A DNA stretch of 64,000 nucleotides from Deroplatys truncata (taxonomy: Eukaryota > Arthropoda > Insecta > Mantodea > Mantidae). The stretch is taken from the NCBI GenBank assembly GCA_030765065.1, contig CM060977.1, positions 159,845,052 to 159,909,051 of the forward strand, in the 5' to 3' direction. Shown here in pieces: positions 1-64,000 of the stretch. Every line of letters begins with the position of its first letter. Position 1 is the stretch's first letter. A program made the position numbers and the translations under genes. Below the pieces are notes generated by a model. The model was given only the letters and a program-made list of their open reading frames with translations. It was not told the origin of the DNA and searched no databases.

Positions 1-395
1 GTGATGTTTACGGGCAGGGAATAATGAGTGAAAGCTGTGTCAGGCAATGGTGCATTGATTTTAAAAATGGCCATACCAATGTTCACGACGAGGATCGCAG
101 TGGTAGGCCTAGCCTTAAGACTGATGAACTGACAATGCAAATCAATGACAAAATTCGTGAAAATCATTGTTTCACGATTACAGAACTTTCGGAACATTTT
201 CCCCAAATTTCACGGAGTTTAGTGCATCAAATTGATGCTTTGATACTGACGCTGAACTGCATGCCGGTGTAAACCAGTGGTTGAAGTTGCAGGCGGCAGA
301 TTTCTACAGAGAGGGTATTGAAAAATTGTACCACGGTATGATAAATGCCTCAATTTGAATGGCGATTATGTAGAAAAATAGCTTAAAAGTGTTTT
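1..395 (+). pseudogene. Internally deleted mariner transposase
   Basis: The N-terminal helix-turn-helix part of a mariner transposase (about 24-228; VRQWCIDFKNG, EDRSGRPS, then FTITELSEHF) is joined directly to its last ~45 codons (about 232-390; GVNQWLKLQAADFY and a terminal GDYVEK in another frame). The whole catalytic DDD core is missing, so this is a deletion derivative without transposase activity. The 5' end may lie outside the window. A typical full transposase is about 345 residues. Family assignment is confident; the subfamily is not determined. Confidence 0.8.
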
Positions 396-829
396 TGCAT
401 TTTGTTAATTGTTTATTTCAAAATGTCTGGGACTTTCTGGATTACCCTCATATAAGAAAATTACACATGACTGTAAAGCAGCTACAGGAATTGACATATG
501 GAGGAATGAAGGACTCAGCATCGCAACGTCACCTGAAGGAAGTATCATGCAAATGGAGGACTATGCAGGGGGAAAGGCCAGCTGCTGATAGGATGACAAA
601 GAGCAGGACCAAATTGGAACAATTTAGATTTTACAAAAAGGGTTCACTCTATAGAAACACATAGGATGTTAAATCCTGGAACATAAAAGAGTTGCTTGAA
701 AAATTGAAGAATGGAAAAATTATGCAAGTTTTGAAGTTAGCAGATGTGTGTTGTTGAGACGTGACTGGCATAAGATATCCTGTTGATTTGAGCAAATATG
801 ATTTTTTTTTTTTAGAAAAGCAGTAAATA
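396..829. other. Unassigned sequence
   Basis: An open frame at 389-664 has no recognisable domain. I see no gene or repeat relationship here. Confidence 0.3.
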
Positions 830-1205
830 AAGGAAGGACAAAGGTCTAGAATAGGATTGTTTGCTAGAAAAGGTTTGAAAACTAATGTGAAAGTGTGTAA
901 TAAATTAGATGAAACTTCAGTGTTATTGCGTATTCTAAGTGGTGTATGGGAAAGTGAAAGAATGTGTGTTGCATGGTATATATCCCACCAAGCTCTTCAG
1001 AATTTTATGATCCAAATTTATTTAAAAAGTTAATACAAGATATGGAAGAGTTAAAAAATAGGTGTGTGTGTATACATATACATAAAGGACTTATTATAAT
1101 GAGAGATTTTAATGATGCATGAATTCATTGAATTAAACTGAAGTGTAGGAGAAAGTCAAATTAAGATAATAGATCTTGAATGTGAAATAGCAGGAGAAGT
1201 AAGGA
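830..1205 (+). pseudogene. Non-LTR retrotransposon endonuclease fossil
   Basis: Broken frames read like an APE-type endonuclease: a YIPPSSSEFYD-like stretch near 985-1015 and IIMRDFNDA near 1094-1122, matching the MGDFNAR motif of the family. Stops and frameshifts are frequent. It ends where a family-A LTR begins at 1211. No RT follows, so it is a truncated old copy. Confidence 0.55.
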
Positions 1206-1210
1206 ATATT

Positions 1211-2180
1211 TGAGGCAGTATTTTAATGCCTAAATGATATTAATTGTGTTTTATTATAATTAAATTCAATAACAGCCCACCTTGAAAACAGTATGTATAT
1301 AATTATTATTTATATTGTATGTAAAGTCATTGTAAATACTTATTTTTATAGTAAACGCATTTATTAATGTTATGTAAATGTTTATAAACTCTAATAGTGC
1401 AAAAACTGTGAGAATAATATGTTTTAGGATGTTAATAATAAGGTAATAATGTAATTTTGGTGACAATAATGTATCTGGAGTTTTAAAAAATACTGGTCAT
1501 GAAAAGATCGGTAATAGTGTAATTTCGCTTACAGTTTGGAATTAGCCAATCAACAGTAAAGAAAGATTTTAATTTGAATACTTAAATTCTATTGGACTAG
1601 AATTAGCCAATAAGAGACTGGCATTACCGAAGCTATATGATTTTTACCGTTGAATTTAGTCAGTTGCAGGCAAGATGTTATACAGAGCAGACGTAAAAGT
1701 CGCAGGTAAGATGTTGTAAAGTACGGATGGTAAAAATTGTGTTTTCCGCTAGAATATATAAAGTGCTCACAGCTTTTCTTTTATAAAGTGTTGTGTTTAT
1801 AAATGTGCAAGTTTAAAGAGAAATAAAAAGAAGTGAAATTAAAAAGTATATTCTGAGACGTATTTTAATTCTTGTCTTATCACAACCTTAAAAGAACTTG
1901 TGTTTCTATAGTGCGACTGAAGCAGCCGAGGCAAATAACTTTAATAATATTACATAAAACAAGCATCATCTTCACTATTAAGTTTGGCATACCAAGCATC
2001 AAACAACATCAAAGTGTACCTTCATTACGTAATCTAAATACATTCTCAAAGTGACGCACATACGTGGGAATTCTTACATCTCATATCCAGCATCCAGCTA
2101 AATAATTTTTTTAAAGTTGGCAACAAATACAACGAGGCTCAATAACATTTTCAAATTGGTCCTCAACGTGGAGCTAAATA
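1211..2180 (+). mobile_element. Family-A LTR, plus orientation (copy A1)
   Basis: It starts TGAGGCAGTATTTT, the same terminus as the copies ending at 11776, 18650, 25124 and 54121, and shares CAATAACAGCCC and the internal CCAAT-type motifs. It is more diverged than the others. Near its 3' end are two PBS-like units (about 2115-2140 and TTGGTCCTCAACGTGGAGC near 2157-2175). No internal coding region is recognised downstream. Starting with TG and abutting a tRNA-Lys-like primer site, the family is best read as LTRs of a Ty3/gypsy-like element. The 3' boundary is approximate. Confidence 0.6.
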
Positions 2181-2814
2181 ATTAACAACAGACTTGTTCA
2201 AATATACGTAATAATATTTACGTAAGCAAATTGAAGAACATCAATACTTCATCATGTGGAAAGAAGAATTAGTAAAGACAGAATCTATAACAATGATGCC
2301 ATAAAGGTGATATTATTCCACAAGGAGTTTAATCTGCAGATGTGTAATGGTGCAAGAGGAGAGACAACACACCATATACAGCAGAACTTGATACACATCT
2401 CATTTATTTTGAAGCACTAAATATAGCGTGCTCATACAGTCATTTCCCAATAAGGACTAAATCCCAAAGTGCATGTAGCAGAGGTAGAAGTTTCTGATCA
2501 GAGATTACTTAAAATTAAAAACTTAATTGGAGAGATGATGAATTAGAAACATATCTTAAAAGATTAGGGACATAGACAGGAAAGATGAGGAAAATAGGTA
2601 ACATAACATCTCAATCTGTAGACCCTATAGTGAGCTAGACCAGCTTAAAGAAAGCTAGTCTACTCTAGGATGTAGATTGTCATAAATACATAATTACATT
2701 GTGTACTTGTATGTAAATAAATTGTAGTTTTATGTAGGGTATGATAGATCTAAAAAATGTTAAAACAATATTATTTATACTTAATGTATTTATAAAATTT
2801 GGTAACATTTTATA
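2181..2814. other. Unassigned sequence, possible LTR-element interior
   Basis: Short open stretches (for example one reading AELDTHLIYFEALN near 2375-2420) suggest decayed coding sequence. I cannot assign it. It could be the interior of the A1 element. Confidence 0.25.
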
Positions 2815-3285
2815 GTCCGTTATTTTTTTGACTGACAGAAATCCTCCTCCGTATAGAAGGTGTGAGTGATGAGATATCTTTCCAATGCTAACTTGTATTT
2901 ATTTTTATTAGTTTTCAGTTCCTTAATATATGATGGAAGTGAATTAAATAATACTATACCATTGTAGTAACCCCCTTTTTGGAATACTTGTAGGTTATTG
3001 CTTGGACTGTGTAATTCCTGCCCATTTCTGGTTTGTTTGCTGTGCATGTCTGAATTTTTTATAAACACTTCTAGGTGGTCAACCATGGTTAAAAGTACAG
3101 CTAAAATATACTCACAGGCAAATGGTAGAATTCCAAATGTTTTGAATAGTGGTTTACAATGATTTGATTTCTTTACACCTGCCATTATTCTTATTACGTT
3201 TTTTTGCATCTACTGAATTTCCCCAAAATGTTATTCCATAAGTCATAATCATATAGGAACTTTTGTAAGACAGAATCGAGGGAGT
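2815..3285 (-). pseudogene. Non-LTR reverse transcriptase C-terminus (Jockey/CR1-like)
   Basis: The minus-strand frame reads YGITFWGNS, then LQKKVIRIM-like (MQKNVIRIMAGVKKSNHC), and ends GGYYNGIVLFNSLPSYIKEL. This is the conserved region after the RT palm in Jockey/CR1-type elements. The frame at 2820-3209 is open for 129 residues; the upstream part (3210-3285) is in another frame. There is no catalytic YADD here, so it is a 5'-truncated copy or a broken fragment. Confidence 0.7.
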
Positions 3286-3519
3286 TGCTTTAAGACCAGA
3301 GGAGACAAAGAAGCCGCCAGGAGTAAAAATGAGGATGAAAGAATACTAAATTAATAAGCAAGTGGGATAATAAAATGAAGAGCACAAGAATGCAAAGGGA
3401 AGAGTTGTAAGGGTGTTGAGAAAATGGAGGCAAACAGGGGAACAGCAGGAAAAAGTGAACTTTTTTATTGTAAGTTGGGTATATAAATGTCAATGGAAGT
3501 AAAAAAGAAAGAATTGGGA
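3286..3519. other. Unassigned sequence
   Basis: I recognise no gene or repeat in this stretch. Confidence 0.3.
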
Positions 3520-4260
3520 AAAAACATAATTCGGAAACAATACAAGATAAGCAAATTACAGTGAAGCAATAGTGTTTTCAGGGAAGAGAATTTACAAGCT
3601 TAATGTCAAGGAAAACGGCATAAGCTAAATAGTTTGGTACAACTGTTATAAAAATTTCTTAGGAGCAGGCCACCTGACTAAACAAAATAGTCTGAAGAAT
3701 TGATACTATATAGAGCATCTGGATAGCCAGATAGGAATAAATGAAATGTGAGAGCCATTTAAAAGACTAAAAATCAGGGGAACTTTGGAAGGCATGGAGA
3801 TTAAATGAGAACAGATTTATTAGTTAGAATATTGAACTCTGTATTTGAGGTAATGTCCTAAGAAGTTGGAGGACAGCAATACTGGTTTTCCAATATTTAA
3901 AAACAAGGGAGATGTGAACAATACAGCAAACTGCAGGAACAATTGGCCTGTTGTCAGCTCTCTCTCCACACATGCACGCGCACACACACACACTCACATA
4001 TATGCATATGCATGCATACACTGGGGTCTTGGCTGCAAGACTGCATAATTGGGTAGAAGAAGAGGGCAAGTTATAATTTCAAGCAGGTTTTATGAAAAAT
4101 ACATTGATAAATGAATTTATTTCAGCTTCTTGAATTAAACAAGTCATATATAAACAAATTTACAAAACCTTATATACAAACTCCTTGTTACCCTTCTTAT
4201 TTACATATCCTAATAATCACCTACACTTGAGTTGTCTCTAGTGTCAATACATCTAATACC
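3520..4260 (+). pseudogene. Reverse transcriptase finger-region fossil
   Basis: The frame around 3840-3975 reads a decayed SWRTAILVPIFKNKGDVNN, the finger motif before NYRGISLLS in non-LTR RTs. A further piece (LHNWVEEEGKL, QAGF) follows near 4030-4095 in another frame. A CA-rich microsatellite at about 3970-4010 interrupts the two. Clade cannot be fixed. Confidence 0.5.
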
Positions 4261-4329
4261 GTACTATAAAGAAAAAAGGTTACTTTAAAACCAACAGTTC
4301 AATGAGTAATAACTCCATTTGTTTTGTTT

Positions 4330-4478
4330 TTCAAGGCGCGCACGCGCACGCACGCACGCACACACACACACAAAGTTGGACAGAAGAATAAGCTTTCGTA
4401 AGAATAGTTTGTAGAAGAGCGAGCAGAGAAAGTCATGTGAATGCAGCACATCAGAAATTTTTTAATTGTTCCTAGTAA
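4330..4478 (+). repeat. 3' end fragment of the microsatellite MITE family
   Basis: A CG/CA-rich tract is followed by TAAGCTTTCGTAAGAATAG and AGAGAAAGTCATGTGA, ending ACATCAGA and a T-run. This matches the right terminus of the 0.9-kb MITE-like family described at 33474. Most of the body is missing. Confidence 0.6.
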
Positions 4479-4536
4479 TTCTTCTACCCTCTAATTGTAA
4501 TTACATTTCTTGTTCTCATAAACCTTACATTTACTA

Positions 4537-4780
4537 ACTAATTTTGAAGATTTAGAAGCTGGTAACAGTGATGTGTCATAATTTTTAAAATAGAGAGTTG
4601 AGGGTTGTTACACTACATCACTATGCTATTCTTACTTGAACGCGTTTCGGGAGACGGCATCGTCAGCATTTTCTCTCAGAGAAAATGCTGACGATGGGAA
4701 CAAGCCGTCTCCCGAAACGCGTTCAAGTAAGAATAGCATAGTGATGTAGTGTAACAACCCTCAACTCTCTATTTTAAAAA
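4537..4780. mobile_element. Penelope-type terminal palindrome with hammerhead-like core
   Basis: Two arms of about 80-90 bp meet near 4678. The outer sequence AACAGTGATGTGT is shared with the Penelope copy at 24153-24861. Both sides carry CTTACATTTACTA (4524-4536 and 4781-4793), a 13-bp target duplication. The right arm has CTGACGA, a G/C stem and CCCGAAAC (4688-4718); the left arm has the same elements minus 8 bp. No protein is encoded. Confidence 0.65.
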
Positions 4781-5635
4781 CTTACATTTACTATCTCTCT
4801 TGGTAACTGAAGCTATTTCCTTGGTACTAATTGATCCCTCTATATTTTTAGCAAAAATATGAGAACAGTGGATAAGTGAAGAAAAGATAAGGAGTGGTGT
4901 TGGCAAAGAAGGGAAATTGAGGTGGTTTATAAATCTGATTATCCAGGAGTAAGATTAAACAATAACATGGATGGAGTAAGCTAAAGAAAATTTCTCCTTG
5001 AAAGGTATATATTCATGTATAGATGAAATACAGGGATGCAAATGGTTGGAGAGAGATTATTTGGCAGTTGAGATTAAGATGTTAAATGGAGTGAAGATTT
5101 AGGGTCTGCAGGAGAGATGGACATACTGAAATGTGATTCACAAGAACTTTTATAAACAAATCTTGGACTTGCACAGAGCTTCGCCCAACAGTAACCAGAA
5201 CAAGAACGATAAAGTTGAAATACATGTATTTTAATGGGAGTATTCACAATTGACAGGAAGCTTTCCCAGGCTCCGGGATTGGGAAAGAAGACTTGGTCAA
5301 GTTTAACTTTCTTGTTCTCGATCCTGGGCACAGCATATTAGATCCACATTGTACATATTAGACTCTTTACTAGAGACTATTCTAGATGGCTGTGACATGA
5401 AACAGCCGCTAGTGCTCTCTCTAGTCCCAAGCTGGAAATATGAAACAGGGAGAAATTCTAGCATATGTGCATCCTAACCCCAGATTCTGACACCCACAGA
5501 TCCATTGAGCATTTGTTCTTCTAGTGAAAGGGTCATGTATAGTTTGTTTACATGTAATTCAAACTGGTATTGTCTCAAAAACAGTAGCAAAACTACAAGA
5601 ATAACAAAATGGCTGGAAATTAACAAAGAGCAATA
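4781..5635. other. Mostly unassigned sequence
   Basis: An 85-codon minus frame (5074-5331) lacks a convincing family match. A weak resemblance to the third coding segment of XRCC1 was considered and not accepted. I see no other feature. Confidence 0.3.
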
Positions 5636-7640
5636 AACAACTTTAATGTATATTGAAGAAAGAGTGAGTCGACTTAAGATACTCTTTGCTCCACTTACTA
5701 CATATTACATGCAGGACATGTTTTGTGAGGCATTCCCCACATCTTCCACTGCTATGTGTCGACTGACTTCGGAGTAGGATTCCGGTTCTCTGGTGCCATC
5801 TGTTGACCGATTGATGAACTTAGTGATGAGATCTCTTCCCGGTGGTATTTCAAAGTTCATCAGTTGCTCTTGGAACTTTTTGATGTATATTTTCTCCCAC
5901 AAGCTTAATTCTAGTGGTTTCTTGACGTACTTTAGTAATTTTGCTTCCTTTTCTACTGTGTGGTTCTCTTTCCAAAAATGGTTCGCTACAGCAGAGCTTT
6001 CCAACTGTTTATATCTGATGTTGCAGTAGTGTTCCTTTAGCCTGGTTCCAATGTTCCTCAATGTTCTCTCAATGTTCCCTATGTATATTTTGTCACAATC
6101 TTTGCAGTTTATCTGATATATACCTTGTTTCTTTTCATCTGGAATACTATTAGTAGTGCTAGATTTTAACATCTTTCCTAAGCTGAATTTATTGTATGGT
6201 GCCAGAGTTATCTTGTATTTCTTGAAGGTCTTCTGGAATTTGTGGAAGGCCCAAGGGTGGAAAGCAATTCTCTTGTATCTCCAATTTTCTTCAATTGGTG
6301 CAAGAGTCATAATCTGTCTGATTTGCTTTTCTCTGGTGAACTTTATTTTTCTGTCGATCATGTGTTTATCGAATCCGTTGGCTTTTGCTGTTGTTACGAT
6401 GTGTTCGTATTGATTCTTGTATTCTATTTCTTTAAGAGGGGTGTTTATCAGTCTGTGAATTAAACTGTTGAATATTGCACGTTGGTGTGATCTGGGGTTA
6501 AAACCTTGAGCTTTTATGTAGTTGTTTGTATGCATGTTTTTCTTATGTATTCCATATTCTATCTTTTCCCCATTGTGGATTATTTTCAGATCTAAAAATG
6601 GTAAAGTGTCTGGTCCTGAAGTTTACTGTTGTGTCCTGTAGGTTAAGCAACTTTAGTGCGTCTTCTATCTGCTTATTGTTCACAATGGCGAAAATGTTGT
6701 CTACATATCTGTGCCAGGTTTTAAATATATGTGGAATGCCTTAGTCATGTGGATTTCCAACTTGCTCATGAATACATCTGCCAAAAAGGGGGACAGTGGA
6801 TTTCCCATTGCTAAGCCTGATTTTTGCTGGTAGAAGTGTTTATTGAATGAGAAGTATGTTTGGTTTATGCATATTTCTGTTAGTTTGGTGTATTCTTCTA
6901 TTTTCCCTATTTATATTTCCAGGGAGTGTAGCCAATTCATCAAAATAGTTATAAGTTTCGTTTTTGGAATGCTCGGAAACAATGAATTTACGTCGAAAGA
7001 GACCAGTCTTGTCATCCTGTGTTAATCTTATGTTTTTTGTTTTTTTCAATTAGCTCATGGGAGTTTCTGATGCTAAGGCTTTTGAATTTTGGCAGGGACT
7101 GGAAGGTATTAAGAAGCCATTTTGCAGGGTGATATGTTGGAGAGTCTAAGTTGTTTATAATTGAGGGCATTTTATTTCCTGGTTTGTGTATTTTTGGCAA
7201 TCCTTTTATTCTGGCAATTACCAGGTTGGGTGTTTTTAACCTCCTTTTTTCTTTTTCGGGAATGTTTTTGCTATCTCTCAGGGCTTTATTTACTGATTGT
7301 ATGCATTACTTCAGGGGGTCTTTCTTTATTTCCACAAATTCTTCGCTACTCAGAAGTTCATTCATCCGGTTTATGTAATCCTCCAAATCCATTATTACAA
7401 TTTTGTTTCCCTTATCTGCTTTGGTGTATATCACATCTCTTTTATTTAACGTATCTATTGCTCGTTTGTAAGTTTGTCTGTTGTGTTTTTATGTTTCTAC
7501 TTGTTTTATTATTCCCTCACATTCCTGCAAAGTGGAGCAAAAAGTATCTTAAGTCGACTCACTCTTTCTTCAATATATTTGAATGCTTCACTGTGTGTAA
7601 GTTCCAATTTTTCAAGATACTCTGAACTTTAATGTACAAT
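5636..7640 (-). mobile_element. Penelope-like element, RT plus GIY-YIG, inverted ends
   Basis: Minus-strand element with decayed RT (about 6540-7550) and a GIY-YIG endonuclease (5705-6535). RT landmarks: PKIHKPGNKM near 7165-7200, GLAMGNPLSPFLADVFM near 6765-6815, and RYVDNIF near 6697-6710. The catalytic YVDD is YVDN. Its edges at 5643-5690 and 7540-7600 are inverted copies of each other (both contain GTCGACTTAAGATA or its complement). Inverted or direct terminal repeats and a fused GIY-YIG are characteristic of Penelope-like retroelements. Confidence 0.85.
5705..6535 (-). pseudogene. Penelope C-terminal region with GIY-YIG endonuclease
   Basis: A 276-codon open frame carries the RT thumb/linker (HPWAFHKFQKTFKKY near residue 95) and a GIY-YIG nuclease (GIYQINCKDCDKIYIG near residues 138-153, RLKEHYCNIRYKQ, then ANHFWKENH). 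In the family this domain nicks target DNA and its linker holds zinc-binding cysteines (CKDC). The frame is open but its RT partner upstream is broken by frameshifts and stops, so no full protein is made. A hammerhead-like remnant lies just downstream (5720-5747). Confidence 0.85.
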
Positions 7641-7859
7641 AAATAAAGGAATGAAAGCTTGGTATGACTAGAGGAATTGGTAATGTAATGGATCTGCATT
7701 TAGATAATGTTTACTCTATTGAATTTTGATGCTGACTAACCCGTATTGTGTTGGCTGAATTGGAAGCAGATGAAACAATACCATTGGTCAGTTAAAAACA
7801 AATGAAATCCCATGTGTGAAATTGACTTACCAATTTGTGATCAATATGATCATTGATAT
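7641..7859. other. Unassigned spacer
   Basis: No recognisable gene or repeat. Confidence 0.3.
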
Positions 7860-8147
7860 GCATTCTTGTTCTTGTTACTGGGCTATTGTGAACCAAAATC
7901 TTGTATGCTGTATTGTTTCCCATTCTCAGGTTATTGTGAACCAGCCTTTAGAAAGATCTGGTATCATAAAGGAGGAGTGCTAAGCAAGCAGTGGAAGAGA
8001 GTGGAGGAAGCTCCTGGAGTGGAGGACAAGAAGGGCTTAAGAAACTCTGGGAATTAGTATCGAAGAGTACAGAGGAAGAATTGTAACCTTTAACAAGTTA
8101 AAATGGAAGGAATTCAGAATAAATAAAAGTAAGAAGAGATAATAAAC

Positions 8148-8696
8148 ATGATTCTTCTCACATATATAATAGGCATGCTACTGATAATTGGAGGAGATGA
8201 AATTAATCCCGGGCCAAAAGGGAATCGAAACATCATGGAAGAAATTTTGACTAGTATAAAAGATATGGATAAGAAATTAGGAAATAAATTCAATGGAGTA
8301 GAAAAGGAACTAAAAGATATCAAGGGAGAGATTCAAACTGAATTGCAAGATATAAGAAATGAGATACAGAATATCAAAAGAAGAGTAGAGCTGTTGGAAG
8401 AGAGACACCGCAGATTCAATCTAGTTATAGCAGGAGTGAAAGAAAGGAATGTTGAAGAGATTAGAGAGATTATAGAAGGAAAGCTTGGAATGATGCTACA
8501 GGGCTGGGAGATTAGGGAAGCATTCAGAGTGGGGAGATCAAGAGGAGCCAGAATGATAGTTGCAAGATTTATGTCAGTGCAGTTTGTTTATGAAGTGTTA
8601 AAGAAAACAAAGCAACCAAAAGGAACAAATATCTTTAAAAACAGAGATTTATTGGTGGAACAACGGGCCTTGAAGAAAGATTTAATACAAAAATGA
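8148..8696 (+). CDS. Non-LTR ORF1 protein with coiled coil and RRM-like region
   Basis: Of 182 residues, the first ~25 are a hydrophobic stretch ending GGDEINPGP, resembling the 2A-like peptide (consensus DxExNPGP) found at the N-terminus of some CR1-type elements; the aspartate of the consensus is shifted or lost. Residues ~30-85 are a charged coiled coil. Residues ~88-180 read NLVIAGVKE ... FRVGRSRGARMIVARF ... TNIFKNRDLL, the usual ORF1p RNA-binding fold. The reading continues out of frame at 8693 (AFIKNLRLWVDGRMLVGYE), so the true ORF is longer and frameshifted. It should bind element RNA; activity is unlikely. Confidence 0.75.
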   Translation: MILLTYIIGMLLIIGGDEINPGPKGNRNIMEEILTSIKDMDKKLGNKFNGVEKELKDIKGEIQTELQDIRNEIQNIKRRVELLEERHRRFNLVIAGVKERNVEEIREIIEGKLGMMLQGWEIREAFRVGRSRGARMIVARFMSVQFVYEVLKKTKQPKGTNIFKNRDLLVEQRALKKDLIQK

Positions 8697-9240
8697 TGCT
8701 GGCAAGAATGGAAGGGAAACGAGCCTTCATAAAGAATCTACGATTGTGGGTCGATGGACGCATGTTGGTTGGATACGAAAGTGACACAAGGAGCAGCAGA
8801 TTGCAGGAGCAGGAAATGATCCAGCTAAATACATCCAAGACCAGAGAGAAGGAATGCAGATCGGAAGAAAGTACAAAGAGCGATCGGAGACCGGAGGAAA
8901 AGGATGGACACATGGAAGTTATGTCACCGGCACGTGGGGCTGGTGGAAAGAAGATGATTGTGTCAGAGAGAAGACGTGGAGATGACGTAGTGAAAATGTC
9001 AGATCAGAGTGATGTAGGGGCAAAGCAAGGAAAATGATATTATCTAGGAGGGAGGATGTTCAATCGGCACATGATCTGGTCGTGGGGAGGGCGGAGGTGT
9101 GGTTGCAGAGTGACGGAATGGTGGGAGAAGAAAGCATTGTGTCGACACCCAATGGGAGTTTACTGGTTCTGGACAGAAATATAGCAGGACTGTCAAGCGA
9201 GCCAACAGGAATAGAATTACGGACTAGGAAAATGGTATAG
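8693..9240 (+). pseudogene. ORF1 continuation, frameshifted
   Basis: It picks up the ORF1p C-terminus in a shifted frame at 8693-9037, followed by a polar, low-complexity tail and a second short open frame at 9034-9240. It belongs to the same non-LTR element and has no independent function I can name. Confidence 0.5.
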
Positions 9241-9976
9241 ATATAGCAATAGAACAGGCTCAGAGAGAAGTACAGGGATATGGAAGTAATAATAATGGGA
9301 GATGTTAATATTAGAATAGGTGAGGGGGATGTGAATATAGAATGAATATGTTGTGGAAATGAAACATGTTCTAGAAGGGAACAATTCAGACGAAGTAAAG
9401 ACAAGTGTATTGATAAGTCAAGTGATAGATTTATTTGAATTGTGAAGTGAATGCTCTAGATATATTGAACGGTAAATGCGGAGAGGATTTGGAGGGAGAG
9501 TTTACCTTTGTTAATATGAACGAATAAGGTTGTTATAGCCAATCAGCACGGGGTACTCAAAAATTATTCTTAAGGTATTATTTAATAGTTGCCACTTCCC
9601 ACTGGTAGTGGAGTGTTAAAGACGATCGGAGGAAGTTAGGAAAGTGAGATGGGAATGGGAAAAGAGTACTAAGCAGTATATTGAATTTAAATGAGGAACT
9701 GTTAATGTAATGAAGCAAACTCAACACATGTGATTGTTAAATGCTGTAAGCTTGGGTATGATCGGCAATAGGAGCCAGAACTTGATGCTGATCATGCCCA
9801 AATGAATTGTAATAGTTCAACACTCAATAAAGATCAATCAATCATAAAGGAAAATTTTGGAAAGGTTATTGAAATACTGTAGAATTAGAAATTTATACAA
9901 GCAAAATATTTTACATCAGTGTGTGAAGTACCAAGAAAGGTTGCATCAAGGAGAAACTTAGGCTCAATAGGAATGA

Positions 9977-11776
9977 TGAGGCAGTATTTTTAACACTTAA
10001 ATGATTTTCAGTTTAATTAAATAAATATAAATTCAATAACAGCCCGCCTTAAAGTAATATTTGTATTTAACAATATATAAAAAGGTGTATATTACAGTCA
10101 TTGTATATGTTTATATTATTGCATCCATGTGTAATAATGTTATGTGAATAATTACGTAATTTAATAATGTAGGAGCTGTGAGAATAATAAGTTAAAAGTT
10201 GCTAACAATGAGGTAACCTTGAGGCAATAATGAGTTTGAAAGTTTAAATGCTACTAGTCATTATTGGAACAACAATAATGTAAATTTAGTGACAGTTTAT
10301 AAAATAGCCAATCAGAAACTGAAAAGGAGAAACATTTACAAATTTAGAAGTCAGTTGCCTGCAGACAGCATTACTAACCACAAGCAAAAAGTGTACTCGA
10401 AAGAAGTATAATATGTAATCGTGTGAGACGAAAAATAGTTTACGTGTTAAAAAGTGCAAGTATTAAATAAAAACATCTCACAGCTCTCTCTCTCTCTATA
10501 TCAGTGAAGTGTTATTTAAATCGTATCAAGCATTAATAAAAGGAGTGAAGAAAAATTATAATCTGTGTAAGCCTACATTCTTGTAGCATCACAACCCTGC
10601 CAAGAGAAACGTGTCTCTAAAATGAATACTGACGTAGCCAAGGCAAACATAAATATATAATATTTAAAGAAACAGTCAAATTACAAAGTTAATATTTTTT
10701 TTAAACTTGGGGCAAAGGCTACCTGAAAGTATATTTGGGGCGAAGGCTACCGGAAACTGTTTACCATACATGCGGTTGCAACTACTACAAGTTCGGCTCC
10801 CCAACAGTTGAAATATAATACAACTCCTTCAATACAACCTACTTCAAATTGATGCCCAAAGTGTGGTGCAAATAATGTAAAAATATAATAACCTTCTTCA
10901 AATTGGCTTCCATAAGTGGAGCAAATAACAATACAACAAAACAACCTTCTTCAAATTTTTAGTTGCAACCGCACGTATGGTAAACAGTTTCCAGTAGCCT
11001 TTGCCCCAAATGTACTTTCAGGTGGGCTATGCCCCAAGTTTAAAAGAATATTAACTTTGTAATTTGACTGTTTCTTTAAATATTATATATTTATGTTTGC
11101 CTTGGCTGCGTCAGTATTATTGTTAGAGAGACACGTTTCTCTTAGCAGGGTTGTGATGCGACAAGAATGTAGGCTTACACGGATTATAATTTTTCTTCAC
11201 TCCTTTTAATAAAGCTTGATACAATTTAAATAACACTTCACTGATATAGAGAGAGAGAGAGAGAGAGAGAGCTGTGAGATGTTTTTATTAAATACTTGCA
11301 TTTTTTAACACGTAAACTATTTTTCGTCTCACACGATTACATATTATACTTCTTTCGAGGACACTTTTTGCTTCTGGTTAGTAATGCTGTCTGCAGGCAA
11401 CTGACTTCTAAATTTGTAAATGTTTCTCCTTTTCAGTTTCTGATTGGCTATTTTATAAACTGTCACTAAATTTACATTATTGTTGCTCCAATAATGACTA
11501 GTAGCATTTAAACTTTCACTCATTATTGCCTCAAGGTTACCTCATTGTTAGCAACTTTTAACTTATTATTCTCACAGCTCCTACATTATTAAATTATGTA
11601 ATTATTCACATAACATTATTACACATGGATACAATAATATAAACATATACAATGACTGTAATATACACTTTTTTATATATTGTTAAATACACATATTACT
11701 TTAAGGTGGGCAGTTATTGAATTTATATTTATATAATTAAACTGAAAATCATTTAAGTGTTAAAAATACTGCCTCA
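9977..11776. mobile_element. Inverted pair of family-A LTRs, tail to tail
   Basis: The left arm (9977 to about 10790) starts TGAGGCAGTATTTT; the right arm (about 10960-11776) is its inverted copy and ends ACTGCCTCA. Shared blocks include CAATAACAGCCCGCC, the CTCTCT/AGAGAG tract and the GGGGCAAAGGCTACC repeats. The centre (about 10790-10960) holds PBS-like units spaced about 55 bp apart (TTGATGCCC at 10849, TTGGCTTCC at 10903). ATGA flanks both sides (9973-9976, 11777-11780), so the composite looks integrated as one unit. No coding region. Confidence 0.75.
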
Positions 11777-12107
11777 ATGATGAAATTTTGGAAAAAATAA
11801 AGTTTTGGAGAAATCTGGAGAGCTAGAGAATCACTAGAAACTTGTTTTTGGAAAGAAATTGCATTAAGAATTGAAGATATTGAAAGGCAAAATGTATTTG
11901 TCAGTTTTAATTTCAAAGCTTTATTGACTATACACAGAGAATCGAAAACAGTTTGGAGTAGAACAGTTGAACACTGTGACAAAGCAGCAGAGAAGGTTTT
12001 CCATAGGCTAGAACAGGGTTATGAAATTGAAAGAGCAAAAAACAAGGAGGGATTTTTAAAAATGCCCACTTTGCAGCTAAAGGAACAATAATTGTATTAC
12101 ACTGTAC
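11777..12107. other. Unassigned sequence
   Basis: Nothing recognised besides low-quality open frames. Confidence 0.3.
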
Positions 12108-12265
12108 CAACTGCAATTGCTCAGTTGGTTAGAACAACCAGACGGAAACCAGAAGATGCGTGATTCAAATCCTTTCACTCTGATTCGACCTTTCCAACTT
12201 TGTCCTACACACGGCTTGTGTAAAAGAACAATTAATTACCAATTACATTCATTATTTACAATGAT
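12108..12265 (+). repeat. tRNA-derived SINE, family 2
   Basis: A tRNA-like head with box A-like TTGCTCAGTTGGTTAGAA and box B-like GATTCAAATCC is followed by the family body (CTGATTCGACCTTTCCAA). Related copies are at 41625 and 43010. Confidence 0.65.
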
Positions 12266-12279
12266 ATTTAAATGTCATC

Positions 12280-12545
12280 ATTCACGATTTAGGAGTACCT
12301 GTTAGCCTCTAGTTCCCAAGGTTGCGAGTTCAAACCACAGAGTGATGGATTTTTTCAGGCATAAAAATTCTTTGCGGGTCTCTTTCGGAAGGGGAGTAAA
12401 GCCGGTGGTACTGTGTTGAAGATTTACAGCACACAAGAAAGCCTCAAGCCTGATAAAGGCCTCTGAGCAAAATTTCCAGCTTTCATGCCCAATGTAGAAT
12501 GGGACAATAAGAACCATAGTAGTTAAAATCATCCATAAATAAAAA
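12280..12545 (+). repeat. tRNA-derived SINE, family 1
   Basis: The head contains GTTAGCCTCTAGTTCCCAAG and box B-like GAGTTCAAACC. The body (ATGGATTTTTTCAGGCATAA, GTAAAGCCGGTGGT, GGCCTCTGAGCAAAAT) and tail ATAAATAAAA match the minus-strand copy at 62212-62504. Confidence 0.7.
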
Positions 12546-12769
12546 ACTAAATTTTCACTTAAAGTATAAAAACAGTTTTCATATAAGAATTACTTAGTTT
12601 TAAAAGTTTTGAATTTTCCTTCAGCTTTTATTTTATTTGGCAAAACATGAATTTCTTGATTTAACTTGAAAGAAAGAACTATTTTATTTTGCAAATAATT
12701 ATATTTCAAGAATGTATGCACATGCTAGAGGTAGAATAGCCAGTCATTTAATGTCTACACAACTTTCTT

Positions 12770-13490
12770 ACTTTACTACCTGTCATTATTCTCATTTCTT
12801 TTTTGATGGATTATATTCTGTTTTGCTGATTAGTTCTCCACAGAAAATAATACCATATCTTAGCAAGGAGTGAACACTGGCAAAATAAGTGGTTCTTAAA
12901 GGTTTTCATATATGGTAACATGACACGGGTTATCAACATGTTTTCCCATTTTAGGTTATTTTGTATCCATGGTCCTAAAAATTTTGTTTTACCTTTGGAT
13001 TGTAACTCAGTGTTGTTAACTTTAATATGGAGGAAAAATAATTATTTGTTTGGTTATTTAGAAAATTTTTAGAGAAATTGTTTTTTACTCTTTGAGTATG
13101 TTTATTGCAAATGAGTGAAGTTCTTCCAATGTTTTCACTTTAATTAATATACTAGTATCATCTGATGAAAGTATGTATGTCTTTATTCCCTATGAGAATT
13201 TTCTTACAAATTCATGGCTTCGTTTCCATTTTATGACTTGAGACTTTATATGGTTTGCATAAGGAAAAAAAGAAGAGGTCTTACTACAGATCCTTGTGCT
13301 AAGCCATGTATTATTTCAACAGAAAAAGTTCATGACTATATCAAATCTTTTGAATATTTGATTTCTGTTATTTGTTTTCTATTATTAAGTTTGATTTTAA
13401 CCATTTAATCACTACTCCCATGATCTGATACCTAAGTTGTATTTTGTGATATACAATGTCAAATACTTCAGTTAAATCTGAGAAAGGTTA
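12770..13490 (-). pseudogene. Non-LTR reverse transcriptase fossil
   Basis: Read on the minus strand, scattered frames give AQGSVVRPLLFF (family QGSVLGPLLF), SSDDTSILIN (family YADDT) near 13150, and SVHSLLRYGIIFCG near 12850. The order fits a Jockey-like RT from palm to post-RT region. Stops are abundant. Confidence 0.65.
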
Positions 13491-13494
13491 GTTT

Positions 13495-13829
13495 TAGAAG
13501 GAGTTGTATCGTATTTCCACTGTTGGGGAGCTGAACTTAAACTTCGTTGCAACTGCACGTATAGTAAACAGTTTTCGGTAGCCTTCGCCCCAAATGTATT
13601 TTCAGGTGGCCTTTGCCCCAAGTTTAAAAAAAATATTAACTTTGTAATTAAACTGTTTCTTTAAATATTTAATATTTATGTTTGCCTCGGCTGTGTCAGT
13701 ATTATTTTACAGACATGGATATCTTGGTAGGGCGTGATGCGACAAGAATGTAGGCTTACACAGATTATAATTTTACTTCACTCCTTTTATTAATACTTGA
13801 TACGATTTAAATAACACTTCACTGATATA
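13495..13829 (-). mobile_element. Family-A LTR copy A4, part 1
   Basis: Minus-orientation LTR sequence (GTAGCCTTCGCCCC, TTTGCCCCAAGTTT, then CACTTCACTGATA) runs until it is cut at 13829 by the family-B LTR retrotransposon. It resumes at 18063. Confidence 0.75.
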
Positions 13830-14882
13830 TGATGCAGTAATTTGTATCATAAATTATTTAAATGTAAAGAATGATTATATTATGAATATGCATTTTTGTG
13901 TGACATTGATTTGAGATGTTTGTTGATTGTAATTATTGTTGAGAAGTGGGTCTATACTGCCTTACTGAAACTGACAATAATAGCGTGCAATAATGCAGTG
14001 AGGGGGTGAGCTGTTTATCATTATTAGAGACAAAGAAGTTACGTAATGTTGGTGCGTTTTTCTGTAGAATTTGCTGGAACATTGTCCCTAGAGCATACGT
14101 ATTCATAATTTTCATTGGATATAAAAATAGACGCTAATGTTGGCGCGTTTTATTAGCCAATAGCAGCTCAGTTATAATCTTTAGGCATATCGGGGTGTAG
14201 GAGTATAAAAAGGGCTAGGTTAGAGATAGACCCCGTCAGTTCATCAAAAATCTTTGTACATTACACGTCGCCTTCTTTCCGTCAGTTCGTCGAAAATATT
14301 TGTATGCTACACGTCGCCCTCAGTCCAGCAGAAATATTTGTAAAGTATACGTCGGCTATCGATTCGCAAGTTACGCGTAGCAGAGTTAGGAAAATTCTCA
14401 AGTGTTGTAAAGTTAATTATACAAAAGGTTGAAGTACGTGAATTAAAAGTGATCAGTAAGAAGTTGTTATAACAGTTTCAGTTTGGCGAGTGTCTAGATC
14501 AATGTGTAAATGTGATGGTGAATGTGTTCGACAATAAAAGTGTAAAACAAATTCTTTCATCAGTGTTATCTTTGGATAAAAGACTCCTTTCCGTTTACAC
14601 AACCTGTATAAAGAGATGTGCTCGACCAAAAAGATCATAGCTAGCCGGAGGACAGTAAACAAAAATTAAATAAAATAACAGTCGCATTCTTTCAAACAAA
14701 CACTAATTCTACCGCAAATTGCTAACACCAGATGAAGCTACAAACCTAACAAAGAATCACATCACAAAATGGCTTCACCACGTGGGGCTAACAAAATAAA
14801 TATAAATAACATTAAAACCATCGCAAATTGGCTCCCAAACGTGGGGCTCAACAAATAAATATAACAGAAGTATACCACTTCA
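13830..14882 (+). repeat. 5' LTR of family B
   Basis: TG...CA ends. A TATA box is at 14204-14211 (TATAAAAAG) and a poly(A) signal at 14533-14538 (AATAAA), setting U3/R/U5 order. Three degenerate ~46-bp tandem units (around 14234-14356; motif ATTTGTA...ACGTCG) lie just after the TATA box. The 3' part carries PBS-like units at about 14716, 14770 and 14829. Confidence 0.88.
14204..14211 (+). promoter_or_regulatory. TATA box of the 5' LTR
   Basis: TATAAAAAG preceded by CCAAT-type sequence about 55 bp upstream. The equivalent site in the 3' LTR (around 17394) lost 10 bp and has no TATA box. Confidence 0.6.
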
Positions 14883-14885
14883 AAT

Positions 14886-14903
14886 TGGCACCCAACGTGG
14901 GGC
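14886..14903 (+). other. Primer binding site, tRNA-Lys type
   Basis: TGGCACCCAACGTGGGGC begins 3 bases after the 5' LTR end. It differs at one base from the classic tRNA-Lys(1,2) primer site TGGCGCCCAACGTGGGGC. Confidence 0.85.
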
Positions 14904-15264
14904 ACGATGACCAGGAAAGGGGCGAAGGAACCAGGACGTGGAGCGAATGGAGAAGTGAACTGAACTACAAGACGCAGATTCCAGAAACAACTACAGGGAT
15001 GACAGACGACGCGGATGAGTGGGCATCGTAATTCCAAGATTACAAGGCAACAGGGGAATTCAACTACAGGACACCAAAACGACGTAGATTCATCATAATA
15101 CAACGCAGAAGCAACATATAATCTAGGAGAGAGGGGCAGAAAGCTAGACATCAAAGCAACATCAGCAGATAGCATCAGAAAGGTTAGAAAAGTGTTATGC
15201 TAATTCTAAAAAAAAGTGTAAAAAAATTTAAATGTACCTTAGGAACGGTAGGATAAAAAAAACA

Positions 15265-16310
15265 ATGGCTACTAATAATACAGAAGAAATAATTATGGAG
15301 GGAGATAATGTAACAGCTGTAATTCAATACAGGTTACAGAAAATAGCTCAAACAATGTAGCATTTCAGGGAGGAAATGTTAGTGCAGAAAGTGAGAATAG
15401 AACAGCAGGAAATATTAATTTTGCTGCTAGTATGATGATGGAAATGCTGAGAAATTTGAGAGATCAATTAAGGGAAGATATGAAAAAGAATAATGAGAAT
15501 ATGGAAAAGAATAATAGGGAATTGAGAGAAGATATGGAAAAGAATATGGAAAAGAATAAGAGGGAATTGAGGGAAGATATTGATAGGAGTTTAGCACAAA
15601 AACTAACTCAGAGTAATGAGAAATTAGAGCATAAATTAGATCAAAATAGGGAAGAAATTGAAAAGAAATCCATGGAGCTAGATAGTATGATAAGAATGAG
15701 AAATGAAAAGCAGGAAATGATAGCAAATGAGATAGGTGAAGTTTCAAAGAAAATGTTAGACATGAGCAGGGAAATATCTAACCAGAAAAGTGAGGTTAAT
15801 AATAAAATAGAACATGTTGATGTAAAATGTACAGAATTAGGTAGCCGAATAAGTAGCATTTCAAGTGAGTTAAGAGAGATGATGGAGGCTATAAATGCAG
15901 ATTTAATTCAGGTGCAAGTTAATTTCAGAGGGGAAATATCTGAAATTCAGAAGGAGTCAGAAACACAGAGAAATAAATTGTCTGAAGAAGTTAAAGATTT
16001 GTCTAAAGATTTGAATCAAAAGCTAAGTTCTGAAATTAACAAGTACCAAGCTGTTCAGAATGAAAACTCCAATCCAGTACAGTTTATGACAGACTTGTCA
16101 GAGTATTCTCAAATTAAAGAGATAGTAGAAGAATTGAAAATGACAGTTGTTAAAAGATGTGTTGTTCAGGAAACTTTAGATTGTTTTCAAATGTTATCAT
16201 GGGACGAAATTTCATATGAATATAAGAGGTTATTCATGAACAAAATTTTGAAGGTTAGGATACGGTTACGAGTAATGTTTAGCCACAGACAATTTGATCC
16301 AGGAGGGTAA
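15265..16310 (+). pseudogene. Gag-like coiled-coil protein, frameshifted near its start
   Basis: A start at 15265 (MATNNTEE) runs to about 15335, where one base appears to be missing; the frame then continues as 15333-16310, open for over 320 codons. Residues are strongly charged with heptad repeats (repeats of RELREDM near 15500-15575, then KSMELDSM, EISEIQKESE). The last ~40 residues (WDEISYEYKRLFMNK ... FSHRQFDPGG) resemble the retrotransposon gag fold of Ty3-like elements. No zinc knuckle or pol is present; normal gag would continue, so it is truncated at the end too. Capsid assembly is inferred only from position and composition. Confidence 0.65.
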
Positions 16311-17019
16311 ATAGCAATGAGATGTAAAGTAAATGCTGGATAGTTAAAGATGACCTGCAGAGAAATGTATTGGAACGTAAGAGGGTTAATTATGTATGTA
16401 TGTCATAAGAAAGGAGAAATAAATTTTGTGACATAACTAAATGTTTAAAAGGAAAATAACATTTTCTTAATAACTGTGACAGCATTTGAAATGAAGCATA
16501 ATGTTATATTAAAGCAAAAGCACGTAAATATAATTCCAAAAGTATTGTGAATATAATGTACAAAACAACAAAAATGGGTAAAAATAATTAAAACAAATAC
16601 TTATGTAGAAAACAGAAAATGTGAAACAGTACTTAGATTTAAGAGATGTAAATATATTTGTGTAGAGGGTGAATATTGTTGGTAAATATGTGTAATAATT
16701 ACAAAAATTCTTGAATGCATCAATTTTTGTCAACAATATAAGAGAGTAAACCAATTTTGTAACAATAACTAAATAATTCAGGGTATAGTATTTGCTATAA
16801 AAAAAAAAATTGTAATGTCAGATTAAAGTCTAAACACATTAAACCAGAGCCAGTAAATAGTGGCAAGATAAAGACAAAACATATGTCATGTGTTAAATGC
16901 GTGTGAAGTGTTAAGTGAAAGTGATAGCGTGCTTTCCAAGATATAGGAGACTAAAAACCCAATTATAAAATTTCCAAACAAGTTGTAAATATTTATAATT
17001 ATGTTTCTAGTGGGGCATA
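16311..17019. other. Family-B interior, non-coding
   Basis: AT-rich sequence between gag and the 3' LTR with no ORF. A short purine-rich AGTGGGGCA precedes the 3' LTR and may serve as a weak polypurine tract. Confidence 0.5.
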
Positions 17020-18062
17020 TGATGCAGTAATTTGTATCATAAATTATTTAAATGTAAAGAATGATTATATTATGAATATGCATTTTTGTGTGACATTGAT
17101 TTGAGATGTTTGTTGATTGTAATTATTGTTGAGAAGTGGGTCTATACTGCCTTACTGAAACTGACAATAATAGCGTGCAATAATGCAGCGAGGGGGTGAG
17201 CTGTTTATCATTATTAGAGACGAGGAAGTTACGTAATGTTGGTGCGTTTTTCTGTAGAATTTGCTGGAACATTGTCCCTAGAGCATATGTATTCATAATT
17301 TTCATTGGATATAAAAATAGACGCTAATGTTGGCGCGTTTTATTAGCCAATAGCAGCTCAGTTATAATCTTTAGGCATATCGGGGTGTAGGAGTATAGGT
17401 TAGAGATAGACCCCATCAGTTCATCAAAAATCTTTGTACATTACACGTCGCCTTCTTTCCGTCAGTTCGTCGAAAATATTTGTATGCTACATGTCGCCCT
17501 CAGTCCAGCAGAAATATTTGTAAAGTATACGTCGGCTATCGATTCGCAAGTTACGCGTAGCAGAGTTAGGAAAATTCTCAAGTGTTGTAAAGTTAATTAT
17601 ACAAAAGGTTGAAGTATGTGAATTAAAAGTGATCAGTAAGAAGTTGTTATAACAGTTTCAGTTTGACGAGTGTCTAGATCAATGTGTAAATGTGATAGTG
17701 AATGTGTTTGACAATAAAAGTGTAAAACAAATTCTTTCATCAGTGTTATCTTTGGATAAAAGACTCCTTTCCGTTTACACAACCTGTATAAAAAGATGTG
17801 CTTGACCAAAAAGATCATAGCTAGCCGGAGGACAGTAAACAAAAATTAAATAAAATAACAGTCGCATTCTTTCAAACAAACACTAATACTATCGCAAATT
17901 GCTAACACCAGATGGAGCTACAAACCTAACAAAGAATCACGTCACAAAATGGCTTCACCACGTGGGGCTAACAAAATAAATATAAATAACATTAAAACCA
18001 TCGCAAATTGGCTCCCAAATGTGGGGCTCAACAAATAAATATAACAGAAGTATACCACTTCA
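17020..18062 (+). repeat. 3' LTR of family B
   Basis: Nearly identical to the 5' LTR but lacks 10 bp at the TATA box. PBS-like units are at 17950-17968 and 18009-18027. Confidence 0.88.
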
Positions 18063-18650
18063 TATAAAGAGAGAGCTGTGAGATGTTTTTATTAAATACT
18101 TGCACTTTTAACACGTAATTTTTTTTTTTTTACTCAAAATACGTATAAAATCTCTCAAGGACGCATCACGCATCCGATTACAATCACTGTCTGCATGCAA
18201 CTGAATAGATTTCAACCGTCTAAACTTATAAATTTCTGTATTTCAAGTCTCTGATTGGCTAATCCTACTCCAATAGAATACCTGCATTTAACTAAAGCTT
18301 TTTCTGGTTGTTGATTGGCTATTTTTATAAACTGTCACCAAAATTACATTATTGTTACTCCAAGAACCACAAGTAGTACTGTTAAACTTTCTTACTCATT
18401 ATTGCCTTAAGGTTACCTCATTGTTAGCAACTTTTAACTTATTATTCTCACAGCTCCTACATTATTAAATTACGTGATATATTCACATAACATTATTACA
18501 CTTGGAAACAATAATATAAGCATATGCAATGACTGTTAGACACATTTTACAAATTATTACATACACATATTGCTTCAAGGCGGGCTGTTATTGAATTTAC
18601 ATATTATATAATTAGACTGAAATCACTTAAGTGTTAAAAATTCTGCCTCA
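18063..18650 (-). mobile_element. Family-A LTR copy A4, part 2
   Basis: It resumes AGAGAGAGCTGTGAGATG after the family-B insertion and ends TTCTGCCTCA. Blocks TAAACTGTCACC, ACCTCATTGTTAGCAAC and GGCGGGCTGTTATTGAATTT match other copies. Confidence 0.75.
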
Positions 18651-18737
18651 AATCTAGGAATATTCCTAATACTTTTTCTTCAACTGAAAAATTCTGCCTC
18701 AAATCTAGGAATATTCCTAATACTTTTTCTTCAACTG
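18636..18737. repeat. 51-bp tandem duplication over the LTR end
   Basis: Two identical 51-bp units (18636-18686, 18687-18737) each contain TTCTGCCTCAAATCTAGG, so the LTR terminus and its flank are duplicated. Confidence 0.85.
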
Positions 18738-18834
18738 ATTTCACAGGATGTTCAAGAAGTTAAAAATTGCTGTTTCTATTTCTGAATTCATGTTATGAGT
18801 CTGTTATTATGATAATTAAACAAAAGTGAAGCGA

Positions 18835-19515
18835 AATGATGACTTATTTAAGTAACATCGAGTCGAAATTAGCACTTAATGCCTCACTAACTTTTACTCA
18901 CACTTAGAACATGTTCCATACACACGTCTGCATCATTAGCTACATTCGACTGCCAGAATAATTAGATGTGTTTCCTCTGGAATCTTGAGACTCTCCTACT
19001 GAACCTCTCATGAATCTACAGAGTGGGTTGTCTTTGGCAGGAATTTCAAAATGTATTAGCGTTGACTCATCTTTTTTCAAGAAAATCTTCTTCCAAGTTT
19101 CAATTTTTTGTACTTGTTTCAAAATATGGATACTGCTTTCAATGTTGTGACTAGAATTGCAAAAACTGGTATGCTACTGCTGATTTTTCTGTATGTTTGT
19201 ACTTTATATGCCTAAGGTGTTCCTCGAGATGGGTTTCGAAGTTCCTTTTTGTTTGTCCTATGTATATTTTCTCGCAATCTCCACAGCTAATTTCATAAAT
19301 TCCTGGTTTCATTGAAGAAGGTGTTACATCAGATCTGTTGGATGTAATTTTTTGAACCTTCTGTTTTTCTGCTGTTAGAGTGCTTATGTTTGATATCTGT
19401 TTCTCCTTTTTTAATTTCTGTAGTTTTTTATGCACCAATGACTTGTTGGAACTGTTGTTCTCTGACATTGTTTCTATCACATAAAAGCAAACCGTTTCAA
19501 CCCTATCAACCAAAA
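18835..19515 (-). pseudogene. Penelope GIY-YIG fragment, minus arm
   Basis: Minus frames read KPGIYEISCGDCEKIYIGQT and LEEHLRHIKYKHTEKSAVAY (19151-19519), then EIPAKDNPLCRF (18940-19122), the end of a Penelope endonuclease. The terminal region 18838-18945 has the hammerhead-like remnant and the pLTR sequence shared with the plus arm. Confidence 0.75.
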
Positions 19516-20310
19516 ACATGTCATCATAAACAGCCTATTACACAGATTACTCAACATCCCATTAAATGAAACAGAATTTAAACAAATAGAAATAACAGCA
19601 GAGAACAATGGTTTCAACAAGTCAAGGGTACATATAAAATTACAGAAATTAAAAAAGAAGAAACAGATATCCACTCTAACAGCAAAAAAAAAAAAAAGAA
19701 AAGAAAAGGTTCAAAAATTCACTTACCATCCAATGTTTATGAGAAAATTCCAAAAGATCTTCCAAGGTTATAGCATAAAAAGACACAGTATAAAAAACTT
19801 AATTAAATCAAACAATCTGATGTAACACCATCCTCAAAGAAACCAGGAATTTATAAAATGCCGTGGAGATTACGAGGAAATATACATAGGGAAAACAAAA
19901 CGGAACATCAAAACCCATTTCAAGGAACACCATAGGTACACAAAGTGTAAACACACAGAAAAATCAGCAGTAGCATACCATTTTTGAAACTCTAGCCACA
20001 ACATTGAAAACTGCATCCATCTTTTGAAACAAGAACAAAGACCAATAGAGCTTGAAACTTGGGAGAACATTTTCTTGAAAAAATATGAGTCAACGCTAAT
20101 GAATTTTTAAATCCCGATTGAAGACAACCCACTCCATAGATTTGTCAAAGGTCCAATAGGAGAGCCTCAAGATTCCGAAGGGAACACATATAATTATTCA
20201 GTCGAATGTAGCTGATGATGCAGACATCTGTGAAGCATGTTCTACGTATGAGTAAAAAATTAGTGAAGCATTAAGTGTTAATTTCGACTCAGTGTTACTT
20301 AAATAAGCCT
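19500..20310 (+). pseudogene. Penelope GIY-YIG fragment, plus arm
   Basis: Head-to-head with the minus copy. Broken frames give LLHRLLNIPLNET, EIYIGKTKRNIKTHFKEHH, HTEKSAVAYHF and ETWENIFLKKYESTL. It ends with the same terminal sequence (AGTGTTACTTAAATAAG) as the other arm and a hammerhead-like core at 20212-20236. Confidence 0.75.
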
Positions 20311-20379
20311 GTTAAAAATAAAATAATCTATTTTTATGTATATATGAAATTAGCCTATTATATATGATCCTCTCAACAA

Positions 20380-21290
20380 CTTTTGAAAAGATAAAAGATA
20401 GGAATTATTTTGGATACTTTTACATCTTAAAATGTGATTAATGTGGCATTGCATATAAGTGTAAAAGTATAGGACATTTATGGTTAGAATGTAAAGAAAT
20501 TCTTAGACAGAAACTTGGAATGAAAAAGTGGTCCAATTTGCCAAGAGAAATTACGGGAAAAAAGATAATGATCATAAGATCAAAAAAGAACATAAAGGAA
20601 ATAGGAAATTATTTACAGTATCTGAGGCTCTAAAGCAAGAACTAAACGGTTCAGGAAAATTAGTAAATAAGACAAAGAAGAAAGTATTAGATACTAGATT
20701 TAAAGAAAAAGCTGGGCCACATAGTTAAACAATCATTGTGTTTTGAGATTATTGGGTCTCCACAGGAAATCAGAAGGTTAGTATAGTGATTTGCGAATTG
20801 ACTGAGTAGGTGGATTATTATAAAATTATTTTAGGTATTTTCATTAACATTACAACTAAAGTAATAATATGTACAAATATTAGTAATGAAATAATTAGTC
20901 ATATAAAAGAAATAAAAGTTAAGAGGCCTTTTTAGAAAAACTGGATGGAGGAAGAACAATGCTGAAATTTATCAGAAAGAGGAAAAGAAGTTGGCTGAAG
21001 CGCTTTGCTGGATGAGAAGATATTCAAAAGATGGAAGAATACAGGATGCTGCAGTGAAGCAAATTGAGACTACAAACGATTGATACTTCCTTATACCAAA
21101 CAGATACTCTAGAACTTTTATGAATACATTCTAGGCTTTTTTTCTCATTTTCTAAAACAACATTTTTTTTTACTGATTTCCCATATACATTTACATGCAT
21201 ATAGCAGATATATTTACAAATGGGGAAGCATAATTAAGTTGTAAACTCTTAACATTTGGTTTAATTTAAAAATACTGACAAGGCTAATGT
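20380..21290. other. Unassigned, weak zinc-knuckle-like segment
   Basis: Around 20420-20500 a plus frame reads CGIAYKCKSIGHLWLEC after an in-frame stop, reminiscent of a retrotransposon zinc knuckle. A basic 66-codon frame follows (20528-20728). The rest shows nothing. It lies in the XRCC1-like gene downstream of exon 2, so it is intronic. Confidence 0.3.
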
Positions 21291-21292
21291 AC

Positions 21293-21434
21293 CTATGTGC
21301 ACACTGCTGATGCTACACATCTGTGCTAGCTGAAATGTTGCCTCCATCTGGTGAAACTTTCTTGGTTTCTCAATAAGCCACTTTCCAGAGAGCTTGTTAC
21401 TTGTGAGAAGATTCTCAGCCACATGCTTAGCATC
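21293..21434 (-). CDS. XRCC1: XRCC1-like exon 2 (N-terminal domain)
   Basis: XRCC1 is the nuclear scaffold of single-strand break and base-excision repair; its N-terminal domain binds DNA polymerase beta and nicked DNA. This 142-nt exon has an acceptor TTTGTTCTTAG and a donor beginning GTACAT. It encodes 47 residues with no stop: DAKHVAENLL, GKWLIEKPRK, QMEATFQLAQ, ISSVHIG. Human XRCC1 has DSTHCAENLL ... HSVDIG at the same place, and the paralogue XNDC1N aligns without gaps. The frame joins exon 1 exactly (TSQ + DAKH). The intron between them is 10,165 bp and full of transposons. The next exon (GN..SAFVEVLV-like) was not found. The ordinary coding character amid repeats supports a real exon; XNDC1N-like is the alternative name. 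Confidence 0.8.
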
Positions 21435-21615
21435 CTAAGAACAAATATAAGTACTAATAACTATAAACTGAAGCTAATATACAAGCATGTACTTATATTA
21501 ATGGCAAAGCTTCACTTATCTTTCTAATTAAAAGGAAAATTTGAAGTGATACATTCACATGACTTTCTCTACCTCCATAATTTATTAGTGGGTATACAAA
21601 CTAAATAAGCTTATT

Positions 21616-22454
21616 ACTTTCTCTACTACGTATTAGTAAGTAGGGGAAGTATTGTATTCCACCCAAAAATTCGATACCGAGATTTCACCGGAAATATATG
21701 TCTTGAGATCCCCTGAATCCAAAAAAAACTATTTTTGGAAACATGTGCATGCGTGTCTGTCTGTGAACAGCATAATTCAGAAACAAACAGTCGGATAAAC
21801 ACCAAACTTGATATTTAGGTTCAGTATCTTCCAGAGATGCGGCACGAAGGTTTTCAAGAAAATCCCCCCACCCCAGATTACCCTTTACATGAAACATTTT
21901 TCGAAAATTTTAATTTTCTCAAAAATAGCTCTAACAATTTTGATTAAAATATCATAAGTTTAAGATATTTTCATGACAAATGAAATATATATCTCGAATT
22001 TTCTGGGAATGTCTCCAAAAGTATTCTTCATTGTGAACGACTTTTGCATAACTGGTAAACCATAAGAGATAGACAAAATTTTACTGCACAAAAAATGTAC
22101 ACCGCGTTAAAATACACAATTTATGTCATATACATTTTTTTTGTTGAGTCAACCATTTTCAAGATATTCATTGTTATTCCCTTAGATTTTCCAATACTTA
22201 TACTTTTTCTCAAATGGAAATTCATTATTCACTTTTTTTTTGTCCTGGTAATGCAAAGAGAATGGAATACTCCACATAGCAATCAGCTCTTAAAATATTT
22301 GACTATAGGTTAAAGCCTACCAATTCCCCTTGCATCTACAAGAAAATTAGCAATAAGATTAACATCTCGATTGACATGAAGCATATGGAGAATAAGCGTT
22401 TGTAAAAATAGTTTGTACAAGTGTAGAGAAAGTCATGTGAGTGTAAACGTAAGA
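21616..22454 (+). mobile_element. Microsatellite MITE copy a
   Basis: ACTTTCTCTACTACGTAT start, central GTGCATGCGTGTCTGTCTG tract, and AGAGAAAGTCATGTGAGTG near the end. A somewhat diverged member of the family detailed at 33474. Confidence 0.8.
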
Positions 22455-22639
22455 TTTTTTTCTATCTACTAGTTTTAGTCCAAATAAACCTTTGCGAAAT
22501 AGCTGCATTATACAATTCATTATAGATACAAAGAGAACAACAATAGTCAAATGTTTTAGAACTGGACACTATATGCTGTCCTTAAAATTCCATGCTGTTT
22601 TCATGCAATTGTGAGAATCAGCTGAATGTTGATAGAACT

Positions 22640-23245
22640 TTAAGAGAATGACCAAAAACGAACAATTTGAACTATTAATTATGGATATCTCAGAAATGGC
22701 TTATGCCACAAAAAAAAAAAAACTTATTTGAAATAAATTGTGTGTTTTAAAGAGATCTGCATTTTTTGTATAGTACGTTTTCATCTATCCTTTAACGTTT
22801 ACCAGTTGTACAAGATTATACAAAATTCCTTCCGAATGAAGAGAACTTTACAGGCCATTCCCAGAAAATTCAAGATATACATTTTATTTATCATGTAAAT
22901 ATCTTTAGTAAATGATATTTTAATCAAAACCATTAGTGAGATTTTTTAGAAAATCACAATGTTGGAAAAATGCTTATATAAAGAGTAGTTTGGGGTAGGG
23001 GGATTTTTTGAAGATCTTCATGTCACATCTTTGGAAAACGCTGAACTTAAACACCAAGTTTGATATTGATCCGACTTTGTTTTTGAGTTATGCTGTTTGC
23101 ATTCACGCGTGTGCATACCCACTCACACAGACTTTTTTTTTATTTAAGGGGCCTCAAAACATGCATTTCCGGTGAAATCTCTGTATCAAATTTTTGGATG
23201 GAATGCAATACCTTCTCTACCTATTATGTACATGGTAGATAAAGT
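22640..23245 (-). mobile_element. Microsatellite MITE copy b, diverged
   Basis: Minus orientation. It keeps GGGATTTTTTGAAGATCTTC, CACCAAGTTTGATAT and GCATTTCCGGTGAAATCTC but has many substitutions; its 3' part is shortened or unalignable by eye. Confidence 0.65.
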
Positions 23246-23329
23246 AATATGTGTAGCTTTGTCATTAATACATTTATATATACCTATACATATAATTTAT
23301 ACACAGACGTATTTAATATAGGTTGCGCA

Positions 23330-24140
23330 GTGGGATATCATGGTTTTTACAGACTTGTTGGGGGACATTTAGAATGTGAAAAGATGGTTTGTTACGTTAT
23401 TGTTTTACCACGCTTTGGGCGTCAATTTGAAGTAGTTTGTATTGAAGGAGTTGTATCGTATTTCGATGGTTGGGGAGCCGAACTTGTAGTAGTTGCAACC
23501 GCACATATAGTAAACAGTTTCCGGTAGCCTTCGCCCCAAGTGTACTTTCAGGTGGCCTTCGTCCCAAATGTACTTTCAGATGGCCTTTGCCCCAAGTTTA
23601 AAAAAATATTATCTTTGTAATTTAACTGTTTCTTTAAATATTGTATATTTATGTTTGCCTCGGCTGTGTCAGTATTATTGTTAGAGACACGTTTCTCTTA
23701 GCAGGGTTGTGATGCGACAAGAATGTAGGCTTACACAGATTATAATTTTACTTCACTCCTTTATTAATACTTGATACAATTTAAATAACACTTCACTGAT
23801 ATAGAGAGCTGTGAGATTCTTTTCACTAATTACTTGCGCTTTTTAACACGTAAACTATTTTTCGTCCCACATGAATACATATTATATTTCTTGACACTTT
23901 TTACGTTGGTTAGTAACGCTGTTTGCAGGCATCATGTCCAGTTATGAGCGCTGTCTAGAAGCAACTGAACTCTGTATTTGAAAATTTTGCTATATTTCAG
24001 TTTCTGATGGGCTAAATCTAGTCCAATAGAATACCTTCATTTAACTAAAGCTTTTTCTGGTTGTTGATTGGCTATTTTATAAACTGTCAAAAAAAATTAC
24101 ATTATTGTTGCTCCAATAATGACTAGTAGCATTATTAAAC
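23330..24140 (-). mobile_element. Family-A LTR copy A5, part 1
   Basis: Minus-orientation LTR with the PBS-like unit CACGCTTTGGGCGTCAATTT (23409-23428) and three units of the 28-29-bp GCCTTCGCCCCAA repeat. It is interrupted at 24152 by a Penelope fragment. Confidence 0.75.
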
Positions 24141-24152
24141 ATTCTTATTCAT

Positions 24153-24861
24153 ATATATATTGTAATGAAAAGAAGCTAGAAACAGTGATGTGTATTGAAT
24201 TTATTTAAAGGTGAGTCGGAATTGTTACACTAACATCACTTAAGTTTACTCACTTAACATGTTTCGGGAAACAGTTGTTCCCATCCTCAGAAGGTTAATT
24301 CGACTGGCCTGTGTTGTTGGTGTTTCCGTTTTTTGGACTGGATCCTGTGGTGGCATCTTGTGGTGGAGAAATGTACTTCCAGAGAGGATTTGGTGGCGGC
24401 AAATCAAAATTCATTAGATTTGTGTTGTGTTTTAGAATGGTGATCTTCTCCCATGCATCTAATTCGGCTGCAAATTTGGCTGGTTTGACTAATGTAATAT
24501 TGGGTTTGATGTTGTGATTAGTGATCCAAAAATGGTGTGAAACTGCAGATTTGTCCATTTGTTTGTATTTAATACATCTCATGTGCTCCTTTAGCCTAGT
24601 TTCTAAGTTTCTTTTTGTCTTACCTATGTATACTTTATTGCAATCTGAACAATTGATTTTATAGATTCCAGCTTTTTTGTCTTGTGGAATGGGGTCTTTT
24701 AACTTGTTACAAAGTAATTTCCAGTCCAAAAAACGGAAACACCAACAACACAGGCCAGTCGAATTAACCTTCTGAGGATGGGAACAACTGTTTCCCGAAA
24801 CATGTTAAGTGAGTAAACTTAAGTGATGTTAGTGTAACAATTCCGACTCACCTTTAAATAA
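24153..24861 (-). mobile_element. Penelope fragment with inverted ends and 12-bp TSD
   Basis: Flanked by ATTCTTATTCAT (24141-24152 and 24862-24873). Ends of about 150 bp are inverted copies (TTTCCGTTTTTTGGACTGG and its complement at 24716-24734), each with a hammerhead-like core (24261-24290 minus, 24772-24801 plus). Between them is the endonuclease frame. Confidence 0.85.
24295..24729 (-). CDS. Penelope GIY-YIG endonuclease domain
   Basis: The open frame of 144 codons has AGIYKINCSDCNKVYIGKT (residues ~20-38), LETRLKEHMRCIKYKQ, SHHFWITNHN and LDAWEKITILKHN, the complete order of a Penelope GIY-YIG nuclease. The CSDC pair is the zinc-linker cysteines. There is no RT, so it is an isolated domain inside an inverted-terminal fragment. 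The frame is intact, which suggests recent insertion, but the copy cannot retrotranspose by itself. Confidence 0.8.
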   Translation of the reverse strand: MDWKLLCNKLKDPIPQDKKAGIYKINCSDCNKVYIGKTKRNLETRLKEHMRCIKYKQMDKSAVSHHFWITNHNIKPNITLVKPAKFAAELDAWEKITILKHNTNLMNFDLPPPNPLWKYISPPQDATTGSSPKNGNTNNTGQSN

Positions 24862-24873
24862 ATTCTTATTCAT

Positions 24874-25124
24874 TATTGCCTGAAGGTTACCTCATTGTTA
24901 GCAACTTTTAACTTATTATTCTCACAGCTCCTACATAATTAAATTATATAATATATTCACATAACATTATTGAACATGCTTACAATAATATAAGTATATG
25001 CAATGACTGTTACATACATTTTATAAATTATTACATACACATATTGCTTCAAGGCGGGCTGTTATTGAATTTACATATTATATAATTACACTGAAATTAA
25101 TTAAGTGTTAAAAATACTGCCTCA
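24874..25124 (-). mobile_element. Family-A LTR copy A5, part 2
   Basis: It resumes TATTGCCTGAAGGTTACC after the Penelope fragment and ends AATACTGCCTCA. Confidence 0.8.
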
Positions 25125-25149
25125 AATGAATTAAAATAAACACACATAC

Positions 25150-25490
25150 TGGAAGTAAGCTAGTGTAATACATTTTAATTATTAATCTCTCATTACTTTT
25201 TCATAACTATATTTTGTAAATAGCCTCCCTGCAACAAATGCATTCCTGCAATCTGTTGTTGAAGTTCTGTATGACTCACTCCAACAAAATAGGATCAATG
25301 GCACTGATTTTGTTCCCTATGTGTTCTTTTAGCTGGATGATCATGTGATGCTTTTTGCAATACACCCTACTTTTCAAATAGCCACATAAGAAGTAATCAG
25401 CTGTAGTCAGATCAGGAGATCTAGGTGGCCAGGCTGTGTGTCCTAATTTGTTGAAACCATAATAACACTAGTGTGCATGATATCGGATGA
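25150..25490 (-). pseudogene. Tc1/mariner-superfamily transposase C-terminus
   Basis: Minus frame reads WPPRSPDLTTADYFLCGYLKS (shown here as WPPRSPDLTTAD + YFLCGYLKS), then VIQNFNNRLQECI. It is the third catalytic region and C-terminus of an insect mariner-superfamily transposase. The N-terminal half of the same type lies at 27400-27905. Confidence 0.7.
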
Positions 25491-25522
25491 CTGAAAACTA
25501 ATGTGATTCTGACTCACTTTTT

Positions 25523-25657
25523 ACTTTCTCTACTACGTATAGTAAGTAGGGGAAGTATTGCATTCCACCCAAAAATTCGATAGCGAGATTTCACCGGAAA
25601 TACATGTTTTGAGACCTCCTGAATCCAAAAAAAGCATTTTTGGAAACATGTCCGCGC

Positions 25658-25728
<71 letters not shown>

Positions 25729-26423
25729 TGTGAACAGCATAACTCAAAAACGAACAGTCGGATAAACACCAAACTTGGTATTTAGGTTCAGTATCTTCCA
25801 GAGATGCGACACGAAGGTTTTCAAGAAAATCCCCCCACCCCAGACTACCCTTTACATGGAACATTTTTCGAAAATTTTAATTTTCTCAAAAATGGCTATA
25901 ACGATTTTGATTAAAATATCATATGTTTAAGATAATGTCATGAGAAATGAAATGTATATCTCGAATTTTCTGGGAATGTCTCCAAAAGTATTCTTCATTG
26001 TGAACGACTTTTGCATAACTGGTAAACCATAAGAGATAGACAAAATTTTACTACACAAAAAATGTAGATCTCGTTAAAATACACAACTTATGTCATATAC
26101 ATTTCTTTTGTTGAGTGAACCGTTTTCGAGATATTGCTTGTTATTCCCTTAAATTTTCCAATACTTATACTTTTTCTCAAATTCATTATTCATTTTTTTA
26201 TGTCCTGGACTTGCAAAGAGAATGGAATGCGCCGCATAGCAACCAGCGTTAAAATATTTGACCATCGCTTAAAAGCTACCATATTCCCCTTGCATCTACA
26301 AGAAAATTACCAATAAGATTGACATCTCGATATCTCGATTAACATAAAGCATATGGAGAATAGGCGTTTGTAAAAATAGATTGTACAAGAGTAGAGAAAG
26401 TCATGTGAGTGTAACACATCAGA
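25523..26423 (+). mobile_element. Microsatellite MITE copy c
   Basis: Full-length, with a long (GT)n tract at about 25660-25726. Ends ACTTTCTCTACTACGTATAG and CACATCAGA. Confidence 0.85.
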
Positions 26424-26499
26424 TTTTTTATGCTGATTTCAGAACTGGTTTTAGTTTTTTCTATCACGTACAGTTTTTTCACAATTTCACTTCAAAAAT

Positions 26500-27045
26500 A
26501 TAGAGATATAAGGATATTGCTTCCGTCACTACACATAAAATTGGGCTTGATGAAGTAATTTGTAAGGGCTCTACCACAGGATGGACTCTGCTTCAAGTAC
26601 CTTTCCAAGAAATTTTTGTTGGTCCTCAAATGAAGAAATTGATGAAGGATGAAGACTTTGAGAAGACAATGAATGAGAGAGAAATAGAAGCATGGACCGC
26701 CTTCCAATCAGTTACTGAAAACTTCTTAGGTAATAACAAAGATCCTAATTACAAGTCCATTGTCGAAACAATATTGGAAAATTTCAAGAAGATGGGCTGT
26801 AACATGAGTGTAAAGGTGCATTTTCTGCATTCACGTATCGACTACTTTCCAGAAAATCTGGGACATTATAGTGAAGAGCAGGGTGAACGTTTTCACCAAG
26901 ATATTAAGGAAATGGAGAGAAGGTACCAGGGGGGATGAAATGAAACTATGATGGCCGACTACTGTTGGATGTTGAGGAGGGACAGTCATCTTCAAGGATC
27001 TGCAAGAAAGTCAAATAAGAGAAAGTTTGAAAAAAATTAAATGAA
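26500..27045 (+). pseudogene. Pseudogene of a repeated arthropod protein family of unknown function
   Basis: Frames read LLPSLHIKLGLMK, FVGPQMKKLMKD, NFLGNNKDPNYKSIVE, GCNMSVKVHFLHSRIDYFP, EEQGERFHQDIKEMERRYQG, DYCWMLRRD. This order is familiar from a multi-copy 'uncharacterised protein' family scattered through arthropod genomes, probably transposon-derived. The longest open part is 26630-26938 (102 codons); stops break both sides. No catalytic role is known to me. Confidence 0.65.
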
Positions 27046-27099
27046 ACACTTTGGCTTCTTGTTTTATTAAAATGTAGTCATGAAATAAATTAGGGGAGT

Positions 27100-27905
27100 T
27101 CTTGAGAGCATTCTTAAAATGTTCCTTGAATAAAAACTTACCTTGTGTGAAATGGTATTTGAATACTTTTCTATGCTCATTAGTATATTTTGTGTAACAA
27201 CCTGACGTGACAGAAAAAAACAGAAGTTATTTCTGGAATCACCATAAAAACTTGATTCAAGAACACCTACTTTTAAGAAATCATCTGACAAAAAGTTTGA
27301 AAATGCAGACTAGTGTTACTCATCATCAAAATTAATGTTGCCATGAGTTTCTAACACTGAGCATTTGTTGGTAGCATTCTGAGTTGATTCCAAAGGCAGA
27401 AACACCACACGAGATCGTTACTTTTGGACTGTGTAATGGTTTTTAGTGAAAATTCAGTTTATATACACAACCAAAAAGTGGAAATGTGCCTCATCCGACA
27501 TAATCAGTATGTTCAGAATATCTGGATTAGTATTCAACATGTCAGTAAACTGTCTACAAAACTGCATTACAGGAAGTTTATCAATTGGTTTAACTCGATG
27601 CACAAACTGAAATTTGTACAAATGAAATTAGAGGTCAGAGGGTAGGATGCAGGAAAACTTCTGTCCGATGCATTTAAAGCCATTGACTGACACCTTGCAG
27701 AAAGAGTTGGACTTTGCTGCAAAGCTTCTCTAACTCTCACAATGTTCTCAGGCATAAGGACTGTTTTTGGACTGCCAACAAACTCATCACAAATATTGCC
27801 AGAATTGGTAAATTTACTCACCCACTTTAAGATAGGTTTCGGGACAGAATTCTTTCATGCCGTGCAATTTTAAATTCATTTCTAAATCTTCTCTGAGCAT
27901 GAGTG
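27100..27905 (-). pseudogene. Tc1/mariner-superfamily transposase N-terminal half
   Basis: Minus frames read KFTNSGNICDEFVGSP, PENIVRVREALQQSP (helix-turn-helix region, 27567-27821), then ILNILIMSDEAHFHFL near 27500, carrying the first catalytic aspartate. It is the typical 'DEAHFHL' insect transposase. The C-terminal half at 25150-25490 is probably from the same copy, split by insertions. Confidence 0.65.
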
Positions 27906-27929
27906 ATCGATTTCAACTTAAAAAATTTT

Positions 27930-28576
27930 GATGTGTTACGCTCACATGACTTTCTCTACTCTTGTACAAACTATTTTTACAAACGCTTATTCTCCATATG
28001 CTTCATGTTAATCAAGATATCGAGATGTTTATCTTATTTATCTTATTGCTAATTTTCTTGTAGATGCAAGGGGAATTGGTAGGCTTTAAGTGATAGTCAA
28101 ACATTTTAAGAGCTGATTGCTATGTGGAGTATTCTATTCTCTTTGCATTACCAGGACAAACAAAACAAAAAAAAAAAAAAAGAATAACGAATTCCCATTT
28201 GAGAAAAGGTAATAAGTATTGGAAAATTTAAGGGAATAACAAGCAATATCTTGAAAATGGATCACTCAACAAAAAAAAATGTATATGACATAAATTGTGT
28301 ATTTTAACGCGATCTACATTTTTTGAGTAGTAAAATTTTGTCTATCCCTTATGGTTTACCAGTTATGCAAAAGTCGTTCACAATGAAGAATACTTTTGGA
28401 GACATTTCCAGAAAATTCAAGATATACATTTTATTTGTCATGAAAGTATCTTAAATATATGATATTTTAATCAAAATCGTTAGACCCTTTTATGAGAAAA
28501 TTAAAATTTTCGAAAAATGTTCCATGTAAAGGGTAATCTGTGGTGGGGGGATTTTCTTGAAAACCTTCGTGTCGCA
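27930..28576 (-). mobile_element. Microsatellite MITE copy d, truncated
   Basis: Minus orientation from the GATGTGTTACGCTCACATGA end to GAAAACCTTCGTGTCGCA; the microsatellite and left terminus are missing. Confidence 0.85.
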
Positions 28577-28698
28577 ATTACATTTGATGCCTGCTCTAGA
28601 ATTAATGAAGCTATTTAAATATTTATATATATATATTAAGAACTGACAGTAAATGGTATGCATTACAAACGAAATAGAAGGTAAACATAGGTAAAAAA

Positions 28699-29399
28699 TC
28701 TGATGTGTTACACTCACATGACTTTCTCTACTCTTGTACAATCTATTTTTACAAACGCCTATTCTCCATATGCTTTATGTTAATCGAGATATCGAGATGT
28801 CAATCTTATTGGTAATTTTCTTGTAGATGCAAGGGGAATATGGTAGCTTTTAAGCGATGGTCAAATATTTTAACGCTGGTTGCTATGCGGCGCATTCCAT
28901 TCTCTTTGCAAGTCCAGGACATAAAAAAATGAATAACGAATTTGAGAAAAAGTATAAGTATTGGAAAATTTAAGGGAATAACAAGCAATATCTCGAAAAC
29001 GGTTCACTCAACAAAAGAAATGTATATGACATAAGTTGTGTATTTTAACGAGATTTACATTTTTTGTGTAGTAAAATTTTGTCTATCTCTTATGGTTTAC
29101 CAGTTATGCAAAAGTCGTTCACAATGAAGAATACTTTTGGAGACATTCCCAGAAAATTAGAGATATGCATTTCATTTCTTATGACATTATCTTAAACATA
29201 TGATATTTTAATCAAAATCGTTATAGCCATTTTTGAGAAAATTAAAATTTTCGAAAAATGTTCCATGTTAAGGGTAGTCTGGGGTGGGGGGATTTTCTTG
29301 AAAACCTTCGTGTCGCATCTCTGGAAGATACTGAACCTAAATACCAAGTTTGGTGTTTATCCGACTGTTCGTTTTTGAGTTATGCTGTTCACAGACACA

Positions 29400-29465
<66 letters not shown>

Positions 29466-29593
29466 CATGTTTTCAAAAATGCTTTTTTTGGATTCAGGAG
29501 GTCTCAAAACATGTATTTCCGGTGAAATCTCGGTATCGAATTTTTGGGTGGAATGCAATACTTCTCCTACTTGCTATACGTAGTAGAGAAAGT
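28699..29593 (-). mobile_element. Microsatellite MITE copy e
   Basis: Full-length minus copy with an (AC)n tract at about 29395-29461. Ends TCTGATGTGTTACACTCAC and TACGTAGTAGAGAAAGT. Confidence 0.88.
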
Positions 29594-31599
29594 AAAAAGG
29601 AAAATAAACAAAAGAAAAAAATAAACACAAACAATAACAAAACAAAAAATATAGTGTGGGTCTACTAGGCCCCGCGCGACCAACGGTGTCCTACCAAAGC
29701 ACACACCTGACAGAGGGTTAAGGACTTACCAGAAAGAAAACAAAAAGGGTGGTGGAAACAAAAACACACTACGTTAAGGCAATATGGTGGAATAGTGCAA
29801 ACCAGAGTATGGCACATTGTTCATTCTTTGCTGTTTGAATACATTCCACCCACAATTATGGTGATTTTCTCAAGGGCAACAGTGATGATACCCTACCAAA
29901 TTATAGCTTTTATCATTTTATGTCACATCTCCATATTTCTTTGATTATGTATATTTTTATACCTGCAAAATTTTATTTTGAAGTAATAAAAATACAAAGA
30001 GAGGCCAAATTCAGGTGGAAATTAAATGTCTTACAATAGTCTTAAACAGGAGTACAGATATTTCACTGTTTGGTGATGTATCATTCACAAGACGACATTA
30101 AATTGGTAAGTCGATGGCAGCTGGGCGCCAAAATTGCAAGCGTACATATAGTACATGGGGCAACAGTGCACCTCGTTTAACCTGTACTGTCTTTTAAGCC
30201 TTAGATGCACTATATGTAAATCATTCTGTGTCTAGAGGTGATAAAACAGATTATTTATTTTAGACTGTATTTTGTATTAGATTGTACACAGTATCAAATT
30301 ATGTATTTAATATTCTAATCTAATAATTTCCAAATTTAAATATTTGCAAGAAGTAAAAAGGCAAATGGAAGGAAAAAAGGTATAAATATATTTATGCCCA
30401 CAAGATTATGCTTGTATATATTAGTGCAGGTTAATCCATAAGTTTTGAACTACTACTGTACATATTCAAATATTCAATTTTGCTTTCATAAGACCATTTT
30501 TACTCATAAAATATATTCTCTACAGTTGTAAAACACCTAACTGGAAAAACTGTGCCTACATGGTCTGGTCAACGCCATTTAATGTTTTATTATTCCCATT
30601 TCACAACCCTTTATAGTATTTGAAATGCATTTTCCCACTTAACACAACTGAAACTTTGCATGCAATCAGCTGTGGTAAAAGTCACTCGATCTGTATTGTG
30701 GCCTGATACTATATTACGATTATGAAGATGGTAATCAGGTGCAATAATCTGATTTCAGTAGCTCGTCACGCAGATATTTTACCCTGTGCGCATGCGCCAG
30801 GACTTAGAATAACAGCTTGACCCAATAGACCAACCCCTACCCTGAACCCAGTAACTTACTTCTGTGATTAGCTGAAAGAGAAGCCACTGTTAAAATTGTG
30901 GCTAGACTACCGTATCCAGCTGCCCCTCCTCCCAAATTGTAACAAATGAAGACGAATGCAATGAAAATACCTAAATTAGAGGTTTAGGAGATGTAAACAC
31001 TTGGAAAGCCTGGAGCCCATTAACCCGACCTTTTTTTAGACACTTTGTTTTATAGCAAAATCATTGTGTAATGTCAACAAAGGTCTCCAACTTGTTACTG
31101 CATGGAAGTGCAAACTGACCAAGAGGGTCTGGATAAGGAAGTTTGTTGGAAATTTCTTATAAGAACCCTTCATGACTTAGATTTAGTAACTAACAAAACA
31201 TTTATGGAGCTTAAATAGGGTATAATTAACTGTATAATTGACAAGTTCAAAAAATTTAAACACTAGACTACCACAAGAAATTTCAGCAATGTATACTGTC
31301 TGTATGTCACGTCCATATGGCCTTAGAATTTTAATTTATTGACACATCCAAGTACAATAAACCTCGGCAACGCATATTATCTGAATTGTAACTGGACACC
31401 AAAGGTAGAGAGTTATAAATTACGGTAATGGAATACAAACTATAAACAACGAGGTGGGAATCTTTAGCTTCAAACTAAAACTAGATGAAACATTCTCGTA
31501 ACTTTGGCAGCCAGTAACAAATAAATTTCAATGTATTAGTATTGGATTCTAAAGAGCGCTTCGGTAATTAGCTTAAAATAAATAGAAGGCCTGTCTTAC
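29594..31599. other. Mostly unique XRCC1 intron 1 sequence
   Basis: No transposon or ORF is recognised. An NRF-1-type palindrome lies at 30788-30797. Confidence 0.4.
30788..30797. promoter_or_regulatory. NRF-1-like palindrome
   Basis: GCGCATGCGC, with flanks close to the YGCGCAYGCGCR consensus, in otherwise CpG-poor DNA 0.8 kb inside XRCC1 intron 1. Confidence 0.3.
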
Positions 31600-31644
31600 C
31601 TGGGAAGTAAAGCTTTTAACCTCAACTAAGCGAATTTCAGGCAT
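31600..31644 (-). CDS. XRCC1: XRCC1-like exon 1 (start of protein)
   Basis: The 45-nt coding part of exon 1 reads MPEIRLVEVKSFTSQ, ending CAG at a GTAAGA donor. Human XRCC1 begins MPEIRLRHVVSCSSQ and its next residues are DSTHCAENLL, matching exon 2 here (DAKHVAENLL) in frame. XRCC1 is a nuclear scaffold for single-strand-break repair; this is the first beta strand of the N-terminal domain. The start is the only ATG in frame before the splice site. A 10-codon upstream ORF (31709 down to 31677) would precede it if the transcript starts far enough upstream. The gene faces CARHSP1, whose ATG is 649 bp away. Confidence 0.82.
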
Positions 31645-32292
31645 GTAGAATACACATGCGGTACAATAAATTTGCACTACAAATCTTTCCTATTCCCAAT
31701 TCCCGCCATCCTAAACAGAGTACCAACAGCCGAAAGCAAATAATGATAAATCTATTTGTTTATGGACCTATAATGTAATGTTAAACTTATTTTTGTTCAA
31801 TAAGGTTCTTAAAAGTACATATTTATTTGTTTATATGGTTCATTTTTTATAAATGAGATGTATTTACTTGCTTACAGGTAAAGAAACAAAATGAAGATGT
31901 TGGTAACATATGTAGTAACTTCGATTAAAAAGGCAGGTAGAGAAAAACAAGTGCATGTAACTCGAATATAGTTGTAACTTGTAATGTAAACAAGCAAATT
32001 AGCAGACTAACTCAGCGAAACATAGTGTTCTTTCTGTTTTCCTGCTAGAAAGCAAAGGAACTGCAGTAGTTGTAAGTGTTCATATAAAGTTAGGATAGTA
32101 TAGTCTACTCTCATTGTTACATTTAATACAACAAATAATTTAATAAATGAGAATGAATCCTAAAATTGCTTAAGAGTTGCTAATCTGACCTTACAAGGAC
32201 AAACGAAACGTGCATGTATCATTCTAAACTTAATTCTAATTGTTTGTGCAATCGCATTCATTACAGAGAACCGAGAGTGAAAGGTTTACAGA
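31645..32292. promoter_or_regulatory. Shared divergent promoter region of XRCC1 and CARHSP1
   Basis: The region separates the two start codons. It has an E2F-like TTCCCGCC at 31700-31707, overlapping a YY1-like GCCATC. On the CARHSP1 side a donor GTAAGT at 32072 and an acceptor CATTCATTACAG ending 32266 could frame a 195-bp 5'UTR intron. No TATA box is obvious and no transposon is recognised in it, unlike both flanking introns. The start sites are unknown. Confidence 0.5.
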
Positions 32293-32420
32293 ATGTCTCA
32301 ACATTCCAAACCAAGTAACCCAACTGCAGCATCGCTCTTATCACCAGAGTCTCCCGGAGGCAGTCCCAAGTTACAGGTTCCAAGCCCTTTAATTACAAGA
32401 CGTACTCGGACAGATTCAAC
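32293..32420 (+). CDS. CARHSP1: CARHSP1-like first coding exon
   Basis: CARHSP1 (Drosophila CG9705) is a small cytoplasmic cold-shock-domain protein that binds single-stranded nucleic acid and stabilises certain mRNAs. The exon starts ATG with A at -3 and encodes 42 residues plus two bases: MSQHSKPSNP, SLLSPESPGGSP, then QVPSPLITRRTRTDST. Human CARHSP1 has VPSPLPTRRTRTFSA here, a proline-directed phosphorylation region. A consensus GTAAGT donor follows at 32421. The phase (two bases, AC) fits the acceptor at 57312. The 24,891-bp intron between holds most of the window's MITEs. Confidence 0.85.
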
Positions 32421-33470
32421 GTAAGTCTGATAATTGAAGTATTAGAGAAGCTTCCGAAAACAATTATATTGATTATAGTATATTGTATAATTATCTTTGC
32501 ATGTGAATGTTAATTGACAGCGCCCCGCCCCCTTTTCGGTGAAGCAAGCCCAAATAATGGTGTCGCTGTTATCTTAATTTTAGTTCATGCCGGCTGTATT
32601 CTCATCAGTGTTCTTAATGTAAAAAAATTCGAATTCCTACAATAAAATTGTCATGGAGAGTTGCAACTGTTGTAATCCTTTGAGGACACTTGTGTTCGTC
32701 TTTCACAATAGCTGATGCTCGCATTCAAGTTGTTTATTGTAACTCAAAAAGTCATTTAAATAAAATAAAAAATAAAAATCTATTTATTGACAATGTGCTT
32801 CAGTGGTAGAAAACAGAGACTTGAGTCTAAAATTTTTCCTTTTTATGTCAAAGTGTGTAGCACCTGTAAATACTGAGCACTATTGCCAAATACATGTGTC
32901 ACTTTCTATAACGTTACATTGTTATGAGTTGTCATATAAAATAACAATAAAAGAAATTTACACAATATGGAGGAATAGTTATATGCTAAATTTTAACAAA
33001 GATCAGTTAACATGGACTTTCATACCACTGTTGATACATCCTCTGGATTATGCAAGCTCTTCATTGTGCAATATTTGTAGTGGAAGCTATGCACTGTGAA
33101 GCAAATCATTATATCATAAAAAGGATTTTTGTCCTGTCCCTGGGAGTGATGGCATCTGTGCAGTAAAAGTACTCTCAAATTTCCTCCTTCCCAAGTTCCT
33201 GGAGCAGCTGCTGGGGAAATTGCCTTTCTTGGGCCCGCATTAGCGACTGAAGTGATGTCATAGATATCCAACAGATGTCACTGTGTGTCCTACAGATGTC
33301 AACACATGGCACTGTACGTCATTCTTTGGCTTTAATGCAATGCTGGCAACATATGAATAAGTAATGCCAGCAAAGGCAGAGATATATCCCCAAATTTCTC
33401 GGTTTGGTTTTTTTTTTTATACAAGCTTACATTTATGAATTCACGCAACGTTAGCCTTGGGTTAGGTTTT
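32421..33470. other. CARHSP1 intron 1, first kilobase
   Basis: Mostly unassigned. Part of 33120-33330 is more GC-rich, with an 83-codon minus frame that I cannot identify. Confidence 0.35.
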
Positions 33471-33473
33471 TTT

Positions 33474-34317
33474 ACTTTCTCTACTACGTATAGTAAGTAG
33501 GGGAAGTATTGCATTCCACCCAAAAATTCGATACCGAGATTTCGCCGGAAATACATGTTTTGAGACCTTCTGAATCCAAAAAAAGCACTTTTGGAAACAT
33601 GTCCGTGTGTGTGTCTGTGTGTCTGTGAACAGCATAACTCAAAAACGAACAGTCGGATAAACACCAAACTTGGTATTTAGGTTCAGTATCTTCCAGAGAT
33701 GCGACACGAAGGTTTTCAAAGAAATCCCCCCACCCCAGACTACCCTTTACATGGAAGATTTTTCGAAAATTTTAATTTTCTCAAAAATGGCTCTAACGAT
33801 TTTGATGAAAATATCATATGTTTAAGATAATGTCATGAGAAATGAAATGTATATCTCGAATTTTCTGGGAATGTCTCCAAAAGTATTCTTCATTGTGAAC
33901 GACTTTTGCATAACTGGTAAACCATAAGAGATAGACAAAATTTTACTACACAAAAAATGTAGATCGCTTTAAAATACACAACTTATATCATATACATTTC
34001 TTTTGTTGAGTGAACCGTTTTCGAGATATTGCTTGTTATTTCCTTAAATATTCCAATACTTATACTTTTTCTTAAATTTGTTATTCATTTTTTTTGTCCT
34101 GGACATGCAAAGAGAATGGAATGCGCCACATAGCAACCAGCGTTAAAATATTTGACTATCGCTTAAAAGCTACCATATTCCCCTTGCATATACAAGAAAA
34201 TTACCAATAAGATTGACATCTCGATATCTCGATTAACATGAAGCATATGGAGAATAGGCGTTTGTAAAAATAGATTGTACAAGAGTAGAGAAAGTCATGT
34301 GAGTGTAACACATCAGA
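33474..34317 (+). mobile_element. Microsatellite MITE copy f (reference copy)
   Basis: Family layout: left end ACTTTCTCTACTACGTATAG, then AAGTATTGCATTCCACCC, a short GT/CT microsatellite (33603-33628), GAACAGCATAACTCAAAAAC, a body of ~600 bp, AGTAGAGAAAGT near the right, and a terminal CATGTGAGTGTAACACATCAGA-type end. ACTTTCTCTACT at the left is the complement of AGTAGAGAAAGT at the right, a 12-bp sub-terminal inverted repeat. Full copies are about 840-920 bp and lie in T-runs. No protein is encoded; the mobilising enzyme is unknown. Confidence 0.85.
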
Positions 34318-34356
34318 TTTTTTTTATATAAGCTTAGGTTTCTGAATTAATTTTTT

Positions 34357-34660
34357 ACTTTCTGTACTATGTATAGTAAGTAGGGGAAGTATTGCATTCC
34401 ACTCAAAAATTCGATACTGAGATTTCACTGGAAATACATGTTTTGAGGCCTCCTGAATCCAAAAAAAAGTATTTTTTGAAACATGTCCGTATGTGTGTCT
34501 GTGAACAGCATAACTCAGAAAGGAACAGTCGGATAAACACCAAACTTGGTATTTAGGTTCTGCATCTTCCAGAGATGCGACACGAAGGTTTTCAAGAAAA
34601 TCCTCCCACTCCAGATTACTCTTTACATGGAACATTTTTCGAAAATTTTAATTTTCTCAA
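34357..34660 (+). mobile_element. Microsatellite MITE copy g, truncated
   Basis: Only the left third (through TTTTAATTTTCTCAA) is present, 40 bp after copy f and in the same orientation. Confidence 0.85.
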
Positions 34661-35244
34661 ACTAGTCTTTCATTACTGTCTTCACACTATTCTGACATCT
34701 GTGCACACCATTTTCTTTTCTTTGTGGACAGCTTGCTTTGAATGCATGGCGCTCTTTTTAAGCGGCTATAACATATGAATAAGAAGAAGAAGTACCAACA
34801 CATCCCTTGCTTAGCAGATTCCCAGATTCTTACTTCAGTTGGCACTTCCGAATGAGTGTCAGTATTACCGTGAAGATGGCCACATTTTTTTCTAGTTAGT
34901 TTCCCAATTCCCCTATTTCAGTAAGGCACAAAAAAACTGATTTTCTGGCAGGTGCCTGATGTACAACAGTTCACATCTACTTCTACATTCCCTCATAAGG
35001 TAATTTATTTCATTATTTCTCACTTCCTTATACCTAATATAAATGGGCCCAAGAAAGGCAATTTAGCCCAGCTGCTTTTTAAAAACTGTAGTAGGCAGCA
35101 ATATATGACATTTTAGATTTTCTATGTAGAAAGGCTCTCTAGCTAGTTGATAGACTTGTCATGGTTTGTACTTAGGAGACTTACGGGATTTATTATTTTG
35201 TAAACTTGCCTGTAAACTGAATGTGTGTATAAGCTGTAAAATTA
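34661..35244. other. Unassigned intron sequence
   Basis: Nothing recognised. Confidence 0.35.
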
Positions 35245-35639
35245 GGTTTGTTCCCACACGATTCAGAATCGATTCTGAATTATCTGAGTGTGCGCAGTAG
35301 CTAAGTGGCGTTCCAACACGACAGAGAATCAGTTCAGAACTAATTCTGAATTTCCAAGTTGCTGTTCCAATGTATTTGTGAACTAGTTTGGAACGAGTGA
35401 AATCGGTTCTTGATTAAAAGTAGGAACTGAAAATTCCGGACATGCGCAAATTGTATAGTCTACAGCGCATACTCAATTATCTCAGAATCGATTCTAATCG
35501 CTTGGAACAAACTTGCCAGAGAGTATAGAAAAAGTGATATACTCTCTGTATTCAGTAAAAAATTCCTCATTATGGGGAATAAATTTGAATATGTAATTTA
35601 TTCCTCCATGCATGTTTATTTCTCAATACGGAATAGCAA

Positions 35640-35648
35640 AGACACACA

Positions 35649-35730
<82 letters not shown>

Positions 35731-35856
35731 CATGTTTCCAAAAATGCCTTATTTGGATTCAGGGGGTCTCAAAACATATTTCTGGTGAAATCTCGGTATC
35801 AAAGTTTTGGTTGGAATACAATACTTCCCCTACTTACTATACATAGTAGAGAAAGT
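35640..35856 (-). mobile_element. Microsatellite MITE fragment h
   Basis: A long (AC)n tract (about 35641-35727) then the left part in minus orientation, ending ACATAGTAGAGAAAGT. Confidence 0.85.
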
Positions 35857-35861
35857 AAAAA

Positions 35862-36589
35862 GCATTTTTGGAAACATGCCCGTGTGTGTGTGTGTGTCTG
35901 TGAACAGCATAACTCAGAAACGAACAGTTGGATAAACACCAAACTTGGTATTTAGGTTCAGTATCTTCCAGAGATGCGACACTTGTTTTCAAGAAAATCC
36001 CCCCACCTCAGATTACCCTTTACATGCAACATTTTTCGAAAATTTTAATTTTCTCAAAAATGGCTTTAACGATTTTGATTAAAATATATCTTTAAGATAT
36101 TTTCATGACAAATAAAATGCATATCTTGAATTTTCTGGGAATGTCTCAAAAAGTATTCTTCATTGTGAACGACTTTCGCATAACTGGTAAACCATAAGAG
36201 ATAGTCAAAATTTTACTACACAAAAAATGTAGATCACATTAAAATACACAATTTATGTAATATACATTGTTTTTGTTAAGTGAACCATTTTCAAGATATT
36301 GCTCGTTATTCCCTTAAATTTTCCAATACTTATACTTTTTCTCAAATTCGTTATTGATTTTTTTTTGTCCTGTTAATGCAAAGAGAATGGAATACTCCAC
36401 ATAGCAACCAGCTCTTAAAATATTTGACTATAGCTTAAAGCCTACCAATTCCCCTTGCATCTGCAAGAAAAGTAGCAATAAGATTAACATCTCGATATCT
36501 CGATTAAGATGAAGCATATTGGGAATAAGCGTTTGTAAAAATAGTTTGTACAAGTGTACGAGAAAGTCATGTGAGTGTAACACATCAGA
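35862..36589 (+). mobile_element. Microsatellite MITE fragment i
   Basis: It begins GCATTTTTGGAAACATG immediately after fragment h and runs to ACACATCAGA, in the opposite orientation. Confidence 0.85.
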
Positions 36590-36600
36590 TTTCTTTTTAT

Positions 36601-36704
36601 TCAGGGGGCCTTAAAACATAGATCTCTGGTGAAATCTGGGTATCAAATTTTTGGGTGGAATACAATACTTCCCCTACTTACTTACTGTACGTATTAGAGA
36701 AAGT
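36601..36704 (-). mobile_element. Microsatellite MITE fragment j
   Basis: A short left-end fragment, minus orientation, ending GTATTAGAGAAAGT. Confidence 0.75.
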
Positions 36705-37086
36705 AAAAAGTTATACCAGACAGATTCTCCATGATATACTCAGCAAATCTAGGGTTATTTTTTCGTCATCTAATTGACTGTGCAACGAAGAAGGCCGTGA
36801 CAGAACACGAACGGTTCAATTAGTGTTCCAACCACAAAAATTCTGAATTAGTTCTGTGAGCGTACCGGACTGGCGCATGTGCATTAGCATATGTTGGAAT
36901 TAGTTTGGAACGTGTTCAGAACTGTATGTTGGAACAAACCTATTATTAGAGAATTACAAATAACGGACGAGGAAAAAAAAAAGCTTTTTGCAGTTATTAG
37001 TTGAGGTTTTATTTGTTTAAAGAAGGTTAATGATGTTGCAGTTTTCTAAATTAATGTTAACAAACATAAATTAAACCTAATTTCAG

Positions 37087-37369
37087 GTCCAGTGCTGCCT
37101 CTAAACTGTGTCTCCACAGTACGTCATGCAAGGAATGCAGTGAGACTGTGGTTAACATGCCAAATCCTACCAGCTGTTTATGCAAATTTCTTTCAGACCT
37201 GGAACCCATTAGTATTCAGACAAATAGTTCTTCATTTGGTCCCCAAAGTCTGACTGCACATGTACCAAACCTCCCAGCATGGGACAAATTCCATGCTGAT
37301 ACTGGGAATAAAATATGGGTTTCCTTAAAAAACATGCAGCAACAATGGCATCATTATGGAGTTTGTTAA
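37087..37369 (+). CDS. Candidate alternative terminal exon of CARHSP1
   Basis: After an acceptor-like CCTAATTTCAG (ending 37086) a frame is open for 94 codons to TAA at 37367-37369. Joined to the CARHSP1 exon at 32420, the phase fits (AC + G gives Thr) and the frame stays open. The segment is richer in GC than the surrounding intron and matches no repeat in the window. The peptide is Cys/Ser-rich at first (LCLHSTSCKECSE), later LPAWDKFHADTGNKIWVSLK. I recognise no family. It could be an isoform without the cold-shock domain, a fossil of another gene, or chance. Confidence 0.3.
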
Positions 37370-37544
37370 CTGACATTTATTTTCTAGTTTATAAAATGTG
37401 TTACACAACAATAATGATCAGCATCTTTGCAATGAACATCCTCTTAACGCTGTTTTGCAGTAATATTAAAATAATGGACAATTTTTCAGAAATATCATAT
37501 TTCAACCTTTTAACTAAGGGAATATCGTAAGACCAACATGGTTG

Positions 37545-37735
37545 GTCCAGCTCGTTAAAGCACAAGCTTGTGAGTGAGAGAGGTCGGTGATCAAAACCAA
37601 CCAGGACCATCCTTTGTGACTAACGTTTTTTTCAGGTGTTCTGCAGTCCTGATAACTGGTAAATGCTAGGGAGGTACCCCAAACTTCAGTCTGGAATGTC
37701 GTATGGAGTAAAAATGGGCATTAAACACTACAAAA
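37545..37735 (+). repeat. Possible tRNA-derived SINE, third type
   Basis: Box A-like GGTCCAGCTCGTTAAAGC and box B-like GGTGATCAAAACC, then a short body with GGGAGGTACCCC and a tail of A residues. A single copy in the window, so the call is tentative. Confidence 0.45.
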
Positions 37736-37740
37736 AAAAT

Positions 37741-38662
37741 TCTGATGTGTTACACTCACATGACTTTCTCTACTCTTGTACAGACTATTTTTACAAACTC
37801 TTATTCTCCATCTATTTCATATTAATCGAGATAAACATTTGCAGAAACAATCTTTTGACATTTTACACATAGCGACCAGTTCTAAAAATATTTGACTATC
37901 GCTTAAGGCGTACTATGTTCCCCTTGTTTTGTATTTGCAAGGGCAATATAGAAATGCAGTAGCCTTTAAGCATAGACATATCTCTTAATAGATGGTTGCT
38001 ATGCGCAGCTCCATTCTCTTTGCCACAGATTAATACTCTTTGCATATCCAAGACAAAAAAAATGAATAACGAATTCCCATCTGAGAAAATAACTATTGAA
38101 AAATTTAAGGGAATAACAAGCAATATCTTGAAAATGGTTCACTCAACAAAAAAAATGTATATGACATAAACTGTGTATTTTAACGCGGTCTACATTTTTT
38201 GTGTAGTAAAATTTTGTCTATCTCTTATGGTTTACCAGTTATGCAAAAGTCATTCACAGTGAAGAATACTTTTGGAGACATTCCCAGAAAATTCAAGATA
38301 TGCATTTTATTTGTTATGAAAATATCTTAAACATATGATATTTTAATCAAAATCGTTAGAGCCATTTTTGAGAAAATTAAAATTTTCGAAAAATGTTCCA
38401 TGTAAAGGGTAATGTGGGGTGGGAGGATTTTCTTGAAGTCACATCTCTGGAAGATACTGAACCTAAATACCAAGTTTGGTGTTTATCCGACTGTTAGTTT
38501 CTGAGTTATGCTGTTCACAGACACACACATGGACATGTTTCCAAAAATGCTTTTTGTGGATTCAGGGGGTCTCAAAACATGTATTTGCAGTGAAATCTCG
38601 GTATCGAATTTTTTGGGTGGAATACAATACTTCCCCTACTTACTATACGTAGTAGAGAAAGT
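37741..38662 (-). mobile_element. Microsatellite MITE copy k
   Basis: Full-length minus copy, TCTGATGTGTTACACTCAC to TACGTAGTAGAGAAAGT, with only a short ACAC tract. Confidence 0.88.
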
Positions 38663-38837
38663 AAAAAAAAACCTATAGGTATATGTTTCTACATAACTTA
38701 AGCTGTGTTAATGAATAATAAAATCCTCACAAATCACAAAGAATAATCACATTTAATGCTTAGTGAATGAATGTTTCTGTTTTATATACAGAAATTTTAC
38801 AAGGTAAATGCTGGAGGTTTACATAGGCTCTGTTTTT

Positions 38838-39681
38838 ACTTTCTCTACTACGTATAGTAAGTAGGGGAAGTATTGCATTCCACCCAAAAATTCGATACCT
38901 AGATTTCACCGGAAATACATGTTTTGAGACCTCCTGAATCCAAAAAAAGCATTTTTGGAAACATGTCCGTGTGTGTGTCTATGTGTGTGTGTGTGTGTGT
39001 CTGTGTGTCTGTGAACAGCATAACTCCAAAACGAACAGTCGGATAAACACCAAACTTGGTATTTAGGTTCAGTATCTTCCAGAGATGCGACACGAAGGTT
39101 TTCAAGGAAATCCCCCCACCCCAGACTACCCTTTACATGGAACGTTTTTCGAAAATTTTAATTTTCTCAAAAATGGCTAACGATTTTGATGAAAATATCA
39201 TATGTTTAAGATAATGTCATGAGAAATGAAATGTATATCTCGAATTTTCTGGGAATGTCTCCAAAAGTATTCTTCATTGTGAACGATTTTTGCATAACTG
39301 GTAAACCATAAGAGATAGACAAAATTTTACAGCACAAAAAATGTAGATCGCGTTAAAATACACAACTTATGTCATATACATTTCTTTTGTTGAGTGAACC
39401 GTTTTCGAGATATTGCTTGTTATTTCCTTAAATTTTCCAATACTTACACTTTTTCTCAAATTCGTTATTCATGCAAAGAGAATGGAATGTGCCACATAGC
39501 AACCAGTGTTAAAATATTTGACTATCGCTTAAAAGCTACCATATTCCCATTGCATCTACAAGAAAATTACCAATAAGATTGACATCTCGATATCTCGATT
39601 AACATGAAGCATATGGAGAATAGGCGTTTGTAAAAATAGATTGTACAAGAGTAGAGGAAGTCATGTGAGTATAACATCAGC
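38838..39681 (+). mobile_element. Microsatellite MITE copy l
   Basis: Full-length plus copy; GT tract at 38970-39010; short deletion near 39470. Confidence 0.88.
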
Positions 39682-39844
39682 TTTTTTTAAACAAGTTTTC
39701 TGGCTTCTTTTATACGCACTGCATATTAATGTCAGTTCTATTTCGCTGAACATAGAAAAGTGTCATACTTTATTGTATCCTTCTATATTCTCCTTATACC
39801 TATAATGAATGCATAAATGTATAATGAAAGTTTATCTCAAGTGA

Positions 39845-39932
39845 CAAGAAATAGAATAAGCTTTCATAAGAATAGCTAGCAGAAGGTTTAGTGAAGAAAA
39901 TCATGTAAATGCAACACATTGGATTTTTTAAT
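39845..39932 (+). repeat. Diverged MITE right-end fragment
   Basis: ATAAGCTTTCATAAGAATAG and GAAAATCATGTAAATGCAAC resemble the right terminus of the MITE family, as at 4330-4478. Confidence 0.5.
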
Positions 39933-39959
39933 TTGTTGAATGGTTGACAAAAAATTTAC

Positions 39960-40560
39960 AGATTCAAAAACCAAATTGTCAAACGGATTACTATTTTATC
40001 TGCACCAGAAACCAAGAAATTCAGGAAATTCACATTTCATCCATGGCCTCACCATAAGTTTCAAAAAAATATTCAAAGACACCGGCATTACCCTAGCATC
40101 CTAGAACAAATACTTTAAGAACCGTATCAGTAGAAGCAATGGAGATAATGTATAAACCGCAACAAAATTTACATGGATAAAACAAAAAGGAACTTGGTAC
40201 CAGTTTTAAAGAGCATTGAAGGAATGTAAAATATAAACAGGTAGACAAGTTGGCAGTCACAACCCACTTCTAGGACCAAAAGCATGAAATCAAACAAAAA
40301 CTGAATTTATTAAAGTCAGCTGAAAAACATAGTAAATTGGATGTTTGGGAAAAGATTTAGATTAAAAATTATGAGAAGTTTCTTATGAATTTTGACATTG
40401 ATTGTTGATGTTTCCACTTCCAAATTCATCCAAAAACCTCCAGGGGGACAAAACACCCAAGCCCAACCAAAAACTGACATTCGACACACAGGTGATGATG
40501 GGGGCAACAGCCTTTGAAACTTATACTGAGAAATGATAGTAAATGTGAAAGTACAACTGA
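39960..40560 (+). pseudogene. Penelope GIY-YIG fossil
   Basis: Broken plus frames read FTFHPWPHHKFQK, IYMDKTKRNLV, KYKQVDKLAVTTHFW and LDVWEKI, in the order of the Penelope endonuclease. The G of YIG is D. A hammerhead-like core (TGATGATGGGGGCAACAG ... GAAAC) lies at 40492-40520. Confidence 0.7.
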
Positions 40561-40589
40561 AACATTTCATAAATTCCTAGATTCTGTTT

Positions 40590-41430
40590 ACTTTCTCTAC
40601 TACGTATAGTATAGGGGAAGTATTGTATTCCACCCAAAAATTTGATACCAAGATTTCACCGGAAATACATGTTTTGAGACCTCCTGAATCCAAAAAAAGC
40701 ATTTTTAGAAACATGTCCATGTGTGTGTGTGTGTGTGTCTGTGAACAGCATAACTCAGAAACAAGCAGTCGGATAAACACCAAACTTGGTATTTAGTTCA
40801 GTATCTTCCAGAGATGGGACACGAAGGTTTTCAAGAAAATCCCCCCACCCCAGATTACCCTTTACATGGAACATTTTTCGACAATTTTAATTTTCTCAAA
40901 AATGGCTCTAATGATTTTGATTAAAATATCATTGTTTAAGATATTTTCATGACAAATGAAATGTATATCTCGAATTTTCTGGGAATGTCTCCAAAAGTAT
41001 TCTTCATTGTGAACGACTTTTGCATAACTAGTAAACCATAAGAGATAGACAAAATTTTACTACACAAAAAATGTAGATCACGTTAAAATACACAATTTAT
41101 GTCATATACATTGTTTTTGTTTGAACCATTTTTGAGATATTGCTTGCTATTCCCTTAAATTTTCCAATACGTATACTTTTTCTCAGATCCGTTATTCATT
41201 TTTTTTTTGTCTTGGTAATGCAAAGAGAATCGAATACTTCACATAGAAACCAGCTCTTAAAATATTTGACTATCGCTTAAAGCCTACCAATTCCCCTTGC
41301 ATCTACAAGAAAATTAGCAATAAGATTAACATCTCCATATTTCGATTAACATGAAGCATATGGAGAATAAGCGTTTGTAAAAATAGTTTGTACAAGAGTA
41401 GAGAAAGTCATGTGAGTGTAACACATCAGA
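40590..41430 (+). mobile_element. Microsatellite MITE copy m
   Basis: Full-length plus copy; short GT tract at 40720-40738; ends ACACATCAGA followed directly by a SINE-2 body fragment. Confidence 0.88.
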
Positions 41431-41433
41431 TTT

Positions 41434-41500
41434 TTCAGTCTGGTTCTACCTTTCCAACCCTAGCCTACCACAGCATATGTGAAAGAACAATAATCATTCA
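41434..41500 (+). repeat. SINE family 2 body fragment
   Basis: TTCAGTCTGGTTCTACCTTT and GTGAAAGAACAATAA match the post-tRNA part of the copies at 12108 and 43010; the tRNA-like head is missing. Confidence 0.5.
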
Positions 41501-41624
41501 TTGGCTTAATAGTAGTACTTTATTAAGGTACTTACAATATTGTATGTTATCCCAAAATGAATTTGAGAATGCCTTGTGGATTACCAGGAAAAATGTGAGG
41601 CATTTGGGGAATTTAGCGTCAGTA

Positions 41625-41735
41625 TGTTGACGTGGTAGCTCAGTTGTTTAGAGCAGCAGCACGGTGAGCCAAGGATTCATGGTTTGAATCCCAGCATGGC
41701 ATTAAATTTTTCAGTCTCATTCTACCTATATATGA
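41625..41735 (+). repeat. SINE family 2 copy
   Basis: Clear tRNA-like head: box A TAGCTCAGTTGTTTAGAGC and box B GGTTTGAATCC, then TTTTTCAGTCTCATTCTACC. It is not a functional tRNA since the acceptor stem does not close. Confidence 0.75.
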
Positions 41736-42935
41736 ATGATTTTATTTTAAGCATAAAACCTTCCTTAACTATCTGTATGGTGCAACAACTAGACAAGCAC
41801 AATACCCGATTGTGTTAAGGCAACTAAGTCCACGATCAAGCATCTTCTTTGCAGCTGCAAAAAATTTGGGACATAATTTTCCTAATGAGTGATAGAATTA
41901 ATTTTTTCTGTTTTTATTTATACAGAGCAGACCATTTAAGTTGGGACTGTACAATATCTCCAAAACTAAGCGTTGTAGAAAGAAATGCTTTTAATAAAAG
42001 TTGCTTGATGTTATGAGGGAAAGTAAATGCCATTAGTCATGTTTTATTTGGAGGACATTGTGATGGTGAATTTAAATTGATCGTAATTGTAGGTTCCCAT
42101 TTAAAAGTATTTAATTGACCTTAAAATGCCCATCATAGTGTTCTCCAAACAAAACACAAACTAATGGCATTTACTTTCCCCCATAATATGAAGCAACTTT
42201 TATTATTACTCGCGCAAAACTCCTGGAATCGTGACCTTGATTGCCAACCCAGCTGCCGAGCCTAGGAATGGTTTATGTTTAGCTTTATCAATGAAAGCGA
42301 TATAATACCTTTACTTACTCACAGTGCGTAACACATACAGTCTGCATAGAAAGTGTCTGCATCTGGTTGTAATTTTAAAGAGAGCTGCAGTATCTAAATA
42401 GTACTTATTTTATATTTGTTATATTTATAACCATGGCTCCTATGTTTTCAAAGTTAAGTGGTAAGGTGTTACATAGTCAAAGTAGGGAAATAATTGCAAA
42501 TGTCATCGACTTCATGAAGCAAGAAGCAGAGATGAAGGAAGAAATTATATCCGAGTTCCACAAAAGCCTTAAGAGAGTGAAAGAAAGAGTAGTCAAAGCA
42601 ACTGGTGTTTCACCGAGTTCCGTTTCCAGAGTTCTCAAAGATAAGAGAAAAAAAACATATGGATGAAAGAGTACCATTTGACACACCTGGGAAGAAACAT
42701 AAGGTCCCTAAACATATTACAGAAATAGACGATTTCGAATGTGTCATTCGGCGCACGATTCACAATTCCTATGTGGAAGAAAAAACTGTGCTAACAAAAA
42801 GCAGATTGCTCATCCAGCTGAAAGACAGCAGAAACTTTCAAGGTGGTGCTACAAATCTCAGAAAAATTATTAAAGATTTAGGGTTCAAATGGAAGAAACC
42901 GAAATCAAATAGAAGAGTTCTAACAGAAAAGCAAA

Positions 42936-43010
42936 ATAAATAAATAAAATAAAAAATAATAATAAAATAAAAAAAAAATAAAAAAATAAAAAAAAATAAA
43001 AATAAAAAGT
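42936..43010. repeat. A-rich low-complexity tract
   Basis: Runs of AAATAAA and AAAAT units directly before the SINE-2 head. Confidence 0.8.
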
Positions 43011-43130
43011 AAATGTTGCCATGATAGCTTAGTTGGTTAGAGCAACGGCACGGAAAGCCTAAGATCCGTGGTTCAAATCCCGGCTATGGCATTGAATTTT
43101 TCAGTCTGATTATACCTTTCCAAATGACTA
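43010..43130 (+). repeat. SINE family 2 copy inside the transposase
   Basis: Box A TAGCTTAGTTGGTTAGAGC, box B GGTTCAAATCC, then TTTTTCAGTCTGATTATACC. Confidence 0.75.
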
Positions 43131-44599
43131 TAATTTTATATGTACTTATATCAGTGTGTACTTATATCAGCATCAATTTTCAAGGTGGTGCTACAAATTT
43201 CAGAAAAATACTATAATGTATGAAGATGAGTCATACATACACAGCAGTCATACAGCATCTAAAAGTTGGAGTGACGATAGCGAATTAGGTTTGCATTCAC
43301 CTGTTGCCAAAGGGCAAATACTTATTATCGTTTGTGCTGTTGGAAAGATCGGCTACGTTCCAAATGCCCTTCTTTTACAAGTCGCAACAAACAACAGGAG
43401 ATTTTCATCAAGAAATGAATACAGAAAATTACATGAAGTGAATCAATGCCATGTTGATACCTAATATGCCTGCTGGGTCTGTTCTGGTCATCGACAATGC
43501 TTCACAATGCGTCAACACTCAAATTCACAAACCACCCACCTCAAATTCCTTGAAAGAAGAAATGAGAGCTTGGTTACTTAGACATAATATAGCTTTAGAT
43601 GAAAGCATGAGTAAAACAAAGCTATATAACTTAATTAAAGCCAACAAACAGCTTCAGAAGTCATACATACTTGACCAGATAGTAATACAACATCGCCATA
43701 ATGTACTTAGACTGTCATCGTATCGCCCAGATCTAAACCCAATCGAATTAATCTGGTCTGATATCAAAAAATGGGTGGCATGCAGAAATATCACTTTTAA
43801 ATTAAAATATGTGGAGCAGTTATAACGCCAGCAATTTGCTGAAATTGGAAGGCCAGAATGGGAAAATGTATGGCGACATGCTGAATAAATTAAGAATCAT
43901 TATTCCGAAAAATACGGAATTGCAGAAAATCAAATAGAAATAATTCTCATCCAGGATAATGGTGCAGAAAGTAGTGACAGCAGTGATGACGGCAATAATG
44001 TGAGTGATTCCGCAGAAGAGGAAGGGTTGTTAGATGTGGAAGAATTGGAGGCAATGATTGACAGCGTTTTTTGTATTAAGCACTTTTTACAGCATGGATT
44101 TTAATATACTGTATATAACTAAGTTTATCAGCGCAACGCAGTGCATAAACAGTATGGATATTTGACAATGACTGTCCCACGCATGCAGACGACCAGTCAC
44201 CACCTTATCTAGTAAGCAACTCGCATCATAGCTCTCATTAAGATTTTCACGTGTCTAGAACTGTTGCGCCGAATTATAAAAGCATTTCTTTCTACAACAC
44301 TTAGTTTTGGAGATATTGTGCAGTCTCAACTTAAAAATGCTCTACCTGTATAATGAATGTGTGGTATACAAATGTTAGATTTTGTAACTTGCAGTAAAAA
44401 ATCGACTAAGTGTGAAACTCAGTAATACTGAAGTTTTACTTACCTCCTTTTATGTAATGAATGTCTAGTACATTTTCAGAGCACACAATACCGATAGTAT
44501 TGAAAGTTTAAAAAAAAGTACTTGGATTATACACAATTTCATAAGTAATATTTAGTAATAGTTAGTTTTATACATCCGTTAAAGTGGTTTGGTACAATG

Positions 44600-45660
44600 T
44601 ACATTCACTATTGGACACGTCAAGCTATAAACATAAACAATAATAGGTTTTTGCAATATATATAATATGTTTTTTCTTATATACAATAGGTCTTTACCTG
44701 CTAAATACCTGTTCATGATATACATTTGTGTTCAAGGTAATCATTAATAGAATAAAAGGAGTGCTTTGAGACTGGATTTCAGCTGGTTTACATTTTTAAT
44801 TGCCTTGATATTACTTGGTAAATTATTATAAAGTTTAATGCCGGGGAATAAGATACTTTTTTGGTAGAGCGAGGTGTTGCAGCTGGTCACTGTATTTGTG
44901 TATTTTCCCTAGTATTGTGTTCATGCACCATATTATTAGTTATGAATAGTGAATCAGAAGCATTAATGCTCTTGACTATAAGCAGAAAGACTGCATATAT
45001 GTAAATGCAGGGAAGTGGGAGGATTCCCAGTTTTTTAAAGAGAGATTTACATGACGACTTTGGGCTGACTCCTTCAATAGTTCTGATAATTTTTTTCTGT
45101 GCAATAAAGGTTGACTTGCTTGCTGGAGACTCACCCCAGAAGACTACCCCATACTTAGGAGTGAGTGCACATGTGCAAAATATGCTGCTCTGTTTCTTTA
45201 CTTGTGCATGTTGTCAATATTCTTAGCATATAACATAGAGAGCTGAGTTTATTATTTATGAGGCTAGTGTGGGCATCCCATTTCAGATTGCTTAGTACGC
45301 AGACCCCGAGGAATTTTATAGATTCTACTTTTTTAAGTGCCTGATTAGAGTTGTATTTGAGGGGCAACATAATTTTTGTTCATATTTGTGCGTATATCCA
45401 TTGATACAGTTTTGTTTGTGTTTATAATGAAATTATTCAATGTAAAATAGTTTGTGATTTTCTCTGAGACTTGGTGAATAGAGGTTAAAAAGGTTTCTTT
45501 TTGGGTTGCCTTAACCAGGATATTTGTATCATCAGCATATAAAAATAGAGATGAGTCAATTCTTAAAACTTTATATTGACGTTGCTTTTTAGCTCTGATG
45601 CTTGATAATACTGAATTTAAAAAAAGGGCTAAAGGTAGTAGCTTGATCATTGAATTATTA
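44600..45660 (-). pseudogene. Jockey/CR1-like reverse transcriptase fossil
   Basis: Minus frames carry the catalytic SLFLYADDTNILVKAT (45345-45650), then KFLGVCVLSNLKWDAH (45155-45370), and a C-terminal FPGIKLYNNLPSNIK near 44820. The YADD motif is intact, but stops separate the pieces and the 5' half is missing. Confidence 0.8.
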
Positions 45661-45854
45661 TGGCAGTATTTTTAGTTTTCATTATGTAAACTTTACAATT
45701 ACTTTCTGTTATAAGCTAGTTCTGTAACTATAGCAATTTTGCATTCTCCAGTTGGTAGTAATTCGTTTTCCATTTTAATAAAGCTACATGCTGTATATTA
45801 CTTATTGGCAAAGGCAGTAATAATGATAATGATAAATAACAATAATTTCTTTAT

Positions 45855-46105
45855 GTTGAATTAGGAATGAGTCACACTAACTATACACAAACCTTCGTTT
45901 ACTAAGTTATTAAAATTGCAAACTTTTTGGGGGCATTCGTTCTCATCATCAGCAGTTAGGTGACTGAAGCATGTTCCTTCTTCTTTTCTCCTCTCCTGAT
46001 AATGAGGATGAATGCCCTTGAAACATTCCAGCTTTAATAACTTAGTAAATGAAGGCTTGTGTAAAGTTAGTGTGACTCATTGCTAATTCAACATGAAGAA
46101 AACTT
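45855..46105. mobile_element. Penelope-type terminal palindrome
   Basis: Arms share TTCATTTACTAAGTTATTAA-type sequence and GTGTGACTCATT. Hammerhead-like cores are at 45923-45952 (minus) and 45996-46024 (plus; CTGATAATGAGG, CCCTTGAAAC). The centre is about 40 bp. No coding. Confidence 0.6.
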
Positions 46106-46147
46106 CACTGTTAGTAGTGCTTCTATTTTTAATAGCTAACAAGTTTT

Positions 46148-46290
46148 ACTTTCTCTACTACGTATAGTAAGTAGGGGAAGTATTGCATTCGACCCAAAAA
46201 TTCAATACCGAGACTTCACAGGAAATACATGTTTTGAGGTGCACTGAATGCATATAAAGCATTTTTGGAAATGTGTGTGCGTGCGTGATG
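46148..46290 (+). mobile_element. Microsatellite MITE fragment n
   Basis: Left end only, diverging in the GTGTGCGTGCGTG tract. Confidence 0.8.
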
Positions 46291-46514
46291 TCTGCCTGAA
46301 TGAAAAACACTGCAGTCACATGGTACAGTACCATAAGTAGAAAATGATAGAGAGTGCTAATAGAAGAAACTGTAAGTGATGCTTAAGATGAATTGAAAAC
46401 ATAGCTGTCACAATTCCTAATGCATACCTACTGCACTAATATGGTACAGTGTGAAAGACCACAAGAGCAAGAATCAGGCATTACTACTTCTTCATATATT
46501 TCCAGATGGAGCTA

Positions 46515-47242
46515 CGAGGGTCGTCCAATAAGAAAGTTTCCCTATTTTATGAAAAAGATTATACACAATTGATCATGTTGAAATAATTTTATTTATATTG
46601 TACAATCCTTCTGTTACTTTTCTACATAGTCAACATGTTTATCCAAGCATTTTTGGGGACGTGACATAAGTTTTTTCAAACCAGTGCCGTGCCGTGACAA
46701 ACATGAATCAGAAGTGAACCAGAAGTCGGGTCCTGTGCTTGTAACCAGCTGTTCACTTCTGATTGATCTTCGTCACAGTGTTAAAGTGCTTACCTCCATG
46801 ATGACCTTTGAGTCAGGGGAACATGTGAAAATCACTTTGAAAAAGGTTGGGTGAATATGGAGGATGCGAGAAAACTTCCCATTGAATCTTCTGAGCTGCT
46901 CCTGGATCAAGATTCAACTTGGAAGCTTTCTTGTATCCTCTGTATTCACCGGAGCTTGCCCCACTGATTTTCACATGTTCCTCCAACTCAAAGGTAAGCA
47001 CTTTTAACATCTATGATGAAGTCAAATCAGTGAACAGCTGGTTGCGAGCACAGGACCCAACCTGATACAACACTGGCTTGGAAAAACTTGTGTCACATCT
47101 CCAAAAATACTTGGAAAAACATGTTGAATATGTAGAAAAGTAACAGAAAGATTGTACAATATAAATAAAATTAATTCAACATGATCAATTGTGTGTAATG
47201 TTTTTTATAAAATAGGGAAACTTACTTATTGGATGTCCCTCA
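46515..47242. mobile_element. Foldback mariner derivative
   Basis: CGAGGGTCGTCCAATAAG at the left and its near-complement at the right, flanked by TA. Arms of about 300 bp are inverted copies, meeting across a ~150-bp centre. A minus frame inside reads FSHPPYSPNLFQSDFHMFP, a mariner catalytic region with its last Asp retained. It is a non-autonomous palindrome built from mariner ends plus C-terminal transposase sequence. Confidence 0.7.
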
Positions 47243-47821
47243 TACTTTCCAATTCAAATAGAAGTACATTTTTGTAAATATTACATTCTTAAAATTGGAG
47301 TCCCTCCGAGGAAACATCACCTTGTCGCTAGTGGACGGGTGTAGTACTCAATGACTCAAACATCTGATTGTGTGAGCTTTGCTACTAATCGAAAAGAGGA
47401 GAGGGGAAGCTAAGAACATTTCACAACTGGCAGATAATAGTCCAGGAAGACAACTCATCTAGTTGAAGATGACTTCAAATTCAAACTTCTGGTCCTCCAG
47501 TTTGGGGGTTGTGCGGCAGACCAGTTCCCTCCCACGTAAAAATTATTTACTGCTAAGCTACATAGAGCAAATAGTCAGACTGATCCTTGATGATGAATGA
47601 GGCTAGAAAAAGGAAAATGAGAAACAAGTTAAACAATGAAAAAGAAGTTAAATCAGCAAATACTGACCTGGCAATCCTATTGGAAACTAAAATAAATTAA
47701 AAAAACAGTTGAGATGAGCCATTATATAATGATTTATAGTGGGGTTGACACTGATAAATGTGTATCAGCTGGAGTGGCTGTACTAATTGCTGAAAAAGTT
47801 GAGAAAGAATATACAGATGTA

Positions 47822-49064
47822 CACTACATGATCAAAAGTATCCGGACACCTGGCTGAAAATGACGTACAAGTTCGTAACGCCCTCCATCGGTAATGCTGG
47901 AAGTGAATATGGTGTTGGCCCACCCTTAGCCTTGATGACAGCGTTCACTTTCGCAGGCATACTTTCAATCAGGTGCTGGAAGGTTTCTTGGGGAATGGCA
48001 GCCCATTCTTCACGGAGTGCGGAACTGATGAGAGGTATCAATGTAGGTCGGTGAGACCTGGTGCTCCAAAACATCCCAAAGGTGTTCTATAGGAGTCAAG
48101 TCAGGACTTTGTGCAGGCCAGTCCATTACAGGGATGTTATTGTCGTGTAACCACAACTCTGCCACAACCCGTGCAGTATGAACAGGTGCTCGATCATGTT
48201 GAAAGATGCAATCGCCATCCCCGAATTGCTCTTCAACAGTAAGAAGCAAGAAGGTGCTTAAAATATCAATGTAGGTCTGCACTGTGATCGTGCCATGCAA
48301 AACAACAAGGGGTGCAAGCCCCCTCCAGGAAAAACACGACCACACCATAACACCACCACCTCCGAATTTCACTGTTGGCACTATACATGCTGGCAGATGA
48401 AGTTCACCGGGCATTCGCCATACCCACACCCTGCCATCGGATTGTCACATTGTGTATTGTGATTCGTCACTCCACACAACGTTTTGTCACTGTTCAATCA
48501 TGTAATGTTGACGGTCCTTACACCAAGCGAGGCGTCGTTTGGCATTTTCCTGCGTGATGTATGGCTTATGAGCAGCCGCTCAGCCATGGAATCCAAGGTT
48601 TCTCACTTCACGCCTAACTGTCATAGTACTTGGAGTGGATCCTGATGCAGTTTGGAGTTCCTGTGTGATGGTCTGAATAGATGTCTGCCTATTACTCTTT
48701 ATGACCCTCTTAAAATGTCGGTGGTCTTTGTCAGTCAACAGACGAGGTCGGCCTGTACGCTTTTGTGCTGTACATGTCCCTTCACGTTTCCACTTCGTTA
48801 TCACATCAGAAACAGTGGACCTAGGGATGTTTAGGAGTGTGGAAATCTCGTGTACAGACTTCTGACACAAGTGACACCCAATCACCTGACCACGTTCGAA
48901 GTCCGTGAGTTCCACAGAGCGTCCCATTCTGCTGTTTCATGATGTCTAATGACTACTGAAGTCATGAATAATCAGTATACCAGGCAGTAGGTGGCAGCAC
49001 AATGCACTTAAGATGAAAAAATGTATGTTTGTGGGGGTGCCCGGATACTTTTGATCACATAGTG
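47822..49064 (-). mobile_element. Tc1-like transposon, full length
   Basis: 1243 bp, with ends CACTACATGATCAAAAGTAT and ATACTTTTGATCACATAGTG flanked by TA (47820-47821, 49065-49066). It lies within the EN reading frame of the surrounding non-LTR element. The TIR is about 28 bp. Confidence 0.9.
47840..48927 (-). pseudogene. Tc1 transposase (DD34E), two stops and a frameshift
   Basis: It starts MGRSVELTDFERGQVIGC (48927) with paired helix-turn-helix domains (LNIPRSTVSDVITKW; then a GRPRLL hook). Catalytic residues are present: WSDES near 48475, [11 protein letters not shown] near 48185, and [12 protein letters not shown] near 48080. In-frame TGA codons occur after GFHG (near 48580) and in the MIEQ region (near 48490), and the frame shifts near 48030. 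Usual length is about 340 residues. The catalytic triad survives, so decay is recent. Confidence 0.85.
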
Positions 49065-50512
49065 TATATGTGAATTAATGAAAGAATAATGCAATTGAGG
49101 TTTAAGGCAGAGGACCTATGACAATCTTTGGAGTATATGCACCTGAAGAAGGGAGAACACTAGAAACACAAGAATTCTATGACACATTGCAAATGTATAG
49201 ACAGACAAAGTACCTAAAAATGATTATTTAATCATATGTGGGGACTGGAATGCAAGAGTAAGTAACAGACCAGTCCAAAGAATCCTAGGCAAAGATGGAG
49301 AGCAATAGATAAACCAAAATGGAAAATCTTAATAGATTTTGGAACTTTTAATGGATTTAAAATAATGCATACTTACTTTCCACACACATTTATACATAAA
49401 TATACCGGGTGCGCATGAGGAAGTAAATTTAGTATTGACTATGTTTTAGCTAATAATAAAATAGCTGCTTTAGTAGATGATGTTAGGGTATACAGAAGCT
49501 ACGATATAAGCTCAGATCTTTTCCTTGTAATTTATAAAATAAGGCTACCAGAAAATTTAGGAAAAAGCAGAAATACAAAACATATGTTAAAGAGACTTTA
49601 AATTACATTTATTACAGGATGAAAGCATTAAATTGTTTTATAAAAACACGGTCTTGCAGGTATTACATTCAAAGTCATGAAGAAACAATGTAGATAGTGA
49701 ATGGGAGCAGTTAAAGGATATATTGCTGAAAGTGGCTGAAGAAGCACTAGGTAAGTGAAAGAAAAGGAGAAGTAAAAGAGGTCTAAACTTTTGGAATGAT
49801 GAATTGAGTAAAATAATCAAGGATAAGAAAGCTGCATATTTGAAATTTCTCTCAATTCAGTGCTGGAGGATGAAATTGAATATAAAAGAAAGTCAGCTGT
49901 AATAAAAAGAGATACATAAAATTAAACGTTCAAATTGGAAAAACCTGATAGCAGATATTGAATATGATGTACATGGTTCCCAAGCAAAAGCTTATAAAGT
50001 GATAAGGGAGTTAAATTCGTCAGAAAGAGACAGATCACGGTTGAATGCTATAAAGAAGACCATTGGCTTAACTACTTTCAGAAATTATGGACAAGTACTG
50101 ATGAGACAATATTTAATTTATGCCCATGTCAAGAAAAACTGAAAAACACCAGGAATGGACAAAATAAATATGGAAATGCTTAAACATGCACCTCCATTGT
50201 TTATAGATTTCTTGAATTTTTTAACGTTTGTTGGTATACTGGTCATGTTCCAAGAGAATGGAATACATCATTAGTTATCTTGATATACAGAAAAGGAGAT
50301 AGAAGTGACTGTGATAATTATAGAGGCATCAGTGTGCTTAATAGTGCATATAAGATATATTAAAGAATAATTCTTCTAAGCCGAAAACCAATAACTGAAA
50401 CCATACTTTCAGAAGAATAACATGGCTTTCGCAGAGGCAGATCTACCACTGATTGCATATTCATCATAAACCAGATAATAGAAAAACACAGAGAATACAA
50501 CATTCCTACATA

Positions 50513-51788
50513 CGAGGGTGCTCTGAAAAGTTTCTGACCTCAACATGAAGATGGCAGCACTCGTAAATAAAAGCTAGTCAATTTCGTTGTTCATCTGTTG
50601 ACAGTTACTCACCAAAGTTTCAGCCATTTTGGATGCTCAGTTGTTATGTAACAGTCGTTTGAGTTAGGTGATGTGAGTGTTTTTATGAAAATGGACAAAA
50701 TCGAGTATTGAGCTGTCATTAAATATTTGTTTTGGAAAGGCAATACGCCTACGCAAATCAAAGATGAGTTGGATTCTATGAATGGGGACTCTGCACCATC
50801 ATTTACCACAGTGAAATTTTGGGCAGCTGAATTTAAATGTTGCTGTAAGAGCTTGGGAGACGATGAACGTTCGGGACGTCCAAAAATTGCAACTACTGAC
50901 GAAAACATCGCCAAAGTTCACCAAATGGTGCTAGATGACCGCCGAATTAAAGTGAGAGAGATAGCAGAGGCTATGAACATGTCAAAAGAATGTGTTTGTC
51001 ACATATTAAATCAACATTTAGACATGAGTAAGCTGTCCGCGTGTTGGGTGTCGCGTTTGCTCACGTTTGACCAAAAACGTGTTCGAATGAACATGTTGGC
51101 GCAGTTTAGGTGCAATAAATCCGAGTTTTGGCGCCGATTAATTACTGTAGATGAAACTTGGATACACCATTATATGCCCGAAACAAAAATACAGTCCAAA
51201 CAGTGGACTGCAAGGGGGAACCGGCTCCAAAAGTAGCAAAAACTGTTTTTTCAGCTGGGAAAGTGATGGCGACAGTTTTTTGGGATACTCATGGAGTTAT
51301 TTTAATCGATTATCTTCAAAAAGGAAAAACCATTACAGGAACATACTACGCATCATTACTTGACAAGCTGAAGGCAGAACTTGTGGAAAAACGGCCACAT
51401 TTGCAGAAAAAGAAAATCCTGTTTAACCAAGACAACGCACCGTCTCACACCTCAGCGGTTGCAATGGCGAAAATCCACGAATTACGGTTTGAACTGCTTG
51501 ACCATCCGCCTTACTCACCAGATCTAGCCCCAAGCGACTTCTTTTTGTTCCCTCATCTGAAAATTGCACTCGGAGGACAGAGATTTTCGTCAAAGGAAGA
51601 GGCAATCACCTTCGTGAATAATTATTTTGCAGAGAAAAATGCCGAGTACTATTTGGATGGGTTACAGAGATGGGAGCATCGTTGGGAGAAGTGTGTAGAG
51701 TTACAAGGAGACTATGTTGAAAAATAAAAAGAAAAAAATTCTGAAAAAATGTCTTGTATCTTAATTAGGTCTTTTCAGACCACCCTTG
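50513..51788 (+). mobile_element. Mariner transposon, full length, in RT of the non-LTR element
   Basis: 1276 bp, ends CGAGGGTGCTCTGAAAAG and CTTTTCAGACCACCCTTG, flanked by TA (50511-50512, 51789-51790). Removing it and one TA restores the surrounding RT frame (IPTY-ITFIDYSK). Confidence 0.9.
50689..51727 (+). pseudogene. Mariner transposase (DD34D), nonsense and frameshift
   Basis: Start MKMDKIEY near 50689; a TGA at codon 9 replaces a probable CGA Arg. The frame then opens (50727-51236) through the HTH region (DDERSGRPK, VREIAEAMNMS) and VDETWIHHY (first Asp). A frameshift near 51215 moves it to 51158-51727, which has FNQDNAPSHTS (second Asp) and PYSPDLAPSDFFLF (third Asp). I count 34 residues between the second and third Asp. 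It ends GDYVEK. All three catalytic residues survive. Confidence 0.85.
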
Positions 51789-52620
51789 TATATTACTTTT
51801 ATCGATTACTCCAAAGCATTTGATCAGGTGGATAGAAACCTCCTGTAGGAAATACTGTTAAAGAAAGGGATACCACTCCATCTGGTTAGAGTTATACAAA
51901 GTCTTTATATCAATAATAATATTAAAATCACATCTAATAGTTTTAATTTTATAGAAATAAAGGAGTAACACAAGGGTGCTGTTTATTACCCACTCTTTTT
52001 AACATTTATATTGACAAAGCTATAAACAAATGGCAAGATATTTTAAATCATGACTATACTGCAGATGAAATTGTATTTAAGTAAACTAGGAAAAAAGTAT
52101 AGTTTAGAAATATCACCACAAAAAATTAAGGCAATGGCATATAGAAGTAAATCACAATTGAGAGCAAAAATTGAATTAAATGGCAAAATAATAGAACAAC
52201 TCTCCAGATTCAATTATTTAGGTTGTACAGTTTCCTACACAGTAGAATATGATATTAATGATAATCTGTAATAGGGACTATCAAAAGGACGCTATGTACA
52301 AAAGATTGAGGCATCAGAGATGAAATTGCTGCGTCCAATGGCTGGATATATTCTGCTGGATCATCAAAGGAATGAAGATATAAGGAAAGAATAAGAACTA
52401 CAAATACAGTAGAAATGATGGAAAATAAAATAGATGAATGGTACATGCACCTTCGTAGAATAAACTCACACCGTAGTCCTGTCCAAGTATTAAATTACTG
52501 TCCAGCGGGTAGAAGAAGTGTAGGAAGACCCAAAAAGTGATGGAGAGATCAGCTGTAACTCTGTGTAGCCGGAACGGATCTTAAGGTCCAAATGGTGTAG
52601 TTTATGGTGATGAAGAAGAT

Positions 52621-53199
52621 CAGTGTACAGTCTTGGGGGCTTAAAATGGACATGTTTTTGCCTCATCTCATGGGGCAAGGTTGACATAGTATTGATGCTG
52701 TAGTGAAGTGATATGTTCGGAACATAGTGCACTTGGAAAAGAAAATGGTGCATAATGCTGAAATGTTTTCACACACGTGTCATGATGATGAGATGCGGTT
52801 TAAGGGTGCTAAACAGCTGAGGTCATCAGCGCCACACACGTGTCAAGATCTAAAAACTAGTCATAGAGTATTCCAAACTAGAATGTGATAGGCTATGGAA
52901 TAATATTAACACACTGAAGGGTGCACACAAAATACATCAAATCATAGCCATCTTGCATCACTAAATCAAGACTGGACTGCAGTCAATATGAGAACTTCAC
53001 CAACGAATTCCCCATGATGCTCAAGTCATTGAAGTGACTTGTACGTCAGTGCATGAATGAAGGATCCAAAGAAAGAAAAACAACCATCATTAGGAGAATA
53101 GGTAGCTGTGATCTGTGACAATCATTGATTGCCAGGGACTATTGAAGAAATTTAAAATGAAGAAGTATTGTTCTTCAAGTGTTGTAGTTTATTGTTGTT
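52621..53199. other. Unassigned sequence
   Basis: I recognise nothing between the non-LTR 3' region and the next LTR. Confidence 0.35.
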
Positions 53200-54121
53200 G
53201 GAGTTTTGCACCACGCTTTGGGCGTTAATTTGAAGAAGATTGTTTGTTACGTAATATGCTGCTACGTATGTAAAGCTGATTTGAAGATGTATATTTTGTT
53301 GTTACACTCCAAGTTTAAAAAAAAATATTAACTATTATTTACTAAACTGCTTCTTTAAATAGTATTTATGTTTATGTTTGCCTCGGCTGCATCAGTATTA
53401 CTTTAGAGACACGTTTCTCTTAATCAGGGCATGGTGCGACAAGAATGTAGGCTTACACAGATTTTAAGTTTTAATTCACTTCTTTTTATTAATCCTTGAC
53501 ACAAATTAAATAGCACTACACTGATATCAAGAGCTGTGAGATTCTTTTATTTAATACTTGTACTTTGTTAACGCGTATACTTAAATTTCATTTCACACGA
53601 ATACGTAATATTTCTCTAGAGAACACATCTTCCGTCCGGTCACTACCAAGGTCTGCAGGCAACTGAACATTATTTCAACCGTTAAACCCATAAGCTTCAG
53701 TATTTCAAGTCTCTGATTGGCTAATTCTAGTCCAATAGAATATCTGCATTTTACTTAAAACGTTTTCCTTGCTATTGATTGGCTAATTTTAAACTGTCAC
53801 AGAAATTACATTATCGTTGCTTTAATCATGACTAGTAACATTCAAACTCTCAAACACATTATTGCCACAAGGTTACCTCATTATTACTTCATTGTTAGCA
53901 ACTTAAAACTTATTATTCTCACAGCTCTGGCATTATTAAAGTATGTAATGTATTCACATAATATTATTAAAACATGTTTACAATAAAAATAAGCATTTGC
54001 AATGACTGTTACATACAATTTAAATAATTATTACATACATATTGTTTCAAGGCGGGCTGTAATTGAATTTACTTATTATATAATACAATTGAAATTATTC
54101 AGGTATTAAAATACTGCCTCA
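53200..54121 (-). mobile_element. Family-A LTR copy A6
   Basis: It begins with a PBS-like CACGCTTTGGGCGTTAATTT (minus sense, near 53211) and ends AATACTGCCTCA. Diverged; the 28-bp GCCCCAA repeat is essentially absent. Confidence 0.75.
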
Positions 54122-55246
54122 GATATGACACAATTGCTGTGTAGAACAGAATCATTTTGTGTGGCCATAAAAAGAAGATTTATTGATAATGTTTTGTAGA
54201 AAGCTATTCTCACTACCATAGAAGATGTCCCAGTCTTAATTTCATACTGAAAACATTCAGTATACTCCTTTTTTGAAAAAGAAAACATTCATATTGTAAC
54301 CATATATTCATAGTTATGTACTTCAGTAACCTAAATATGTACGTAAATGCAGCTAAATGTGAATTAATCACCTTCGGATTTAAAACAGTTGAGCCAGCGT
54401 TACAGCTTTCCATAAACCACAATGTGATCCACAGCGTAAACTCAGTAAATCTTCTAGGATTGAATATAGATAAATCACTTACCTATGCTGATCATATACA
54501 GAAACTGGGATCAATTATCAGCAAAAACCTATTTGTTTTGAAATATTTAAATAAGTATATTCCAACTGAAGCAGCGATAGCTATATACTACTCCCTTATT
54601 CACTCGCATATGGCTTATGCTATTGAACTATGGGGCACCACATCTAAAACAAATCTTGGCAAAATATTTACTCTACAAAAAAGGGCAATCCGATACTTAG
54701 GCAAACTAAAACTTAGTGATACATGTAGAAATGCCTTCAAGCTACTAAATATATTAACCCTACCAAGCTTATATATTTACAAAACCATTATACATTTTAT
54801 GAAATATAACTCTTTGTCACTAACTAACTCTGATGTTCATAGATACAACACTAGACATAGAAATGATTATGCAATCCCTAGCCACAGATTACATTTGTAT
54901 GAAAAGATGCCTAGTTTTGCTGGAATAAAATTTTATAATGGACTACCAGAAGAAGTCAAGAAATGGCATAATAATAATAATTTTAAGAAATTTAAACAAT
55001 TATTAAAACAGTTCTTAATTAGTAAATCTTTTTACAGTATTGACGAATACCTGTGTAAATAAATTTGTAATAACTGTAATAACTGCTCTGTAATACTTCA
55101 TTAACAGCACTACTTTATATTTGTGTTCTATAACTTGTAACATTTCAATTATAAATTGTTGTGCCAACTGCAAATTGTTCATTGTGCATATTCAGTTACT
55201 ACTTGGTTAACAGTAATTTGTACATATTATATTTATATTTACATTA

Positions 55247-55306
<60 letters not shown>

Positions 55307-55440
55307 CATTATCATCATCATCATTATCATCACCATCAATATTGTTACTTATATGTTTGTTACTTATGTACTTGTTTACTATTGACTGATTCAATCGTGT
55401 ATTACACCATATTGAATTGCAATAAAATTGAATTGAATTA
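54122..55440 (+). mobile_element. 5'-truncated non-LTR retrotransposon with tandem tail
   Basis: A 248-codon frame (54316-55062) encodes the post-palm RT region: AAKCELITFGF, NLLGLNIDKSLTYADH, YYSLIHSHMAYAIELWG, LQKRAIRYLG and KFYNGLPEEVKKW. It ends in a 3'UTR with an (ATT)n tract and a terminal TTGAATTGAAT-type tail. Palm motifs and ORF1 are missing, so it is a classic 5' truncation; the frame is intact, implying a fairly recent copy. Confidence 0.8.
55243..55330. repeat. (ATT)n / (ATC)n microsatellite
   Basis: About 20 ATT units, then ATC-rich units, in the non-LTR 3'UTR. Confidence 0.95.
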
Positions 55441-56460
55441 ACAGCATAACTTATTGGCTCCCTAATTGTGTTAACAGCACATGTTGTCCATTTCTATGAA
55501 TTAATATCATGTACTGTACAGTACATCAGTTGCAAGCGATATAGGATTAAAATATGTTTAACCACCTTTTGTCCTGATACTAACACACACTGGATTGCCT
55601 TATTGGTTTTTCCAAAAATGTTAAAATTGGAACACGGAATTACAAGTACACCAAGACCATTTTTCATACTGTATATTTCAATTATGTTAAACAAATCATG
55701 AAAGCACATCCTAGTTTAGGAGTAATTTTAGAGTGATTCATCCTATCTGCTTTAACCTCATTTTCCTTCATGACAAAACAAAAACGCCCTATTGATAACT
55801 ATATCCTTGACATATTTTTCTGGCAGCTTATTGCGAAAACGAAGTGTTTGGAATAGCCATTAAAAACTGTTTTCTTTTACTAAAATACCACTTTGTAATA
55901 TAGATAATAACATTTCAAAATGAATGAAAGTGTCCTGATACTACCATTGGCACCCATTTAGAAGTATCAAAATAATATTCAGGATTTATTTAAAAGTATT
56001 AGAAATATTTCAATAACACTAAGTATCAATAGCATCAACAGTCTTGAGGTTCGATCCCTACTTAATAATTAAACTGACAACTCTAATAACACACGTGAGA
56101 GAGAAAGAAAGAAAAGACAGGTCAGAAAAACAATAGATATAAAAACAATCAAACAGATTTAGTACATATTTGCTTATTGACATTTAAATTACAAAATATG
56201 CAAGTCTGTTTGCATATGTATGTGTCTGTTTAAAGGAAACATTAAAAGTTTGTATAAAAAATAACGAAAAAGCATTCAAATAGTATAAGAGAATATAATT
56301 TTAAAGAAAAAGTGATCCATAAAGTATTTCTCTGAATATGTTAAACAAGTGTTAAGGCATCCTTAACTATATATGTTAAGATATTGAAATTTGGTAAGTA
56401 ATTGGTCTGGCATTTATGACATTTCTTACTTCATGATTTTTCTGCTGTATTCATTCATGC
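55441..56460. other. Unassigned CARHSP1 intron sequence
   Basis: No repeat or ORF recognised. Confidence 0.35.
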
Positions 56461-56464
56461 ATTA

Positions 56465-57190
56465 TTTGAAGGAGGTTTTGAGAAGGTTGTATTGTAGTTC
56501 AAATGTTGGGGAGCAACCGCACGTATGGTAAAAAGTTTCCGGTAGCCTTTGCCCCAAGTTTAAAAATATTAACTTTGTAATTTGACTGCTTCTTTAAATA
56601 TTATATATTTACGTTTGCCTTGGCTGCGTCAGTATTAATTTGTAGAGACATGAATTTCTTAACAGGGTGTGGTGTGGCTGAAGAATGTAGGCTTACACAA
56701 ATTATAATTTTTTACTTCACTCCTTTTATTAATACTTGACACGATTTAAATAACGCTTCGCTGATATAGAGAGCTGTGAGATTATTTATTAATTACGTGC
56801 ACTTTTTAACACGTAAACTATTTTTGTCTCTCACTGAATACGCATTCGTCCAGTTAGGAACGCTGTCTGCTAGCAACTGACTTCTGAATTTGTAAATTTT
56901 GCTCCATTTCAGTTTCTGATTGGCTAATCCTACTCCAATAGAATACTTTCATTTAACTTATTAGCCTTTCTATATGTTGATTGACTATTTATAAACTGTC
57001 TAAAAAATTACATTATTGTTGCTCCAAGAATTACCAGTAGCATTATTAAACTTTCTATTCATTATTGCCTCAAAGTTACCTCATTGTTAGCAACTTTTAA
57101 CCTATTATTCTCACAGCTCCTACATTATTAAATTATGTAATACATTCACATAACATTATTGAACATGTATATAATAATATGAATGTTAAT
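56465..57190 (-). mobile_element. Family-A LTR copy A7, truncated
   Basis: It runs from GCAACCGCACGTATGGTAAA to about 57190 without reaching the CTGCCTCA terminus. One GCCTTTGCCCCAAG unit. It ends about 120 bp before the CARHSP1 cold-shock exon. Confidence 0.75.
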
Positions 57191-57311
57191 ACAACATACT
57201 TTTATTTTTAAGCAGCTTGCTTTGTTGCTTTAGCTTTGGTGGATAGATGATAAGGGTATTATGGGGCTGTAAATATTGTCTGAGTGACGGCAATGTACTT
57301 AATCTGTTTAG

Positions 57312-57434
57312 GTCAGCACGAGCTCATGAGAACCCAACTGAAACTGGAAGAGTCAAAACTTTCAGCCGTTCTAAAGGTCACGGATTCATTACCTCAGATG
57401 CAACAGGAGAAGATATATTTGTCCACATTTCTGA
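57312..57434 (+). CDS. CARHSP1: CARHSP1-like cold-shock domain exon
   Basis: 123-nt internal exon: acceptor AATCTGTTTAG, donor GTAAGT at 57435. It continues the first exon in frame (AC + G) and encodes SARAHENPTETGRVK, TFSRSKGHGFITSD, GEDIFVHIS, ending with two bases GA. The SKGHGFI segment is RNP1 of the cold-shock domain (Phe contact residue) and DIFVHIS is RNP2. In human CARHSP1 the same stretch is CRSKGHGFITP ... DIFLHISD. The remaining beta strands (GEYVP, GDEV) should be on a later exon that I do not see in the window. The protein binds single-stranded RNA or DNA in the cytoplasm. Confidence 0.9.
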
Positions 57435-58144
57435 GTAAGTTTATTTGGTTCATTTAAATTTATATTAATATATTTTGCATCAATGCAGTTTTTATTATTA
57501 GAGCAACTTCTTTTCACTTCAGTGATTGTTTATTTTGACAAAGAGCATGATAGCATTGAAGGAATCCTAATAACAAACTTTTTAGAGAACTGGTTCCTTC
57601 TTTTGAGTAATTTTTATTTAAAACACTTCCGTTTTTTAAATATGGAAGTTATTAAAGGTTACAGAAGCATTTTTCATAGCTTCTCTCCACTTTTCTGAAC
57701 GTTTTCTGAAAATGCTTTATTTCATGTGTACATGCATGCATGCTTCTTTACAGGTATCTAATACTTCCTCCACCTACCCAGAGGCATAGTAGAAGTTAGG
57801 GGGCTGGAACCCCCCTTTACTAAAACTATGTAAAAACTAATGGCAAAACTAGCTTTGTTAAAATAATAGCACCTTTCTGGGTTGCTGGGAACGAAATACT
57901 TCCTAATTGTATCTCTTGTTGCGCTATATTTATGCCGCATGTCTTGGACAATATGACCAAAGGTGACAGCAACAGCAACTGTGCTTTAGATGGCACTGTA
58001 CAACCATGCTAAGATATTGGGGGCATGTTTTCATTCCAGTGCTAAATTTGAGTGGTTTCCAAATTAGTGCAGTATCTCCCAGTACAGTTACATAACTGTA
58101 ACCTTATTTTGTAGTGAAATAAAATGGCCTGCAGCGTCAATATA
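57435..58144. other. CARHSP1 next intron, unassigned
   Basis: No repeat recognised. Confidence 0.35.
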
Positions 58145-58355
58145 AATTACTTCATAATGGTATTATTTTCATTAATAATGTTATATAAATTATATAAGGA
58201 GTAAAAAAAATAACTCAATTTAATATACCACCCCCAACAACTGCAAATAATATTAAGCCTAATATTCCATAAACTATAAATCAACTTTCATTTAGTTTAC
58301 ATATTGATATTATATTAAAATCTCCATTAAATTCTCATGAGACAACACATTTTCT
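58145..58355 (-). pseudogene. NUMT: fragment of mitochondrial ND5
   Basis: Read on the minus strand with the invertebrate mitochondrial code, one frame is open and gives WFMVYGMLGL, FAVVGG, then MLNWVIFFTPYMIYMTLL. This is like the C-terminal part of insect ND5 (GGSMLNWLIFPTP-type). Two of the Trp are TGA codons, which would be stops in a nuclear gene. Length is about 200 bp. It is a nuclear copy inside a host intron. Confidence 0.65.
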
Positions 58356-58530
58356 GCTTAGAATATGCAAAACCTTGTATCCTAGTTGTAATTCTAATTG
58401 CTGCACCTTAATATACGAATATAAAACTGATTTATTTAAATATTTCCACGCAGAATTCATTCACATTTATCATTTGAATTGGTACAAATTGTTTAAAAAA
58501 TGGACCCCTATACACAACCCTCTCTTAATA

Positions 58531-59786
58531 CAAGGGCAGCCCCAGAAGTACCTGACCTGAAGTACATATAGTGGTTGTTGTTTCAAACAAATACCTGTGG
58601 TAGAAAGCACCACCCTTATAAAGCTTAAGTTTGAAGCTTGACGATGCTACGTTGTTTAGTAATTATTTGGCAGCCATTAATAGTGAACTCTCTCAGCAAA
58701 TTTGTAAACATGGATAAAACTGGCCATTGTTATGTGATACAATACTTTCGTTTGAAAGATCTTAGTCCAGCTAAAATTAAAGCTGAGTTAGATTACACTC
58801 TGGAGGAGTCTGCTCCTTCATTTACAACAGTAAAATATTAGGTGGCAGAGCTTAAGTGAGGCCGTACGAACTGCCAAGACTAACATTACAGTGATGACCA
58901 AATGAGGTGAGCACGCCCGAAATTGTGATGAAAATCCACAAAATGGTATTGGATGACTGTCGGCTGAAAGTGAGCGAGCTAGCAGACATCGTAGGTATTT
59001 CAAAAAGTGCTGTACGTCGCACACTAACTGACAATTTACACATGAGAAAGCTGTGCACAATATGGGTGCCGCAGTTACAATGGAACAAAAGCAGCATCGT
59101 GAGGATGTTTCAATCAAGTGTTTGGCGATGTTTCGCTGCAATAAAGCGTGTTTTTATGTCGATTCATAACCATGGATGAAACATGGGTTCATCACTTCAC
59201 ACTTGAGACAAAGGAACAGTCCAAAGAAGGTGAAGGCAGTTCCGTCTGCAGGCAAGGTCATGGCGTCAGTTTTTTGGGATGCGCGTGGAATAATTTTCAT
59301 TGATTATCCTCAAAAAGGAAAAGCAATCAATGGTGAGTGTTACGCAAACTTATTGCAACAGTTGAATGATGAAATCAAGCAAAAACAACCGCATTTAGCG
59401 AAAAAGAAAGTTCTGTTTTGTCATGGCAATGCACCAGTTCACACATCCATTATTGCCATGGAGAAAATCAATGAGTTAAAGTTCGAATTGCTTCCTCATG
59501 CACCCTATTTGCCAGACTTAGCCCCCTCTGATTATTTTCTGTTTCCAAAGTTGAAGAAATGGCTTGGTGATAAAAGATTTGCCAACAATGAAGAGGAGGA
59601 GTTTGCAGTTGGTGGCTATTTTGTGGAACTCGACGGTTCTCACTATAAACAGGGTATTGAAGCTATTGAACATCACTGGGAAAAGTGTATCAAGCTGAAA
59701 GGAGACTAGGTAGAGAAATAAAGATGTTTTTTCTCAAAATTTTTGTCTTTTCTTTGTTAGATCGGGTACTTCTGGGACAGCCCTCG
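58531..59786 (+). mobile_element. Second mariner transposon, full length
   Basis: 1256 bp, ends CAAGGGCAGCCCCAGAAGTA and TACTTCTGGGACAGCCCTCG, flanked by TA (58529-58530, 59787-59788). Confidence 0.9.
58710..59709 (+). pseudogene. Mariner transposase lacking a catalytic Asp
   Basis: It starts MDKTGHCYVIQYF (58710). Stops appear from about 58840 (KY then TAG), and the frame recovers at 58907-59179 (HKMVLDDCRLKVSELADIVGI). MDETWVHHF (first Asp) is near 59174. At the second catalytic site the sequence is FCHGNAPVHTS instead of a QDNAP-type motif: Asp is Gly. PYLPDLAPSDYFLF keeps the third Asp. The end is GD then TAG. It cannot catalyse strand transfer even if the frame were restored. Confidence 0.85.
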
Positions 59787-59788
59787 TA

Positions 59789-60320
59789 ATTTGCTGCCTC
59801 TACTACTGCACCTACCATAGGTAAACTACAAAGAAACTGAAATGTAATAGAGTATTCTCATTTTTACCCAATGATTTATTTACTCTTATGTTATCAGGTA
59901 TCACATGAAATGGACCTATATACAGAGTGTATCGTAATTGATATTACAAATACAAACTAACAGGGGTGACAGCACACACAAATAAGAGCAAAAAAAGTCC
60001 CAACAAACATGGGTTTGCAAACAAGCCACTTGTTAGACAATTGCAAGTCTGTAGCTAAGAGCCACAATGACTTCATTGTATGTTTTACTTCTTCTATGAC
60101 TTGTCCAAGTTGTACCCTTTGTTTTCAAAACTGGACATTGCCAAGAAATGTCGCTTTATTTAAACCACAGGATAGATATGAGTACACATTCTCAAATGGT
60201 AGGAATCATGTTGCCTTTCTGAGGAGTGAGTTGTGCTATATTGTAGTTAAGATGGAGTCTTACTTCAACAAAGAGTATCAGACAAGTATTTCATATATTG
60301 TAGGGCAGTATCTTTTTATT
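59789..60320. other. Unassigned intron sequence
   Basis: A 112-codon frame (60009-60347) has no recognisable domain. Confidence 0.35.
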
Positions 60321-61183
60321 ACTTTCTCTACTATGTATAGTAAGTAGGGGAAGTATTGCATTCCACCCAAAAATTCGATACCGAGATTTCACCGGAAATA
60401 CATGTTTTGAGACTCCCTGAATCCAAAAAAAGCATTTTTGGAAACATGTCCGTGTGTGTGTCTGTGTGTGTGTGTGTGTGTCTGTGTGTCTGTGAACAGC
60501 ATAACTCAGAAACGAACAGTCGGATAAACACAAAACTTGGTATTTAGGTTCAGTATCTTTCAGAGATGCGACACGAAGGTTTTCAAGAAAATCCCCCCAC
60601 CCCAGACTACCCTTTACATGGAACATTTTTCGAAAATTTTAATTTTCTCAAAAATGGCTCTAACGATTTTGATTAAAATATCATATGTTTAAGGTATTTT
60701 CATGACAAATGAAATTTATATCTCGAATTTTCTGGGAATGTCCCTAAAAGTGTTCTTCATTCTGAACGACTTTTGCATAACTGGTAAACCATAAGAGATA
60801 GACAAAATTTTACTACACAAAAAATGTAGAACGCGTTACAATACACAATTTATATCATATACATTTTTTTTGTTGAGTGAACCGTTTTCGAGATATTGCT
60901 TGTTATTCCCTTAAATTTTCCAATACTTATACTTTTTCTCAAATTCGTTACTCATTTTTTTATGTCCTGGACTTGCAAAGAGAATGGAATGCGCCACATA
61001 GCAACCAGCGCTTAAATATTTGACTATCGCTTAAAACCTACCATATTCCCTTGCATCTACATGAATATTACCAATAAGATTGACATCTCGATATCTCGAT
61101 TAACATGAAGCATATGGAGAATAAGCGTTTGTAATAATAGTTTGTACAAGAGTAGAGAAAGTCATGTGAGTGTAACACATCAG
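60321..61183 (+). mobile_element. Microsatellite MITE copy o
   Basis: Full-length plus copy; GT tract at about 60450-60495; ends ACACATCAGA. Confidence 0.88.
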
Positions 61184-61554
61184 ATTTTTTATACATTTAC
61201 AAAGGTTTACAAAAGGTTGTATGAATTTCAGTTAGCAAAACCTTTATTTAAATAGTTATTCATAGCATAAATTATGGATGAAATTAATTCATCCTTGTTT
61301 CAACTTATTAAACTTATGCAAAATAAAAATGCTAAGGAAGAAAGTGAAGTTAACAGCAAAATGATCAGCTGTTGTTCTATGGTGTACCTTTATAATTTTG
61401 TTTTTAATCCATTTGTGAAATATAGCACTAAGAATTGCGGTGGGGGGGGGGAGGTAAGTGTCCACAAGACTGTAATGAAATGCTATGTATATTTTTCATT
61501 AGTCTGTGAGCATAGGATCACTGTGTAAGTGAATAACTTGTATACCCTTTTCAC
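61184..61554. other. Unassigned intron sequence
   Basis: Includes a 9-G run near 61442. No feature recognised. Confidence 0.35.
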
Positions 61555-61955
61555 CCAGTATAGATCTATAGACTACAGGGAGAGCCAAAAAACTACGAAC
61601 TGGCTGCACTGTGTTTTTCCTGTCCACATCCTCGGCGCTCGTTGCCGTCTGTCGCTATCATAGAAAGATGCGGATGAAACCATACAACATTTTTAAAGTA
61701 AAGCCTTTAAAAGTAGTTTTAAAAATGTTGTATGGTTTCATCAGCGCATTTCTATGATGCGGCAGACGGCAACGAGCACCGAGGACACAGGCAGGAAAAA
61801 CACTGTGCAGCTGGTTCGTAGTTTTTTGGCTCTCTCTGTAGATAGAGAAGATATTGCATTTCATCCAAAAATTTGATATTTAGATTTCACCAGAAATACG
61901 CGTTTTGGGGTTCATGAATAAAAAAGAAAGGCATTTTTAGAAAAACTTCTGTATT
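61555..61955 (+). mobile_element. Diverged MITE left end, split by a palindrome
   Basis: GAAGATATTGCATTTCATCC and TTTAGATTTCACCAGAAATA (61850-61900) match the left part of the family, and AGTATAGATCTATAGAC precedes the palindrome at 61576-61838. Its right part continues at 62640. Confidence 0.55.
61576..61838. mobile_element. 263-bp palindromic MITE
   Basis: Two ~125-bp inverted arms beginning CAGGGAGAGCCAAAAAACTA, meeting near 61705, flanked by TA (61574-61575, 61839-61840). The TA duplication suggests mobilisation by a Tc1/mariner-type transposase. No coding. Confidence 0.8.
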
Positions 61956-61987
61956 TGTCTTTTTTGATTATTTATTTGTTGTTATTA

Positions 61988-62609
61988 AACAGCATGTTCC
62001 ATTTAAGCTGAGACTGTACAATATCTCCAAAACTAAGCATTGTAGAAGGAAGTTGCTTGATATTATGGGATAAAGCAAATGCCATTAGTTATGTTTTATT
62101 TGGAGGATGTTATGACCTAATTGTAGGTTCCTATTTTAAAAAATTAAATTGACCCTAAAATGACATCCTCCAAACAAAACACGACTAATGGTATTTACTT
62201 TCCCCCATAATGAGATGAAATTGAGTTTTATTTATGGACGCTCTTTAACTACTATGGTCATTAGCGTCCCATTCTATACTGGGCGTGAAAGACCGAAAAT
62301 TTTGCTCAGAGGCCTCATTATCAGGTTTGAGGTTCTTTTACATGCCGTAAGTCTACGATACGGGACCACCGGCTTTACTTCCCTTCCAAAGGAAGCCATG
62401 CTAAGGATTTTTATGCCCGAAAAAATCCATTGCCCTCCGCCGGGTTTGAACCCGCGACCTCGGGAATAGAGGCTAGCATGGTAACCACCACACAGCGGAG
62501 GACAACTTTCCCGCATAATATCAAGCAACTTTTATTAAAGACATTTCTTTCTATAACGCTTAGTTTTTGGAAATATTGTACAGTCTCAGCTTCAATGGTT
62601 CACCCTGTA
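61988..62609. mobile_element. Non-autonomous relative of the DD83E transposon
   Basis: The ends ACTGTACAATATCTCC near 62012 and its near-complement near 62571 match the TIRs of the element at 41931-44350. Flanking TA. The interior is the shared GCCATTAGT/ATTTACTTTCCCCCATAAT sequence split by a SINE-1 insertion. Confidence 0.75.
62212..62504 (-). repeat. SINE family 1 copy with 15-bp TSD
   Basis: Minus-strand SINE with box B-like GCGGGTTCAAACCCGGC, flanked by ACTTTCCCCCATAAT (62197-62211) and ACTTTCCCGCATAAT (62505-62519). Tail ATAAATAAAACT. Confidence 0.85.
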
Positions 62610-62639
62610 TATTTTATGTAATGTGCTAAAGTTAGTTGA

Positions 62640-63215
62640 GTGTGTGTTATGGGTGGGTGCATGTGCCATAGGGAGCAACATAACTCAAAAACCAAAAGTT
62701 AGATGTTATAGAAACCATCTACCCCAAAACACCCTTTAAATGGAAATTTTTTCAAGTTTTTTATTTTCTCAAAAATGAGTAATGTTTTTAATTAAAGTAC
62801 CATATATTTAAGATATTAATAAAATATATATTTTGAATTTTTGGGAATAGCCTGTGATGAAGTGCTCTTTATTTGGAAAGAATTTTGTATAGTTTTGTAT
62901 TAACTAGTAAACATCAAGAGAGAAACAAAAATATACTACACAAAAAAAATCTTAAGATCTCTTTCAAACACACAATTTATTTCAAATAACCTTTTTGTGG
63001 CATCAGCCATTTCTAAAATATCCATTATTATTGACTTGAATTTCTTACTTACAAAGCCTGCATACAGTGACTTGCTTTTAAATATTATCAATTTGGTTTC
63101 CTCTCTGCCCCTTGTACGTATAATGAAATATATAGTGAAACTATTTTTGCAATGGTTTATCTTGATTAATATGAAGTAGATAGAAAAGTACGCTTTCATA
63201 AGAATAGTGTGTAAA
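62640..63215 (+). mobile_element. Diverged MITE right part
   Basis: GGAGCAACATAACTCAAAAA, TTTTTATTTTCTCAAAAATG and a GAAGTAGATAGAAAAGTAC-type end follow the family order with many changes. It probably belongs to the same old copy as 61555-61955. Confidence 0.6.
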
Positions 63216-63231
63216 AACTATATAAAAAAAT

Positions 63232-64000
63232 TCTGATGTGTTACACTCACATGACTTTCTCTACTCTTGTACAAACTATTTTTACAAACGCTTATTCTCC
63301 ATATGCTTCATGCTAATCGAGATATCGAGATGTCAATCTTATTGGTAATTTTTATGTAGATGCAAGGGGAATATGGTAGGTTTTAAGCGATAGTCAAATC
63401 TTTTAAGAACTGGTTGCTATGTGGCGCATTCCATTCTCTTTGCATGTCCAGGACATAAAAAAAATGAATAACCAATTTGAGAAAAAGTATAAGTATTGGA
63501 AAATTTAAGGGAATAACAAGCAATATCTCGAAAACGGTTCACTCAATAAAAGAAATGTATATGACATAAATTGTGTATTTTAATCCGATCTACATTTTTT
63601 GTGTAGTAAAATTTTTTCTATCTCTTATGGTTTACCGGTTATGCAAAAGTCGTTCACAATGAATACTTTTGGAGACATTCCCAGAAAATTCGAGATATAC
63701 ATTTCATTTCTCATGACAATATCTTAAACATATGATATTTTAATCAAAATCGTTAGAGCCATTTTTGAGAAAATTAAAATTTTCGAAAAATGTTCCATGT
63801 AAAGGGTAGTCTGGGGTGGGGGGATGTTCTTGAAAACCTTCGTGTCGCATCTCTGGAAGATACTGAACCTAAATACCAAGTTTGGTGTTTATCCGACTGT
63901 TCGTTTCTGAGTTATGCTGTTCACAGACACACAGACACACACACGGACATGTTTCCAAAAACGCTTTTTTTGGTCAGGGGGTCTCAAAACATGTATTTCC
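63232..64000 (-). mobile_element. Microsatellite MITE copy q, cut by window end
   Basis: Minus copy from TCTGATGTGTTACACTCAC through the CACA tract (63929-63952) to the window edge. Confidence 0.88.

Follow-up and report, generated by a model that had tools for sequence, protein, structure and literature searches.

XRCC1 carries an N-terminal domain (XRCC1_N) followed by two BRCT domains, BRCT1 and BRCT2, and the vertebrate gene XNDC1 or XNDC1N (XRCC1 N-terminal domain containing 1) is defined by an XRCC1_N domain without BRCT. Zinc fingers of the UBZ4/Rad18 type follow the spacing rule C-x2-C-x11-H-x3-C. The XNDC1-like family has been little studied: zero PubMed results for Xndc1 are reported in a passage of one paper (PMC12876460), and the passages of an insect repair survey that concern XRCC1 give an orthologue in Aedes and mention no paralogue (PMC6849265). 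In our literature searches, the phrase ‘XRCC1 N-terminal domain containing’ occurred in no paper, no paper combined XRCC1, UBZ4 and paralog, and none brought UBZ4, RAD18, WRNIP1, SPRTN and FAN1 together. Among the matches listed for XRCC1, CARHSP1 and bidirectional promoter, no title dealt with this pair.

Here we describe a gene of the mantis Deroplatys truncata that starts in a 64,000-nucleotide stretch of contig CM060977.1 (positions 159,845,052 to 159,909,051), the whole of which we call the window. We think it probable that this gene encodes a 491-residue protein in which XRCC1_N is followed by two fingers of the UBZ4/Rad18 kind, that it is a paralogue of XRCC1 and the likely counterpart of XNDC1, and that it is transcribed divergently from a CARHSP1 homologue.

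The CARHSP1 homologue and the gap between the start codons

On the minus strand, the coding part of exon 1 (31600..31644), which encodes MPEIRLVEVKSFTSQ, ends in the donor CAG/GTAAGA, which an approximate PWM places within the best 0.07% of GT sites. It joins in frame, in phase 0, to exon 2 (21293..21434, minus strand; acceptor TTCTTAG, phase 0 in and phase 1 out), which codes for DAKHVAENLL...SSVHI and the first base of the codon for G, and both exons lie where the preliminary description had placed them. The 10.2-kb intron 1 between them (21435..31599, minus strand) holds repeat and transposon-like frames, including a Penelope-like GIY-YIG frame at 24295-24804 that was named by eye.

On the plus strand, the coding part of exon 1 (32293..32420; MSQHSKPSNP...PSPLITRRTRTDST, donor AAC/GTAAGT) joins in phase 2 to exon 2 (57312..57434, plus strand), which carries the first half of a cold-shock domain, so that this junction too is in frame as first proposed. 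A third exon on the same strand lies 8.8 kb to the right of the window (72830-73019 in window coordinates), giving a predicted model of three exons and 146 residues. The 84-residue join of exons 1 and 2 matched the Pfam CSD family with 38.7 bits (cut-off 27) and human CARHSP1 (3aqq) with an E-value of 9.7e-15, in an alignment that starts at query residue 18 and includes the exon-1 peptide VPSPLITRRTRT; this protein search supports the identification as CARHSP1 made earlier from the letters. The genome contains seven CSD stretches, and the other six, named by eye, are two Lin28-like (C5) and four Unr-like (C7) ones; a second CARHSP1 on C5 was considered and rejected, the frame being Lin28-like. 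By eye we noticed a donor (32072) and, ahead of the CARHSP1 ATG, a possible acceptor, which would leave room for a 5’UTR intron.

The 24.9-kb intron 1 of CARHSP1 (32421..57311, plus strand) contains mariner/Tc1-like and reverse-transcriptase-like frames, also named by eye, and a high-copy repeat at 33400-34047. This 648-bp piece, which was picked for its repeated reading frame, gave 48 genome matches, 39 other long ones being 92-97% identical.

The two genes lie head to head on opposite strands, separated by 648 bp (31645..32292) as counted from start codon to start codon, not between transcription starts. A search of the 4.29-Gb assembly, which skips very common words, returned a single match to the gap, namely itself. 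The head-to-head order with a short single-copy gap is thus borne out, and the earlier statement that the gap is free of transposons holds as far as tested by this search. The GC fraction is 0.312 and the CpG observed/expected ratio 0.64, at the 68th percentile of 648-bp window tiles; within the gap CpG is not enriched, and promoter-like words and splice sites show nothing distinctive.

A bidirectional promoter common to the XRCC1_N paralogue and CARHSP1 is plausible, and the gap is its candidate location. The head-to-head arrangement alone is ordinary: divergent pairs less than 1 kb apart account for 31.6% of Drosophila genes (PMC2670823) and more than 10% of human genes (PMC12672016). Together with the lack of a distinctive promoter signal in the gap, these figures leave an even chance that the order is incidental, each gene having its own promoter inside the gap and no co-regulation taking place. 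Assuming 20,000 genes, however, random placement in a 4.29-Gb genome should yield such closeness rarely, for about 0.15% of genes, so some force may hold the starts close together.

A seven-exon model with tandem zinc fingers

To the left of the window, the minus-strand gene can be extended through exon 3 (C3:159842310-159842456), exon 4 (C3:159837631-159837826), exon 5 (C3:159829258-159830033), exon 6 (C3:159817197-159817279) and exon 7 (C3:159795086-159795172), all on the minus strand. The resulting predicted model has seven exons with agreeing phases and 491 residues over 82 kb; its single stop is terminal, and AATAAA lies 50 nt 3’ of it. The 259-residue exon 5 stretch has one match in the genome, itself, and so is not a repeat, and exon 5 alone matched no family in Pfam. 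Splicing exon 5 straight to exon 7 was rejected because their phases, 1 and 0, are incompatible, and this mismatch is why exon 6 was sought and found; it was chosen by a pattern search favouring H...C, exon 7 having been spotted by eye.

The 491-residue model ends in two tandem C-x2-C-x11-H-x3-C fingers, both with this exact spacing, the first through the join of exons 5 and 6. The interval searched for exon 6 held 25 candidate acceptor-donor pairs, of which one, exon 6, gave finger 1 its exact spacing, as did none of the 199 pairs in control stretches. Finger 2 is the only contiguous occurrence of the pattern in six frames of 244 kb. The best matches of the fingers among solved structures were all weak, comprising the WRNIP1 UBZ (E 0.007), a WRNIP1 fusion (0.036), RAP80 (0.069) and RAD18 (0.073), and the best 30 also included nuclear receptors and RING proteins (E 0.19-5.6). 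In Pfam, an 80-residue piece with the fingers scored below the cut-offs of zf-C2HC_2 (20.0 against 27), Zn-C2H2_12 (20.1 against 23.2), zf_UBZ (16.0 against 25.6) and zf-WRNIP1_ubi (13.5 against 26.4), and in the whole protein the zf-C2HC_2 score went down to 13.5. The predicted pairing of XRCC1_N with tandem UBZ-like fingers is the part that we judge worth following up.

Because exon 4 ends in a weak donor (AAG/GTTTGC, top 10.5% of GT sites) followed by a 7.6-kb intron, two adjacent genes could be involved, one for the N domain and one for the fingers. Exons 1-4 would then encode a short XRCC1_N-only protein with the C terminus ...VLRFANLGFKL, and exons 5-7, lying 7.6 kb further down that strand, a separate two-finger protein. 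The in-frame stop shortly beyond that donor and an ATG near the start of exon 5 are as such an arrangement would have them. On the other hand, neither AATAAA nor ATTAAA was found within 1.5 kb past the exon-4 stop, for which reason exon 4 is disfavoured as a final exon, and exon 5 has a pyrimidine-rich phase-2 acceptor that fits both of the best phase-2 donors of exon 4 (among the six phase-2 GT sites listed, only AAG/GTTTGC, at 4.0, and GAA/GTGGGA, at 5.2, score above 2.5). We regard two genes as rather unlikely and prefer the single seven-exon gene. The donors of exons 2 and 3 are likewise weak (top 9.3% and 6.2% of GT sites) and the introns are long and filled with repeats, as might be expected if an XRCC1_N paralogue were decaying into a pseudogene, but the 491 open codons over seven exons, the match over the whole domain and the AATAAA after the final stop make decay very improbable.

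The XRCC1_N domain and the canonical XRCC1

The 63-residue join of exons 1 and 2 matched Pfam XRCC1_N over residues 1-63 with 40.9 bits (cut-off 21) and the N domain of human XRCC1 with an E-value of 5e-4. With the further exons, the window gene scores 130.8 bits (128.5 on the full 491-residue model; cut-off 21), its domain spanning profile positions 1-147 of 148, and the whole N domain matches human XRCC1 with 92.8 bits (E 1.7e-25). A genome profile search with XRCC1_N gave four stretches over the cut-off at two loci, the window gene on C3 and a second on C13. The C13 locus reached 206.9 bits to XRCC1_N and 171.6 bits to human XRCC1, making it, and not the window gene, the best XRCC1 match in the genome. 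Downstream of it lie pieces of BRCT1 (E 4e-15 and 2e-13) and of BRCT2 (E 5e-5 and 0.002), found with human BRCT sequences as queries. With the same queries, the 164 kb around the window gene gave no BRCT match at E<=1, a search that a very divergent BRCT could escape, and none appears among the seven families that Pfam reported for the 491-residue model.

The preliminary description had taken the minus-strand gene for XRCC1. Its match to the N-terminal domain is confirmed, but orthology was rejected once the C13 locus was found: an N-terminal match is insufficient for calling a gene XRCC1. In the N domain, C13 and human XRCC1 are identical at 84 of 150 positions (56%), C3 and human at 59 of 148, and C3 and C13 at 56 of 145 (39%). 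C3 has three introns within the domain, all at positions other than those of the two introns found in C13. From these sequence comparisons, the window gene appears to be a divergent paralogue of XRCC1. That it is instead XRCC1 itself, with C13 as a duplicate, would accord with its match to the human protein across the whole domain and its beginning with MPEIRL as human XRCC1 does, but is extremely unlikely next to the far stronger C13 match and the BRCT pieces there.

At positions corresponding to Cys12, Cys20, Glu69, Val86 and Arg109 of human XRCC1, the window gene has F, V, S, T and K. The redox Cys20 is replaced by Pro in the C13 XRCC1 as well, so that the window gene is not alone in lacking the full cysteine pair. 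Contig C1 carries a Pol beta-like exon, which scores 86.6 bits against Pol beta and 45 against Pol lambda. NCBIfam returned no family for either domain. A pattern search for relatives gave 68 stretches in viral contigs and 34 in contigs of prokaryote genomes, none of which was confirmed.

The gene that the paralogue most resembles is probably vertebrate XNDC1/XNDC1N, with which it would share an N domain without BRCT and the motifs SF.SQD, GNCG.AF, TLLP and DSK.GKN. It fits the XNDC1 definition given above as far as BRCT was sought, in 164 kb and the 491-residue model, and is most likely the XNDC1 counterpart, a link made through these motifs.

Proposed role and comparison with known systems

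If the seven exons are spliced as modelled, the protein would start with an XRCC1-type N-terminal domain, continue through a long polar linker and end in the two tandem fingers. The N domain would dock onto a repair protein or DNA end and the fingers would bind ubiquitin, so that at sites of DNA damage the protein could serve as a ubiquitin-directed adaptor whose partner differs from that of XRCC1. Transcription would run divergently from CARHSP1 across the single-copy gap, where both promoters, separate or shared, probably lie. Should the model hold, ubiquitin-binding-type fingers on an XRCC1-type domain would be a first mechanistic hint for the XNDC1-like family, and ubiquitin binding and recruitment to breaks would become directly testable, vertebrates included. 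More tentatively, the gene may represent an unstudied animal family in which an XRCC1 fold without the BRCT scaffold is steered by tandem ubiquitin-reading fingers, making it the ubiquitin-directed equivalent of XRCC1 for the repair of breaks, and shares its promoter with an RNA-binding stress protein, a possibility to which we give less credence than to its denial.

Compared with XRCC1, the window gene shares the complete XRCC1_N domain but has no detected BRCT and other intron positions, and the true XRCC1 lies elsewhere in the genome. Its fingers have the spacing of the UBZ4/Rad18-type proteins WRNIP1, RAD18 and RAP80, which supply their best solved-structure matches, but they are paired and, by the model, stand behind XRCC1_N; their scores are weak and their binding is putative. 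As in divergently paired genes with bidirectional promoters, the two genes occupy opposite strands around a single-copy gap; the class is defined by transcription starts less than 1 kb apart, and the 648 bp here is the distance from one start codon to the other. The CARHSP1 homologue has the PSPL-TRRTRT motif and single cold-shock domain of CARHSP1 and nearly the same length (146 against about 147 residues), and is ordinary except that its head-to-head neighbour is a paralogue carrying XRCC1_N.

The divergent gene pair

The window lies on contig C3 (CM060977.1), at 159845052-159909051, in an assembly of 4.29 Gb and 818 contigs. The preliminary description had proposed four exons of a divergent XRCC1/CARHSP1 pair, and we found all of them in place, at 31600-31644 and 21293-21434 on the minus strand and at 32293-32420 and 57312-57434 on the plus strand, with GT donors, AG acceptors and the frame kept across both joins. 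The joined minus-strand peptide matched Pfam XRCC1_N (40.9 bits) and human XRCC1 (E 5e-4), and the joined plus-strand peptide matched Pfam CSD (38.7 bits) and human CARHSP1 (E 1e-14).

These latter matches bear out the naming of the plus-strand gene as CARHSP1, as does a third exon (window coordinates 72830-73019, 8.8 kb right of the window) that completes a protein of 146 aa. Seven cold-shock stretches were found in the genome: one in CARHSP1, two Lin28-like on contig C5, and four on contig C7, all inside 46 kb, that we labeled Unr-like by eye. The plus-strand gene is thus an ordinary CARHSP1, of which one copy was found. Its introns contain mariner-like and Tc1-like transposase frames, recognized by eye, at 50712-51727 and 58898-59709 (plus) and 48010-48936 (minus). 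In intron 1, positions 43018-43091 (plus) scored 43.5 bits as an Rfam tRNA with ARAGORN silent, and are perhaps a tRNA-derived SINE or pseudogene.

The two start codons are 648 bp apart, and the gap between them (31645-32292) matched only itself in a search of the assembly. An intron piece picked for its repeat frame (33400-34047) has 39 other long copies with 92-97% identity; its genome search gave 3399 first-look candidates, 40 of which were scored. The gap has a GC content of 0.312 and a CpG observed/expected ratio of 0.64, the 68th percentile among window tiles. Candidate TATA-like and initiator-like words are present on both strands. Divergent pairs account for 31.6% of Drosophila genes according to PMC2670823, and for >10% of human genes according to PMC12672016. 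A shared, bidirectional promoter in the gap is plausible, and would be ordinary. Scans of viral and prokaryote contigs confirmed no relatives.

A dispersed repeat with a frame like NFRKMFHVKGSLGWGDFLENLRVASLEDTEPKYQVW occurs at 25514-25876, 29246-29668, 33484-33771, 34324-34647 and 60291-60638, often near CA/GT dinucleotide runs. Elsewhere in the assembly, 99 COX1-like matches were obtained (991 first-look candidates, 96 scored), mainly on contig C16 near 193-195, 611.2-611.4, 638.0-638.3 and 672.5-673.0 Mb. Many carry stops and are clustered with repeated spacing. A probable origin is transfer of mitochondrial DNA to the nucleus, and some of the copies seem to have been amplified as groups. 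On contig C638, itself mitochondrial or a nuclear copy, a tRNA-like stretch between cox1 and cox2 scored 27.3 bits in Rfam (gathering score 29) with ARAGORN silent, and its anticodon reads TAA, as in tRNA-Leu(UUR). A tRNA-Leu(UUR) between cox1 and cox2 is the insect-crustacean order.

Two XRCC1_N loci

A genome search found two XRCC1_N loci (four matching stretches). At the locus on contig C13, from 211670164 onward, the domain scored 206.9 bits against XRCC1_N and 171.6 bits against human XRCC1, and human BRCT sequences used as queries matched exon pieces of BRCT1 (E 4e-15 and 2e-13) and BRCT2 (E 5e-5 and 0.002) downstream. The C13 locus is canonical XRCC1. Against XRCC1_N and human XRCC1 the domain of the window gene scored 130.8 and 92.8 bits, and within 164 kb searched around this gene the human BRCT queries gave no match with an E of 1 or less. 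The minus-strand gene, originally described as XRCC1, is thus reassigned as an XRCC1_N paralogue, since C13 both scores higher and has the BRCT pieces. Domain identity is 84/150 between C13 and human, 59/148 between the window gene and human, and 56/145 between the window gene and C13. The domain is interrupted by three introns in the window gene and by two found in C13, none coincident. Either old paralogy or fast divergence would fit this three-sequence comparison.

Gene model and zinc fingers

Leftward of the window, exons 3 and 4 complete the XRCC1_N domain, followed by exon 5 (776 bp), exon 6 (83 bp) and the last exon, 7 (87 bp), whose stop codon is followed 50 nt later by AATAAA. The model has 491 codons with every phase consistent, and the exon-5 peptide had one genome match, itself. 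The join between exons 4 and 5 is weak: the exon 4 donor is poor, and among six phase-2 GT sites listed, one 33 bp upstream scores slightly better in the same frame. The exons could instead belong to two separate genes, but we consider this unlikely, as two features favor one gene: the stop in exon 4 has no poly(A) signal in the 1.5 kb that follow it, and exon 5 begins at a phase-2 acceptor.

The C terminus of the seven-exon model, CPICNVLFEESLIEAHSAKC ... CPLCKKMVSAVVLDAHADRC, contains two fingers, both with the spacing C-x2-C-x11-H-x3-C. Exon 6 was found by searching for an exon that completes a finger, and was hence controlled: under a filter of phase 1 in, phase 0 out, a pyrimidine tract and a donor score of at least 7 of 9, the exact finger spacing arose in 1 of 25 acceptor-donor pairs in the interval versus 0 of 199 in control stretches. 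Apart from finger 2, no contiguous pattern of this kind occurs in six frames of the 244 kb examined. Against solved structures, the ubiquitin-binding finger of WRNIP1 leads (E 0.007), RAP80 and RAD18 come next, and nuclear receptors and RING proteins are lower (E 0.19-5.6). Pfam scores are all below cut-offs, so 'UBZ-like' (after the ubiquitin-binding zinc finger type) is a fair label. In sum, the window gene is a paralogue with an XRCC1_N domain, and its predicted protein finishes in tandem UBZ-like fingers.

Possible partners and relatives

A review (PMC11885647) names Pol beta as a binding partner of the XRCC1 N domain, with affinity raised by oxidation of Cys12 and Cys20. These positions are Phe and Val in the window gene and Cys and Pro in C13, so that neither protein has the full cysteine pair. 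At positions 69, 86 and 109, which we take to be contacts, C13 has E, V and R where the window gene has S, T and K. Both retain F67, and a Pol beta-like exon is present in the genome. The C13 protein may have kept the classical Pol beta role. The window protein would have the same fold and a partner other than Pol beta, and ubiquitin might direct it via the UBZ-like fingers.

Vertebrates have an XRCC1 N-terminal domain containing 1 (XNDC1). PMC10775140 counts human XNDC1N as a 'missing protein' for which RNA and antibody data disagree in ovary, and PMC12876460 lists fusion of vertebral processes for the mouse Xndc1 knock-out, with zero PubMed results for the gene. No paper in the literature searched combined XRCC1, UBZ4 and paralog. 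The pairing of XRCC1_N with tandem UBZ-like fingers is the part worth following. The motifs SF.SQD, GNCG.AF, TLLP and DSK.GKN, which are presumably those of vertebrate XNDC1, offer a lead toward possible kinship between it and the window gene.
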